Shown here piece after piece: positions 1 to 64,000 of a DNA stretch of 64,000 bases. This stretch comes from Carallia brachiata (taxonomy: Eukaryota; Streptophyta; Magnoliopsida; Malpighiales; Rhizophoraceae). The notes below the pieces were generated by a model, which made no database searches, was not told where the DNA came from, and worked only from the letters and a program-made list of their open reading frames with translations. Position 1 is the stretch's first letter; each line of letters begins with the position of its first letter. The position numbers and the translations under genes are program-made. The stretch spans positions 1,385,063 through 1,449,062 of the forward strand of contig JADCRB010000077.1 of assembly GCA_021464245.1 (NCBI GenBank), read 5' to 3'.

Positions 1-114
1 TAAAGCTCTATATATAGAGAATCGTGCGGTGAATAAAATCCAAATCCCATCTATCAAAAGAAAAAAATTATTTTACCTCTTTAATTACGATGAACATTAT
101 CATAACGGCCAACC

Positions 115-1312
115 AATATCTTAAAGTCAACTGGTTGTTGTTCTATTGAAGTTGCAAAACTTTTAACTTTATTCACTGCGCGGTAACTTTTGGGGTTTGT
201 AAATACTAACAAAGGCCGAATATGGGTGCAACATTGAGATTTAGGGGCATACCTACGTTAGGGTATCACATGAATTTTGTTCTGTGATATAGGTAAGTCT
301 GTAAAATTCTTTCTTCTTTTTGGACATTTTTTTATTTGACTCTAATTAAAATTTAAACTCGAGACTTTCAGCCCTCAAAATGACTTCGATGTCAATTAAG
401 TTATGGTCCACTGGTCTTTTGGGACAATTTACATCAAGTCGTAAATTATGTTTTTTTTCTATTTGTATATTAAAATAATGATGTCTATCAACATTTAATA
501 TCCTGACATTTGCAAAAGATTCAAGAGTTGTTTGTAGTCTAAGCCCGCTACAATTAGAAATTTTTTTTTGTCGCAAAATAGTAGAAAAAAATAGGTAATT
601 TGAGTCATAGTACATCTCATTCTCGTATTTTGATTGTTATAGGTATAATTTGTATTCTTAATTATAATTTATCCATATGTATGCCTCCAAGTTTTTTTTT
701 TTTTTTTGGGTACAACTACGTTTTTCTTTTAATCCTTTAGACAAAAAAATATCTACTTTGTTGACTCCCTATGCTAATATTTGCAATTAGTTAAGTGCTA
801 ATTTACTCGCTTTTCATTACGATGCCAATAATTTAATGTTGCATAAAAAAAAAAGGGACAAGTTGCACTTGGCCTCCTGCATGGAAAGTTGAACTTAAGA
901 GTAAAAAAAAGTTTTTTTTTTTTTTTTTTTCCTCAATGGCGGAACTTTAGATATTGGAACAGGGTTCCATATACATGATCCTTGCTCCAATGAGTCTCCT
1001 ACGAGGTTACTGAACCGATGCGTAATTTATTTTATAAGTATATTTTAATTTTTTTAATTTAATATATTAAACAATAGTACTAGTAAAATTATTATAAAGA
1101 AGTAAAACTTTAAAAAATATCATTAAATTTTAAGCAATCACTTATCTATGTTAAGTATAATGATAATTTTATAAATTTCTGTTCAGTTAAATTCAAATTT
1201 TCGCATAATAGAAAAGGGAATAGAGGGTTTATTTTACACAATGGAGATTTATTAATAGAAAATGAAAAAAAAAAGAGAACAAAACACAATATTATTAAAG
1301 CCTATATCAATT
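115..1312. repeat. Direct-repeat unit A1 (non-coding, AT-rich)
   Basis: This stretch matches 2,445-3,791 in the same orientation almost throughout. Shared landmarks are the ATCTTAAAGTCAAC start, the CTCGAGACTTTCAGCCCTCAAAAT segment and the GGAACAGGGTTCCATATA segment. No convincing gene is present; the 89-residue minus-strand frame at 346-615 is not conserved as an open frame in the sister unit. This unit lacks the 155-bp insertion found in the sister unit and so preserves the empty site near 490-503. The first 114 bases of the window are AT-rich and show nothing identifiable. Confidence 0.7.
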
Positions 1313-1317
1313 GAGGC

Positions 1318-1990
1318 CAGGGACAGATCCAGGAAAAAAATTCAGGGGGGGCAAACTTGATATGTGTAATTACAATAATAAAATTCATTTGTATGATTAA
1401 AACACATGTTATAATAATTATTTTGAGTAATAAATATTATAATTATACTTGTGATTTTTAATATTTCAAAACTATATTTATAATTTTTTTATATAATAAA
1501 ATATATTTTTTATATAAGTAATAATTCAATCATCTAATCATTTACTTTTTATGTGATGGTATAATAGATTCTTTATAAAATTTATTGTAATTTTTTTTTG
1601 TATAACTATTGTAATTGATAAAATTAAAACTAATTTTATGATAAATAAATGTTTTTATATAAAAAGTAGTTATAAAAAAATAAAAAAGGAAACAAAGTTT
1701 TACTCAAGAAAAGAAAGAAGAAAGTATTTTATTTTTTTTAAGGGAACAAGAGTGGCATTAAATGCTCGACGCTCTGTTCTCTCAAAAGGCAACAATAAAA
1801 AGAAAAGAGGAATTTGGCCCCAAAAAAAAGCAAAAAAGGTAGCTTGTTTGCTCTTGAACTCGGAGCTGGCAAGACGTGACAGGGGGGCAAAACGCCCCTT
1901 CCACTGGAGCAACACATGACTCGTTAGGAAGTTGTGTAAAAACATTTATATAAAAGATACAAAGTCGGGGGGGGGGGGCATTGCCCCCCC
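1318..1990. mobile_element. Candidate non-autonomous DNA transposon with G-rich ends
   Basis: The left end reads CAGGGACAGATCCAGG followed by a G-run and GCAAAC. The right end is a long G-run, CATT and a C-run, then TGGGCACC. These resemble the G/C-rich 'CAGGGGCGGATCCAGG...GGGGGGC' ends that recur in plant non-autonomous DNA elements, but the terminal inverted repeats are imperfect and I see no clear target duplication. The interior is AT-rich without a credible gene. It occupies the place where exon 1 of the adjacent DEFL pseudogene would be expected. The distant segmental-duplication breakpoint (near 1,617) falls inside it. Confidence 0.3.
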
Positions 1991-2128
1991 TGGGCACCCT
2001 CCGCATCCTCTTTGTTCATATGCATGAGGATGACCATAGGTTTTTTTTTTTTTAATACACACTAATGTATTTGTGTTTTCAATCTTTGTTTCATGCTAAC
2101 GAAGTTAGAAAACATTGATTTCTTGTAG

Positions 2129-2328
2129 GTTTCACTAGGGAAATGGAGGCAAGAGAAGTATCAGGTCGTTGTTCTAGCGAAAAAGACTGCAAGGGTGTGT
2201 GTGATAGTTCTTGCCCACTTTGCGAGTGCTAGAAAGGGTATTGCATGTCCTCGAATTCCTTCCAGCCTAATGAGTTCGTCGGGACCAAAACCAACTTCGT
2301 ACCCCAGATCAAAAACCATAAGAACTAA
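2129..2328 (+). pseudogene. Defensin-like (DEFL) peptide pseudogene, exon 2 only
   Basis: This is the sister of exon 2 of the two intact DEFL genes near 40.6 kb and 51.0 kb, in the opposite orientation. A TTCTTGTAG acceptor precedes it, and about 100 bases of homologous intron are recognisable upstream. The cysteine spacing C-x5-C-x3-C-x3-C-x2-C-x-C is kept. A TAG at 2,230-2,232 replaces the Trp codon of the intact genes, and the last cysteine is lost (CMS instead of CEC). No signal-peptide exon is found upstream, where a G-rich element sits instead. The 3' part (FQPNEFV through the terminal TAA) is still recognisable. Confidence 0.75.
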
Positions 2329-2444
2329 GAGTTTCATTTCGTGGAATTGACCTCTTATCTCGGTTTTTTTTTTGGTGGATTGATATGTGATGGTGTAATG
2401 CCAATCGAGGATTATTATCAAATTTAATCTAATAAAATGGGCGA

Positions 2445-3791
2445 ACAAATATCTTAAAGTCAACCGGTTGTTGTTCTATTGAAGTTTGCAAAACTTTAAT
2501 TCTATTCATTGCGCGGTAACTTTTGGGGTTTGTAATACTAACAATGGCCGAATATGGGTACAACACGAGATTTAGGGGCATACCTGCTCTAGAGTATCAC
2601 ATGAATTTTATTTTGTGAAATAGGTAAGTCCGTAAAATTCTTTCTTCCTTTGGAGATTTTTTTTTATTTGACTTTAATGGAATTTAAACTCGAGACTTTC
2701 AGCCCTCAAAATAACTTCGATGTTATTGAAGTTACGGTCCATTGGTCATTTGGGACAATTTACATCAAGTCGTCAATTATGCATTTTCTATTTGTATATT
2801 AAAATAATGATCTATCAGCATTTAATATCCTTTTTGTTTCTTTTTCTGAACAGCAAGGGCATCCAATCAACAAGAATAGACACCCAACGAGCCAAAAATC
2901 CACCTTAGAATTGCCACAAGTCTAGCAATAACTCTACCCAAAAAACTAGAGTTCAAAAACTGAGACAAGAAGACAGCCCCTCACTAGCATTTGTATCCTG
3001 ACATTTGCAAAGATTTAGAGTTGTTTGTAGTCTAAGCCCGCTACAATTATCAAAATTTTTTTCTCGCAAAATAGTAGAGAAAATTAAGTAATATGGGCCT
3101 TAGTACATCTCATTCTCGTATTTTGATTGTTATAGGTATAATTTGTAATCTTAATTATAATTTATCTATATGTATGCCTTCAATTTTGGATTTGTTTTTG
3201 GTACAACTACTACGTTTTTCTTTAATCCTCTAGGCAAAAAAACATCTACTTGTGGACTCCCTATGCTAATCTTTGCAATTAGTTAAGTGCTAATTTACTC
3301 GCTTTTCATCACGATGCCAAATTTAATGTTGCATAAAAAAAAAGGACAAGTTGGACTTGGCCCCCTGCATGGAAAGTTGACCTTGAGAGTAAACAAAAGC
3401 TTTTTTTTTTCCTGAATGACGGAACTTTATATCTTGGAACAGGGTTCCATATAAAAGATCCTTGCTCCAATAAGTCTCTTGCGAGGTTACTGAACCGATG
3501 CATAATTTATTTTATAATTATTTTTTTATTTTTAAACTTGATAACATTAAACAATATTACTAGTAAAATTATTGTAAAGAAGTAAAACTTTAAAAAAAAT
3601 ATATCAATAAATTTTAGGCAATCACTTATCTATGTTAAGTATAATGATAATTTTATAAATTTCTGTTCAGTTAAATTGAAATTCTGCATAATAGAAAGGG
3701 AATAGAGGGCTTCTTTTATACAAAATGGAGATTTAATAGAAAAGAAAAAAAAAGAACAAAACACAATATTATTAAAGCCTATATCAACGAG
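2445..3791. repeat. Direct-repeat unit A2 (non-coding)
   Basis: This is the sister of 115-1,312 and of 53,115-54,478. It differs from unit A1 mainly by substitutions, homopolymer indels and a 155-bp insertion at 2,831-2,985. It contains no gene that I can support. Confidence 0.7.
2831..2985 (-). mobile_element. Short retroposon (SINE/truncated-LINE-like) with target-site duplication
   Basis: A 155-bp insertion begins with a T-rich run and CTGAACAGCAAGGGC, which is a reverse-oriented poly(A) end. It is flanked by AGCATTTAATATCC (2,817-2,830) and AGCATTTGTATCC (2,986-2,998). In the copy at 53,659 the right flank reads AGCATTTAGTATCC. Unit A1 carries the uninterrupted site near 490-503, so the insertion is proven by an internal empty-site comparison. 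Family not identified. Confidence 0.75.
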
Positions 3792-3925
3792 GCTGTACTC
3801 TTTTTGCTTTATCGCGTATGTACACGAAATGCATAAGTCATTGGCATTAAATATGAAATTAACAGTAGATTCGTTGTGATGGAGCACTAGTAGTCTTGAA
3901 AAAGAAAAACCAAACCTCATGCCTT

Positions 3926-3999
3926 AAGACATAGTTAAGTGGTTAAAACTTATATTTTAATTTGGAGGTTTGAGTTTTAATTCTAGTAAGGGGCATCAA
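3926..3999 (+). mobile_element. tRNA-derived SINE-like head with A-box/B-box motifs
   Basis: TAGTTAAGTGGTTAAAAC resembles a pol III A box, and about 25 bases later GGTTTGAGTTTTAATTC resembles a B box. These are followed by GGGGCATCAATC and a long T-run. The arrangement is typical of the 5' region of plant tRNA-derived SINEs. The T-run may belong to the adjoining reverse-oriented LINE tail. The call rests on two short motifs only. Confidence 0.35.
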
Positions 4000-4432
4000 T
4001 CTTTTTTTTTTTTTTGTTTTTACCGAAAGGGTAGGAGGTCTGGAATTAGAAAATTTTTTTTCAGATCAATAGATATTTCATTAAAGCAATTGATAAAGTA
4101 TATTTCAACCTACAGCCACATCTGAACCCACCAACGAATATAACTGCACTTGTAAGCACTTACAGGAAAACGATAATCTAAAATCCAATTACAACATCAA
4201 CCATGCAACTAGGGGATTGGCCTATGAATCCCTGTTTTGCAAGGCCGTCAACAATCGCATTAACGTCCCTGCCTAATGTGCTTGAACTCCTAGTTTTTAT
4301 GACTAGCAGAAACATCTTAATATATCTCATACCATCCCTCGCGCAATTTTCAAGGGCCATTGGAGCTTTTATTCACCCAAGAAGTAGCAACGATTGAGTC
4401 TGAATCAACAATGATTCGAGTAGTGCTAAAAT
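3995..4432 (-). pseudogene. LINE (A) ORF2 3' end: C-terminal RNase H half and poly(A) tail
   Basis: The minus strand encodes the end of a plant LINE ORF2 RNase H domain, with fragments VDSDSIVATSW, NGPWKLR and NAIVDGLAKQGF, then a stop near 4,178. A poly(A) tract follows (T-run at about 3,999-4,020 on the plus strand). The domain is cut at 4,432 by the copia 5' LTR and resumes at 22,507 on the far side of that element, where its N-terminal half (DRAAKRKPGPTGIGGVLRD) lies. Frameshifts interrupt the segment, so it is a fossil. Confidence 0.8.
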
Positions 4433-5172
4433 TGTGGGAAATATAGAGTATTTAAAAAAGGCTTGAATTCACATGGAAAGAGAATCAAGTAGTACTTAAC
4501 AAGTGAATATAATAAGAGACAAGAATCTCACATGAAAAAGAGAAATTAAGTATTACTTGTTTATAATCAAACAACTTTCTTATGCTTCACAAAATAAAGA
4601 CCCATAAGAAGTATCGCGCAATCTAGACTTAGGCCCGATATGAGCGGGCCCATTCGACCCAGGCCCGATATGAGTAGGCCCATGTGACCCTACGCGGTGA
4701 CCAGTCTACCCAAGCCTAATTTTTTAAGACCTTTCAGATATGTCAATCAAATAGCCGTTTTTTGACTAGTTGTTTTCGACTGTTAAGAGCCAACTATTAC
4801 AACAGTTACAAAATGTTGGAAACTAGCTGTTGTGACCATTAAACCAACCTTAATGCTCATTATTCCCTTCACGAAACTTTATATCCAGACCACTAAAATG
4901 GACTAAGCTGCTTTCAACAAGAGAGATGACATCTATCATACTATTCCTCTCCCTACTCACATTCTAAAATTCGTTAGGTTTTTCAAGTTTGTGCTGTTTC
5001 TGTCACCTCGCTTGTGAAGTGCACACCAGTGGGAAGGTTTGTCGTATCCTGAGAGGATAGTCGCCATTATACTTGTTGCACTGTGACTATATATATATAT
5101 ATATATATGCAAATGCATTGTCTTTAAGGATAGAATTGTGCCCTTGTGTTTAAGGATAGATTTGATCTTCAG
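4433..5172 (+). repeat. Copia 5' LTR, 3'-truncated and lacking the primer-binding site
   Basis: It aligns with the 3' LTR from TGTGGGAAATATA to ...CTTCAG. The last ~80 bases of the 3' LTR (AT-rich, ending CTAACA) are absent, and no TGGTATCAGAGC-type primer-binding site follows. Instead the gag ATG comes three bases later (5,175). A deletion therefore removed the LTR end, primer site and leader. An (AT)n run sits at about 5,090-5,108. The GGCCCGATATGAG motif is duplicated in tandem at about 4,632-4,682. Confidence 0.8.
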
Positions 5173-5284
5173 TTATGGATGCACTTTATAATCAATCAGA
5201 TTCTGCTATCAATCAATCTGCTACTGCTGCCAATCATTCTGTTACTATTACAAACCAATCAATTTCTACTTTTCTCAATCTCAG

Positions 5285-6124
5285 TGTAATGGGTAAATTT
5301 CGAGTCTAAAACAATTAAATTAAAAAATCCAAAAATAAATTACAAATAAAAATTTAAAATAAAAGAAAATTTACGTGGGGTCGATCTCCGTAGATCCTCC
5401 GATTAGTGTTCCTTTTTTGACTCTGTCAAGGGCTACACGAGCTTGATTTTGACAAAATAATTTCCACACCACAGCTTTATCTTGAACTGAGTAGACTGAA
5501 ACTGTATATGATTTGGACGTTTAGACTACGGTTAAGAACCGCAGAGACCTGATCTGAGTCGATTTGGCTTAATTTCACCGAGGGTCGACGGGACTTGTTC
5601 TCGGATGAGCTGTCTGGATTTTGCTGAGGGCCGTATGAGACTTAATCCCAGCCGAATTTGTAGTAATTTGATATTTTTAAATCTATATTTTCATAAATTC
5701 AGATCTAGAGCGATCCGAGAATATAAACCTAAAAATAATTTTAGAAATGGAAATAGCAAATTTTTTGGGGCTTACCCCTGAAATATCTCTCAAAAAGGAA
5801 TTAGGAGAGTATACTGCAGAGTAAAAGCACGTAGGAAAAGGAGAAATTTTCTTGAGAGATTTTCAAAATTTTCTTTTTCTCTCAAATTCTCTGAATTTTT
5901 TTGTTTACAGATTTGCTGAATCTTCAAGAGATTTTTTTATTTTTCACTCCTCTCTGCTTCTTTTTTTTTTCTTCACTTGCTTCTGTTTTTTTTTTTTCAA
6001 TTTTGGGGGAGGCCAATTTATAGGCCTCCCCCGCCTGCTTGCCACCAACCATTTGGTTGGTGGCGTTCAAGGTTGGCGGCTGCCAACCACTTCCCTTTTT
6101 TTTTTTAAAATTTATTTGTTTACA
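5285..6124 (-). repeat. Tat element 3' LTR
   Basis: This 840-bp LTR aligns with 14,825-15,619 throughout. It differs mainly by an extra ~40 bp (a CCAACCATTTGGTTGGTGG palindromic segment near 6,044-6,090). A GGAGGCC...GGCCTCC inverted repeat lies near 6,008-6,030. The element-side sequence read on the minus strand ends in GAAGTGGGGGCATT, a polypurine-rich tract directly before the LTR. Confidence 0.9.
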
Positions 6125-7018
6125 AATGCCCCCACTTCAAGGGTCAGTAAGGAAGAATTTTACAAAGATTATTCGAACCCGAGTCTTGAAGTTCAGTTTG
6201 AAACTTGGAAACGTCCTGATGAACATTGAATCTTGGAGTCTTCTATCTTTGAATATTTCTGCTGTTGTTGGATCACAATAGGAAACTGATACGATCTTGA
6301 GAAAGTTAATAGCCCAGCTAATATAGAAATTGAAGCCTTGGCTCCAGGTGCGGTCGAGCTTTCATAGCTCGCAAAGGCTGGTAAAGGTTCTTTGAAGTTC
6401 CAAAGCTCTGGTGAGGATGATCTGGTAGGCAAAGAACTTGAACCTCCCCAAGAGGAAGGCCCAGCACTTTGGAACTTCAAAACCGGCACACAGAGAGACT
6501 GATTGTAGTGATGATTCCCAAGTCTGCTTTGACGTAAGGAGAGTAGTTGGAACTTCCCTATACGTCGCCGCATCCGAAGGAAGATTAGGATGATTACAGT
6601 GTCTCATCCCTCTGTGGTAGATGTGAATTAAGGAGAGTTCCAACACCGATGGCGTTGGAGACTGAGTTTCGAGGGCTTTTAGGGATCCCTCGAGGAAGAC
6701 TACTCCTTCTTTTCTTAGCTCGTGCGCCTCCAACTTCTTGATCAAAGAACTTCCTGGGACAAGTGGAGAGACTAGCCATTTTCTTTTGAGAAGAAGAAGA
6801 ACTGAGGGGTGAGTATTATGACTCGGACATGCAGGATATATATACATAACATAAAGAGATTTTTTTTTTGAAAAGTCAAAAAGGAGGTACGCAGAATTGA
6901 GTAGGGTTCTCCACGTCCCTTTCCTCCATAAGAGACAAAAGAGGCAGCGGCTGATGCGGGTTACGAAAGTCGTTACCGTGTGCTGCCAAAGTCGTTGCAC
7001 CTTATCTTGTCGACCGTC
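6125..7018 (-). other. Tat element 3' region downstream of the WOX segment; unassigned frames
   Basis: This lies between the stop after the EAR-like tail and the polypurine tract. Two minus-strand frames stay open here (6,362-7,000 and 6,193-6,573). One shift of frame gives a stretch starting MASLSTCPRKFFDQEV (6,779 downward), with a Ser-rich segment and a QQQQK run further on. I recognise no domain. The copy at 56,819-57,709 has the same frames broken at different single bases. A 10-A run on the minus strand lies near 6,861-6,870. It may be an extra ORF or simply 3' untranslated sequence. Confidence 0.3.
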
Positions 7019-7626
7019 CTAGCGGGGCCCAAGGCGTAGCTCCAAGTCAAGATCGGCCTCGTCTGGTGGGCCGATGATGTTGACGTCACTTTCCGGCTGG
7101 TTGATGCTACCAGAATATTCTGTAAAGTTTCGCCGGAATGACTCCTTTCTGCTAGAAAAATTCCTCCTAGACTTAAGTATCTAGGAGGGATGAGGGATGA
7201 ACCCTTGGCTGACTCCGTAAGACCACCAGGACCAGTACGCATGCTCCCACAGGCTACGGCTTTGATTGTTATAACCTGAAGAGACCATTGTCGTGGTAGA
7301 ACTCGGACCTGCTTCATTTGAGGGCAAAGCTGTATCGGTGGGATCTACTATCGGAACGACAGACTGTTATTTGGAAAAAGCAGCTCTCAGTGCTGGTTTC
7401 TTCCCGCTTCTCTGATTCTGGAACCAATAAAACACATTTTACCTTCGATTGCCCTGAGCAGGCGCAATCGTGAGACAATTTGGTAAATCTGAAATGCATT
7501 AGGCATAATATCTCCATTGTTGTGGAAGACTTCCTCCAAAATTTGCAGTTGTGCCATGGTTGGTTGCCATCTTGTGCGAGGTGACCTTTCTTCTCCTTTG
7601 TGTTGAGGTTCTGCAACTGGTTCCAT
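7019..7626 (-). pseudogene. Captured WUSCHEL-related homeobox (WOX) coding segment with EAR-like C-terminus
   Basis: From an ATG at 7,626 (context AAAGATGG), residues ~17-80 form a WOX-type homeodomain. Helix 1 reads TRWQPTMAQLQILEEVF, and the loop is the expanded WOX form. Helix 3 carries IEGK followed, after one missing base near 7,434, by NVFYWFQNQRSGKK. The NVFYWFQN signature is diagnostic of plant WOX transcription factors and best fits the WUS/intermediate clades. About 12 codons later an in-frame TAA occurs. The same frame continues past it, and past a TAG, to DLDLELRLGPR and a stop at 7,019-7,021. LxLxL is an EAR-type co-repressor motif, known at the C-terminus of WUS- and SUPERMAN-type regulators. 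No WUS-box (TLxLFP) is visible. The homeobox is contiguous, with no intron. The segment lies inside the element, in the same sense as gag-pol. Broken as sequenced; the second copy (57,710-58,314) keeps the helix-3 frame but breaks elsewhere. Confidence 0.82.
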
Positions 7627-7733
7627 CTTTCTTGTGGCAAAGGAGCAAAGGTCTGGTAGGTGGTGAAGATCGGTTGAGACTGATGTTGAGTTTCAGACTC
7701 AAACCCTCCATCGCTTTTATATTTTTGGGTTGT

Positions 7734-8060
7734 TCACAGTTTATGCTCATGCGGGCCAGGAGTTGGATTGGATTTTGAACTTTGGTTCTGGACTGTGTCT
7801 GGAACGTAGAATTTTTGGGTTTTAGGCTTTGGATTGGATTGGGGTCGAGTGTTTGGGCTTCTAGACTTGGATTTTGGATTTGGGCTTGAGTTTTCTGAAT
7901 TGGGCTCAAGTGTTTGGGCTTGGATTTTTGGGTTTGGGCTTGAGTGTTTGGGTCTTGGACTTGGATTTGGTTTTCGGGCTTTGAGTTGGGCTTGTGTTTT
8001 CTGATTTGGGCTCAAGTGTTTGGGCTTGAACTTTTGGGTTTGGATTTTCGCTTGGATTTT
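7734..8060 (-). repeat. Degenerate (PNPK/TQAQ)-coding low-complexity repeat
   Basis: On the plus strand, TTGGGCTTGAGTGTTTGGGC-like words recur with a loose ~18-nt rhythm. On the minus strand they stay open as a Pro/Asn/Lys/Gln/Ser-rich frame with units such as SPNPKTQAQ. The array sits between integrase and the WOX segment and is kept in the second copy (about 58,440-58,760). It could be a linker N-terminal to the homeodomain or an untranslated spacer. Confidence 0.6.
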
Positions 8061-8077
8061 CAGATCGAGACTTTTAA

Positions 8078-8125
8078 CTTTTTTTTTGATTTTTTTTTTT
8101 TTTTTTTTTGATTTTTTGATTTTTC

Positions 8126-8183
<58 letters not shown>

Positions 8184-8192
8184 ATTTTTTTT
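8078..8192. repeat. Long homopolymer T tract (A on element sense strand)
   Basis: A run of almost pure T, broken by GATTTTT motifs, lies immediately downstream of the integrase stop in element sense. The copy at 58,765-58,905 differs strongly in length and interruptions, as expected of a slippage-prone or poorly sequenced tract. Confidence 0.85.
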
Positions 8193-8200
8193 TAAAATAT

Positions 8201-9480
8201 TTACACATAATACTGTTTCAGAAATTTACCATTGATTGGGCCGATTCGGACGCCTTCTTGGTCTGACAGCATGTAAGCGTTGTGAGTATAGGCCTCCTGC
8301 ACTAAGTATGGCCCATCCCATTTGGAAGTAAGCTTGTCACCAGGCCGATGCTTCATGTTGATGGGCCGTCGCACTGCAAGAACAAGGTCTCCAACTTGAA
8401 AAGATCGAGGGCGGACCCTGCGGTTGAACGTGTTGGTGAGCCGGGCTTGGTAGCACTCAAGTTGCTGTTGTGCTTCGAGCCTCCTTTCATCGAGGGCTTC
8501 TAACTCATCCAGACGTAGGCGAGCATTCTCCTCCTGTGTGAGTCCTTCCAGAACAGCCATGCGCAGAGATGGAATCTGTGTTTCCAACGGCAGTATTGCT
8601 TCGACACCGTAGACAAGTGAGTATGGCGTCGCCTGTGTTGGAGTCCGGTAAGTTGTACGATACGCCCATAATGCCTCCGGAATTCTGTCATGCCAATCTC
8701 TTTTGGATTTAGAGACTACCTTCCGCAACAGGTTGCATAAGGTCTTGTTGAATGCTTCAGCCAAGCCATTTGCTGGGGCATTGTACATGGATGACTTGTA
8801 CTGCTTGAACTTGAACTTCTCGCAGAGCTTGTCGATCAAGCTGTTGTAGAACTGCTTGCCATTATCAGTGATGATGAATCGAGGGACTCCATAGCGATAG
8901 ATCAGCTGAGTCCGGATGAAATTGGCAACATGCTCCTTCTTTACCTCTCTAAGTGGAATGGCTTCAGCCCATTTTGAGAAGTAGTCGGTTGCTGCGAGGA
9001 TGTACAGGTGACCCAGGGATGACTTTGGCAAGGGCCCCACTAAGTCGAGACCCCAAGCTTCAAAGGGCCAGGATGAGACAGTTGGATGCAGTGGCTCCGG
9101 TGGTTGATGTATGTAATTGCATGAAATTGACAAGCTTGACAAGTTTTAGCAAACTCAATCACGTACCAGTAGTATCCCATCCTTCTGAGTGGAAGTGCAA
9201 CTTAGGCCCGATTGATGTCCGCCACAAACACCAGAATGTGCTTCAGTGAGAGCTGTTTTGCCTCTTCATTGCTAGGCAGCGAAGAACTCCATCAAAAGAC
9301 CTTCGATACAGAGCATCCTTGAGATATATGAAGCGGGGAGCTCGTCGTTGAATTTCTGTCTTATGACGACGATCTTCGGGCAGCTTCCCGTGCTGTATAG
9401 TCAATGATTGGTTGGCGCCAATCCTCGTCCTCCGCGAGACGTACAGATACAGCGTTGGCTGCTGTAGTTTCTTCATCATC
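8201..9480 (-). pseudogene. Tat element integrase
   Basis: The 313-residue open frame (8,201-9,142) holds the integrase catalytic core with all three acidic residues in context: GLDLVGPLPKS, IITDNGKQFYNS and NGLAEAFNKT. The C-terminal part, VGDLVLAVRRPINMKHRPGDKL to KWDGPYLVQEAY, is typical of plant Ty3/gypsy integrases. Upstream (9,143-9,480) the HHCC zinc-binding part is frameshifted; the second copy shows it better as AHLGVCGGHQSG...CQACQ. The function would be insertion of element cDNA. The core is intact but the full polyprotein is broken. Confidence 0.88.
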
Positions 9481-9539
9481 CTTCTGTGGCACTATCCATT
9501 TCTGGCATACGGCAACAACTGTAGCCTGGATTTCTGACT

Positions 9540-10007
9540 TTGCAAGAGAAGTGGCCAGGTTAGCCAACGCGTCTGCCTGAGTGTTTTCTCGTCGAGGCAC
9601 ATGCTCCAAGGTGATGCTTTCAAATTCATCCATTAGCTGTCGAGCACGTTGATGGTAAGGCGCAAGGTCCTCTTTCTTACATCATACAATCCTGTAAGTT
9701 GGTTGATGACGAGCTGGGAATCTCCATGGACTTCTATAGTTGGAATCTTCATATCGACAGCCATTTGAAGACCAATGATCAAAGCCTGGTATTCAGCAAC
9801 ATTATTTGAACATAACTCACCGAGAATGATAGCATATGGTAGTATTTGTCGTTGAGGAGTGACAAACACTATGCCGGCACCAGCACCATCACGCCTTGCT
9901 GCACCATCAAAGAACATCGTCCATGGTGGCAGTGTCTCAATGTAAAAGACCTCTTCATCTGGAAGATCATCTGTGAACTCCCAATCTGACGGAAGGGTGA
10001 TCTGCAA
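9540..10007 (-). pseudogene. Archaeal-like RNase H domain of the Tat element
   Basis: MFFDGAARRDGAGAGIVFV, NNVAEYQALIIGLQMA and VHGDSQLVINQL give the D-E-D catalytic layout, followed after a frameshift near 9,640 by VPRRENTQADALANLAT. This second RNase H, placed between the retroviral-type RNase H and integrase, is characteristic of Tat-lineage elements. The copy at 60,100-60,717 reads through the frameshift position as one frame, so the break here may be a single-base error. Confidence 0.88.
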
Positions 10008-11600
10008 GGAAGTCTGCTAGAGCTTGTCCTTTGACTGCTTTTTGAGGCACGTAGACAATGTCGTAGCTTTGTAGGATTACTGCCCACTTGGCAAGTCGTC
10101 CTGACAAGATTGGTCTAGATAAGATATATTTGACAGGATCAGCTCTGGCAATGAGACGTACCGTGTGAGCTTGCATGTAGTGCCTCAGCTTGTCAATGGC
10201 AAAGAACAGTGCTAGACATGTCTTTTCAATGGGCGAATAACTCAGCTCCGGACCGTTTAGTGTTCTGCTCAAGTAGTACAGGGCAACTTCCTTTCCCTGC
10301 TCGTTTTCCTGTGCAAGCAAGGCTCCCAAAGATCTTTCCTGCGCTGCAATGTAGAGAATCAACGACTTTCCTTGAATTGGAGCTCCCAGGACTGGTGGAT
10401 TGGAAAGGTACTTCTTTATGCTCTCAAAGGCTTTGCTGCAAGCTTCGTCCCACTCGAAGTTGACATCCTTCTTCATCAACCGATGGAAAGGTTGACATCT
10501 CCCAGCTAAATTGGAGATGAAACGGCGAATGTAGGCCAGCTTTCCTTGTAGACTTCGCAGCTCGTGCAGGTTTTTAGGTTCAGGCATCTTTTGAATTGCC
10601 TCAACCTTTGACTGATCAACTTCGATTCCACGATGGCGCACCACGAACCCAAGAAACTTTCCTGATGTGACACCGAATGCGCACTTGAGAGGGTTCATTT
10701 TGAGCTGATGCCTCCGAAGTCTTTCGAACACTGTCTTGAGATCCTCGAGGTGGTCTTTGCGCTTCTTAGTCTTTACAACTAAGTCATCAACATAACATTC
10801 TACAATCTTGTGCAGCATGTCATCAAAAATTTTTTGCATAGCACGTTGATAAGTGGCGCCAGCATTTTTAATCCAAACGGCATAACTTTGTAGCAGTATA
10901 TACCTTTTGGGGTGCGGAATGCTGTCAACTCCTCGTCTTCTGGTGCCATTCTGATTTGGTTATAGCCTGAAGAACCATCCATGAAGGACAATGCTTCGTG
11001 ACCCGTTGTTGCATCGACTGTGATCTCCGTTATGGGCAAAAGGAAAGTCATCTTTCGGGCAGGCCTGTTAAGATCTCGAAAATCAACACATACCCTCAAC
11101 TGTCCATTCTTCTTTCTTACCGGGACAATGTTGGCAATCCACGTTGGGTAGGTGACCTCTCGGATGAAGCCAGCATTGATCAGCTTGTTCACCTCCTCCT
11201 CGATTTGTGGAATGAGTTCCGGGCGGAACCGTCGTTGTGGCTGCTTGACAGAACGAACACCCTTCTTTACTGCTAGACGATGCACCGCAATTTTTGGGTC
11301 AAGTCCAGGCATTTCTTTGTAACTCCATGCGAACACGTCCCTGTATTGACTTAATACCTGAACATATTCTTGCTCTTCTTCTGCAGTAAGTAAAGCACTT
11401 ACAAATGTAGGTCGAGGATCTTCCGGAGAGCCAAGATTGACCTCCTTGAGTTCATCAACAGTTGCTTGGCCACCATCTTCAAGTTCCGGGGGAGCCTCCT
11501 TCACTTCACCGTCTGATGAGTCAGACTCAGCCTCCTCGCTAATTGTGACATGAAATGTAGAACCTCTGACTTCACCTTCTTTGTTTGACTGGATAAGCCT
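9967..11600 (-). pseudogene. Tat element reverse transcriptase and retroviral-type RNase H
   Basis: RT motifs are visible in order: NKLINAGFIREVTYPTW, RVCVDFRDLN, LSFMDGSSGYNQIRM, YKVMPFGLK, and the catalytic CYVDDLVV (YVDD at 10,783-10,794). The connection and RNase H follow (ILYIAAQERSLGALL, ALYYLSRTLNGPELSY, HTVRLIARADP). Just after MPFGLK one A is missing (near 10,880), shifting the frame before NAGATYQRAM. The same deletion is present in the second copy, so it is a real shared lesion rather than a random read error. The protein converts element RNA to cDNA in the cytoplasmic particle. Confidence 0.92.
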
Positions 11601-12720
11601 GTCTTGTTTGGTGGTGGTGATGGCACGTGCATCAGCTGCTCGGCTTCGGCTCTTTAGCGTGATCCGCACAGGTGACTTCTCCTGATAGCCTAAGCCAGGT
11701 CGGGACTGTGATGTTTGAGAAGCAGCGCCATGTGTGGACGGCAGCGTACCCATTGTGCTCGGGTTTGAGAAGTCATAGCCCGCCTTTGCCAAAAGCTTGT
11801 ATGCATTAGGATCAAATCCTTCATGTGTTCTTCTTTCTGGAAGTGAGCCGCCTTCGACTGCTGCTGTGTGTGGTTTGACGAAACCTTTTAATGATTTTGA
11901 AGACAAAACCGGCTCAATCTTTGGTATCGGCAGAGTGTAAGTCCCTTCAGGTTGTGCAGCTCCTTTGTTTGGGTTGGCTATGTCCTTGCTCCTGTTTAGG
12001 ATCAATACAATAAGAGAAAGGGGGTTGACCTTCTGAGCGTCGTGACTTCGGCACATAGCGTAGGACTGGAGTGGAGCTTGAAGATGCAACATCCTTCGGA
12101 CGAAGTTCAGCAGGCTGTGGCAGCTTTTCATTTGTTGGAGCCTGGTTGGCATTGGCAGGTTCTTCGACAGCTTTTCCCTTTTTGTGGATGCCCCCAGTCC
12201 AAGTAGCTTTTGATGGAATGATCTCCGGATTGTCTGTGTCGGTGTAGAAGACTGCATCCGCCAAATGTGATTCAGCATCATCGAACGGCTTTAAGTCAGC
12301 ATTGACCTTTTGAACGCCACCATTGTAGTACTTGAAGCACTGATGCAGGCTTGAGAGCACAACTCCATTTCCATGAATCCACGGTCGTCCTAGCAACATC
12401 TTATATGTGGTACGTGCATCATCACGTGAAATAGAGTGCTAGAAGTGAGATTACCGATAGTTAGCTCCAAGCGAATCATCCCAATTGCTTTCTGTCCTCC
12501 TTGATTAAAGCCATGAATCATCAAGCGGCTGTCTGATAATTCATCAATGCCGATGCCGAGCTCCTTTATGGTGGATTTTGGGATAATATTGACTGCTGAA
12601 CCATCGTCGATCAGAATACGTCGGACCTTCTGTTTCTCACATAGCCTGATACATACAGCGGCCGATTGTGGGGTTTGGACCCCAGCAGGAGATCCTCATC
12701 TGAAAATGAGATAGCAGAGT
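11601..12720 (-). pseudogene. Tat element aspartic protease and linker
   Basis: The active-site segment RILIDDGSAVNIIP is encoded near 12,579-12,619, with Tat-type DDGS in place of DTGA. It is followed by ELGIGIDELSDSRLMIHGFNQ and the flap-side LLGRPWIHGNGVVLSSLHQ near 12,340-12,400. A poorly conserved acidic and proline-rich linker leads to RT. Frames are interrupted near 12,430, 12,640 and 11,950. In the second copy (62,594-63,553) the protease is one continuous 319-residue frame. Confidence 0.85.
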
Positions 12721-12729
12721 AACATCCGA

Positions 12730-14304
12730 CGTGATTTTGGGCCGTGTTGCTCCGCTGAGTTAGAATCATTTGATGGCTGTGATTCAGCTGAGGTCTGGAG
12801 AGTATTGCTGACTTGATTTTGCCACACTTCTGTTGATTGCAAAGCTATAAACAGCTGAGGGTTAGCGAGAAGGGTTTGGAGAGCTTCATATACCTTCTCC
12901 GTTGTCGACTTTTTGTTGTCGAGCGGCTCCTCCTTACGGTGTGTCACCTCTTCTGATGGTTTTGAAGTGATGGTGGTCTGGTTTGCAGGTTATGCCTTCC
13001 TGGTCCAGAATGATTTTATTCTGGCTTTTGAGCTTCATGATTAGCTCCTTCAGGACGAAACACTTCTCGGTTGGATGACTTACTATCCGGTGATATTTGC
13101 AGAATCTCGGATCGCTGACTCGATCCTTTTCATTCGGCCGCTTGCACTCTGGGAGTTCGATCAGCTTCGCCTCCAAGAGTTGTTCAAGAATGTCGGGGAC
13201 GTCTGAGTCGGGGAATGGATACTGCTTTGCTCCAACTCTCGCAATGTCACCTTCCGCCTTTCCTGTTGTTTTGGCTGAGTTATTTGGGTCGGAGGATTTA
13301 CCTTAGCTTTGGCGCCCACTTTTACTGGTGCGGCTTCAACAGTCATCACTTCTTTCCTTTTCCGGAGCTGTTGGGTTTCTTAATCTCCCTTCTGCCCCCT
13401 TGCTGGTCCAACTGGATGGGAACCGTGCCTCCGGAAGTCTGGATGCTTATCTCCATATCATGTGCGCGGGTCGCCAGTTCTTCGAAGTTCGGGGTTTGAC
13501 ACCCTGCAGGATGTATAACAGCTCCCAATGCATTCCCTGGATGCACATCTCCACGGCAGAAGTCTCCGTCAGGCGATCTTTGCAGTCCAAGCTGAGGGCA
13601 CGCCATCTGTTGATGTATTCGACAACGGGCTCTCCTTTCCTTTGTTTGGTGCTGGTAAGCTCCATCATACTTACCGTCCTTCGAGTGCTGAAAAATCTGT
13701 TGAGGAACTCTCGTTGTAGCTGTTCCCAACTGTCGATCGATTCTGGTTCAAGATTTATGAACCAGGTGAAAGCGGTCTCCCTGAGTGAACGAACAAACTG
13801 CTTCACCAAGAGATCTCCATAAGTCCCTGCGTTGTTGCAGGTTTCAACGAAGTGGGCGATGTGCTGTTTGGGATCGCCTCGTCCGTCGAATTGTTGAAAT
13901 TTGGGCGGCTGGTAGCCCAAGGCATGTTGAGACTTTCGATCCGTCTGGTGTACGGTTTGACGTACATCTGTGATCCTTGGAAGGATGTAGCTTGTTGCAG
14001 TCGGATCGTATTGGCTATCATTTCCTGCAATTGTTGAACAGATAGCGAAGCTACAGAATTTGAGGGTGGCAGCTGTGTAGAACTACCTGGTCGCTTTTCT
14101 GCAGGAAGACGTCGGCTGGTGTGGCTTCTGGAGTGAAACCGGGTGGATATGGTTGCTCCTCGCGGATTCGGGATCAATTGGATCGGGGCTTTTCCTTTGA
14201 GAGCGGCGATCTGTTGATCTTTTTCCTCCACGACTCTGATCAGCTGCAAAATTTGTTCTCCAATTCTGAAATCTTTCCTCTGTGCTGGTTGTGTTGGTCA
14301 TCAT
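12730..14304 (-). pseudogene. Tat element gag
   Basis: It starts at an ATG at 14,304 (MMTNTTSTEER). After one indel comes a short coiled coil, LIRVVEEKDQQIAALK. The capsid-like retrotransposon gag core is at 13,447-13,920: KFQQFDGRGDPKQHIAHF, TWFINLEPESIDSWEQL, then FFSTRRTVSMMEL. A zinc-knuckle-like CKYHRIVSHPTEKC lies near 13,050-13,100. Four or more frame breaks occur, several in homopolymers. Gag would form the cytoplasmic virus-like particle. Confidence 0.85.
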
Positions 14305-14824
14305 GACGGCAACAGATGAGGCTCCGGGAAAGACTGGGGGAGAGAACTCTTCTGATTCTGTGGATCTCTACAGAATGAGTTGGATTCTGTTGAGCAGGCT
14401 TCGTCGTGTTGCCCCCGACTTCGATCGGGGTGGGTGATCGACTCCTCCATGCGGCAAGAGAGTCAGGGGAGAGTCCTGTTGTGCAGCTGTGGACTCTCCA
14501 TTTCGATATTTGTCGGGTTTGGACGGCAAGAAATTGTGTCCGTCCCCGGGTTTCTGGACCTGCGTACCCAGGTAGGGTAGTTGATGCAGGCAATGGAGCC
14601 GTTGCCTTCTTTGTGGCAGCTGTACTCTTTTCGGTGCCATTTGATGTGCTGAACACCTGTAAAATTTTTTTTTTTTTTTTTTTTACTTTTTTTTTACTTT
14701 TTTTTACTTTTTTTTTTTTCTTTTTTCTTTTCTTTTTTTTTTCTCTTCCCCTTTTACCTTTTTTTTTTTTTTTAAGGAACAAGAGATGGGAGGTGAAGAT
14801 GTCCCACCGAGCGTGCCAAAAATT
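14305..14824 (-). promoter_or_regulatory. Tat element leader and probable primer-binding site
   Basis: This is untranslated sequence between the 5' LTR and gag. Directly next to the LTR, four bases after its end in element sense, it reads TTTGGCACGCTCGGTGGGAC, the position of a primer-binding site. It is clearly not the initiator-Met type (TGGTATCAGAGC) used by the other gypsy elements here, and I do not assign its tRNA. A T-rich tract fills 14,666-14,775. A CGGGTTTCTGGACC...GTAGTTGATG block also occurs in the related remnant at 44,130-44,165. Confidence 0.55.
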
Positions 14825-15619
14825 TGTAACGTAAATTTCGAGCTAAAACAATTAAACTCGAAAATACAAAAATAAATTACAAATAAAAATTTAAAATAAA
14901 AGAAAATTTACGTGCGGTCGATCTCCGTAGATCATCTGATTAGTGTTTCTTTTTTGACTCCATCAAGGGCTGCACGAGCTTGATCTTGACAGAAATAATT
15001 TCCATAACGTTTCTTGAACTGGGTAGACTGAAACTGTCTGATTTGGACGTTTAGACTACGGTTAAGAACCGCAGAGACCTGATCTGAGTCGATTTGGCTT
15101 AATTTCACCGAGGGTCGAAGGGACTTGTTCTCGAATGAGCTGTCTTGATTTTGCTGAGGGCCGTATGAGGCTTAATCCCAGCCGAATTTGTAGTAATTTG
15201 ATATTTTTAGATCTATATTCTCATAAATTCAGATCTAGAGCGATTCGATAATATAAACTTAAAAATAATTTTAGAAATGGAAACAGCAAATTTTTTGGAG
15301 CTTACCCCTGAAATATCTCTAAAAAAGGAATTAGGAGAGTATACTGCAGAGTAAAATCACGTAGGAAAAGAAAATTTTCTAGAGACTTTCAAAATTTTCT
15401 TTTTCTCTCAAATTCTCTGAATTTTTCCGTTTACAGATTTGCTGAATCTTCAAGAGATTTTTTTATTTTTCACTCCTCTCTACTTCTTTTTTTTTTCTTC
15501 GCTTGCTTTTCTTTCTTTTTTTTTTTTTTTCAATTTGGGGGGAGGCCAATTTATAGGCCTCCCCCGCCTGCCTGCCACCAACCAATTCCCTTTTTTTTTT
15601 TTTAATTTATTTGTTTACA
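14825..15619 (-). repeat. Tat element 5' LTR
   Basis: This 795-bp LTR matches 5,285-6,124. It begins TGTAACGTAAATTTCGAG and ends TTTGTTTACA, followed by the CTCAG duplication. Differences from its partner include scattered substitutions and the absence of the ~40-bp palindromic segment, so the element is not a very recent insertion. Confidence 0.9.
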
Positions 15620-15624
15620 CTCAG

Positions 15625-16436
15625 CTAGCACCACATGCCTCTAAGTGGTTGCCAGATACGTCCAAAATTGAAACTTTTACTGGCTTACACTTCAAACGTT
15701 GGCAAGGACATGTATATTCAGCCCTAGATTTCCTAGGAATAGCTTTTGCTCTTACTACTCCTAAGCCTGAACCTGATTCTAAAATTATGAAAGGACCTTA
15801 CTCGCATGGGAATAAGCCAATAAAGTTTGTCATCATACGATTCTCAGTACACTCTCTAATGATCTTGTTGATGATTATTGTTCTTCAAAAGAGGCTAAAG
15901 AAATATGAGAAAGAATGAACAAAAAGTATATGGTCAAAGATGCTGGTACCCAAAATTTGTTATTACTAACCATTTGCATTTTTAGATGATCGATGAAATG
16001 AGTATACGGAATCAAATCAATCAATATCACAAGTTGCTGGATGATCTGAAGAATGAAAGTATCAAGCTGCCATATGAGTATGTTGTAGGCTGTCTCATTG
16101 AAAGCTTCTGCAGTCCTGGAATGACTACAAGCAACAACTCAAACACAAGAGGAAACAGATGTCGCTAGAGGATGTAATCGTCCACATCTTGATAGAAGAT
16201 AAGAATAGAACACGAATGGAGGAAGCAAAGACAAAGGAGATGGCCAAGGTGAAATGGGAGACAAGAACCACCACACATCATAGCAATCATGGTAGGAAAA
16301 GGTAAGACAATAAGTCCCAAAGGTATGATAAGCCAAAGACTGGAAATCCAACCTTCAAGAAAAAAAAGGCGTATGCTATGTGTGTGGAAAATCGGGGCAT
16401 TATGCCCCTTAGTGCAAATTCAGAAAGAGAAATGAT
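15625..16436 (+). pseudogene. Copia gag (continuation) and zinc knuckle
   Basis: Gag begins at 5,175 (MDALYNQSDSAINQS), is cut by the Tat insertion and resumes here with PHASKWLPDTSKIETFTG and HFKRWQGHVYSALDFLG, typical of plant copia gag. After frame changes come NQINQYHKLLDDLKNE and a CCHC knuckle CYVCGKSGHYAP with an in-frame TAG before the final Cys (near 16,375-16,415). Disrupted. Confidence 0.8.
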
Positions 16437-17763
16437 GTGCCTGCCAAGCCAAATGCCAATTTGGTTGAAGCAGATGTTTTTGTCGCTATCGTTTCCCAAG
16501 TTAACGTTGCTACCAGTTCAAAAGATCGGGCAATAGATTTTGGTGCCACAAGGCACATATGTGGGGACATAATTGCATTTTCTACCTACACACCAATAGA
16601 GAATGGAAAAGAAAATATCTTTATAGGAAAGCAGCACCTGCTATGGGACAGGGCAAAGTCCTTATAAAACTCACTTTTGGGAACGTGCTGTCCTTTAATG
16701 ATGTGCTCCATGTTCCTGAGATTCGCATCAATCTCGTTTTTGTGTCCCTATTTGGAAAGGTTGGAGTGAAGGTCTCTTTTGACTCTGACAAAGTGGTCAT
16801 GATTAAAAATGATATATTTGTGGTGAAGGGCTACTGCAACTTGGGACTTTTTATATTGAATGTACTCGATATAATTAATAATGGAAATGTATCTACTTCT
16901 TCTGCTTGTATTGTTGATTCTTATGATTTATGGCATGTAAGATTAGGATATGTTAGTGGTCCTTATATTAGAAAGATAAGATAGCTAGGTTTAATAGCAA
17001 ATTGGAATGGAGATATCAGTAAGTGTGAGGTATGTGTTGAAGCTAAATTAACCAAAAAGAGCTGCAAGTTAGTTTAAAGAGAGACTGAATTGCTGGGTTT
17101 AATACATACAAATGTAGGAGATTTAAAAAGTACCATGACTAGGGATGGCAAATGCTTCTATGTAACCTTTATAGATGACTACTCTAGGTTTACTAGAGTT
17201 TTCTTGCCTAGAGATAAAGATGAGGTGTGTGATATGTTTATCAAATATAAGAGTGAGGTAGAAAACCAATTGAGCAGAAAAATAAAGAGACTTAGATCAA
17301 ATAGAGAGGGAGAGTATAGTTCACAGATGTTGTCAGATTATTGTGGGAAAGAGGGCATTATCCATGAAGTCACACCTCTATATTTACCAGAATCGAATGA
17401 GGTAGTAGAAAGGAAAAACAGAATCTTGAAACAAATGATGAATGCTATGTTAGTTAGCTCAAGGGCTCCAAATAATTTATGGGGAGAGGTAATCCTCACT
17501 GCATGTCATTTACAAAATAGGATTTCATATAAAAAAATTGGAAAAACTCCATATGAACTTTGGAAGGGATACTCTCCTAACTTAAATTATTTAAAAGTAT
17601 GGGGGTGTCTTGCTAAGATACTATTGCCTGAACCAAAGAAGAGGAAAATAGGTTCTAAGACCTCGGATTGTATGTTTATTAGTTATGCTGAATATAGTGC
17701 TACATATTGGTTCCTTGTTATTAAGAGTGATGTTCTTGGTACTGACACTATCAGAGACTAAGA
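16437..17763 (+). pseudogene. Copia protease and integrase
   Basis: Protease is marked by AIDFGATRHICGD, where plant copia normally has D-[ST]-GA. GAG-pre-integrase is seen in YDLWHVRLGYVSG. The integrase core is open from 17,090 to 17,761. FIDDYSRFTRVF supplies the first Asp, RSNREGEYSS has Asn where the second catalytic Asp (RSDRGGEY) is expected, and ESNEVVERKNR retains the Glu. PYELWKGYSPNLNYLKVWGC follows. Loss of the second catalytic Asp indicates an inactive integrase. Confidence 0.85.
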
Positions 17764-19568
17764 ATGTAGAGTTTTTTGAGCATGCATTTCTTATGAGAAA
17801 GAGCCAGCACAATCCTTGGCCCTGAAGTTGAGTTGGAGAAAGAGTCCAATAGCAGCCCACCAGAACTAGAGATAATGAGGAGTAAGAGACAAATGATAGA
17901 AAAGATGTTTGGAGATGACTATTACACTTTCGCGGTAAACAATGATCCCTTAACTAACTGAAGCTATATCATCTAGTGATGCAGGTCCATGGATAGAAGA
18001 TATACAGAGTGAAATAGATTCTTTAAATCAGAATAGAATATGGAGATTGGTTGATTTTTCGGTAAGTACCAAGCTTATAGGTTGCAAATAGATCTTTAGA
18101 AAGAAATATAGACCAAATGGATTTATTGATAAAGTACAAGGCTAAACTTGTAGCCAAAGGGTATACATAAAGAAGAATATTGATTATTTTGATACTTTTA
18201 CTCCAGTTGCAAGCATAGCATCTCTAAGAGTATTAATAGCATTAGCGTCTGCCTATAATCTTATTGTTTATCAAATGGATGTTAAAACTAATTTTCTGTA
18301 TGGAGATCTTAAAGAGGAGATTTATATGACCAACGTGAAGGCTGTGTTGTCCCTGGCCAAGAGAAGAAGGTATGTAAGCTTGTTAAATCATTGTATGGGT
18401 TAAAACAGGCACCTAAGCAATGGCACGTGAAGTTTGATAATGTTTTAGTTTACGGGTTTTCGATTGTTGGAGTTGATAAATGTGTTTTATACTAAGATTG
18501 AAAATGATACATGTGTTATTATCTGCCTATATGTTGATCACATGCTCATATTTAGTTGTGATATAGGATTTATAGCTACAACAAAATCCATGCTTGCATC
18601 ATATTTTGACATAAAAGATTAAGGAGAGACGATCATTTTAAGAGTGAAGATCAGTAGAATTCGTAATAGCATATTCTTCACAAGAGCACTATATAGAGAA
18701 AATCCTCAAAAAATATAAACATTATGATGTTAAACCACTCTCTACTTCCTTTGATGCTAATGTGAATTCATTAGATAATAGTGGTAAATATATATCTCAG
18801 TCTTCATAGACACAGATTATTGGCAGTTTAATGCATCAAATGAATTTTACTCATCTTAAAATTGCTTATGTTGCGTGTAGATTGAGTAGATATACTCACA
18901 ATATGGGCTATGACCATTAGAATGCCTTGACGAGGATACTGAAATATTTGAAAGGCACTATGAACTATGGCATTTTCTATAGTGGGTTTCTCGCTGTACT
19001 AAAATGATACAGCGATGTTAACTGGATCTCTGATTCAAATGAGATAAAATCCACAAGTGGCTATATACTTACCCTTGGAAGTGGAGGCGATGACTTGGAA
19101 GTCTTCCAAGCAACAATTAATTGCTTGGTCCCACTATAGAATATGAGTTTATAGCCTTAAAAGATGGCTAGTGTGGAGGCAGATTGACTGAGAAATTTCT
19201 CGATGGATATTCCATTATGGTAAAATCGACACTATCAATGTTAATGCATTGTGACAGTCAGGCCACTATTGCTCGTTTGAAAAGTAAATCATAGAATGGA
19301 AAGAATAGACATGTTCATTTGCGACATGAATTAGTAAAGCAGATGTTGAATAATTGAGTGATATCATTTGATTTTGTAAGGTCAGAGATAAACCTGGCAA
19401 ATCCTCTAACCAAGCCACTAGGCAGAAAGCTAGTGGAAGAAACATAGAGGGGAATGACTTATGCCTATTGAGAATGGTCAAAAGTGATGAGAACCCAACC
19501 TATGTAATTGAGATCCTTTGAAGTAGGTTCATATGGGTAACAACAAGTCACTATTGACTGTGTGTTGC
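17764..19568 (+). pseudogene. Copia RT-RNase H, first (left contig) copy
   Basis: RT motifs include QMDVKTNFLYGDLKEEIYM, KSLYGLKQAPKQWHVKF and YVDHMLIF, where the catalytic YVDD has become YVDH. RNase H remnants follow to about 19,450. From 17,889 the sequence repeats at 19,570-21,260. This copy carries extra indels, for example TAACTAACTGAAGC against TAACTAACTCTGAAGC, consistent with a lower-quality contig end. Confidence 0.8.
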
Positions 19569-19569
19569 N
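19569..19569. other. Single-N scaffold join between overlapping contig ends
   Basis: The only ambiguous base in the window. The 1,680 bases to its left (17,889-19,568) and the ~1,691 bases to its right (19,570-21,260) are the same copia segment. Two contigs with overlapping ends therefore appear to have been abutted rather than merged. Confidence 0.9.
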
Positions 19570-21260
19570 ACAAATGATAGAAAAGATGTTTGGAGATGAC
19601 TATTACACTTTCGCGGTAAACAATGATCCCTTAACTAACTCTGAAGCTATATCATCTAGTGATGCAGGTCCATGGATAGAAGATATACAGAGTGAAATAG
19701 ATTCTTTAAATCAGAATAGAATATGGAGATTGGTTGATTTTTCGGTAAGTACCAAGCTTATAGGTTGCAAATAGATCTTTAGAAAGAAATATAGACCAAA
19801 TGGATTTATTGATAAAGTACAAGGCTAAACTTGTAGCCAAAGGGTATACATAAAAGAAGAATATTGATTATTTTGATACTTTTACTCCAGTTGCAAGCAT
19901 AGCATCTATAAGAGTATTAATAGCATTAGCGTCTGCCTATAATCTTATTGTTTATCAAATGGATGTTAAAACTAATTTTCTGTATGGAGATCTTAAAGAG
20001 GAGATTTATATGACACAACGTGAAGGCTGTGTTGTCCCTGGCCAAGAGAAGAAGGTATGTAAGCTTGTTAAATCATTGTATGGGTTAAAACAGGCACCTA
20101 AGCAATGGCACGTGAAGTTTGATAATGTTTTAGTTACTAACGGGTTTTCGATTGTTGGAGTTGATAAATGTGTTTATACTAAGATTGAAAATGATACATG
20201 TGTTATTATCTGCCTATATGTTGATCACATGCTCATATTTAGTTGTGATATAGGATTTATAGCTACAACAAAATCCATGCTTGCATCATATTTTGACATA
20301 AAAGATTAAGGAGAGATGAATGTCATTTTAAGAGTGAAGATCAGTAGAATTCGTAATAGCATATTCTTGTCACAAGAGCACTATATAGAGAAAATCCTCA
20401 AAAAATATAAACATTATGATGTTAAACCACTCTCTACTCCTTTTGATGCTAATGTGAATTCATTAGATAATAGTGGTAAATATATATCTCAGTCTTCATA
20501 GACACAGATTATTGGCAGTTTAATGCATCAAATGAATTTTACTCATCTTAAAATTGCTTATGTTGCGTGTAGATTGAGTAGATATACTCACAATATGGGC
20601 TATGACCATTAGAATGCCTTGACGAGGATACTGAAATATTTGAAAGGCACTATGAACTATGGCATTTTCTATAGTGGGTTTCTCGCTGTACTAAAATGAT
20701 ACAACGATGTTAACTGGATCTCTGATTCAAATGAGATAAAATCCACAAGTGGCTATATACTTACCCTTGGAAGTGGAGCGATGACTTGGAAGTCTTCCAA
20801 GCAAACAATTATTGCTTGGTCCCACTATAGAATATGAGTTTATAGCCTTAAAGATGGCTAGTGTGGAGGCAGATTGACTGAGAAATTTCTCGATGGATAT
20901 TCCATTATGGGTAAAATCGACACTATCAATGTTAATGCATTGTGACAGTCAGGCCACTATTGCTCGTTTGAAAAGTAAATCATAGAATGGAAAGAATAGA
21001 CATGTTCATTTGCGACATGAATTAGTAAAGCAGATGTTGAATAATTGAGTGATATCATTTGATTTTGTAAGGTCAGAGATAAACCTGGCAAATCCTCTAA
21101 CCAAGCCACTAGGCAGAAAGCTAGTGGAAGAAACATAGAGGGAATGAGACTTATGCCTATTGAGAATGGTCAAAAGTGATGAGAACCCAACCTATGTAAT
21201 TGGAGATCCTTTGAAGTAGGTTCATATGGGTAACAACAAGTCACTATTGACTGTGTGTGC
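19570..21260 (+). pseudogene. Copia RT-RNase H, second (right contig) copy
   Basis: This repeats 17,889-19,568 with fewer indels. The open stretch 19,959-20,309 reads MDVKTNFLYGDLKEEIYM to the YVDHMLIF catalytic-box variant and AAT-rich RT thumb residues. The continuation (ILRVKISRIRNSIFLSQEHY) is typical of copia RT. RNase H remnants ([13 protein letters not shown] type) end near 21,130 with NPLTKPLGRKLVEET. Stops in all frames show decay independent of the assembly join. Confidence 0.85.
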
Positions 21261-21725
21261 ACTATCATGTTATCGAATCCCTTCACATGGTGTAGATAGT
21301 GCAATGATTCTAGTGAATGAGGTTGAGTTAAACTATTAATGAATACTATAGCCCTTAAGGGTGGTATGATGACTGGAATGCACACTTGATAGGTTGAACT
21401 ATGTGAGAGTGGAGTGGGGCCACTCTTATGAGATTCTAGGTAAGGTCTCTAGAGCTCTCATAAAATTAAACCAAGCGTGAGCATGGCCTTACAGCGACCA
21501 ACCGCGTTAAACAGCATAATCTATAAGAGTATAACATGGAGGCAAGCCCACTAATACTTGTTAAGAAGTTGTGGTTCATAGAAATATTTTATTTTACTAT
21601 ACTTCTGAATATCAAAACTTGTACTTCCTAAGTCTGTGGTTCATAGCCCAACAAGCACCAGAAATAATATATTGTATTCTCACCAATACCCAACAAAGTT
21701 CAGCCTTTTAAAATATGTGGGGGAA
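21261..21725 (+). other. Copia 3' untranslated region and polypurine tract
   Basis: Non-coding. It ends in ATGTGGGGGAA immediately before the 3' LTR TGTAAGAAAT, as expected for a polypurine tract. Confidence 0.75.
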
Positions 21726-22506
21726 TGTAAGAAATATAAAGTATGTTAAAACGCTTGAATTCCAAATGGAAAAGAGAAGCCAAGGTGTACTTAACAAGTG
21801 AATATAAAAAAGAATAAATATCTCACATGGAAAAGAGAAGTTAAGTATTATTTGCTTATAGTCTAACATCTTTCCTATACTTCATAAAATAAATAACCCA
21901 TAAGAGGTCTCTCCCGACCTAGACTTAGGCTCGATATGAGCAAGCTCATGCGACCCTACGTGGTGAATAGGCCTTAGCCGGTCCACCCGTAAGCCCAACT
22001 TTTTGAGATCTTTTAGATATGTCGGTCAAAATAGTCGTTTTTTGATTAATCGTTTTTGACTGTTCAAGAGTCAACTGTTACAATTGCTACATACTGTTGA
22101 AAACTAGCTGTTGTGACCATTAAACTAGCCTTTGTGCTCATTATTCTCCTTTATAAAACTTTATATCCAGACTATTATAAAATGGACCAAGCTACTTTTA
22201 ACAAGAGAGATAACATCTATCATACTCTTCCTTTCTATACTCACATTCTCAAATTTGTTAGGTTTTTCAAACTGTGTGCTGCTTTTGTCATCTCACTTAT
22301 GAAGTGCACATTAGTGGAAAGGTCTGTCATATCCTATGAGGATAATCACTATTATATCTATTGCACTGTGGCTACTTCGTACACAGGGGCACAAATATAT
22401 CTTTAAGGACAGTGAATCTGCCAGCTTCAGATTATATATATATATTCATTTATTTTATTTTGTTGCATTCATATTTATTTATTATTGTTCCTGATTATGT
22501 CTAACA
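21726..22506 (+). repeat. Copia 3' LTR
   Basis: This ~781-bp LTR runs TGTAAGAAATATA...CTAACA and matches the 5' LTR with many substitutions, so the insertion is old relative to the chromovirus at 30.8 kb. It is followed by AAAGT, the partner of AAAAT left of the 5' LTR. Confidence 0.8.
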
Positions 22507-25500
22507 AAAGTCACTTTGCGCTGAAGTAATTTTAATCGCTTTCTTAACAGCAAGCAGCTCAGCAATATTAGAATCTTAAGCACTAATGGAATAAGAGAAG
22601 ACACACAAAAAAAACCCCTTGCAGTCACGAAGCACTCCACCTATACCTGTAGGCCCAGGTTTTCTTTTAGCAGCTCTATCAACGTTCCATTTAGTAGTGA
22701 GCGGATCCGGAGGAGTCCAATAGAGGGAGCCTTGCCTAAGAGGTTGTGAAGCCCACATTTGAATAGTGTCAGTAGAGACGAGATGAGATTGAGCTTGGAA
22801 AGGGATGCCTTCATCATTTACCTTGGGCCAATTATTAAGCCTAGCCGACGTAACATCAAGAAGCATACTACCTCTTATGCTATCATTCTGAAATATCATT
22901 TTGTTTCTTTCCAGCAAAATGGTCCAAATTAGAACAAAAAATAGAGTCATCCAAATTTGATTTTGCCTTTTACCTCTTACCAATCTGTCCCACTACGCAA
23001 ATAAGTCTTTTGCATTATTAGGAATACACCATTTAATTCCCCACCAGTTGACCGTAGCACTCCAAAGTGACCATAATTTAGAACACAAGAAGAGAATATG
23101 CGAAGTTGTTTCCGCATCAGTTTTGCACGTAGGGCAAAAGACATCTTGTTCATTTAGCTAGCCTTTTTGAAACAAAGAGTTTCAAGTACACAACTTGTCT
23201 ATCAATGCCATCCACACAAAAATCTCAACTTTCGGGGGAACCAAACCAACGCAAATATTATGAACACAATTAGAGCTAAGAGAAAGCATCAACTTATCCA
23301 TTTTAGCGCAAAAGGACTTGGCACTAAAAAGGCCATTCGAATTGTATTGCCATATCATTGTGTCTTGATTGGTTGGACAGATTGTAGCTTTGCTGAGGGT
23401 GTTCAATAACTCAGTGCTTACATCAATCTCCCAAGAGTGTAATGGTGTACGCCATCTTAGATGCCAAGTCCATGTTCCATCCACCCAATCTCTCATCTCT
23501 TTAACCATAGCTTCTTTGTCTAAGGAAAGTGAAAGTAATCTTGGAAACTTAATTGCAACAAAATAATCTGAGATAAATAAATCTGTCCAAAATTTTATTC
23601 TTTCACCATTTCCCAATAAGAAACGGATACCACCCTACGATATATTAGAAACAAAATCATCAGTTTCAGTGGAGTGAATAACATCTTCCCATATTCTAGA
23701 ATTGTTGTGAGCATTGTTAGGAGGGAACCATCTATGGGTTGTAATCATATTTGGAGCAAATAACCTGATGCCACAAAGCATCCTTTTCTTTATTGAAGCG
23801 CCAAAGCCACTTGAATAGGAGTGCTTGATTTTTTTGCAGAAGTGATCCTAACCCAAAACCTCTAAATTTCTTGGGCTTACAGATAAGATCCCAATGCACC
23901 ATACACATCTTCCTCTTATCTAGTCTCCTGACCAAAAGAATTTCCTTTGAAGTGACACAAGTTCATTTGCCACTTGTTTAAGAATTTTGAAATGAGAGAG
24001 ATAATATCAAGGGAGAGAGGAAAGCATAGATTTAATCAAAGCTAAATGACCACCACTTGACAAAATTCTTCCTTTCCAGTTAGCAAGCCTATTTTGAATT
24101 TTTGTAACAATAGGCTCCCAAGTAGACTTCCTCTAAGGATTGGCACCAAAAAGCAAACCCAAGTATTTAAAGGGAAGAGAATCAATTTTCATTCTAAGAG
24201 TGTGTGCCACATTTAAAAGCCGATTAGAGTTGATATTTATCCTTTGTAAAAAAAAACCTTCAATCCTAACACAAACTCAAAACATCTAAGAACTCTCTTC
24301 AAATTAGCCAAAATGTTTATCTCAGTTTCACAGAAAATAATAGTATCATCCGCAAACGGTAAGTGAGAAAGGCAAACGTTGGAATTTTCAATCTGAATCC
24401 CAAGAAAAAGATTCTTTTCACATGCTTTTCGAAAGAGATAGGCGAGTCCTTCTACAGCAACGATAAACAGGAAAAGGGAGAGTGGATCACCTTGTCTTAG
24501 ACCTTTACCAAGTTGAATTTCATTAGTAGGGGACCTATTAACCAAAACAGAGACTCTTGCAGTGCTTATGCACTCTTTGATCCATAATCTCCATTGAGGT
24601 AGAAAACCCATTAGAGACATAATTTCATCAAAATAATCTGATAACACTGAGTCAAAGGCCTTATGAAAGTCAGGCTTCACAGTTACACTAGCTTGCTTGC
24701 TCTTTTTCAGATAATGAATTAGTTCAAAAGTAATAAGGACCCCATCAAAAATTTACATATCCTAGATAAAAGCAGTTTTGTTGTCCTTAATCACCTCACA
24801 GACTACTAGTTTGAGCTTGTTAGACAAGCGTTTGGAAATGATCTTATATAAGCAACCAATAAGAATGATAGGATGAAAGTTAGAAAGCCAAGAAGCACCA
24901 GCAAGATTAGCAATCAAGATAACAAAGGAGGAATTGATACCATAAGGAAGGGTACCATGTTTATAGAAGTGTGAAACTATACAAATAATGTCTTCTTGAA
25001 GAACGCTCAAAGCTGCTTTAATAAAAGAGAAGTTAAAACCATCTAGGCCTTGAGCCTTCCCCCCATCGCAATCCCAAACGGCAGCTTTGATTTCCTCAAT
25101 GGTAAAAGGACCTTCACGAAAAGTGGCAGAAGCAGTAGACAACTTTTTAATACAACAATCCCCAAGAGATAATCACTCTTGACTTGGATAAGAATAGAGA
25201 TTATGAAAAAAATTTTACACTTTAAATTTAATAGAATCTGGGTCAGAAATAATCCTGCTACCCACATTAATAGTGCCCAAATAGTTTCTTCTTGCTTTGT
25301 TAGTAGCATAGATATGAAAGAATGTGTATTTCGATTTCCTTTTTTAATCCACTGGATACGAGATTTTTGCCTTTAAATAAATTCCCTAATTTTATGCTTT
25401 GTCCATAACTGAGCCCACAAGACATTTCTTTTCTCGACTTCAACAGCAGTTAATGGACTGCATTCCTGAATCTTGTCAAGCTCACCAAGATCTTGCTCTA

Positions 25501-26400
25501 TTTGCTTAATTTCTCTATCCACATTCTCAAAAGCATCCATGTTCTATTTTTTGAGAAAGTCTTAAGAATTTAAATTTGTTCATTATCCTACTTGGCCCTT
25601 TAGTCACAGCATTCAAATCATTCTATTTTTTCCACCATTCAAGAAACCAGGAGCTTGCAACCAACAGTCAAGAAAACGGAACGACTTAGAACCCCAATCA
25701 ATTGATTATTCTTTTAGCCACATAGGGCAATGGTCGAAAACACCCCTGCACAAAGCCCACTGCTTGGAATTCGGGAACTTCTCTAGCCATCCCGAACTTA
25801 ATAAGAATCTGTCAATGCGGCTCATACATAAAGAGTTAGCCCATGTTAATTTTCTCCCTATAAGCGAACATCTAACACCTCCATAGTATTCGAGAAGTCA
25901 ATAAAGTCTTTCGTACCCACACAAACAGAGCCATCACAATTGCTTCGCTCCCCAACTTTCAACCGGGTATTGAAATCACCCCTTGATAAAAATATCTCTC
26001 AAAAGGCCCCGCTCAGAGTGATAAGTTTATGCCAAAGGTTCTTTCTAGCTACTATATCATTGTAACCATAAACAGTGACAACAACACAATCAACGTTGAA
26101 TTGAGGCATTGTACCTTGAATGGCTATCCATCTCTCATCGTTAGTGACGCCCACTTCTAGAAATTTGCTTTTATCCCAAACAATGAGCAGCCCACCAGAA
26201 TTCCCAATCGCTTCAACTTCTACCCAACCACAATCAATAGAGCCCGAAAGCTGTCTAATATCTTTATTAGATACCTCCTGAATTTTTGTTTCTTGAAGGA
26301 GCAGAATATCCACCTTCTTTTTCCTTACAACTTCATAAACCTTTTTTTTTTTTAGGTTTGAACACAGCCCTCGAACATTCCATGACAAGAGATTAACCAT
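22507..26400 (-). pseudogene. LINE (A) ORF2: endonuclease, RT, zinc-knuckle and RNase H N-terminus
   Basis: On the minus strand ORF2 begins at the ATG at 26,400 (MVNLLSWNVRGLCSN), the standard start of a plant LINE apurinic-type endonuclease, with LLLQETKIQE downstream. RT follows at 24,237-25,142. It contains DGFNFSFIK, MKPDFHKAFDSV (plant LINEs have KxDFxKAFD), LGKGLRQGDPLS and LPFADDTIIF. Then come the plant LINE zf-RVT region (KVEIFVWMALIDKL near 23,185) and the first half of RNase H (KWNVDRAAKRKPGPTGIGG). The RNase H continues at 4,432 after the copia insertion. Many stops and frameshifts make it inactive. Confidence 0.88.
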
Positions 26401-26700
26401 GGGTATTAAAAGTCTCGTTAGGAATGTCAACCGAAGTTGACTTATTCCATTGTTGATTCCTTTTGCGCCTTTGCCATTGTGCTTCCGCATTATTCATCTC
26501 AACCAGCTGCTCAATTAGCTCAACTTCATTACCAGAAATACAAGCCTAATTGTTTTCCCACTTGCCAAGTCTTTTCCACTTCCCGTCGGCTCTTTTGATT
26601 CTCACAATCTGAAGGTGAATTTGATTTAACAGATGCCTAATTCCAACTATTTTGAAGTGCGATAAGATTGTCAAATAAAGAGCTAGCTTTGCTCACCTTC
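26401..26700 (-). pseudogene. LINE (A) ORF1 C-terminal fragment
   Basis: Upstream of ORF2 the minus strand encodes ELIEQLVEMNNAEAQWQRR and KRNQQWNKSTSVDIPNE, then a stop just before the ORF2 ATG. The lysine/arginine-rich tail is as seen at the end of plant LINE ORF1 proteins. The rest of ORF1 is not recognisable beyond about 26,700, so the LINE is probably 5'-truncated there. Confidence 0.5.
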
Positions 26701-27200
26701 GTGGACCTTCTAATTGAAAACTACCTATAGCTATACTTCACGGACCGATCGACCTTCTAATTGAAAAAAAAGAAAATAAAAACATCCAAGCATAGCCACA
26801 AAAATACTGTTCATTAAAATATAACTACTCGAATGATTAGGGTTGCCAATAATTACATAAAAAGAGACTAAATTCCCTAATCGACAGAATTGAAAAACAA
26901 ACTAATTAACTAGTTTGCAAGCATAGTCCATGCAATTTTTTCAGCTAAAAATCCAACGCTAATATTTCTACATGCTGCAGTCATATAAGCTTGTTAGGCA
27001 GCTATGTTAGTCCGCATCTCCTCATCGTGAGATTCCACGATTTTGTTCCCAACCTCCGTGGCAATGGCATTCGCAGCTGATTCCGAGACTTTATGCATTG
27101 AGACAGCACTTCTAGCATCCAATAATCTCCCGTGACTATAGCCGTTGAATGGCTAACCACTGCCCTGTTAAAGAAACTCTCTGCGTCATGGTATAATTTT

Positions 27201-27362
27201 TTTTTTTTTTTTTGGACAGCAAATAAATTTTATTCACAGTATTTAGTATCAAACTGGACACTCAAATCAGTCCACAAGTTCTATAAGAGCAGAAACTAAA
27301 AACAGGTGCTCATACATTGTCAAAATACAAAAAAAAAAAAAAAAAAATGCCGCCCCACCACG
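27201..27362 (-). mobile_element. 162-bp retroposon with TGGTATAATTTT target duplication
   Basis: It is flanked by TGGTATAATTTT at 27,189-27,200 and 27,363-27,374. It opens with a T-run and GGACAGCAAATAAATTTTATT, a reversed poly(A) tail like other LINE/SINE ends in this window, and contains a 19-A run near 27,331. Family not identified. Confidence 0.7.
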
Positions 27363-27691
27363 TGGTATAATTTTATCCCAACATGTGATTGTTGTAAAAA
27401 TTACCCCAACCTGGGTTTTTCACTGCCAAATTTAAACTCCAACCAGCGGTAATTTCTGAGTTTGTGACATTGAAACCCTAGTTTTAAATGCACTTTCTCT
27501 TTTATTTCTCGTGCATTATCATATGCACTGTTACCTCTTGCTTGTGGGACACACATTTCATTTATTATACGTAGGATTACTGGCGAAGATTATTGACTTC
27601 GCTTACTGAGTGCCACAATGCATTCCACCTCACTGAGTTTCTGTCTCAGTTTATATATTTTGGTTTCTTTAGTTGGGTCCATCTTTTACCC

Positions 27692-27788
27692 TTTTTTTTG
27701 TTTATAGGAATAATAATCGAACCTTAGGCATAAAAATGAGAGTATATAAGACTCTATTACTAGACCTTACAATTAAGTGACAAAACAT
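27692..27788 (-). mobile_element. tRNA-derived SINE-like segment
   Basis: The minus strand reads CACTTAATTGTAAGG (A-box-like), then about 40 bases later GGTTCGATTATTATTCC (B-box-like), then ATAAACAAAAAAAA. This is the layout of a plant SINE with an A-rich tail. It is based on short motifs only. Confidence 0.4.
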
Positions 27789-28448
27789 CTCTTATTATGT
27801 GAAAAAAAAAAAAAGCATACATGCACAAATTCTAATCTTTTTGTTTCTTAGGGATCATACTCTATTGGATTATAGTTGGAGTAGATACAGTTTAAACTAA
27901 TAATCTTCTTTGTGGTATAAAGAAATACAAAGAGGGTGGTGAATTTGTCGTCGATATTATTATCGAAGGTGGCCTTGAACTGTTGAGCTGTCAATTAACC
28001 CAATCAAAAAGTTTGGATGCAATAACAATCAATGGGTTCTAAATTTCCTTAACAAAACACTGAGGTGTAGAGGAATTGATGCTGAAATAATTTAGACTTA
28101 GTCATAAAAGGGAAAAATCATCTATTCTCCTCATAAAGACCAAAAAAAAAAAAAAATTGCACAACTCTTTAACAAGAGAATTAATTAGTAAGAGAAGCAC
28201 TATTCTAGATCTTAAATTTTTTTTTTTTGAACTGCAAATTAGTATATTAAAATAATCCTTCAATAGTAAGGACCCTCAAAAGAGTACACGCTCTATCAAA
28301 ATTATAGCCAAAACTTTACCAACACCCAAACTGGCATTTACTAAAAATTGGCATCACAAAAGACTTCAGAACACCGCTGTACCGCCCTAGACCATACACC
28401 AGACCCCCATTCCACAAAAACTACCCATCAACCATCAAATGAGACAAA

Positions 28449-28719
28449 GCAGCAACTATTGATTCCCCTTTTCAAGCCCAATCCCTTCTTATTTCTGCAG
28501 ATGCACTACAAGGATAGAATGCTTATGCACATGCTTCTATAAATGCAAAGTATTGCAAGTTCTTTCTCTTGTGTTTGTTGACGATAGATAATGTGTGCCT
28601 AGGGAAGTATATTTTGGCTTTGTAATGATCTCTATCATTGAGTGACAGGTTGACCTTCTCGTATATTCTTAATTTCAATCAAATACATCCATACTTGAAT
28701 TATCAAAAAAAAAAACCAA
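28449..28719 (+). mobile_element. 271-bp retroposon with 18-bp target duplication
   Basis: It is flanked by ACCATCAAATGAGACAAA (28,431-28,448) and ACCATCAAAGGAGACAAA (28,720-28,737). It ends in a poly(A) run on the plus strand after TTTGTAATGATCTCT and TTGAATTATC, a common LINE-type 3' end. The surrounding ACCATACAC...CCCATTCCACAAAAACTACCCATC words occur on both sides because the host LINE tail is locally duplicated. Confidence 0.65.
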
Positions 28720-28966
28720 ACCATCAAAGGAGACAAATAAAAGTAAACAACCAAGATTGGTAAAGACCATACACTGCTAGACCACCCAAGACCATACACT
28801 AGACCCCCCATTCCACAAAAACTACCCATCAACCATCAAAGAAAACAGCTCACACCTCCAAGCCTTTAGCTAATCTATCTGTAATCCCCACCCCATTGAA
28901 AAAGATTTTTAATGCAATTCTCACATAATACCCTAGTTATATCACTATAACCATGCAAAAGGAAGT

Positions 28967-30664
28967 CTAGTATCTATCCTCCCCCATTTCCATTAGATTT
29001 TTTAAAATCACTTCCACATCGCCAACTAGCTCCAAGCCTAACATTCTACCAACTTCCAAAGTTTTTATGGCCTCTCCTCTTAACATCGTACTCCTCTTTA
29101 GCATCGTATCTTCTGATATGAAATTATCATTAGAATAGAATTCCCTGGGCATTTCAAATTAGTTTGTCTTGGCTTTCCCTTTTTTGGTGAACCGAAGTTT
29201 GCCTGCACCCTTCTTTTTCCTTCGTGGTACTAGTTTCCTCCTTTCAAACCCTTTTTCCTTTTCCTTCACTTCTGCCATGTCCCCTTTCTCTCTTCATATT
29301 ACTTCATCCCCACCATCTGTCCCCACCTCTACCCCAACCACAGACCGATCACACACCCTTGTTTCCGTATGATCAACAATGTCATTTGCACCGTCTTTAG
29401 CCCCCTCACCATAGTCTAGTCCCTCTCTAATACTATCCTTCATTCTCACCAACCCACTTAGATTTCCTTGTGCCTCCTCATCTTCAACACTTTTATTATC
29501 CTCTACTATTTCTTGGGTCAACAATTGATGAAGACTTTCTCCATTGAGAGTCTTCGGCATTTGATCCCCATTACCGAATTCCTCAACCCCCAATTCTCTA
29601 CTCCTATTACTAATGCAATTATCATAATCATTTTCTACTTTTCTATCTCCCTACTTAGGCCTAACCTCCAATTGGATTGGCGCTACTCCTCCCATAGACT
29701 CTATAGCCACTGTAATTTTATAAACCGTATCATCCACCCAAACAGCACAATATTTGGGAACAGTAACATCCCCTTTTGGCAAGACAAGAATCTTGCAACA
29801 ATCAAGCCTAAGTCATTGGTGGGTAGCTTCATCCACCGAGACAAACGTCCCCCACCTTTCACTTAACTCAGACAAGCACTCTTAGTTTTAGGCTTGTAGA
29901 GGGACTCTTTCTGGCCTAATCCAAGCCAACCGATCATCACACACATCACTAGGCCTCCAAGGGTGAATTTCCACAAAGTAACGATTTAACCAACTCTTTT
30001 CTTTGAGAACATAACTTGCATATCCTCTTTGGACTCAAAAGACATCAAAACCATAAATCCCCCATCAAGGTAATAGAGCAAGCACGTGCCCCCTCAGCTT
30101 CCAAATGATCAAGCAATAGCTCTACTGTGCCGAGGACACAAAAACGAACTACTACACTCTTTTCTAGCCACTCACGTTCTTGATCCCTTGAACAAAATTC
30201 AAAATCCACTGCATCTCCCCTTATTAATTCACACCTTCCTGCATAACCCCCGTCCTTGTTCCTACTAACTTCTTTCTCACACTCCAACTGAACGTTCCCT
30301 CTCCCCTGAACAGCCTCCTTGTATGATTTACCGGCCACCATCAACCCATTTGTAGCCTTATTTATCTCCACAACATTCAATTTAAATTTTTTTTTTTCAA
30401 ACGACACTTTACCCAACCCTTGAACCTCCCTTGCTCTATTTAGTCTAAGAGTCCCCTCTAATCTAACTCTCTCAAATCTGGCAAAATTAACCCTTAATCT
30501 TTTGTTCAAAAGCCATACTCCATGAAGATTGTGAACTGCAAAATTCACGTCTTGTTTGTTATGGAAGCACACAAACCCAAATTTTCGGCCTGTATGGCTA
30601 AGTTTGCGAGGGATGAATACATCATTCAACACCCCAAATTTGCTAAAGAGGTTGCCCAACCATT
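28967..30664 (-). pseudogene. RRM-type LINE ORF1 protein remnant
   Basis: The N-terminal part (30,045-30,659) is open and contains an RRM-like fold: LFSKFGVLNDVFIPRK, then GRKFGFVCFHNKQDVNFA and LNKRLRVNFARFE (RNP-1-like FGFVCF). A second domain (VVVRFCVLGTVELLLDHL, ACSITLMGDLWF) resembles the DUF4283-like module of plant LINE ORF1 proteins. Acidic linker frames follow (29,294-29,593). The C-terminal segment TMLKRSTMLRGEAIKTLEVG (29,152 downward) is like the end of ORF1 proteins, with a stop at 28,967. Frames are interrupted. The protein would bind RNA in the retroposition complex. A degraded host RRM gene is less likely. Confidence 0.6.
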
Positions 30665-30765
30665 GAGGATTTATCCTCTTTAGCTTTATCTACATCTTAC
30701 CTGGCCAAAATGAAGCCGATGCCAAGGCACTAAACCCGCCTACACACTCAGAGTTCTGATTATTG

Positions 30766-31098
30766 TGTCAGGGATTGTGGAATAGAATAGAGGGAGTTAA
30801 CGGAAGTCCAGTTGGCAGATTGTGATTGGTGTTCAAGAAATAGGATAGGAACGGATAAAAGTTGTTATCTACGCTGTTAAGAGAATTACTGTTAGTTGTA
30901 ATTGTTCATTCATTGGCTACTAGTATCTACGTGTATAAATACAAACTGTAGAGACAACAACAGAGATAACAAAAGATTAAAAATTCCAATACTTTCTCTA
31001 AACTCTCTCTCTCTCTCTCTCTTCCTTTCTTCCTATCTCACTCTCAAAATTCTTCTCCCCGATCTCCCATTTTCTTCTCCAAATCAAGGTCCATGACA
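30766..31098 (+). repeat. Chromovirus-like element 5' LTR
   Basis: 333 bp, TGTCAGGGATTG...CCATGACA. A TATA box TATAAATA is at 30,934-30,941 after CTACGTG, and a (CT)n tract at about 31,004-31,022. It pairs with 35,765-36,097. Confidence 0.95.
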
Positions 31099-31100
31099 AG

Positions 31101-31112
31101 TGGTATCAGAGC
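31101..31112 (+). promoter_or_regulatory. Primer-binding site, initiator tRNA-Met type
   Basis: TGGTATCAGAGC lies two bases after the 5' LTR and is complementary to the 3' end of plant initiator tRNA-Met. It primes minus-strand DNA synthesis. Confidence 0.92.
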
Positions 31113-31172
31113 AGTCCGGTTCGGTGGCCTGAGGAACGGATCAATCTGGCGAGAAAACCTCGAAGTGTACCC

Positions 31173-32234
31173 ATGCCGAGCACTTCTTCGTCCCCAGTTT
31201 CCGACGAGATCTTCAAGAAGATCGAAGAACAAGTATCGCTGCTGCAAAACCAGATTAAGGAACATGAGGTAAGATTTTCTCAGCAAGATTCTAGGTTTTC
31301 GCAGTTAATGGAGTTTTTGCAAGCGAAATTTGGGGCTTTACTTGGCAATAGTAAAGAAGGAGGGCAAAGTGGGTCTGTACCAGTAGCGGAAAGGGGTGTG
31401 GGAAGAGACCATTCTGGTATTCTACCTACCCCAAAGGAATTCGTCACTGTTAATGGCAGAAATTCTGGAGATAAGGGTTGTTCTGCCGATGTGGCTCAAT
31501 CTTGGGGTCCTAGGGCAACTTTACCATACTTTGAGGGCATTAATCCTCGAGATTGGATAGTGAAGTGTAATCGCTATTTTAGATTGAATAATGTGGCTGA
31601 ACATTCTAAGGTAGAAGTAGCAGCGATGTATTTGGGGAAAAAACCGGAAGCGTGGTTCCAGGGATGGTTGTTAGATCAAACTATAGTCACATGGGATAAA
31701 TTTTCTCAGGATTTGTGTCAGAGATTTAATGGTGGTAAATTGCTCGGTATCGTGGAAGAATTTAACAAGCTGAACCAAACTGGGAGTGTCTTGGAATATC
31801 AAGAGAAATTTGAAGAATTAAAGTCCCATATGAAGAACTTGAATCCTTTCCTCAATGAGGAATATTTCATGGACAGTTTTGTGAGTGGCTTGAATGGATC
31901 AATTAAGGCGGCCGTTAAGATGTCTCAACCGAAGGATCTCTTCCATTTGTATGAGTTGGCTCGTTTGCAAGAAGAAGTGGTGGAGGAGTTGTCCAAGCAA
32001 GCTAGACCACCTAGATCAACGGGATGGATACCGAGTGGTTCCTCTTATCGAAGCCCTATTCCTATGAACAGGCTTCCAAACACATTTTCTGCGGCCAAAA
32101 TTGAGGGAATTAGTAAATCCATACCAGAGCAAAAGATTACAGCAGAAGGAGGAGAAGGTATAATACCTGTTATAGATGTGGGGACAGGTATTTTCCGGGG
32201 CATCAGTGCACAAAAAAACCAGCGTTGCGGTTGA
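31173..32234 (+). CDS. Gag of the chromovirus-like element
   Basis: This 353-residue frame starts [20 protein letters not shown], with an N-terminal coiled coil, and contains the retrotransposon gag core [33 protein letters not shown] and [12 protein letters not shown]. Near 32,150 the frame slips. The zinc knuckle [14 protein letters not shown] lies in the next frame, which continues into pol. The normal arrangement is one gag-pol frame, so the slip is probably an indel. It is also possible that the slip is real and used as a frameshift, but no slippery signal is obvious. Confidence 0.88.
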
Positions 32235-33700
32235 TGGAGGGTGAGTTGGACACTTGGCACACTGCCCCACTAATTGAAGAAATGGATGATGAAGGTTATG
32301 GGGAAATGGAGGAAACACAAGTGACGCTATCTGTTAATGCTATTACGGGGGCCACTGGAGAAAACACATTAACTATGAAGGGAACTGTTGGGAGGAAGCA
32401 GTTGGTGATTTTAGTTGATACTGGTGCTACTAATAGCTTTTTGGATGCAAAATTGGCACAAGAGTTACACTGTAAATTGGAAGAGGTACAACCCATCTTG
32501 GTCAGGGTAGCAAATGGACAGAGAATGAGAAGTGCACACAAGTGCAGGTTTGAGTGGAAGATGCATGGGCATTCATTTTCAGCAGATTTGAGAATAATTC
32601 CTGTTGATGTGTATGACGTCATTCTTGGGTTTGATTGGATTAAAACATTGGGGCCAGTCACTATAGATCCGGATAACCTCAAGCTTACTTTCTTAAGAGA
32701 AGGTAAACTTGTGGAATTATGTGGATTAGCACCCACTGTTGCCATAAGAGCCATGACTGATAGCAACCTGGAAAACTTACTGAAGAAGAAAGGAGTTGGT
32801 GTGGAAGCGCACATTTTTGCGATGGTCAGCGAAGTGGACAACACTACCATGCCCCCTAGCTTGGAGGCTGTGTTAGAAGCGTATCAGGATGTGTTTTCTG
32901 AACCAAAGGGGCTGCCACCACCAAGGGCCCATGATCATGCTATACCACTGATGCCAGGAGCCCAAGCTGTCAACCTCAGACCCTACAGGTATCCTCATTC
33001 CCAGAAAACTGAGATTGAAAATCTTGTTCAGGAAATGTTGAGTTCTTCTATCATACAAACCAGCAATAGTCCTTTTGCTTCCCCAGTGCTGTTAGTTAAG
33101 AAAAAAGATGGTACATGGCGGTTTTGTGTTGATTACAGACAGCTCAATACCCTTACAGTTAAAGACAAATTTCCCATACCTATCATTGACGACTTACTAG
33201 ATGAATTGCATGGTGCGTCAATCTTTTCTAAGATAGATTTGAGGGCCGGATATCACCAAATCAGAATGAAGAATGAAGACATCCACAAAACTGCTTTCAG
33301 AACTCACCAAGGGCATTATGAGTTCAAGGTTATGCCATTTGGGCTAACCAATGCCCCAGCAACTTTCCAAGCTTTAATGAATGATATCTTTGGACCTTAC
33401 TTGAGGAAATTCATGCTGGTTTTCTTTGATGATTTGCTCATATACAGTCCGGATTTATCTAGTCATGTGCAACATTTGGTAACGGCTTTGAAAGAGTTGC
33501 GGAAACATCAACTCTATGCTAAACGATCTAAATGCTCATTTGGCCAAAGTCAAGTGGAGTATTTAGGTCATATTGTATCTGCGGCAGGCGTATCTACTGA
33601 TCCTAGTAAAGTGGAGGCAATGCAGCAATGGCCAACACCCTCAACTGTTAAGGAGCTAAGAAGTTTTTTAGGCTTAACTGGTTACTATCGAAATTTGTGA
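32170..33700 (+). pseudogene. Pol part 1: zinc knuckle, protease and reverse transcriptase
   Basis: After the [14 protein letters not shown] knuckle comes protease with the active site [15 protein letters not shown] (DTGA intact), then RT. RT motifs are [70 protein letters not shown] and [10 protein letters not shown] (catalytic FDDL). The frame ends at 33,700 in GYYRNL and a stop. One missing A in a short A-run moves the true continuation ([17 protein letters not shown]) into another frame. No ORF overlap signal is needed to explain it. Confidence 0.9.
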
Positions 33701-35735
33701 AAGGCTATGGACAAATCAGTAAACCACTCACTGAATTGCTTAAAAAGGATGCTTTCCAATGGAATGAAGACGCAACAAAAGCCTTCCAAGCTCTAAAGAC
33801 AGTAATGAGTACAGCCCCAGTGTTGGCCTTGCCAGACTTTACCAAATCCTTTGTTCTAGAGACAGATGCGAGTGGAAAGGGCGTGGAAGCTGTTTTGATG
33901 CAGGACGGGAGGCCCATAGCTTATCTTAGTAAACAGTTGAGTCCAAAAAATCAGCTCCTTTCTATATATGAAAAGGAGTTGCTAGCAATACTCATGGCAG
34001 TGGACAAGTGGAGACATTACTTAGAAGGAAATTCTTTCGTCATTAAGACAGATCATGAGAGTTTAAAGTATCTACTTCAACAGCAACTGCATACTTACAT
34101 CCAACTCAAGGGCGTCACAAAGCTTTTGGGTTTGGACTATACCATCTTATATAGAAAAGGCATGGAGAATGTTGCTGCTGATGCTTTGTCTAGGAGATTG
34201 GAAGGGTCAAATCAGGGGGAAAATCTTGATAACTCACTCGGGGACCACACTCAGGCCATTGGAAGCTCAGGGAAAACCGAAGCTTGCTTGGCTATTACAA
34301 CAGTGGTACCTAAATGGGTGACTGAGGTGGTAGAGAGCTACGCACAGGACTCTTGGGCAAGAAGTATCATTACTGAATTGACACTTACAGGTGTTTCCAA
34401 ACCTCATTACACTTACACCAGTGGGCTTCTTAGATATAAGGGCAAGATTTATTTGGGTGGTACAGGAGAATTGAGGCAACAAATGATCCAAGAGTTCCAC
34501 AATTCACCCATGGGAGGGCATTCAGGAGTCAGAGCCACTTGTCATAGGCTCAAACAATATTTCTATTGGCCTAAACTCAAATACACAGTCAAATCATATA
34601 TTCAAACATGTGCAACCTGCCAGCAATGTAAGGATGAACATGTTAAGTACCCAGGATTGCTACAGCCCTTACCAATCCCTCACAGGCCATGGACGGCCAT
34701 TAATATGGACTTCATAGAGGGGCTTCCAAAATCAGAAGGTAAAGATGTTATATTGGTAGTAGTTGACAGATACAGTAAGTATGCCCACTTCATTCCTCTT
34801 TCCCATCCATTCACTGCCACAACTGTAGCCAAAAGCTTCATGGAAGAAGTCTACAAGCTCCATGGAATGCCAACTTCTATTGTCTCAGATAGAGATAAGA
34901 TATTTACTAGCTTGTTTTGGAGGGAACTTTTCAAAATGCTAGGGACTGAGTTGCAATTTAGTTCAGCATATCATCCTGCCACTGATGGGCAACAGAGAGG
35001 GTTAACCATGTGTGGAAGCCTATCTACGGTGTATGGTCTCTCATAGGCCTCACAAATGGGTTAAGTGGTTATACATGGCAGAATGGTGGTACAATAGCAC
35101 TTACCATACTGCCATAAACATGTCCCCATTTCAGGCCTTGTACGGATACCAACCTCCACAATTGACAGTTAGCAGTGCAACAAGCTCAAGTGGGATCAGT
35201 TGGGGAATTCTTACAAGAAAGGCAGTTCATGGCAGCCCTCCTCAAGGAACAATTGCAGAAGGCACAACAGCGGACAAAGTTTTATGCTGATCAAGGGAGA
35301 TCTGAACGAGAATTTGTTGTGGGGGAATGGGTTTACTTGAAACTACAACCCTACAGACAAACTTCCATAGCTTTGCGCAGGAACTTAAAGCTTGCTACCA
35401 AGTACTATGGGCCTTACTTAGTTGTGGCGAAGGTTGGCGCAGTGGCCTACAAATTGCAGCTACCGGAAGGATCGACAATTCACCCCATTTTTCATGTGTC
35501 ACTTTTAAAGAAGGCTGAGGGGTTCAAGGGTTAAGCAATGACACAGCTTCCCATCACTGGTCCTGATGGTCAGATGTTAGTTGAGCCAGTAGCAGTTCTG
35601 GATCATCGCCTTGTTAAACGGAACAACGTGGCAGTTACTCAGCTCTTGGTTCAATGGTCCAACCTCCTGCCAGAGGACTCAACTTGGGAAGACTATCACT
35701 CCATTGTGTCTCAGTTTCCTTCATTTAAGCCTTGA
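33697..35735 (+). pseudogene. Pol part 2: RNase H, integrase and chromodomain-like tail
   Basis: RNase H: VLETDASGKGVEAVLMQDG, YEKELLAILMAVDKW and IKTDHESLKYLL. Integrase zinc finger: EFHNSPMGGHSGVRATCHR with CATCQQC. Core: MDFIEGLPKS and IVSDRDKIFTS. The region of the third acidic residue (ATDGQ) is shifted by two small indels near 34,990-35,020; the Glu codon is present in the adjacent frame. EAYLRCMVSHRPHKWVKWL and GEWVYLKLQPYRQTSIALR follow. After an in-frame TAA (35,533) the segment VLDHRLVKRNNVAVTQLLVQ ... LPEDSTWED resembles the degenerate chromodomain of plant chromoviruses. The stop is at 35,735. Confidence 0.88.
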
Positions 35736-35764
35736 GGACAAGGCTCCATTCAGCTCGGGAGTAA

Positions 35765-36097
35765 TGTCAGGGATTGTGGAATAGAATAGAGGGAGTTAAC
35801 GGAAGTCCAGTTGGCAGATTGTGATTGGTGTTCAAGAAATAGGATAGGAACGGATAGAAGTTGTTATCTACGTTGTTAAGAGAATTACTGTTAGTTGTAA
35901 TTGTTCATTCATTGGCTACTAGTATCTACGTGTATAAATACAAACTGTAGAGACAACAACAGAGATAACAAAAGATTAAAAATTCCAATACTTTCTCTAA
36001 ACTCTCTCTCTCTCTCTCTCTTCCTTTCTTCCTATCTCACTCTCAAAATTCTTCTCCCCGATCTCCCATTTTCTTCTCCAAATCAAGGTCCCTGACA
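35765..36097 (+). repeat. Chromovirus-like element 3' LTR and polypurine tract
   Basis: 333 bp, nearly identical to 30,766-31,098. Visible differences are AAAAG/AGAAG, CGCTG/CGTTG and CCATGACA/CCCTGACA. GCTCGGGAGTAA directly before it is the polypurine tract. About 0.9% divergence implies a recent insertion. Confidence 0.95.
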
Positions 36098-36340
36098 TAT
36101 TGCCGTCAAAAGGTTGTTGTCCCAACCGTGGCTAGCCAGAGCCGAGTATGATGAGTCCAGCTTAGGGGATTACATCCTATGGAGGTCCGCGGATTAACGA
36201 CGGTAGCTTGCACAGATGACACTGAGGAACGACAATCAGTTTATGATAGTGACGCAGGCAGGTAGATCGTTCATCGGTTTGGGACGACGTTGTGGAAGGG
36301 TGAGAAGGCGAAGGGCTTGACAAACGGTAGAGAAAACTTT
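36098..36340 (-). mobile_element. LINE (B) leader, upstream of the gypsy insertion
   Basis: It begins with the second TATTG duplication and carries a GC-richer segment (CCAACCGTGGCTAGCCAGAGCC) unlike the AT-rich DNA beyond 36,340. It is best explained as the 5' part of the LINE B transcript unit interrupted by the gypsy element. No coding frame is seen. Confidence 0.4.
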
Positions 36341-36599
36341 TTAGTAAATCTATGGATCTTTAAATTTTACTTCCTATTTTATTGCGTTATGATCTTTCTA
36401 CTTGTTATTAGAGAATTATACAATTATAAATATTTACATATGAAGTTAGGGTTTTTAGCAATCAACCAATCAATCATAGTGATTTATATATTTAGTTATA
36501 ATTTAGTCATGATTTTATCAATCAATCCATATTAATCTAGAATTCTAACATTATTGCAAATATAATTTTCTTATAGATAAAGCAATCTTAACTATATAT

Positions 36600-36915
36600 A
36601 TATATGTTAAAATACATAAAACAATGCTCAAAATCTCTTTTTTAATAGTAGGATTATTTAATTGCGATTTATAACAATGTCCAGAAGTGTATTGTACTAT
36701 ACATTTCCGGCCATTAGAAATTTGTTTTAAAATTCTATTGTAACCAAGATTAGATGCATCAGTTTCTACAATCTTGGGGGCAGAAAGATCAGCAATAGAA
36801 AGCTAGGGAATTTCCTTAACTTAGCATTTTATCTGCTGAACAATAGCAGTATGCTCATCAATCCAAGGAACAAGATTTTTCTTAAGCTTGTCATGAAGGG
36901 GTTTAGTAATATATA
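36600..36915 (-). pseudogene. Endogenous caulimovirid (pararetrovirus) RNase H fragment
   Basis: Read on the minus strand from about 36,911, the frame gives ITKPLHDKLKKN and PWIDEHTAIVQQIK, then after a stop APKIVETDASNLGY and ILKQ, then YTSGHCY and TIKKEILSIVLCI. KPL-x3-LKK, PW-x2-EH, VETDAS-x2-GY-x2-ILKQ and KEILSIV are the conserved spacing of the RT-RNase H junction in plant Caulimoviridae, and differ from the gypsy elements in this window. Two in-frame stops and truncation at both ends make it a dead fragment; no other viral domain is visible nearby. Confidence 0.7.
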
Positions 36916-37405
36916 TAATTCAATAAAATGCGTATCTCTTTATATTCTTTGTTCTTCTCTTACTTACCTTACTTTTCACCTCACTTATCTTGGGATCATC
37001 ATAGTCCCTATTTACCTTCTTTTTTTTTTATTATTTTAAATTGCTTGGGAGATATTATTCATAGCTTCTTCCCAAAACAAGATGCCACTCCACAGAGATC
37101 CTATTGGCTATAAAATAGACTTGATTGATGTTTGGCTGAATAAAAAAAGAAACATGTAGGAATCAACTAAGTTTTGTATTATGAATAACCACTGTTTTTA
37201 AAGTATATTTGTCTCTCCCTAAATTATTGCAGGGTACATGATGAATCACTTTAAAATTCACAAAGTCTCGAGTTTACAAGCAGTAATTCTTCTAAACACC
37301 CTCATAAGAACTTCGAAAGAAGACTGAATGACTTAGTGAATACATCTATTATTGGGTTAGGTGGGGCATCCAATTTATAGACTTTCAATAGTCACATATG
37401 ATAAG

Positions 37406-37551
37406 TCACGACTCTTTTCGAAAAAACACGTCTCTTCTCACAAAGGGTCACGTCTCTTCTGACCAATGCTTATGTCTTTTCCTACTAAGAATCGCGTATC
37501 TTCCTACTAAAAGTCATGTCTTTTCCTTTGAAGATTCATGACTCTTTAATT
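37406..37551. repeat. Degenerate 22-bp minisatellite, about 7 units
   Basis: The words TCACGACTCTTTT, ACACGTCTCTTCT, TCACGTCTCTTCT, TTATGTCTTTTCC, TCGCGTATCTTCC, TCATGTCTTTTCC and TCATGACTCTTTA start at about 37,406, 37,426, 37,448, 37,470, 37,492, 37,514 and 37,536, a steady 20-22-nt step. Confidence 0.75.
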
Positions 37552-37623
37552 ATAACTTGTAGCTTAATTATTTTTTTTAACAAACTAATATGACTATCTA
37601 TTAATATATAATTATTAATTCAT

Positions 37624-38779
37624 GCCGGAGATGGCCTAGATTGAGATTTGAAGGAGGTCTCCATCCATCCTCTGCTCTTCTGCTCGGTCGCACAACCCTA
37701 TGGGATCAGGGTTAGGAACCTCATCCGCCTCGATGAGAAACAGATGTCGATGTTGGCATTTATGCCTAGGCACATACTTCTCATCGCAATAGAAATACAA
37801 TACTTTTGCTCGTTTGTCATCAAAATCATCACTACTTTTCAGTTTTGAACCACGGGAACCAGCACCATTAAATTCCCCAGCAGCACCAACAGAATTGCTA
37901 CGTGAATAAATAGGGCCATTAGAAGAGTCTGGCTTAGAAAAAGAAATACCTGTCTGCTTGGGTGGAGTAGGTAGAAGTGGTGGTAATCGAGGGGTGAACA
38001 TGGTTTTGTGCTGTAAAGCAACTAGAGTAGCCTCCTAGAGTTTAGCAACAGCAAACGCCTCCTGTAAGCAGTTGGGTGTGAACATGCGAACAGGATGTTG
38101 AATCTCTGGTTTAAGGCCGTTGAGGAAGATACTGACGGCATGCTCTTCAGGAAGATCCACGCGGCTGAAAAGAATATCGAACTGGTTTTGGTATTCCGCC
38201 ATTGTTTGTGTCTGCCGGAGAAAAAGTAATTTGGTCATGGGGTCGTCAAACGCCTGAGATCCGAATCGCACAGCCACCAACTGAACAAACTTAGACCAAC
38301 TCATAGTAGCAAAAGAAGGTTTAAGGCGTAGCTGATTGCGATACCACTGTAACCCAACATCATCCAAATGGTTCACAGTGATCTTCACGCGCAAGTTCTC
38401 CGGTGTGCTGTCTAACTCGAAAAAATTCTCGCAGCGGTAAAGCCAGTTCTGCAAATCGTCATTACCCAAGCGAGGAAACTCCACCTTGAGGCCTCATTTC
38501 ATGTAATACGATTGATCAGAGCTGTCAACTCCATAAAAAGTGCCAGATCAACCGGTTGGGGACTACATTGCTTGGGACTGAGACATCATTTGACTCTGCT
38601 GCATATTGAGACCGGTGACCCACGCACGGATTTCTTCCAAGGCAGAATCATACTTCTTGGTGTGCTTCTGGATAGCACCCTTCACTGTATCGTCATACTT
38701 CTTGCCGTGGTCGGTAGCTTTGCCGTGATCTGCCATAGTGAACACCTCAGGTCGCAAGAGGAAACTCTGATACCAAAAA
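37624..38779 (-). pseudogene. Gypsy (C) gag fragment with primer-binding site
   Basis: Gag starts at the ATG at 38,736 (MADHGKATDHGKKYDD). The core VEFPRLGNDDLQNWLYRCE, WYRNQLRLKPSFATMSW and FDILFSRVDLPEEHAVSIFL follows, then a degenerate zinc knuckle YFYCDEKYVPRHKCQHR (first Cys replaced by Tyr). The element ends abruptly at 37,624. Between gag and the LTR, on the minus strand, TGGTATCAGAG (38,765-38,775) is an initiator-Met primer site. The same family occurs as the larger fragment at 45,422-49,990. Confidence 0.85.
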
Positions 38780-39244
38780 TAATACCAGAAAATAGTACTC
38801 AGGGGACGTTGATAGGCAATCAAAAAATGATGGAGAACTGATTGCGAAGCAACGAAAAATTGGAGAAGAACGGGCGAAATAATAGAGAGAGAAAGGAGAA
38901 TTGTATTGATACTGAGAGAGGACAGAAACAATGAGAATAACAATGACAATCACAATACAAGCGTGACCTCACTCTCTTTCTCTCACAGCCATATATGCGC
39001 CTGTTACAGTATCTTTTAGAATGTATCGTAATTACTCATGAAATTACTAAAATAGGAACTCCCTCGCTCTCCACTATCTAGCTCTTTTCAGCTGATCGAA
39101 TGTCATTTGGAACTGTACAGCTGTCCCATTCTTCTACTCTTATTTCTTGCTACTCTCTACTACTCTGGCAATCCCACAAGTGCTGATCCACCAATCTCTT
39201 GCTGCCATCTGGATATCTCCTTGAAGCTCTTCTTTCGTGCATCA
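38780..39244 (-). repeat. Gypsy (C) 5' LTR
   Basis: A 465-bp LTR, homologous to 45,422-45,885 over its whole length, starting TGATGCACGAAAG in element sense. Its partner 3' LTR is missing, so this is a 5'-half fragment. Confidence 0.85.
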
Positions 39245-40318
39245 TGGTGGGGGCCCAAAAGGGAGTTTGGAATTTTGTCCACGGCAGGTCACTCTGGCAA
39301 AGGATAACTAGTTCAGCAGTTGTGGACTTGTGCAGCGGTGGATTGATAGAGAGAAACAGTGTTCTAGTTTGCCGGCAGTAGGGGAGGAAGCGGAGTTGAA
39401 GAAGAAGCAATGTCCTAAGAGTGGTGGGATTGGGCAGGAAATTAGGGACGAATTGTTGGGTGACACGTGGACGGAGGAGATGACTATAGTAGATCTTCAA
39501 CATGATAAGGATGGGATATGTTCTGCACATGGGCAATTTGAAATTCAAAGAAAAAAGAGTCGTTGAAGTGGGATGAGATTCAGGGTATTGGGAAATGGAC
39601 TAAAGAGGGTGTTTGTTTGGCTTTGAACGTTGGTAACTTGGGTGTGCAGGAACTCATGGGAGGTTAGGGCTTTGATGTGGGCCCTACTGATAAAGAGGCT
39701 GACCGAGAAATTATGAATCAAAATAAAATTGCTATGGGGAGTGAGGCTGAAAATTGCAGTGCATTTCAAGGGCTTTCCAAAAGTCAGGATCTTGAAAATT
39801 TTGACGCACCGAGAAAAGTAGGGGAATTGAATGATCATTCTGAAGGTCATGAACTGAACTCTCTAAAGGAGATTCTGGAAAATGGAATTGTTGCAGAAAC
39901 ATTGGGCAGCAAGAAACTTAGGGGAGTGGTCTCCAAAAAGAAAGGGGTGAAGAGGCGGACTCCATGGATGAATGGAAAGTTGCAAGTTAGACCACCTAAT
40001 TCAGAGACGGTTTTAAGCGTAGAGGCATTATCCAATGATGCCCAAATATCCGATGGTCGCATACACTTTGAGAATAAGGTGACAGGTACGAAACAGACGA
40101 AAGTTGTGGAAATTACAAACTTGTTGGGACTTTAAGATATTAGGGAAATGGATGCTGTGTTGAATTCAACTGTTAGAATTAGAGAAGGAATAGAGTCCTC
40201 CTAATTTAGCTATTATAACTATTATGAAAGCAGACCTGTGCTTTTGTTAATTGTAGTATCCTTTATTTGAAGGATGCTATTAATATAAATTATTATTGAC
40301 GTTCCAAAAAAAAAAAAG
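39245..40318 (+). pseudogene. ORF1-type LINE fragment (C) with poly(A) tail
   Basis: The plus-strand frames encode KWDEIQGIGKWTKEGVCLAL, NVGNLGVQELMGG, then after a stop an open 152-residue stretch (39,677-40,135) rich in Glu/Lys with VSKKKGVKRRTPWMN. After the stop come ~180 bases ending TTAATATAAATTATTATTG and a 12-A run (40,307-40,318), typical of a plant LINE 3' end. No ORF2 is present. A diverged sister lies at 49,990-50,699. It is a retroposed ORF1-only derivative; a processed host pseudogene cannot be excluded. Confidence 0.55.
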
Positions 40319-40593
40319 GTATGCACCTAAGTCTCCCTATTGCAACCGTATTCGGCCTTTTTTAGTGTTTACAAACTCCAAAAGTTACCGCGTGGTGAAT
40401 AAAGTTAAAATGTTTTGGAACATCAATATAACAACCAGTCAGGGCTTTAAGATATTGATTGGCCCATTTTTATTGGATGAAATTCGATAGTAATCCTGGA
40501 TTGACATTACACCATCACTTATCAATCCACAAATTTTTTTTTTTCAAAAAAAAAGACCCCAAGACAAGAGATCAATTCCACGAAATGAAACTT

Positions 40594-40994
40594 TTAGTTG
40601 TGGTTTTTTATCTGGGGTACGAAGTTGGTTTTGGTCTTGACGAACTCATCAGGCTGGAAAGAATTGGAGCACTCACAATGCCCTTGCCAACAGTAGCAAC
40701 GTGCGCAATAACTGGGACACATACCCTGACAGTCTTTGTTGGTAAAACACATATCTGGTGTTTTTCTGGCCTCCACATCTCCAATGAAACCTACAAGAAA
40801 CCAATGTTTTCAAACTTCGTTAACATGCCACAAAGATTGAAAAACACAAAAACAATACTGAGTATTACAAAAAAAAGAACTATGGTTATCCTTATGCATA
40901 TGAATGAATGTGTTGAGAGAGTAAAGAGAGATATACCAAAAGTAAAGATGAGAAGGATAACAAAGAGGCCTAACTTGCTTGTAGATTTTGCCAT
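40594..40994 (-). CDS. Defensin-like (DEFL) secreted cysteine-rich peptide, two exons, copy 1
   Basis: Exon 1 (40,937-40,994) encodes MAKSTSKLGLFVILLIFTFG up to a phase-1 donor G|GTATATC. The intron is 146 nt (40,791-40,936), with acceptor TTCTTGTAG. Exon 2 (40,594-40,790) completes an 84-residue precursor. The first ~27 residues are a hydrophobic secretion signal, with likely cleavage after DVEA. The mature peptide has eight cysteines spaced C-x5-C-x3-C-x3-C-x2-C-x-C-x4-C-x-C (MCFTNKDCQGMC, then CARCYCWQGHCEC) and a polar tail. Signal exon, phase-1 intron and Cys-rich exon are the classic plant DEFL layout. Likely role: an apoplastic defence or signalling peptide; the target is unknown. All splice sites and both frames are intact. 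Confidence 0.85.
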
Positions 40995-41044
40995 TTCCTG
41001 TGGTTGTACAAATCTACTCTGACTCTGTACATATCCAATTTCTA

Positions 41045-41053
41045 ATATTTATA
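41045..41053 (-). promoter_or_regulatory. TATA box of DEFL copy 1
   Basis: CTATAAATA on the minus strand, about 50-60 nt before the ATG at 40,994, would place transcription start roughly 25-30 nt upstream of the ATG. The same box is kept in copy 2 (51,429-51,437). Confidence 0.65.
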
Positions 41054-41183
41054 GGCAAAGAGTAATGAGTACTTTCCTTTTTCGGGTTTTTTGAGTGCAT
41101 GTATTGAAAGTACGATTGTGGTAATGCCCACCTTACCATTGAAGAGGTAAAATAGTTATTCCTTTTATAGATGGGATTTGGAT

Positions 41184-41245
41184 TTTATCATATCATATCA
41201 TATCATATCATCATATTACCATATTCATATCACATCATATCATAT
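41184..41245. repeat. (CATAT)n pentanucleotide microsatellite
   Basis: CATAT is repeated in tandem, then interrupted by CATATTACCATATTCATATCACATCATATCATAT. The sister at 51,570-51,630 has one more unit. Confidence 0.9.
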
Positions 41246-42180
41246 AATAATATTATAAAAACTTTCCCTTAATTCATTCCCAACATAAATTATATATCTT
41301 ATAAAAAAATATTAGCTTAAATTAGTTTTGATATTTCCTCTTAGTTCATGGAAAAATTAATTTCCAAACAGATGTTATGATTATTCTTGCGAAAATTGTC
41401 ATAAATCTTTTTTACAATCATAAAATAAAGTTTCAATTTCTTTATCCTTAACAATGACAAATTTGAAAGACAATGAATCATTACTGTCATAAGTAACTAG
41501 ACAATCAAAAACTACAATGATTTTTTCTTTGAATTTTTTCGTTTCTTCTTGCTTTTTTTTTTTTTGCACGGCAGACGACATTTTTTTTGGGTCAATTTCA
41601 ATATTAATAAAAAAAATTACCTTAACAACAAAAAACGGCCACTTCTTAATTATTCAATAACTTTGAAATAAAAGTTTTTCCTTAACAATTCATTCAAACA
41701 ACGGTAATCTTTTAATTACTCATTAATATTAAAATAAAAATTGCCTTGACAACATATTAATAAATCCAAAAAAGTTTTAGACCTATACAAAATGTTCATA
41801 CTATGGGTCAAGGTGTAACAAATTGTTAACTTAGTACAACTACTTTGAAATTTTATGCAAAAATAAAATAAAGAGGCAAAATGTATTTGTTATTATTATT
41901 TTACATTTTGTTAATCTGGATACAGTAAATTGAAATTTAGTTAAATAAAATAAAGAGGTATAATGTATTTATTTTTGCTGTTGCACATTCATATCATATC
42001 ATTTTTAATTCTTTTGTATTATGTAGATATCTTTTTAAATGAGTCATCGTCAGATGCGTCTGATATCTCGGTACATAATCTCAGTGTACAAAAATTTTTC
42101 GAAAAAGAAAATAGCAAAAGAATTAAATGTAGCATTGTTGTCATAAAAGATGGCTCCAAATTCTAGCCCCTAAAATCTTT
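41246..42180. other. AT-rich upstream region of DEFL copy 1
   Basis: No supported gene. A 60-residue minus-strand frame (41,399-41,581) is not conserved in the duplicated copy. Duplication with 51,630-52,282 ends near 41,880. Beyond that the sequence is unique AT-rich DNA running into a LINE remnant. Confidence 0.5.
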
Positions 42181-42189
42181 CCAATACCC

Positions 42190-43950
42190 AACCTTTTATC
42201 CTTCCCATCATCCAAACACCACATCCAGCCTTGCTCCAACCACCACCATAACCATTACCTTCTCCCAAACCTAGCACCCTCCAACCAAGAAGTATCCATT
42301 TATGTTGAGAACTTTCCTGGCAATTGTGACGCCCGTGAATTGGTCAAATTGTTTTCTTGTTTCTCCAAGATAGTGGACGCTTACATACCCCAAAAATGTA
42401 TGAAAACAAGACTCAGATTTGGCTTCATCAAAGTGGCTCGTGCCAAGATTGTTGCTGATCTAGTTCAGTAATTGAAAGGGCTGTCAATCGGAAACTAGCC
42501 TATCTGGGCGAACATAGCCTGATTCGCATGGGAAACGAAAATACAGATGGTCGATGAGATACGCAGCCATAATGCCATAGCTACCAGAAAATTCCCAAGC
42601 TAATATTCGCTCCATCTCTTAGAGATAAGAGGACATATGCCACTCTTTCCAAATCACTTTTAGAGATTCCACTGATGGAAGGGAAAAATATTCTTTACAA
42701 GAGGTCCCTGAGAACAGAGGAAGAATGCAAGATGATGATTTTGATATGGTGTTTGACAAACCTATTACTATACCCAAGTGGATTCAAGATAGTTTGGTGG
42801 GGACCCTAGTATCTAGAGAAGTAAGGGTGAACTTGCATCAAGCAATGGATGCAGATGGCTATAATGGGTGTTAGATTCGATGTTTAGGCAATCGACAAGT
42901 TTTGTTGCCTTTGGTAGATAGCAGTAACAGAAAATCCTTTTTGGAAAAGAGTCATGAATGGCTTAGTAAATGGTTTCAGTCAGTCAGAGCCTGGCTTCCA
43001 GTGGATATTGCAGAAAAAAGGTTGGTATGGATCTGTTGCCATGGGATTTCGATTTATCTGTGGAATGTTTCTTTTTTTTTTTCCTTTCTAGCTTGCCTCT
43101 TCGGAACATTCATCACTTTAGATGATGATACGAAAAAAATCAATCCTGCTGATGTGGCCCGCTTCCTAATCTCTACAAAATCTCATGAATTCATAAACAA
43201 GATTATTTAGGTAAAAATAGAAAAAACAATCTTGAGAGCTTCGGTGACAGAGGAACCAACCAATGATGCCCTTATTGACAATTAGTCAATTGGCTTCGGG
43301 AAAATCATATCTTCTAAATTTTCCAACGAAGAGTGTGTTACAAAATCGAACTCCCCCACTACAATAAAAGCAATGCCGTGCAACATTGGAAAAACCAATA
43401 TTCAAGGTTGGCATGTTGCGTTCCAAGGAGGACAACAACGATGATTTCGAAGCTAATAATTGTCTTAAGGTGGTCCTTGGTCCCAAAAACAAACTTAAGT
43501 CTATAACTTCTTCTATACCTATCCTAGCCCATTTCCCCACCAAATCACCTAAAGATTAATTTCATCTTGACCTAAGTAATTCTTTCGTCCCTGCCTCTAA
43601 ACCACATAGCCTGAGTCCCACCAAAGGTCAACATATCACATCTTTCCAAATTATTCCAGAAAGATCTCATATCTTTTCTCATCTTTTATCCCCTACCTTT
43701 CTTCAACCTTCTTTACCTAAGCCACATAAAAAAGTGCCACGTCTCTTAATCTTTTGGTCAAGAAATTAAATGAAGCCAAAGATCTAGAGGGAAAAAGCAA
43801 CCTGAGACCCAAAAACCAAGTGACCATTTTGGAGAGACCACTAATTTTTCAATTAGTGATTCAAACTTCCAGCAAAGAAATAATGTGATTTTGGTAGGAA
43901 TGGATGTGGTCTAGTTGGATGAAACTGTGCTCCCAACTTGGAAGAATAAA
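42190..43950 (+). pseudogene. RRM-type LINE ORF1 remnant (D)
   Basis: Plus-strand fragments include SIYVENFPGNCDARELVKLF, SKIVDAYIPQK and RLRFGFIKVARAKIVADLVQ, an RRM. They are followed by DFDMVFDKPITIPKWIQDSL and, in the open frame 42,902-43,210, SHEWLSKWFQSVRAW with TLDDDTKKINPADVARFLIS, which matches the second domain of plant LINE ORF1 proteins. Ser-rich decayed frames continue to VGMDVV near 43,900. Stops and frameshifts are frequent. The 3' end is cut by a Tat-type remnant near 44,000-44,050. No ORF2. Confidence 0.6.
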
Positions 43951-44049
43951 GTTGGGGGGCTTGATAGGTATTTGATCTGCTATTCCTAACTTCTATCAGT
44001 GTGGATGGTCAACTTTTCCATCCAGCGAGAGAGTCAATGAGAAATCTTA

Positions 44050-44938
44050 TTGCTGTATGAGCTGCATTTTTTCTGTTTTAATATTTTGCTGAGTTGGGGG
44101 GGGGTGAGGAATCGTGTATGTCCACGAGTTTCTGGACCTAAATACCCAAGTAAGGTAGTTGATGTAGGTATTGGAGCAGTCATTTTTTTTGCTAGTAGAG
44201 ATAGTCTTACTCTTCCTTAGCATTAATGATGCACCGGATTTCTAACCCCTTTTTTTTTGCCCCCGGTTGGTGTTGGTTATTTTATCGCCTATAGGCCGTG
44301 AAATGCTATTGTGTCAGCAACCTCTTTATTTTCTTTTAAGGAGCAAAAGATGGGAGGCAGAAATATCTCATTAGGAGTGCTAAAAATTGTGAGGTGTCGT
44401 AAGTTTCGAGACTGAATAGTTAGACTGTGAAAATAAAAATAAAAATACAAATTATAAGTGAAAATTTAAAATTTATGTAGGGTCGATTTCTGTGTGATCC
44501 TCTGATTAATACTTCAGTGTGATTTCGTCAGGGGTCGTAAAGACTTGATCTTGATAGAAAGAGGTTGAATTTGCCCAGCGTGATTCTTGAACTGAGGAAG
44601 TAAATCCCACTGAGAGCCGAGGCTTGATCTTAGGTGGATGCTGGAATTCCAGAAAGCACCGTAGAGGCTTGATCTCGTTCAGAATGGTTTGGTTTTGGTG
44701 AGGGCCGTATGGGTTTAGTCTCAGTTAGACTATTTTGACTTCACTTAGGGTCGGGGTTTGATCCCACTCCGATTGTTTAAACTCTGCTGATTGCCGTATG
44801 AGCTTGTTCTCAAGTGAACTGACTCTGTTGAGCCGCAAGAGGTTTAATCTTAGACAGATTTTTAATATTTTAATATTTTAGATTTTTTACTCTTACAGAT
44901 CTATATTTGAGGCAACCAGAGAGTGTATTGTAAACACA
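44050..44938 (-). mobile_element. Tat-type element remnant: leader and 5' LTR
   Basis: 44,050-44,387 matches the leader of the 5,285-15,619 element (TTTCTGGACCTAAATACCCAAGTAAGGTAGTTGATG; GGAGCAAAAGATGGGAGG). 44,388-44,938 matches its LTR (TAAGTTTCGAG, GTAGGGTCGATTTC, GAGGGCCGTATGGG). It is more diverged than the LTR pair at 5-15 kb, so this is an older relative. The coding interior is missing. Confidence 0.7.
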
Positions 44939-45063
44939 CAAAAAATTCAAAAAAAAAAATATTGTGTGAATTGGTTAGCTAACAATCATGTGTAAGGTTG
45001 GTAATCATGTGTATGATTGGTGGACACATGATGGAGTTTGTGCCATGCAAGACTTGGTGGCCT

Positions 45064-45231
45064 TTGGTTGGTACATATATGATTCCATTTTGGTGGATGT
45101 ATAGATTTGGTTGGTACATGCATGATTTCATTTGGTGGATGCATGCATTTAGTTGGTATATGCATGCTTCCATGTGGTTGGTGTATGCATTGGGTTGGTG
45201 CATGAATGTTGGTTGAATTAAGTGGGAAACA
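45064..45231. repeat. 42-bp minisatellite made of two 21-bp half-units, four repeats
   Basis: TTGGTTGGTACATATATGATT, TTGGTTGGTACATGCATGATT, TTAGTTGGTATATGCATGC and TGGGTTGGTGCATGAATG start at 45,064, 45,106, 45,148 and 45,190, exactly 42 bases apart. Inside each, a TTTGGTGGATGCATGCAT half repeats the pattern after ~21 bases. Because 42 is a multiple of 3, frames stay open on both strands (44,979-45,413 minus; 44,998-45,216 plus). These are by-products of the repeat, not genes. Confidence 0.8.
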
Positions 45232-45360
45232 TTAGATGGCATACATGTTGTTGGGGTTAGATAAATTAGATGACATGTATATTGTTTAGGGTTAGATGAA
45301 AAAAAATTAGGTGACTTGCATGTTGTTGGGGTTAGATGAAAAAATTTGATGGCAATCCTT
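45231..45360. repeat. Second degenerate tandem repeat, ~34-41-bp period
   Basis: ATTAGATGGCATACATGTTGTTGGGGTTAGAT recurs from 45,231, 45,265, 45,306 and 45,343, with diverging spacers of A runs. Confidence 0.7.
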
Positions 45361-45421
45361 GGCTTATAAATAAACATTCCATCAAGCCTTCCAAAACTAT
45401 CCTTGCAATCCACTCTTAAAG

Positions 45422-45885
45422 TGATACTAGAAAATAATACTCAAGGGACGTTGATAGGCAATCAGAAAATTATAGAGAACCGACTGTGAAGCAACAAAAA
45501 ATTGGAGAAGAATAGGCAAAATAATAGAGAGAGAAAAGAGAATTGTATTGATACTGAGAGAGGACAAAAACAATGAGAATAATAGTGACAATCACAATAC
45601 AAGCGTGACCGCACTCTCTTTCTCTCACAACCATATATATACCTGTTACAGTATCTTCTAGAATATATCCTAATTACTGATGAAATTACTAAAATAAAAA
45701 TTCCCCGCTCTCCACCATCTAGCTCTTTTCACCTGATCGAATATCATCTGGAACTGTACAGCTGTCCCATTCTTCTGCTCGTATTTCTTACTACTCTCTA
45801 CTACTCTAGCAATCCCATAATTGCTGATCCACCAATCTCTTGCTGCCAACTGGATATCTCCTCGAAGCTCTTAGTTTGTGCATCA
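45422..45885 (-). repeat. Gypsy (D) 3' LTR
   Basis: 464 bp, TGATGCACAAACTAAG...CTAGTATCA in element sense, homologous to 38,780-39,244. The adjacent AACTAGGGGGGCTT is the polypurine tract. Confidence 0.88.
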
Positions 45886-45897
45886 AAGCCCCCCTAG

Positions 45898-47360
45898 TTA
45901 AACACCTTTGTCCTCAAGGGTGCATGTAGGAAATTTCCTCTCCAGATCGTATAGGAATTCCCAAGTAGGAGCAGCACCCGAGGACCATTGCACTACCACT
46001 TGTGTAACGGCTCTTTTGGCTCTCTTTGCAATTTGACGGTCCAAGATAGCAATTGGAACGGCCTCATGCAACAAATCAGGAATTGTTGGTAGCAGCTCAG
46101 AGCTGCTAGAATGACGAGGACCAAGTTTGGCCTTGAGTTGGGAGACGTGAAAAACAGAATGGATTTTGGAAGATGGAGGCAGTTCGAGCTTATAAGTCAC
46201 GGAACCAATCCTCTCCAAAATTTTGTAGGGCCCATAGAAGCGAGCACTAAGCTACTGAGATGAACGTTGCAGCACCAACTGCTGCCTAAACGGTTGTAAT
46301 TTGAGAAAAACAAAATCTCCCACTTGAAAGACTCTGTCAGATCGGCGCTTAACAGCTTGTTGCTTCATGCAATTTTGTGCTTGAGTCAGATAGTAGTGCA
46401 GTAAACGAATTGTGGCCTCCTTCAAGCATAATTGGCTGATGACTGACTCCACCTTAGCATCACTAGGAACATAAGGAATATGAATGGGAGGGGGGTAACC
46501 ATAGAGAGCTTTGAAAGGGGTAGTGTAAATTCAGGAGTGGAAGTGAGCATTGTACCACCACTCGGCAAGGGCCGGCCACTGAGTCCAACGCTGTGGATGA
46601 CTACTAGTGGCACAACGGAGATAAGTTTCCAAGCAACGGCAGATGACCTCAGTTTGCCCGTCTGCTTGTGGGTGATAGGCAGTGGAAAGAGAGATGCGCA
46701 CACCCTGAGTTTTGAACAGCTCAGTCCAGAATTGACTTAGAAATATTGTATCCTTATCACTCACGATCTGTTCAGGGAGTCCATGGAGCCTAAAAACATT
46801 TTCCATAAAAGCTTGCACTACCATATTAGCTGTGAATGGATGAGACAGGGAAATGAAGTGAGCATATTTGCTCAAGCGATCCACAACCGCTAGAATTACG
46901 TCTTTTCTGGTGCTCTTAGGAAGTCCTTCAACAAAATCCATGGACATACTACGCCAGAATCCCTCGAGAGTCGGTAATGGTTGGAGAAGTCCCGATGCAG
47001 CCACTAGGTCATAGTTACATTTCTAACAGACATCACATTCACGAACAAAATTCCAAACATCCTTATTAATCCCCTTCCGAAAGAATAAGGGGCTCACTTT
47101 CCTTGCTGTATCTGTCATCCCTGCATGGCCCCCATGAATTCCTGCGTGCCAAGTGTGAATAATTAACTGCCGTAAGGCTTTGTCATTGCCCACCACCAAC
47201 CAACCCTTCCACTGAAGTAACCCATTAGCCCATTCATAATTGGTTTTGTCAGACTACCATGTTGCAAGGATTCAATTAAAGTGGCCAGCTGGATATCTTG
47301 TTGCCATGATTGCTTAATGTCCTCCACAAGGGATGGAGTGATTGAAACAATTATCATTAA
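45898..47360 (-). pseudogene. Gypsy (D) integrase and chromodomain-like tail
   Basis: The integrase core (46,531-47,004) keeps all acidic positions: MSMDFVEGLPKS, QIVSDKDTIFLS and HPQADGQTEVICR. The C-terminal part includes VFQVGDFVFLKLQPFRQQ, then AVPIAILDRQIAKRAKRAV ... QWSSGAAPTWEFLYDLE, a degenerate chromodomain-like end. The zinc-finger side (47,000-47,160) is present in frame-shifted form. Multiple stops; inactive. Confidence 0.85.
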
Positions 47361-48669
47361 AAGAAGTTATTGACTGTGGATACGAGAGAGAGCATCGACA
47401 ATGACATTTTCCTTCCCCTGTCTATAAAAATCTCATAATCGAAACCCAGTAGTTTTGAAAGCCATTTGAATTGGCCTTGAGTAAATAAGTTTTGCACCAA
47501 TAAGTACTTCAAACTATGTTGGTCAGTCCTTATTTTAAAATGACAGTCCTATAAACAATGCTTCCATTTGGAAACATCATAGATTATAGCAAGCATCTCC
47601 CGTTCATTGACTGACAGCTGCATATGCCGAGGAGAAAACATCTTACTCAAGTAGGCAATGGGATGGCCTTATTGAGTTAGGACCGCACCCATTCGTTCAC
47701 CAAAAGCATCCTTTTCAATAATGAATTCCAAATCAAATTGAGCATCCCAAGGAAAGGAGCAGTAGATAAGTCATCCTTAAGTGCTTGGAAGGAGGACTCG
47801 GCCTCTATAGACCACACAAATGGGGAATCTCGTTTCAAGAGCTGAGTAACAGGATGCGACACCTGGGCATAATACGGAATGAATCGTCGGTAGTATCCAG
47901 ATAGCCTCAAAAATCCTCTCAACTATTTGAGTGTCATGGGACGAGGCCAATTTTGAATAGCCTCTATCTTTCTTTTATCCATAGCGACGCCGTTTGCCGA
48001 GATTTCATGGCCCAAATATTCAACTTCCGGTTGAGCAAAGAAGCATTTCGTCAGTTTGGCATAGAGATGTTGACTTCGCAATACTCGTAATGCCACCCGC
48101 AAATGCTGTAAATGCTCTTCCTCACTCTTACTGTAAATGAGTATATCATAAAAAAAGACAAGAATGAACCTGCGCAAAAATGGTCGAAAAATGTCATTCA
48201 TCAGGCTCTGAAAGGTTGAGAGAGCATTAGTTAAACCAAACGAAAGAACCAAGAACTCGTAGTGGCCATCATGAGTGCAGAATGCCGTCTTATACACATC
48301 GGCCCCGTTCATATGGATCTGATGTTATGTGGAGCGCAAATCCATCTTCGAGAAGATGACCGATCCTCCCAGCTTATCCATTAATTCATCAATCAGTGGA
48401 ATCGAAAAGTTATCCTTCACGGTAATGTTGTTCAAAGCCCTATAGTCAACACAGAATCTCCATGAGTCGTCTTTCTTACGCACCATCACCACTGGAGAGG
48501 CGAAAGGACTAGTACTATTTTGAATTAAGCCAGAGTTTAACATGTCTTTAACCATCGACTCGATGACGTTCTTTTGAGTTGCTGGGTACCGGTATGGGCG
48601 AGCTTTCACTGGCTGGACCCCTTCCTTAAGGATAATGCCATGATCATGTTTGCGTGGTAGAGGGAGCAT
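47361..48669 (-). pseudogene. Gypsy (D) reverse transcriptase and RNase H
   Basis: RT: NSGLIQNSTSPFASPVVMVRK, FCVDYRALNNITVKDNFSIP, VIFSKMDLRS, then a stop, EFLVLSFGLTNALSTFQSLM and VFFYDILIYSKS. The catalytic FDD is altered to FYD. RNase H follows in several frames (DSPFVWSIEAESSFQALKDD). The changed catalytic box and stops show it is inactive. Confidence 0.85.
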
Positions 48670-49990
48670 TCTGGGTTCCTAAAAAAACATCTGCAAACTC
48701 AGATAGAAGAAGTTGTAAGGCTGAAGAAAAGGCATTAGAAAATGGTCCAGGCCCATGGTTATTGTGAGAAGGTATAGAAGGACCCCATTCAAAGCCCATC
48801 TGGCAGAGCTGCATGCCTGATGAGGGTTTGGTTGGTGGAACAGAAGATGGTAGAGAAGGTGGGCGGCCTGTGGGAGGAGTTGCACCTTGAAGCACAAATC
48901 GTTGGCCCAAAGCCCAAAACTCTATGTGCATCTGTCGAAAGTTCCAATTAATGTCTCTTAGAGTTTCCAACCACCGGACCCCAAGGACGAGATCGCAGCT
49001 ACCTAACGGTACCACATAGACATCAGCAGTGAACGCTCCACCATGCAATACCCAACAAAAGTTCTTGCAAAGTCCATCACAAGTTAGGAAACTATTGCCA
49101 GTGACCTTAACCCGAACTCCTGTGAGTGGCTCTATTCGGCATCCCGATTGCTTGGCCATTTGAGAGTCGAGAAAATTATGGGTACTTCTAGAATCTATAA
49201 GACTCCTAAGAGCCTTCCGGTCAGAGTAAGCGGTAACTCGCATCGCTCGTCCAAAACCCGAACCCACGCCGGAGATGGCCTAGATTAATATTTGAAGGAG
49301 GTCGCCATCCATCCCCTGCTCTTCGACTCGGTCGCACAACTCCATGGGATCAGATTCAGGAACCTCATCCACCTCGATGAGAAACAGACGTCGATGCCGG
49401 CATTTATGCCCGAGCACATACTTCTCATCGCAATAGAAACAGTCCTTTTGCTCGTTTGTCATCAAAATCATCACTACTTTTCAGTTTTATACCACGAAAA
49501 CCAGCTCCCTTAAATTCCCCAGCAGCACCAACAAAATTGCTATATGAATAAACAGGGCCATTAGAAGAGACTGACTTAGAAAAAGAAATACATATCTGCT
49601 TGGATGGAGTAGGCAGAAGTGGTGGTAATCGAGGGGTGAACGTGGTTTTGTGCTGTAAAGTAGCTAGCGTAGCCTCCTAGAGTTCAGCAATAGCAAACGC
49701 CTCCTGTCAGCACTTGGTTGTGAACATGCGAACAGGATGTTGAATCTCTGGTTTAAGGCCGTTGAGGAAGATACTGATGGCATGCTCTTCGGAAAGATCC
49801 AGGGGGCTGAAAAGAATATCGAACTAGTTTTCGTATTCCGCCACTGTTTGTGTCTGCCAGAGAGAAAGTAATTCGGTCATAAGGTTGTCAAACGCCCGAG
49901 ATCCGAATTGCACAGTCGCCAACTGAACAAACTCAGACTAACTAATAGTAACAAGAGAAGGTTTGAGGCGTAGCTGATTGCGATACCACG
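48670..49990 (-). pseudogene. Gypsy (D) protease and gag fragment
   Basis: Protease: KALRSLIDSRSTHNFLDSQM, where the catalytic DTGS has become DSRS. Gag: zinc knuckle DCFYCDEKYVLGHKCRHRR, intact here whereas the first Cys is lost in the sister at 37.8 kb. Upstream gag frames are broken to 49,990. There they join LINE-fragment sequence directly, through a deletion that removed the gag start, primer site and 5' LTR. Confidence 0.82.
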
Positions 49991-50699
49991 CGGGATGAGA
50001 CTCAAGGTATTGGGAAATGGACTAAAAAGGGTGTTTGTTTGGCTTTGAACGTTGGTCACTTGGGTGTGCAGGAACTCATGGGAGGTTACGGCTTTGATGT
50101 GGGCCCTACTGATAAAGAGGCTGATCGAGGAATTATGAATCAAAATCAAATTGCTATGGGGGGTGAGGCCGAAAATGGTAGTGCATTTCAAGGGCTTTCC
50201 AAATGTCAGGATCTTGAAAATTTTGATGCACTGAGAAAAGTAGGGGAATTGAATGATCATTTTGAAGGTCACGAACTGAACACTCTAGAGGACATTCTGG
50301 AAAATAGAATTGTTACAGAAACATCGGGCAGCAAGAAACATAGGGGAGTGGTCTCCAAAAAGAAAAGGGTGAAGAGGCGGACTCTATGGATAAATAGAAA
50401 CATAAAGGCATTATCCGGTGACGTTCAAATGTCTGATGGTCACATACATGTTGAGAACCAGGTGATGGGTACGAAACCGAGGAAAGTTGTGGAAATTACA
50501 AAGTTGTTGGGACTTTAAGATATTAGGGAAATGGATGCTGTGTTGAATTCAACTGTTAGAATTAGAGAAAGAATGAAGTCCTCCTATTTTAGTTATTAGA
50601 ACAATTATGGAAGGGGACCTGTACTTTTGTTAATTGTAGTATCCTTTATTTGAAGGATGTTATTAATATAAATTATTATTGCCATTCAAAAAAAAAAAA
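49991..50699 (+). pseudogene. ORF1-type LINE fragment (C'), diverged duplicate
   Basis: Sister of 39,568-40,318. The open frame 50,039-50,518 starts ALNVGHLGVQELMGGYGFDV, reading through the position that is a stop in the other copy, and has lost an internal segment present there (the LQVRPPNSETVLSVE region). It ends in the same TTTGAAGGATGTTATTAATATAAATT tail and a poly(A) run near 50,688-50,699. Confidence 0.55.
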
Positions 50700-50973
50700 G
50701 GATATGCGCCTAAATCTCCTGTTGCAACCGTATTCGACCTTTCTTAGTGTTTACAAACTCCAAAAGTTACCACGTGGTGAATAAAGTTAAAATGTTTTGG
50801 AACTTCAATATAACGACCAATCAGGGCTTTAAGATATTGATTGGCCCATTTTTATTGGATTAAATTAGATAGTAATCCTGGATTGACATTACACCATCAC
50901 TTATCAATCCACAAATTTTTTTTTCAAAAAAAAAGACCCCAAGACAAGAGGCCAATTCCACGAAATGAAACTT

Positions 50974-51377
50974 TTAGTTGTGGTTTTTGATCTGGGGTAC
51001 GAAGTTGGTTTTGGTCTTGACCAACTCATCAGGCTGGAAAGAATTGGAGCACTCACAATGCCCTTGCCAGCAGTAGCAACGTGCGCAATAACTAGGACAC
51101 ATACCCTGACAGTCTTTGTTGGTAAAACACATATCTGGTGTTTTTCTAGCCTCCGCATCTCCAATGAAACCTAGTAGAAACCAATGTTTTCAAACTTCGT
51201 TAACATGCCACAAAGATTGAAAAACACAAGTACAGCACTGTGTATTCAATAAAAAAAAAAAACTATGGTTATCCTTATGCATATGAATGAATGTGTTGAG
51301 AGAGTAAAGAGAGATATACCAAAAGTAAAGATGAGAAGGATAACAAAGAGGCCTAACTTGCTTGTAGATTTTGCCAT
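50974..51377 (-). CDS. Defensin-like (DEFL) secreted cysteine-rich peptide, two exons, copy 2
   Basis: Paralogue of 40,594-40,994 with the same architecture. Exon 1 is 51,320-51,377 (58 nt, identical signal-peptide start MAKSTSKLGLFVILL). The intron is 51,171-51,319, with donor GTATATC and acceptor TTCTACTAG. Exon 2 is 50,974-51,170. The 84-residue product keeps all eight cysteines. Visible replacements are V to A before the signal cleavage site (DAEA) and F to L near the tail (DELVK). Both copies being intact after duplication, while neighbouring transposons decayed, suggests that coding function is retained. Confidence 0.85.
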
Positions 51378-51428
51378 TTCTTGTGGTTGTGCAAATCTAC
51401 TCTGACTCTGCACATGTCCAATTTCTAA

Positions 51429-51437
51429 TATTTATAG
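51429..51437 (-). promoter_or_regulatory. TATA box of DEFL copy 2
   Basis: CTATAAATA on the minus strand, 52-60 nt upstream of the ATG at 51,377, same position as in copy 1. Confidence 0.65.
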
Positions 51438-51569
51438 GCAAAGAGTAATGAGTACTTTCCTTTTTCGGGTTTTTTGAGTGCATGTATTGAGAGTACGATT
51501 ATGGTAATGCCCACCTTACGATTGAAGAGGTAAAATAGTTATTTTTTTATAGATGGGATTTGGATTTTA

Positions 51570-51630
51570 GCATATCATATCATATCATATCATATCATCA
51601 TGTCACCATATTCATATCACATCATATCAT
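51570..51630. repeat. (CATAT)n microsatellite, sister of 41,184-41,245
   Basis: CATAT units in tandem followed by CATCATGTCACCATATTCATATCACATCATATC. It lies upstream of DEFL copy 2. The rest of 51,440-52,282 is AT-rich and shows no gene. Confidence 0.9.
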
Positions 51631-52797
51631 AAAATAATATTATAAAAACTTTCCCTTAATTCATTCCCAACATTAATTATATATCTTATAGAAAAAAAAT
51701 AAGTTAAAAATATTAACTTAAATTATTTTTGATATTTCCTCTTAGTTCATGGAAAAATTAATTGCCATACAGATGCTATGATTATTCTTGCGAAAATTGT
51801 CATAAATCTTTTTTACAATCATAAAATAAAGTTTCAATTTCTTTATCCTCAATAATGACAAATTTGGAAGACAATGAATCATTACTGTCATAAGTAACTA
51901 GACATCAACAACTGCTATGATTTTTTCTTTGAATTTTTCTGTTTCTTCATCTTTTTTTTGTTTTTTGCATGGTAGATGGCATTTTTTTTTGGGTCAATTT
52001 CAATATTAATAAAAAAATTGCCTTAACAATAAAAAACGGCCACTTCTTAATTATTCAATAACTTTGAAATAAAAATTTTTCCTTAACAATTCATTCAAAC
52101 AACGGTAATCTTTTAATTACTCATTAATATTGAAATAAAAATTGCCTTGACAACATATTAATAAATCCAAGAATGTTTTAGACCCATACAAAATGTTCAT
52201 ACTATGGGTCAAAGTGCAACGAATCGTTAACTTAGTACAACTACTTTGAAATTTTGTGCAAAAATAAAATAAAGAGGCAAAATTAATAAATTAAAACTAA
52301 TTTTATGATAAATAAATGTTTTTATATAAAAAGTAGTTATAAAAAAATAAAAAAGGAAACAAAGTTTTACTCAAGAAAAGAAAAAGAAAGAAAGTATTTT
52401 ATTTTTTTTAAGGGAACAAGAGTGGCATTAAATGCTCGACGCTCTGTTCTCTCAAAAGGCAACAATAAAAAGAAAAGAGGAATTTGGCCCCAAAAAAAAA
52501 CAAAAAAGGTAGCTTGTTTGCTCTTGAACTCGGAGCTGGCAAGACGTGACAGGGGGGCAAAACGCCCCTTCCACTGGAGCAACACATGACTCGTTAGGAA
52601 GTTGTGTAAAAACATTTATATAAAAGATACAAAGTCGGGGGGGGGGGCATTGCCCCCCCTGGGCACCCTCCGCATCCTCTTTGTTCATATGCATGAGGAT
52701 GACCATAGGTTTTTTTTTTTTTAATACACACTAATGTATTTGTGTTTTCAATCTTTGTTTCATGCTAACGAAGTTAGAAAACATTGATTTCTTGTAG

Positions 52798-52997
52798 GTT
52801 TCACTAGGGAAATGGAGGCAAGAGAAGTATCAGGTCGTTGTTCTAGCGAAAAAGACTGCAAGGGTGTGTGTGATAGTTCTTGCCCACTTTGCGAGTGCTA
52901 GAAAGGGTATTGCATGTCCTCGAATTCCTTCCAGCCTAATGAGTTCGTCGGGACCAAAACCAACTTCGTACCCCAGATCAAAAACCATAAGAACTAA
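52798..52997 (+). pseudogene. DEFL pseudogene exon 2 (duplicate)
   Basis: Copy of 2,129-2,328 with the same acceptor, the same TAG (52,899-52,901) in place of the Trp codon and the same lost final cysteine. The lesion therefore predates the duplication. Confidence 0.75.
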
Positions 52998-53114
52998 GAG
53001 TTTCATTTCGTGGAATTGACCTCTTATCTCGGTTTTTTTTTTGGTGGATTGATATGTGATGGTGTAATGCCAATCGAGGATTATTATCAAATTTAATCTA
53101 ATAAAATGGGCGAA

Positions 53115-54478
53115 CAAATATCTTAAAGTCAACCGGTTGTTGTTCTATTGAAGTTGCAAAACTTTTAATTCTATTCATTGCGCGATAACTTTTGGGGTTT
53201 GTAAATACTAACAATGGCCGAATATGGGTACAACACCGAGATTTAGGGGCATACCTGCTCTAGAGTATCACATGAATTTTATTTTGTGAAATAGGTAAGT
53301 CCGTAAAATTCTTTCTTCCTTTGGAGATTTTTTTTTATTTGACTTTAATTGGAATTTAAACTCGAGACTTTCAGCCCTCAAAATAACTTCGATGTTATTG
53401 AAGTTACGGTCCATTGGTCATTTGGGACAATTTACATCAAGTCGTCAATTATCATTTTCTATTTGTATATTAAAATAATGATATCTATCAGCATTTAATA
53501 TCCTTTTTGTTTCTTTTTTCTGAACAGCAAGGGCATCCAATCAACAAGAATAGACACCCAACGAGCCAAAAATCCACCTTAGAATTGCCACAAGTCTAGC
53601 AATAACTCTACCCAAAAACTAGAGTTCAAAAACTGAGACAAGAAGACAGCCCCTCACTAGCATTTAGTATCCTGACATTTGCAAAAGATTTAAGAGTTGT
53701 TTGTAGTCTAAGCCCGCTACAATTATCAAAATTTTTTTCTCGCAAAATAGTAGAGAAAATTAAGTAATCTGGGCCTTAGTACATCTCATTCTCGTATTTT
53801 GATTGTTATAGGTATAATTTGTAATCTTAATTATAATTTATCTATATGTATGCCTTCAATTTTGGATTTGTTTTTTGGTACAACTACGTTTTTCTTTTAA
53901 TCCTCTAGGCAAAAAAACATCTACTTTGTGGACTCCCTATGCTAATCTTTGCAATTAGTTAAGTGCTAATTTACTCGCTTTTCATCACGATGCCAATAAT
54001 TTAATGTTGCATAAAAAAAAAGGACAAGTTGGACTTGGCCCCCTGCATGGAAAGTTGACCTTGAGAGTAAACAAAAGCTTTTTTTTTTCCTGAATGACGG
54101 AACTTTATATCTTGGAACAGGGTTCCATATAAAAGATCCTTGCTCCAATAAGTCTCTTGCGAGGTTACTGAACCGATGCATAATTTATTTTATAATTTTT
54201 TTTATTTTTAAACTTGATAACATTAAACAATATTACTAGTAAAATTATTGTAAAGAAGTAAAACTTTAAAAAAAATATATCAATAAATTTTAGGCAATCA
54301 CTTATCTATGTTAAGTATAATGATAATTTTATAAATTTCTGTTCAGTTAAATTGAAATTTCTGCATAATAGAAAAGGGAATAGAGGGCTTCTTTTATACA
54401 AAATGGAGATTTATTAATAGAAAAAGAAAAAAAAAAGAACAAAACACAATATTATTAAAGCCTATATCAAACGAGGCT
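53115..54478. repeat. Direct-repeat unit A3 with retroposon at 53,504-53,658
   Basis: Copy of unit A2, including the 155-bp retroposon flanked by AGCATTTAATATCC (53,490-53,503) and AGCATTTAGTATCC (53,659-53,672). A SINE-like A/B-box segment matching 3,926-3,999 follows at 54,603-54,690. No gene seen. Confidence 0.7.
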
Positions 54479-54690
54479 GTACTCTTTTTGCTTTATCGCG
54501 TATGTACACTAAATGCATAAGTCATTGGCATTCAAATATGAAATTAACAGTAGATTCGTTGTGCTATGGAGCACTAGTAGTCTTGAAAAGAAAACCAAAC
54601 CTCATGCCTTAAGACATAGTTAAGTGGTTAAAACTTAATATTTTAATTTTGGAGGTTTTGAGTTTTAATTCTAGTAAGGGGCATCAAATC

Positions 54691-55125
54691 TTTTTTTTTT
54701 TTTTTTTTTACCGAAAGGGTATAGGATCTGTAAGAATTAGAAAATTTTTTTTCAGATCAATAGATATTTCATTAAAGCAATTTGATAAAGTATATATTCA
54801 ACCTAGCATCCCATCTGAACCCACCAACGAAATAAACTGCACTTGTAAGCACTTACAGGAAAACGATAATCTAAAATCCAATTACAACATCACAACCATG
54901 CAACTAGGGGGATTGGCCTATGAATCCCTTGTTTTGCAAGGCCGTCAACAATCGCATTAACGTCCCTGCTAATGTGCTTGAACTCCTAGTTTTTATGACT
55001 AGCAGGAAACATCTTAATATATCTCATACCCTCGCGCAATTTTCAAGGGCCATTGGAGCTTTTATTCACCCAAGAAGTAGCAACGATTGAGTCTGAATCA
55101 ACAATGATTCGAGTAGTGCTAAAAT
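54691..55125 (-). pseudogene. LINE (A) 3' end (duplicate)
   Basis: Copy of 3,995-4,432: a reversed poly(A) tail and the ORF2 RNase H C-terminus, cut by the copia LTR at the same base with the same AAAAT flank (55,121-55,125). Confidence 0.78.
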
Positions 55126-55987
55126 TGTGGGAAATATAGAGTATTTTAAAAGGCTTGAATTTCACATGGAAAGAGAAGTCAAGTAGTACTTAACAAGTGA
55201 ATATAAATAAGAGACAAGAATCTCACATGAAAAAGAGAAATTAAGTATTACTTGTTTATAATCAAACAACTTTCTTATGCTTCACAAAATAAAAGACCCA
55301 TAAGAAGTATCGCGCAATCTAGACTTAGGCCCGATATGAGCGGGCCCATTCGACCCAGGCCCGATATGAGTAGGCCCATGTGACCCTACGCGGTGACCAG
55401 TCTACCTCCAAGCCTAATTTTTTAAGACCTTTCAGATATGTCAATCAAAATAGCCGTTTTTTGACTAGTTGTTTTCGACTGTTAAAGAGCCAACTATTAC
55501 AACAGTTACAAAATGTTGGAAACTAGCTGTTGTGACCATTAAACCAACCTTAATGCTCATTATTCTCCTTCACGAAACTTTATATCCAGACCACTATAAA
55601 ATGGACTAAGCTGCTTTCAACAAGAGAGATGACATCTATCATACTATTCCTCTCCCTACTCACATTCTAAAATTCGTTAGGTTTTTCAAGTTTGTGCTGT
55701 TTCTGTCACCTCGCTTGTGAAGTGCACACCAGTGGGAAGGTTTGTCGTATCCTGAGAGGATAGTCGCCATTATACTTGTTGCACTGTGACTATATATATA
55801 TATATATATATGCAAATGCATTGTCTTTAAGGATAGAATTGTGCCCTTGTGTTTAAGGATAGATTTGATCTTCAGTTATGGATGCACTTTATAATCAATC
55901 AGATTCTGCTATCAATCAATCTGCTACTGCTGCCAATCATTCTGTTACTATTACAAACCAATCAATTTCTACTTTTCTCAATCTCAG
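55126..55987 (+). mobile_element. Copia 5' LTR and gag start (duplicate)
   Basis: The LTR (55,126-55,875) and first gag codons match 4,433-5,284, including the missing LTR end and primer site. They are followed by the CTCAG duplication (55,983-55,987) and the Tat element. The remainder of this copia copy would lie beyond the window. Confidence 0.85.
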
Positions 55988-57709
55988 TGTAATGGGTAAA
56001 TTTCGAGTCTAAAACAATTAAATTAAAAAATCCAAAAATAAATTACAAATAAAAATTTAAAATAAAAGAAAATTTACGTGGGGTCGATCTCCGTAGATCC
56101 TCCGATTAGTGTTCCTTTTTTGACTCTGTCAAGGGCTACACGAGCTTGATTTTGACAAAAATAATTTCCACAGCTTTATCTTGAACTGAGTAGACTGAAA
56201 CTGTATATGATTTGGACGTTTAGACTACGGTTAAGAACCGCAGAGACCTGATCTGAGTCGATTTGGCTTAATTTCACCGAGGGTCGACGGGACTTGTTCT
56301 CGGATGAGCTGTCTGGATTTTGCTGAGGGCCGTATGAGACTTAATCCCAGCCGAATTTGTAGTAATTTGATATTTTTAAATCTATATTTTCATAAATTCA
56401 GATCTAGAGCGATCCGAGAATATAAACCTAAAAATAATTTTAGAAATGGAAATAGCAAATTTTTTGGGGCTTACCCCTGAAATATCTCTCAAAAAGGAAT
56501 TAGGAGAGTATACTGCAGAGTAAAAGCACGTAGGAAAAGGAGAAATTTTCTTGAGAGATTTTCAAAATTTTCTTTTTCTCTCAAATTCTCTGAATTTTTT
56601 TGTTTACAGATTTGCTGAATCTTCAAGAGATTTTTTTATTTTCACTCCTCTCTGCTTCTTTTTTTTCTTCACTTGCTTCTGTTTTTTTTTTTCAATTTTG
56701 GGGGAGGCCAATTTATAGGCCTCCCCCGCCTGCTTGCCACCAACCATTTGGTTGGTGGCGTTCAAGGTTGGCGGCTGCCAACCACTTCCCTTTTTTTTTT
56801 TAAATTTATTTGTTTACAAATGCCCCCACTTCAAGGGTCAGTAAGGAAGAATTTTACAAAGATTATTCGAACCGAGTCTTGAAGTTCAGTTTGAAACTTG
56901 GAAACGTCCTGATGAACATTGAATCTTGGAGTCTTCTATCTTTGAATATTTCTGCTGTTGTTGGATCACAATAGGAAACTGATACGATCTTGAGAAAGTT
57001 AATAGCCCAGCTAATATAGAAATTGAAGCCTTGGCTCCAGGTGCGGTCGAGCTTTCATAGCTCGCAAAGGCTGGTAAAGGTTCTTTGAAGTTCCAAAGCT
57101 CTGGTGAGGATGATCTGGTAGGCAAAGAACTTGAACCTCCCCAAGAGGAAGGCCCAGCACTTTGGAACTTCAAAACCGGCACACAGAGAGACTGATTGTA
57201 GTGATGATTCCCAAGTCTGCTTTGACGTAAGGAGAGTAGTTGGAACTTCCCCTATACGTCGCCGCATCCGAAGGAAGATTAGGATGATTACAGTGTCTCA
57301 TCCCTCTGTGGTAGATGTGAATTAAGGAGAGTTCCAACACCGATGGCGTTGGAGACTGAGTTTCGAGGGCTTTTAGGGATCCCTCGAGGAAGACTACTCC
57401 TTCTTTCTTAGCTCGTGCGCCTCCAACTTCTTGATCAAAGAACTTCCTGGGACAAGTGGAGAGACTAGCCATTTTCTTTTGAGAAGAAGAAGAACTGAGG
57501 GGTGAGTATTATGACTCGGACATGCAGGATATATATACATAACATAAAGAGATTTTTTTTTTGAAAAGTCAAAAAGGAGGTACGCATAATTGAGTAGGGT
57601 TCTCCACGTCCTTTCCTCCATAAGAGACAAAGAGGCAGCGGCTGATGCGGGTTACGAAAGTCGTTACCGTGTGCTGCCAAAGTCGTTGCACCTTATCTTG
57701 TCGACCGTC

Positions 57710-58314
57710 CTAGCGGGGCCCAAGGCGTAGCTCCAAGTCAAGATCGGCCTCGTCGGTGGGCCGATGATGTTGACGTCACTTTCCGGCTGGTTGATGCTAC
57801 CAGAATATTCTGTAAAGTTTCGCCGGAATGATCCTTTCTGCTAGAAAAATTCCTCCTAGACTTAAGTATCTAGGAGGGATGAGGGATGAACCCTTGGCTG
57901 ACTCGTAAGACCACCAGGACCAGTACGCATGCTCCCACAGGCTACGGCTTTGATCGTTATAGCCTGAAGAGACCATTGTCGTGGTAGAACTCGGACCTGC
58001 TTCATTTGAGGGCAAAGTTTGTATCGGTGGATCTACTATCGGAACGACAGACTGTTATTGGAAAAAAGCAGCTCTCAGTGCTGGTTTCTTCCCGCTTCTC
58101 TGATCTGGAACCAATAAAACACATTTTTTCCTTCGATTGCCCTGAGCAGGCGCAATCGTGAGACAATTTGGTAAATCTGAAATGCATTAGGCATAATATC
58201 TCCATTGTTGTGGAAGACTTCCTCCAAAATTTGCAGTTGTGCCATGGTTGGTTGCCATCTTGTGCGAGGTGACCTTTCTTCTCCTTTGTGTTGAGGTTCT
58301 GCAACTGGTTCCAT
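57710..58314 (-). pseudogene. Captured WOX homeobox segment with EAR-like tail (second copy)
   Basis: Same start (ATG at 58,314) and TRWQPTMAQLQILEEVF helix 1. Here the helix-3 frame is uninterrupted through IEGKNVFYWFQ, then one base is missing where 7,019-7,626 has the Asn codon. The early TAA after the homeodomain is present in both copies. The DLDLELRLGPR tail and its stop (57,710-57,712) are preserved. Frame-breaking single-base differences fall at different places in the two copies, so several of them are likely sequencing errors, whereas the shared TAA is probably real. Low-complexity repeat at 58,440-58,760 and T-rich tract at 58,765-58,905 follow. Confidence 0.82.
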
Positions 58315-58904
58315 CTTTCTTGTGGCAAAGGAGCAAAGGTCTGGTAGGTGGTGAAGATCGGTTGAGACTGATGTTGAGTTTCAGACTCAAACCCTCCATC
58401 GCTTTTATATTTTTGGGTTGTTCACAGTTTATGCTCATGCGGGCCAGGAGTTGGATTGGATTTTGAACTTTGGTTCTGGACTGTGTCTGGAACGTAGAAT
58501 TTTTGGGTTTTAGGGCTTTGGATTGGATTGGGGTCGAGTGTTTGGGCTTCTAGACTTGGATTTTTGGATTTGGGCTTGAGTTTTCTGAATTGGGCTCAAG
58601 TGTTTGGGCTTGGATTTTTGGGTTTGGGCTTGAGTGTTTGGGTCTTGGACTTGGATTTGGTTTTCGGGCTTTTGAGTTGGGCTTGTGTTTTCTGATTTGG
58701 GCTCAAGTGTTTGGGCTTGAACTTTTGGGTTTGGATTTTCGCTTGGATTTTCAGATCGAGACTTTTAAACTTTTTTCTTTTTGATTTTTTTTCTTTTTTT
58801 ATGATTTTTTTGATTTTTCTATTTTTTTTTTTTTTCTTTTTTTTTTTTTAATTTTTTTTAATTTTTTAATTTTTTTATTTTTTTTGATATTTTTTTTAAA
58901 ATAT

Positions 58905-60190
58905 TTACACATAATACTGTTTCAGAAATTTACCATTGATCGGGCCAATTCGGAGGCCTTCTTGGTCTGACAGCATGTAAATATTGTGAGTATAGGCCTC
59001 CTGCACTAAGTATGGCCCATCCCATTTGGAAGTAAGCTTGTCACCAGGCCGATGCTTCATGTTGATGGGCCGTCGTACTGCAAGAACAAGGTCTCCAACT
59101 TGAAAAGCTCGAGGGCGGACCCTGCGGTTGAACGTGTTGGTGAGCCGGGCTTGGTAGCACTTAAGTTGCTGTTGTACTTCGAGCCTCCTTTCATCGAGGG
59201 CTTCTAACTCCTCCAGGTAGGCGATCATTCTCCTCCTGTGTGAGTCCTTCCAGAACAGCCATGCAGAGAGATGAAATCTGTGTTTCCAAAGGTAGTATTG
59301 CTTCAACACCGTAGACAAGTGAGTATGGCGTTGCCTGTGTTGGAGTCTGGTAAGTTGTACGATACGCCCATAATGCCTCTGGAATTCTGTCATGCCAATC
59401 TCTTTTTGATTTAGAGACTACTTTCCGCAATAGGTTGCATAAGGTCTTGTTGAATGCTTCAGCCAAGCCATTTGCCGGGATATTGTACATGGATGACTTG
59501 TACTGCTTGAACTTGAACTTCTCGCAGAGCTTGTCGATCAAGCTGTTGTAGAACTGCTTGCCATTATCAGTGATGATGAATCGAGGGACTCCATAGCGAT
59601 AGATCAACTGAGTCCGGATGAAATTGGCAACATGCTCCTTCTTTACCTCTCTCAGTGAAATAGCTTCGGCCCATTTTGAGAAGTAGTCGGTTGCTGCGAG
59701 GATGTAAAGGTGACCTAGGGATGACTTTGGTAAGGGCCCCACTAAGTCAAGAACCCAAGCTTCAAAGGGTTAGGATGAGACAGTTGGATGCAATGGCTCC
59801 GGTGGTTGATGTATGTAATTGGCATGAAATTGACAAGCTTGACAAGTTTTAGCAAACTCAATCGGCCAATAGTATCCCATCCTTCTGAGCTGGAAGTGCA
59901 ACTTAGGCCCCGATTGATGTCCGCCACAAACACCTAAATGTGCTTCAGCGAGAGCTTGTTTTGCCTCTTCATTGTCTAGGCAGCAAAGCAAATCTCCATC
60001 AAAAGATCTTCGATACAGAGCATCCTTGAGATATATGAAGCGGGGAGCTCGTCGTTGAATTTCTGTCTTATGACAACGATTTTCGGGCAGCTTCCCATGC
60101 TATAAATAGTCAATGATTGGTTGGCGCCAATCCTCATCCTCCGCGAGACGTATAGATACAGCGTTGGCTGCTGTAGTTTCTTCATCATCC
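58905..60190 (-). pseudogene. Tat integrase (second copy)
   Basis: The core (59,191-59,742) has ITDNGKQFYNS and NGLAEAFNKT. The first acidic region is truncated by a frame break just upstream. The zinc-binding part is readable at 59,770-59,991 (AHLGVCGGHQSG, CQACQFHAN). A frameshift near 59,215 splits off the C-terminal 162-residue frame. Confidence 0.85.
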
Positions 60191-60717
60191 TTCTGTGGCA
60201 CTATCCATTTCTGGCATACAGCAACAACTGTAGCCTGGATTTCTGACTTTGCAAGAGAGGTGGCCAAGTTAGCCAACGCGTCTACCTGAGTGTTTTCTCG
60301 TCGAGGCACATGCTCCAAGGTGATGCTTTCAAATTCATCAATTAGCTGTCCAGCACGTTGATGGTAAGGCGCAAGATCCTCTTTTTTTACATCATACAAT
60401 CCTATAAGTTGGTTGATGACGAGTTGGGAATCTCCACGGACTTCTATAGTTGGAATTTTCATATCGACAGCCATTTGAAGACCAATGATCAAAGCCTGGT
60501 ATTCAGCAATATTATTTGAACATAAATCACCGAGAATGATAGCATATGGTAGTATTTGTCGTTGAGGAGTGACAAATACTATGCCAGCACCAGCACCATC
60601 ACGTCTTGCTGCACCATCAAAGAACATCGTCCATGGTGGCAGTGTCTCAACGTAAAAGACCTCTTCATCTGGAAGATCATCTGTGAACTCCCAATCTGAC
60701 GGAAGGGTGATCTGCAA
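60100..60717 (-). pseudogene. Tat archaeal-like RNase H (second copy)
   Basis: One continuous 205-residue frame holds MFFDGAARRDGAGAGIVFV, NNIAEYQALIIGLQMA, VRGDSQLVINQLIG and VPRRENTQVDALANLAT. It is better preserved than the copy at 9,540-10,007. Confidence 0.88.
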
Positions 60718-62340
60718 GGAAGTCTGCTAGAGCTTGTCCTTTGACTGCTTTTTGAGGCACGTAGACAATGTCGTAGCTTTGTAGGATTACTGCCCACTTG
60801 GCAAGTCGTCCTGACAAGATTGGTCTAGATAAGATATATTTGACAGGATCAGCTCTGGCAATGAGACGTACCGTGTGAGCTTGCATGTAGTGCCTCAGCT
60901 TGTCAATGGCAAAGAACAGTGCTAGACATGTCTTTTCAATGGGCGAATAACTCAGCTCCGGACCGTTTAGTGTTCTGCTCAAGTAGTACAGGGCAACTTC
61001 CTTTCCCTGCTCGTTTTCCTGTGCAAGCAAGGCTCCCAAAGATCTTTCCTGCGCTGCAATGTAGAGAATCAACGACTTTCCTTGAATTGGAGCTCCTAGG
61101 ACTGGTGGATTGGAAAGGTACTTCTTTATGCTCTCAAAGGCTTTGCTGCAAGCTTCGTCCCACTCGAAGTTGACATCCTTCTTCATCAACCGATGGAAAG
61201 GTTGACATCTCCCAGCTAAATTGGAGATGAAACGGCGAATGTAGGCCAGCTTTCCTTGTAGACTTCGCAGCTCGTGCAGGTTTTTAGGTTCAGGCATCTT
61301 TTGAATTGCCTCAACCTTTGACTGATCAACTTCGATTCCACGATGGCGCACCACGAACCCAAGAAACTTTCCTGATGTGACACCGAATGCGCACTTGAGA
61401 GGGTTCATTTTGAGCTGATGCCTCCGAAGTCTTTCGAACACTGTCTTGAGATCCTCGAGGTGGTCTTTGCGCTTCTTAGTCTTTACAACTAAGTCATCAA
61501 CATAACATTCTACAATCTTGTGCAGCATGTCATCAAAAATTTTTTGCATAGCACGTTGATAAGTGGCGCCAGCATTTTTAATCCAAACGGCATAACTTTG
61601 TAGCAGTATATACCTTTTGGGGTGCGGAATGCTGTCAACTCCTCGTCTTCTGGTGCCATTCTGATTTGGTTATAGCCTGAAGAACCATCCATGAAGGACA
61701 ATGCTTCGTGACCCGTTGTTGCATCGACTGTGATCTCCGTTATGGGCAATGGAAAGTCATCTTTCGGGCAGGCCTGTTAAGATCTCGAAAATCAACACAT
61801 ACCCTCAACTGTCCATTCTTCTTTCTTACCGGGACAATGTTGGCAATCCACGTTGGGTAGGTGACCTCTCGGATGAAGCCAGCATTGATCAGCTTGTTCA
61901 CCTCCTCCTCGATTTGTGGAATGAGTTCCGGGCGAACCGTCGTTGTGGCTGCTTGACAGAACGAACACCCTTCTTTACTGCTAGACGATGCACCGCAATT
62001 TTTGGGTCAAGTCCAGGCATTTCTTTGTAACTCCATGCGAACACGTCCCTGTATTGACTTAATACCTGAACATATTCTTGCTCTTCTTCTGCAGTAAGTA
62101 AAGCACTTACAAATGTAGGTCGAGGATCTTCCGGAGAGCCAAGATTGACCTCCTTGAGTTCATCAACAGTTGCTTGGCCACCATCTTCAAGTTCCGGGGG
62201 AGCCTCCTTCACTTCACCTCTGATGAGTCGACTCAGCCTCCTCGCTAATTGTGACATGAAATGCAGAACCTCTGACTTCACCTTCTTTTTTGACTGGATA
62301 AGCCTGTCTTGTTTGGTGGTTGGTGATGGCACGTGCATCA
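60677..62340 (-). pseudogene. Tat RT and RNase H (second copy)
   Basis: The 290-residue frame 60,677-61,549 (CYVDDLVVKTKKRKDHLEDL to the RNase H end) is identical in translation to 9,967-10,839. The N-terminal RT part (61,510-62,340) shares the missing base after MPFGLK and has additional single-base breaks near 61,750 and 61,933. Confidence 0.9.
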
Positions 62341-62593
62341 GCTGCTCGGCTTCGGCTCTTTAGCGTGATCCGCACAGGTGACTTCTCCTGATAGCCTAAG
62401 CCAGGTCGGGACTGTGATGTTTGAGAAGCGGCGCCATGTGTGGACGGCAGCGTACCCATTGTGCTCGGGTTTGAGAAGTCATAGCCCGCCTTTGCCAAAA
62501 GCTTGTATGCATTAGGATCAAATCCTTCATGTGTTCTTCTTTCTGGAAGTGAGCCGCCTTCGACTGCCCCCGTGTGTGGTTTGACGAAGCCTT

Positions 62594-63553
62594 TTAATGG
62601 TTTTGAGACAAAACCGGCTCAATCTTTGGTATCGGCAGAGTGTAAGTCTCCTTCAGGTTGTGCAGCTCCTTTGTTTTGGGTTGGCTATGACCTTGCTCCT
62701 GTTTAAGATCAATACAATAAGAGAAAGGGGGTTGACCTTCTGAGCGTCGTGACTTCGGCACATAGCGTAGGACTGGAGTGGAGCTTGAAGATGCAACATC
62801 CTTCGGACGAAGTTCAGCAGGCTGTGGCAGCTTTTCATTTGTTGGAGCTTGGGGTTGGGCATTGACAGGTTTTTCGACAGCTTTTTCCTTTTTGTGGATG
62901 CCCCCAGTCCAAGTAGCTTTTGATGGAATGATCTCCGGATTGTCTGTGTCGGTGTAGAAGACTGCATCCGCCAAATGTGATTCAGCATCATCGAACGGCT
63001 TTAAGTCAGCATTGACCTTTTGAACGCCACCATTGTAGTACTTGAAGCACTGATGCAGGCTTGAGAGCACAACTCCATTTCCATGAATCCACGGTCGTCC
63101 TAGCAACATCTTATATGTGGTACGTGCATCAATCACGTGAAATAGAGTGCTAGAAGTGAGATTACCGATAGTTAGCTCCAAGCGAATCATCCCAATTGCT
63201 TTCTGTCCTCCTTGATTAAAGCCATGAATCATCAAGCGGCTGTCTGATAATTCATCAATGCCGATGCCGAGCTCCTTTATGGTGGATTTTGGGATAATAT
63301 TGACTGCTGAGCCATCGTCGATCAGAATACGTCGGACCTTCTGTTCTCTCACATAGCCTGATACATACAGCGGCCGATTGTGGGGTTTGGACCCCAGCAG
63401 GAGATCCTCATCTGAAAATGAGATAGCAGAGTAACATCCGACGTGATTTTGGGCCGTCTGTTGCTCCGCTGAGTTAGAATCATTTGATGGTGATTCAGCT
63501 GAGGTCTGGAGAGTATTGCTGACTTGATTTTGCCACACTTCTGTTGATTGCAA
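62594..63553 (-). pseudogene. Tat protease (second copy), continuous frame
   Basis: A 319-residue open frame with RRILIDDGSAVNIIPKS, SDSRLMIHGFNQGGQKAIG and KMLLGRPWIHGNGVVLSS. It is uninterrupted here, unlike 11,601-12,720, so the breaks in the first copy are probably recent changes or errors. Confidence 0.88.
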
Positions 63554-63643
63554 AGCTAAAACAGCTGAGGGTTAGCGAGAAGGGTTTGGAGAGCTTCATA
63601 TACCTTCTCCGTTGTCGACTTTTTGTTGTCGAGCGGCTCCTCC

Positions 63644-64000
63644 TTATGTGTCACCTCTTCTGATGGTTTTGAAGTGATGGTGGTCTGGTTTGCAGGTTAT
63701 GCCTTCCTGGTCCAGAATGATTTTATTCTGGCTTTTGAGCTTCATGATTAGCTCCTTCAGGACGAAACACTTCTCGGTTGGATGACTTACTATCCGGTGA
63801 TATTTGCAGAATCTCGGATCGCTGACTCGATCCTTTTCATTCGGCCGCTTGCACTCTGGGAGTTCGATCAGCTTCGCCTCCAAGAGTTGTTCAAGAATGT
63901 CGGGGACGTCTGAGTCAGGGAATGGATACTGCTTCTGCTCCAACTCTCGCAATGTCACCTTCCGCCTTTCCTGTTGTTTTGGCTGAGTTATTTGGGTCGG
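63644..64000 (-). pseudogene. Tat gag 3' part (second copy), cut by window end
   Basis: Encodes KVTLRELEQKQYPFPDSDVP, ILEQLLEAKLIELPECKR and the zinc-knuckle-like CKYHRIVSHPTEKCFVLKEL. The N-terminal gag lies beyond the window. Confidence 0.82.

Follow-up and report, generated by a model that had tools for sequence, protein, structure and literature searches.

Results

The element and its genes

The window, by which we mean the whole stretch of 64,000 nucleotides that was analysed, holds on its minus strand a Tat-type Ty3/gypsy retrotransposon bounded by LTRs at 5285-6124 (3') and 14825-15619 (5'). Between the integrase and the 3' LTR of this element lies a decayed gene related to WUSCHEL (WUS). 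The features are the following.

5280..5284, no strand: left target site duplication, CTCAG, read directly
5285..6124, minus: 3' LTR, matching the 5' LTR at 93% identity in an alignment of 767 columns, K2P 0.0515
6125..7018, minus: spacer from the WUS-like gene to the 3' LTR, holding the A-run 6869-6860 and the small frame ORF2
7019..7626, minus: WUS-like accessory gene, decayed, from ATG to stop, with open relatives in the same genome
7031..7051, minus: EAR-like tail LDLELRL, read in the window sequence
7121..7131, minus: remnant of the WUS box, from alignment to open copies
7385..7581, minus: homeodomain region (Pfam Homeodomain), placed by alignment to the open copy L014
7716..7721 (approximate), minus: TATA-like box, putative and possibly the gene's own promoter, about 95 nt before the ATG
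8201..9145, minus: integrase (Pfam rve, E=7.6e-11)
9633..10016, minus: second RNase H of the aRH type (Pfam RVT_3, E=8.1e-13)
9967..10959, minus: end of the reverse transcriptase and first RNase H (Pfam RVT_1 and RT_RNaseH, 1.7e-23)
10800..12290, minus: start of the reverse transcriptase (Pfam RVT_1, E=8.3e-11)
13447..14082, minus: gag (Pfam Retrotrans_gag, E=1.6e-15)
14825..15619, minus: 5' LTR, from the alignment of the LTR pair
15620..15624, no strand: right target site duplication, CTCAG, read directly
55988..64000, minus: second copy of the same element, truncated at the window end, 97.8% identical over 8052 columns
58078-58380, minus: WUS-like piece of the second copy, from the protein search of the genome

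The Pfam families follow one another on the minus strand as gag, reverse transcriptase, RNase H, second RNase H and integrase, with the frames partly broken. The succession of RT_RNaseH, RVT_3 and rve puts a second RNase H between the first one and the integrase, an arrangement that the cited part of PMC6317226 gives as the mark of Ogre/Retand-type Tat elements. Pfam reported no chromodomain for the integrase frame 8201-9145, which fits a Tat element, and the LTR pair with its CTCAG duplication is a third feature expected of this class. No protease family was reported by Pfam in the element frames supplied. The WUS-like gene itself is a sense frame between pol and the 3' LTR, which is the position of the env-like sense ORFs of plant retroelements as categorized in section 4 of PMC7264820; an env-like membrane protein was not found there, since Pfam gives only Homeodomain and a sub-threshold EAR. 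A-runs are seen on both sides of the gene, at 8190-8082 and 6869-6860 of the window minus strand.

Two other repeats were seen in the window. The segments 17889-19451 and 19570-21142 form a direct repeat of about 1.7 kb, most blocks of which are 95-100% alike, which suggests a tandem duplication within some other repeat. The segments 107-1199 and 2440-3683 are stretches of about 1.1-1.2 kb that are 83-96% alike and lie 2.3-2.5 kb apart; they may be the paired LTRs of a further, short element.

The WUS-like gene of the window is a decayed copy

An earlier note on this DNA had described a WOX homeobox captured between the integrase and the 3' LTR of a Tat element, in gag-pol sense and within LTRs that carry a perfect CTCAG duplication. 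All of this holds: the coordinates are exact, with the minus-strand ATG at 7626 and the stop at 7021-7019, the integrase, also on the minus strand, ends at 8201, and the motifs NVFYWFQN and LELRL do share one frame with a stop in between. The damage in this copy consists of a frameshift within the homeodomain, the internal stop and small indels. The 101-aa frame at 7692-7387 matches Pfam Homeodomain with E=2.8e-4 and 21.1 bits, slightly below the cut-off of 22.9, because the window copy breaks inside the homeodomain. The WUS box was not visible to the earlier reader since small indels have destroyed it here. In the second copy (L002) the WUS-like piece is broken too, with NVFYWFQ still in frame.

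Identity of the encoded protein

The homeobox search that the note had suggested gives a much clearer answer for the open copy L014, which matches Pfam Homeodomain with E=2.2e-12 and 47 bits. L014 aligns without a gap to the solved WUSCHEL homeodomain 6RY3 (E=2.6e-18), and STENOFOLIA aligns with one gap. The reading of a WOX homeodomain is thus borne out and can be narrowed to the WUS type. In the protein database 419 of 508 candidates have E ≤1e-3, and the best 120 listed all carry PF00046; these are named WUSCHEL, homeobox or hypothetical protein, with one (P0008) labelled oxygenase. The top match has 46% identity over 44% of the query, and as identity never exceeds 53% among the 120 listed matches, no close relative was found among them.

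The length of the homeodomain is 66 residues in the element, as it is in 120 of 120 listed WUS proteins, and 65 in all seven of the other host WOX genes found. The one-residue insertion is described in the cited part of PMC7203112 as specific to WUS within the WOX family. The element homeodomain keeps 31 of the 52 columns in which WUS is conserved to 95% or more, and in a homeodomain tree (the WOX phylogeny proposed earlier) it sits on a very long branch without placement. The residues with which WUS reads DNA bases, R38, Q89, N90 and R94 according to the same part of PMC7203112, are kept in 104, 103, 104 and 100 of 105 rows. At the S36 position 100 of the 105 rows have R, a substitution with which WUS retains TGAA binding and its complex on TAAT shifts to mostly monomeric (PMC7203112, same part). 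At the F101 dimer position F occurs in 0 of 105 rows.

The WUS box ETLPLFP is intact in 82 of 105 rows (the other copies and the window), and it is present in 10 of 11 plant WUS proteins listed. A tail reading LDLELHL or LDLELRL is found in 94 of 105 rows; we take its LxLxL letters to be an EAR-like motif, and the Pfam EAR profile on the element protein stays below its cut-off and does not reach E 0.01. The donor was probably WUS rather than another WOX gene, to judge by the 66 residues of the homeodomain and by the ETLPLFP box.

A second homeodomain subtype with an altered recognition helix (VYFWFQNRRHRE and similar) was seen in L118, L126, L129, L134-L140 and L143. Two of these, L137 and L139, look like recombinants (mosaics) between the subtypes within the homeodomain.

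Copies across the genome

The genome searched comprises 337.5 Mb in 164 contigs, and all copy counts given here are lower bounds. The 101-aa piece of the window, used as a protein query, matched at least 150 places (the best 150 of 2098 candidates), and the C-terminal 46 residues of one open copy also matched at least 150 (the best 150 of 1314 candidates). With a subtype-B stretch as the query, 96 of the best 150 places were identical over all 68 residues and 11 further places were 97-99% identical over the full length, many of them in open frames of 225-241 codons. Because three protein searches with different parts of the protein each gave at least 150 places, the homeobox match is not due to chance. 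The 150 places of the 101-aa query and the 107 others of the subtype-B query, compared by eye, do not overlap, so the cargo that had been expected in other Tat copies is present in at least 257 places. A processed pseudogene at a single locus, the outcome that the earlier note had named as speaking against its proposal, is ruled out by the many copies and their differing insertion sites. The element was not found in viral contigs.

Open copies encode a single protein of about 200-209 aa with the homeodomain, the WUS box ETLPLFP and the tail LDLELHL or LDLELRL. How often the frame is open depends on how a set was picked: 36 of 66 copies are open over 195-215 aa in the set picked by homeodomain similarity, 8 of 39 are open and 31 broken in the set picked by the C-terminus and blind to the homeodomain, and 7 of 10 run over 203-209 aa, two of the seven with an altered tail, in the set picked for subtype B and intermediates. 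Assembly errors in homopolymers were considered as a source of the frame breaks: of 113 one-base deletions, 27 fall within runs of at least three, which hold 15% of the bases, a modest excess. Some breaks may still be errors, since the integrase has indels in 16 of 19 rows and yet a terminal omega of just 0.19.

The stretch upstream was inspected in 12 copies, eight of which have a true LTR pair, three none and one low-complexity matches only. Exact 5-bp target duplications, all different, were read from the flanks of six of the eight copies with an LTR pair, and the K2P distance between paired LTRs lies between 0.002, where the two differ at 2 of 859 sites, and 0.055. The family has moved recently and inserted many times independently. 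Several LTR types share one internal region; in the 3' LTRs of L011-L023 the U3 (first part) is strongly divergent between copies and the remainder is 87-94% alike. Of 26 copies, 24 have TATAAA at -95 from the ATG, and the remaining two have it at -117 or -120. This TATA-like box suggests a possible own promoter of the WUS-like gene, though as a sign it is suggestive only because the copies resemble one another in that stretch in any case.

Selection on the gene

Omega was derived from parsimony counts on a FastTree tree, and recombination, visible in L137 and L139, was not modelled. A first run, which used the 66 copies selected for their homeodomain similarity, was biased to low omega and was set aside. 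In the homeodomain of the 39 homeodomain-blind copies, the inner branches carry 22 nonsynonymous and 26 synonymous changes and no stops (omega 0.39, p=0.001), whereas the terminal branches carry 62 nonsynonymous and 21 synonymous changes and 8 stops (omega 1.38). Given this difference, the homeodomain is kept by purifying selection while the element is active, and it decays after insertion. Across all 105 copies, the inner branches give an omega of 0.35 for the homeodomain (p=2e-5), of 0.71 for the linker (p=0.039) and of 0.78 for the C-terminal part, where both repression motifs lie (p=0.21); the last value is not significant, and the repression motifs are thus present without being significantly constrained.

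The integrase served as a control (19 rows) and has an inner omega of 0.02 and a terminal omega of 0.19, so that the constraint on the homeodomain is far weaker than that on the integrase. The small frame ORF2 in the spacer, a further control (22 rows), has an inner omega of 1.86 and a terminal omega of 0.93 and is not constrained. ORF2 has no Pfam or PADLOC family and no homologue either, and as a candidate for a second cargo gene it was rejected.

Probable origin and age of the WUS-like gene

Both host WUS loci (L029 and L030) match WUS proteins by tblastn in three blocks separated by two gaps, and in L029 one alignment spans the first gap. The gaps look like introns. Among named WUS genes that of Hevea brasiliensis comes nearest to the host exon, at 76% over 76% of the exon. 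The element gene has one uninterrupted frame across all motifs, and because this frame is unbroken where host WUS comes in three blocks, its source was most likely a spliced mRNA, in agreement with the transduction of a WOX mRNA that had been proposed. An A-run lies 3' of the gene in the window and in six listed copies, and in several other copies it is longer than in the window. It could be what remains of the poly(A) tail of the mRNA that was taken up; A-runs occur elsewhere in the element too.

Comparison of the homeodomains of subtype A (L014) and subtype B (L118) gives dS 0.49 and dN 0.125, so there have been fewer amino acid changes than expected (p=0.002). Literature rates of 7e-9 to 1.3e-8 per site and year would place the split of the two subtypes some 19-35 million years ago; this is a rough figure, because the subtypes recombine and the homeodomain is short. 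Taken together, it is very probable that the gene was captured and has been maintained.

Discussion

Our proposal is that this family goes back to a Tat-type Ty3/gypsy element that acquired a spliced WUSCHEL mRNA from its host, and that the WUS-derived gene has since been kept as an accessory gene between the integrase and the 3' LTR. The product would be a small WUS-like transcription factor that is expressed, with a homeodomain predicted to bind TGAA-type sites and a WUS box and EAR-like tail predicted to recruit co-repressors. Such a protein would most likely act in trans on the genes that host WUS targets, and would do so in meristem cells, the presumed route by which insertions reach the germline; the element would be helped in this way. 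WUS maintains the shoot stem cells and takes part in excluding RNA viruses from them, and these cells give rise to the germline (PMC10589665, in the part cited).

We put the probability that the element encodes a functional transcription factor at roughly 0.7, and for a repressor acting in trans we see about even odds. An accessory and probably repressive transcription factor is the best reading, in which expression, targets and benefit are what we infer from sequence, and the element may be acting on plant stem cells for its own benefit. A fuller scenario would be that the lineage has carried its WUS-derived factor for tens of millions of years and with it influences stem-cell identity, or defence under WUS control, in the shoot meristem, raising the number of new copies that pass into the germline, with the homeodomain split into subtypes that exchange segments by recombination. 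We offer this scenario tentatively and rather doubt it in its full form.

Other roles for the protein have to be weighed against a factor acting on host genes. It might bind its own LTR and switch the element's own transcription, like a retroviral DNA-binding regulator. Close TGAA pairs are indeed more frequent than in shuffles in the LTRs of L013 and L021 (6 vs 1.4 and 7 vs 1.7, p about 0.01), but seven of the nine LTRs tested, that of the window included, have no excess and three of these are without any pair. With an excess in two of nine LTRs a general self-switch is not supported, and we consider it unlikely. Equally unlikely in our view is the dominant-negative or decoy regulator of the earlier note, which would occupy WUS sites or partners without repressing and would weaken host WUS. 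A constrained homeodomain beside a C-terminal part with no significant constraint agrees with that idea, as does the replacement of the F101 dimer residue in 105 of 105 rows. However, most copies keep both C-terminal repression motifs (the WUS box in 82 and the tail in 94 of 105 rows), which a simple loss of repression would not predict, and for this reason a decoy is not favoured.

The captured gene could also be riding along without function. This would be in line with the 31 of 39 copies that are broken in the blind set, and captured genes in plant retroelements usually occur in one or few copies (PMC7264820, in the part cited). Such a passenger is hard to reconcile with inner branches that are constrained and free of stops when terminal branches decay, with a dS of 0.49 against a dN of 0.125 between the subtypes, or with the open frames of a recently multiplied subtype, and we think it improbable. 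Small RNAs made from the segment against host WUS genes, which had also been suggested and to which the high copy number would lend itself, are hardly credible because the longest exact DNA words shared by the 105 copies and the two host WUS loci are 14 and 12 nt, below small-RNA length.

Descriptions of extra reading frames in Tat elements go back years, but they gave no clear picture of where these frames come from or what they do. In the present family the source of the cargo is plain, and what the element carries is a master regulator of precisely those cells into which a plant transposon has to get if it is to be inherited. Manipulation of the meristem by plant retrotransposons therefore becomes directly testable. 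There are also practical consequences: surveys of WOX genes in this lineage may mistake element copies for genes, and studies of DNA specificity could make use of the family's naturally diverged WUS homeodomain, which comes in at least two subtypes.

Comparison with known systems

No report of a WUS or homeobox gene in a plant retrotransposon was found in the literature searched, which agrees with the earlier note, whose author was aware of no WOX case in Tat elements; a report in a subscription journal or preprint is possible. A close parallel is a Ty3/gypsy lineage of Phalaenopsis with an AlkB-type 2-ODD m6A demethylase, likewise a domain of cellular origin fixed in many copies (PMC9289625). 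That case concerns an RNA-modifying enzyme in 25-kb orchid elements, whereas here the cargo is a stem-cell transcription factor. The cited section of PMC9289625 describes further extra domains in Gypsy elements, among them YgdH (LONELY GUY proteins) in Citrus, B3 in Aegilops tauschii, PMD and G-patch. These are similar to our case in being host-type regulatory domains, two of them plant developmental or DNA-binding, but no homeobox is among them in that section, and the terms homeobox, homeodomain and WUSCHEL are absent from the whole paper.

Within the Tat/Retand lineage, extra ORFs such as gene23 of Grande and the TRP28 ORFs are described in the cited parts of PMC7264820 and PMC11963269, and the extra gene of Grande is reported to encode a nuclear protein and to have its own promoter (PMC7264820). 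According to the same parts these ORFs are antisense and without a known cellular parent, whereas the gene in the window is in sense orientation and has WUS as its parent. With host WUS the element protein shares the 66-residue homeodomain, the DNA-reading residues (PMC7203112), the ETLPLFP box and the LxLxL tail in the same order. It differs from host WUS in that 33 of 66 homeodomain residues are identical (with L029), in having no introns, in being shorter, in the change of S36 to R and in the loss of F101.

Animal retroviruses carry captured cell-fate genes, and they compare with the present element only in how they would work, as retroelements carrying a regulator from a host mRNA. If the lineage does act on the meristem, it would be a plant counterpart of such a retrovirus with a cell-fate gene. 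The difference is that no infectious stage is known here, and that the gene has been stably kept by the element and long maintained by selection.
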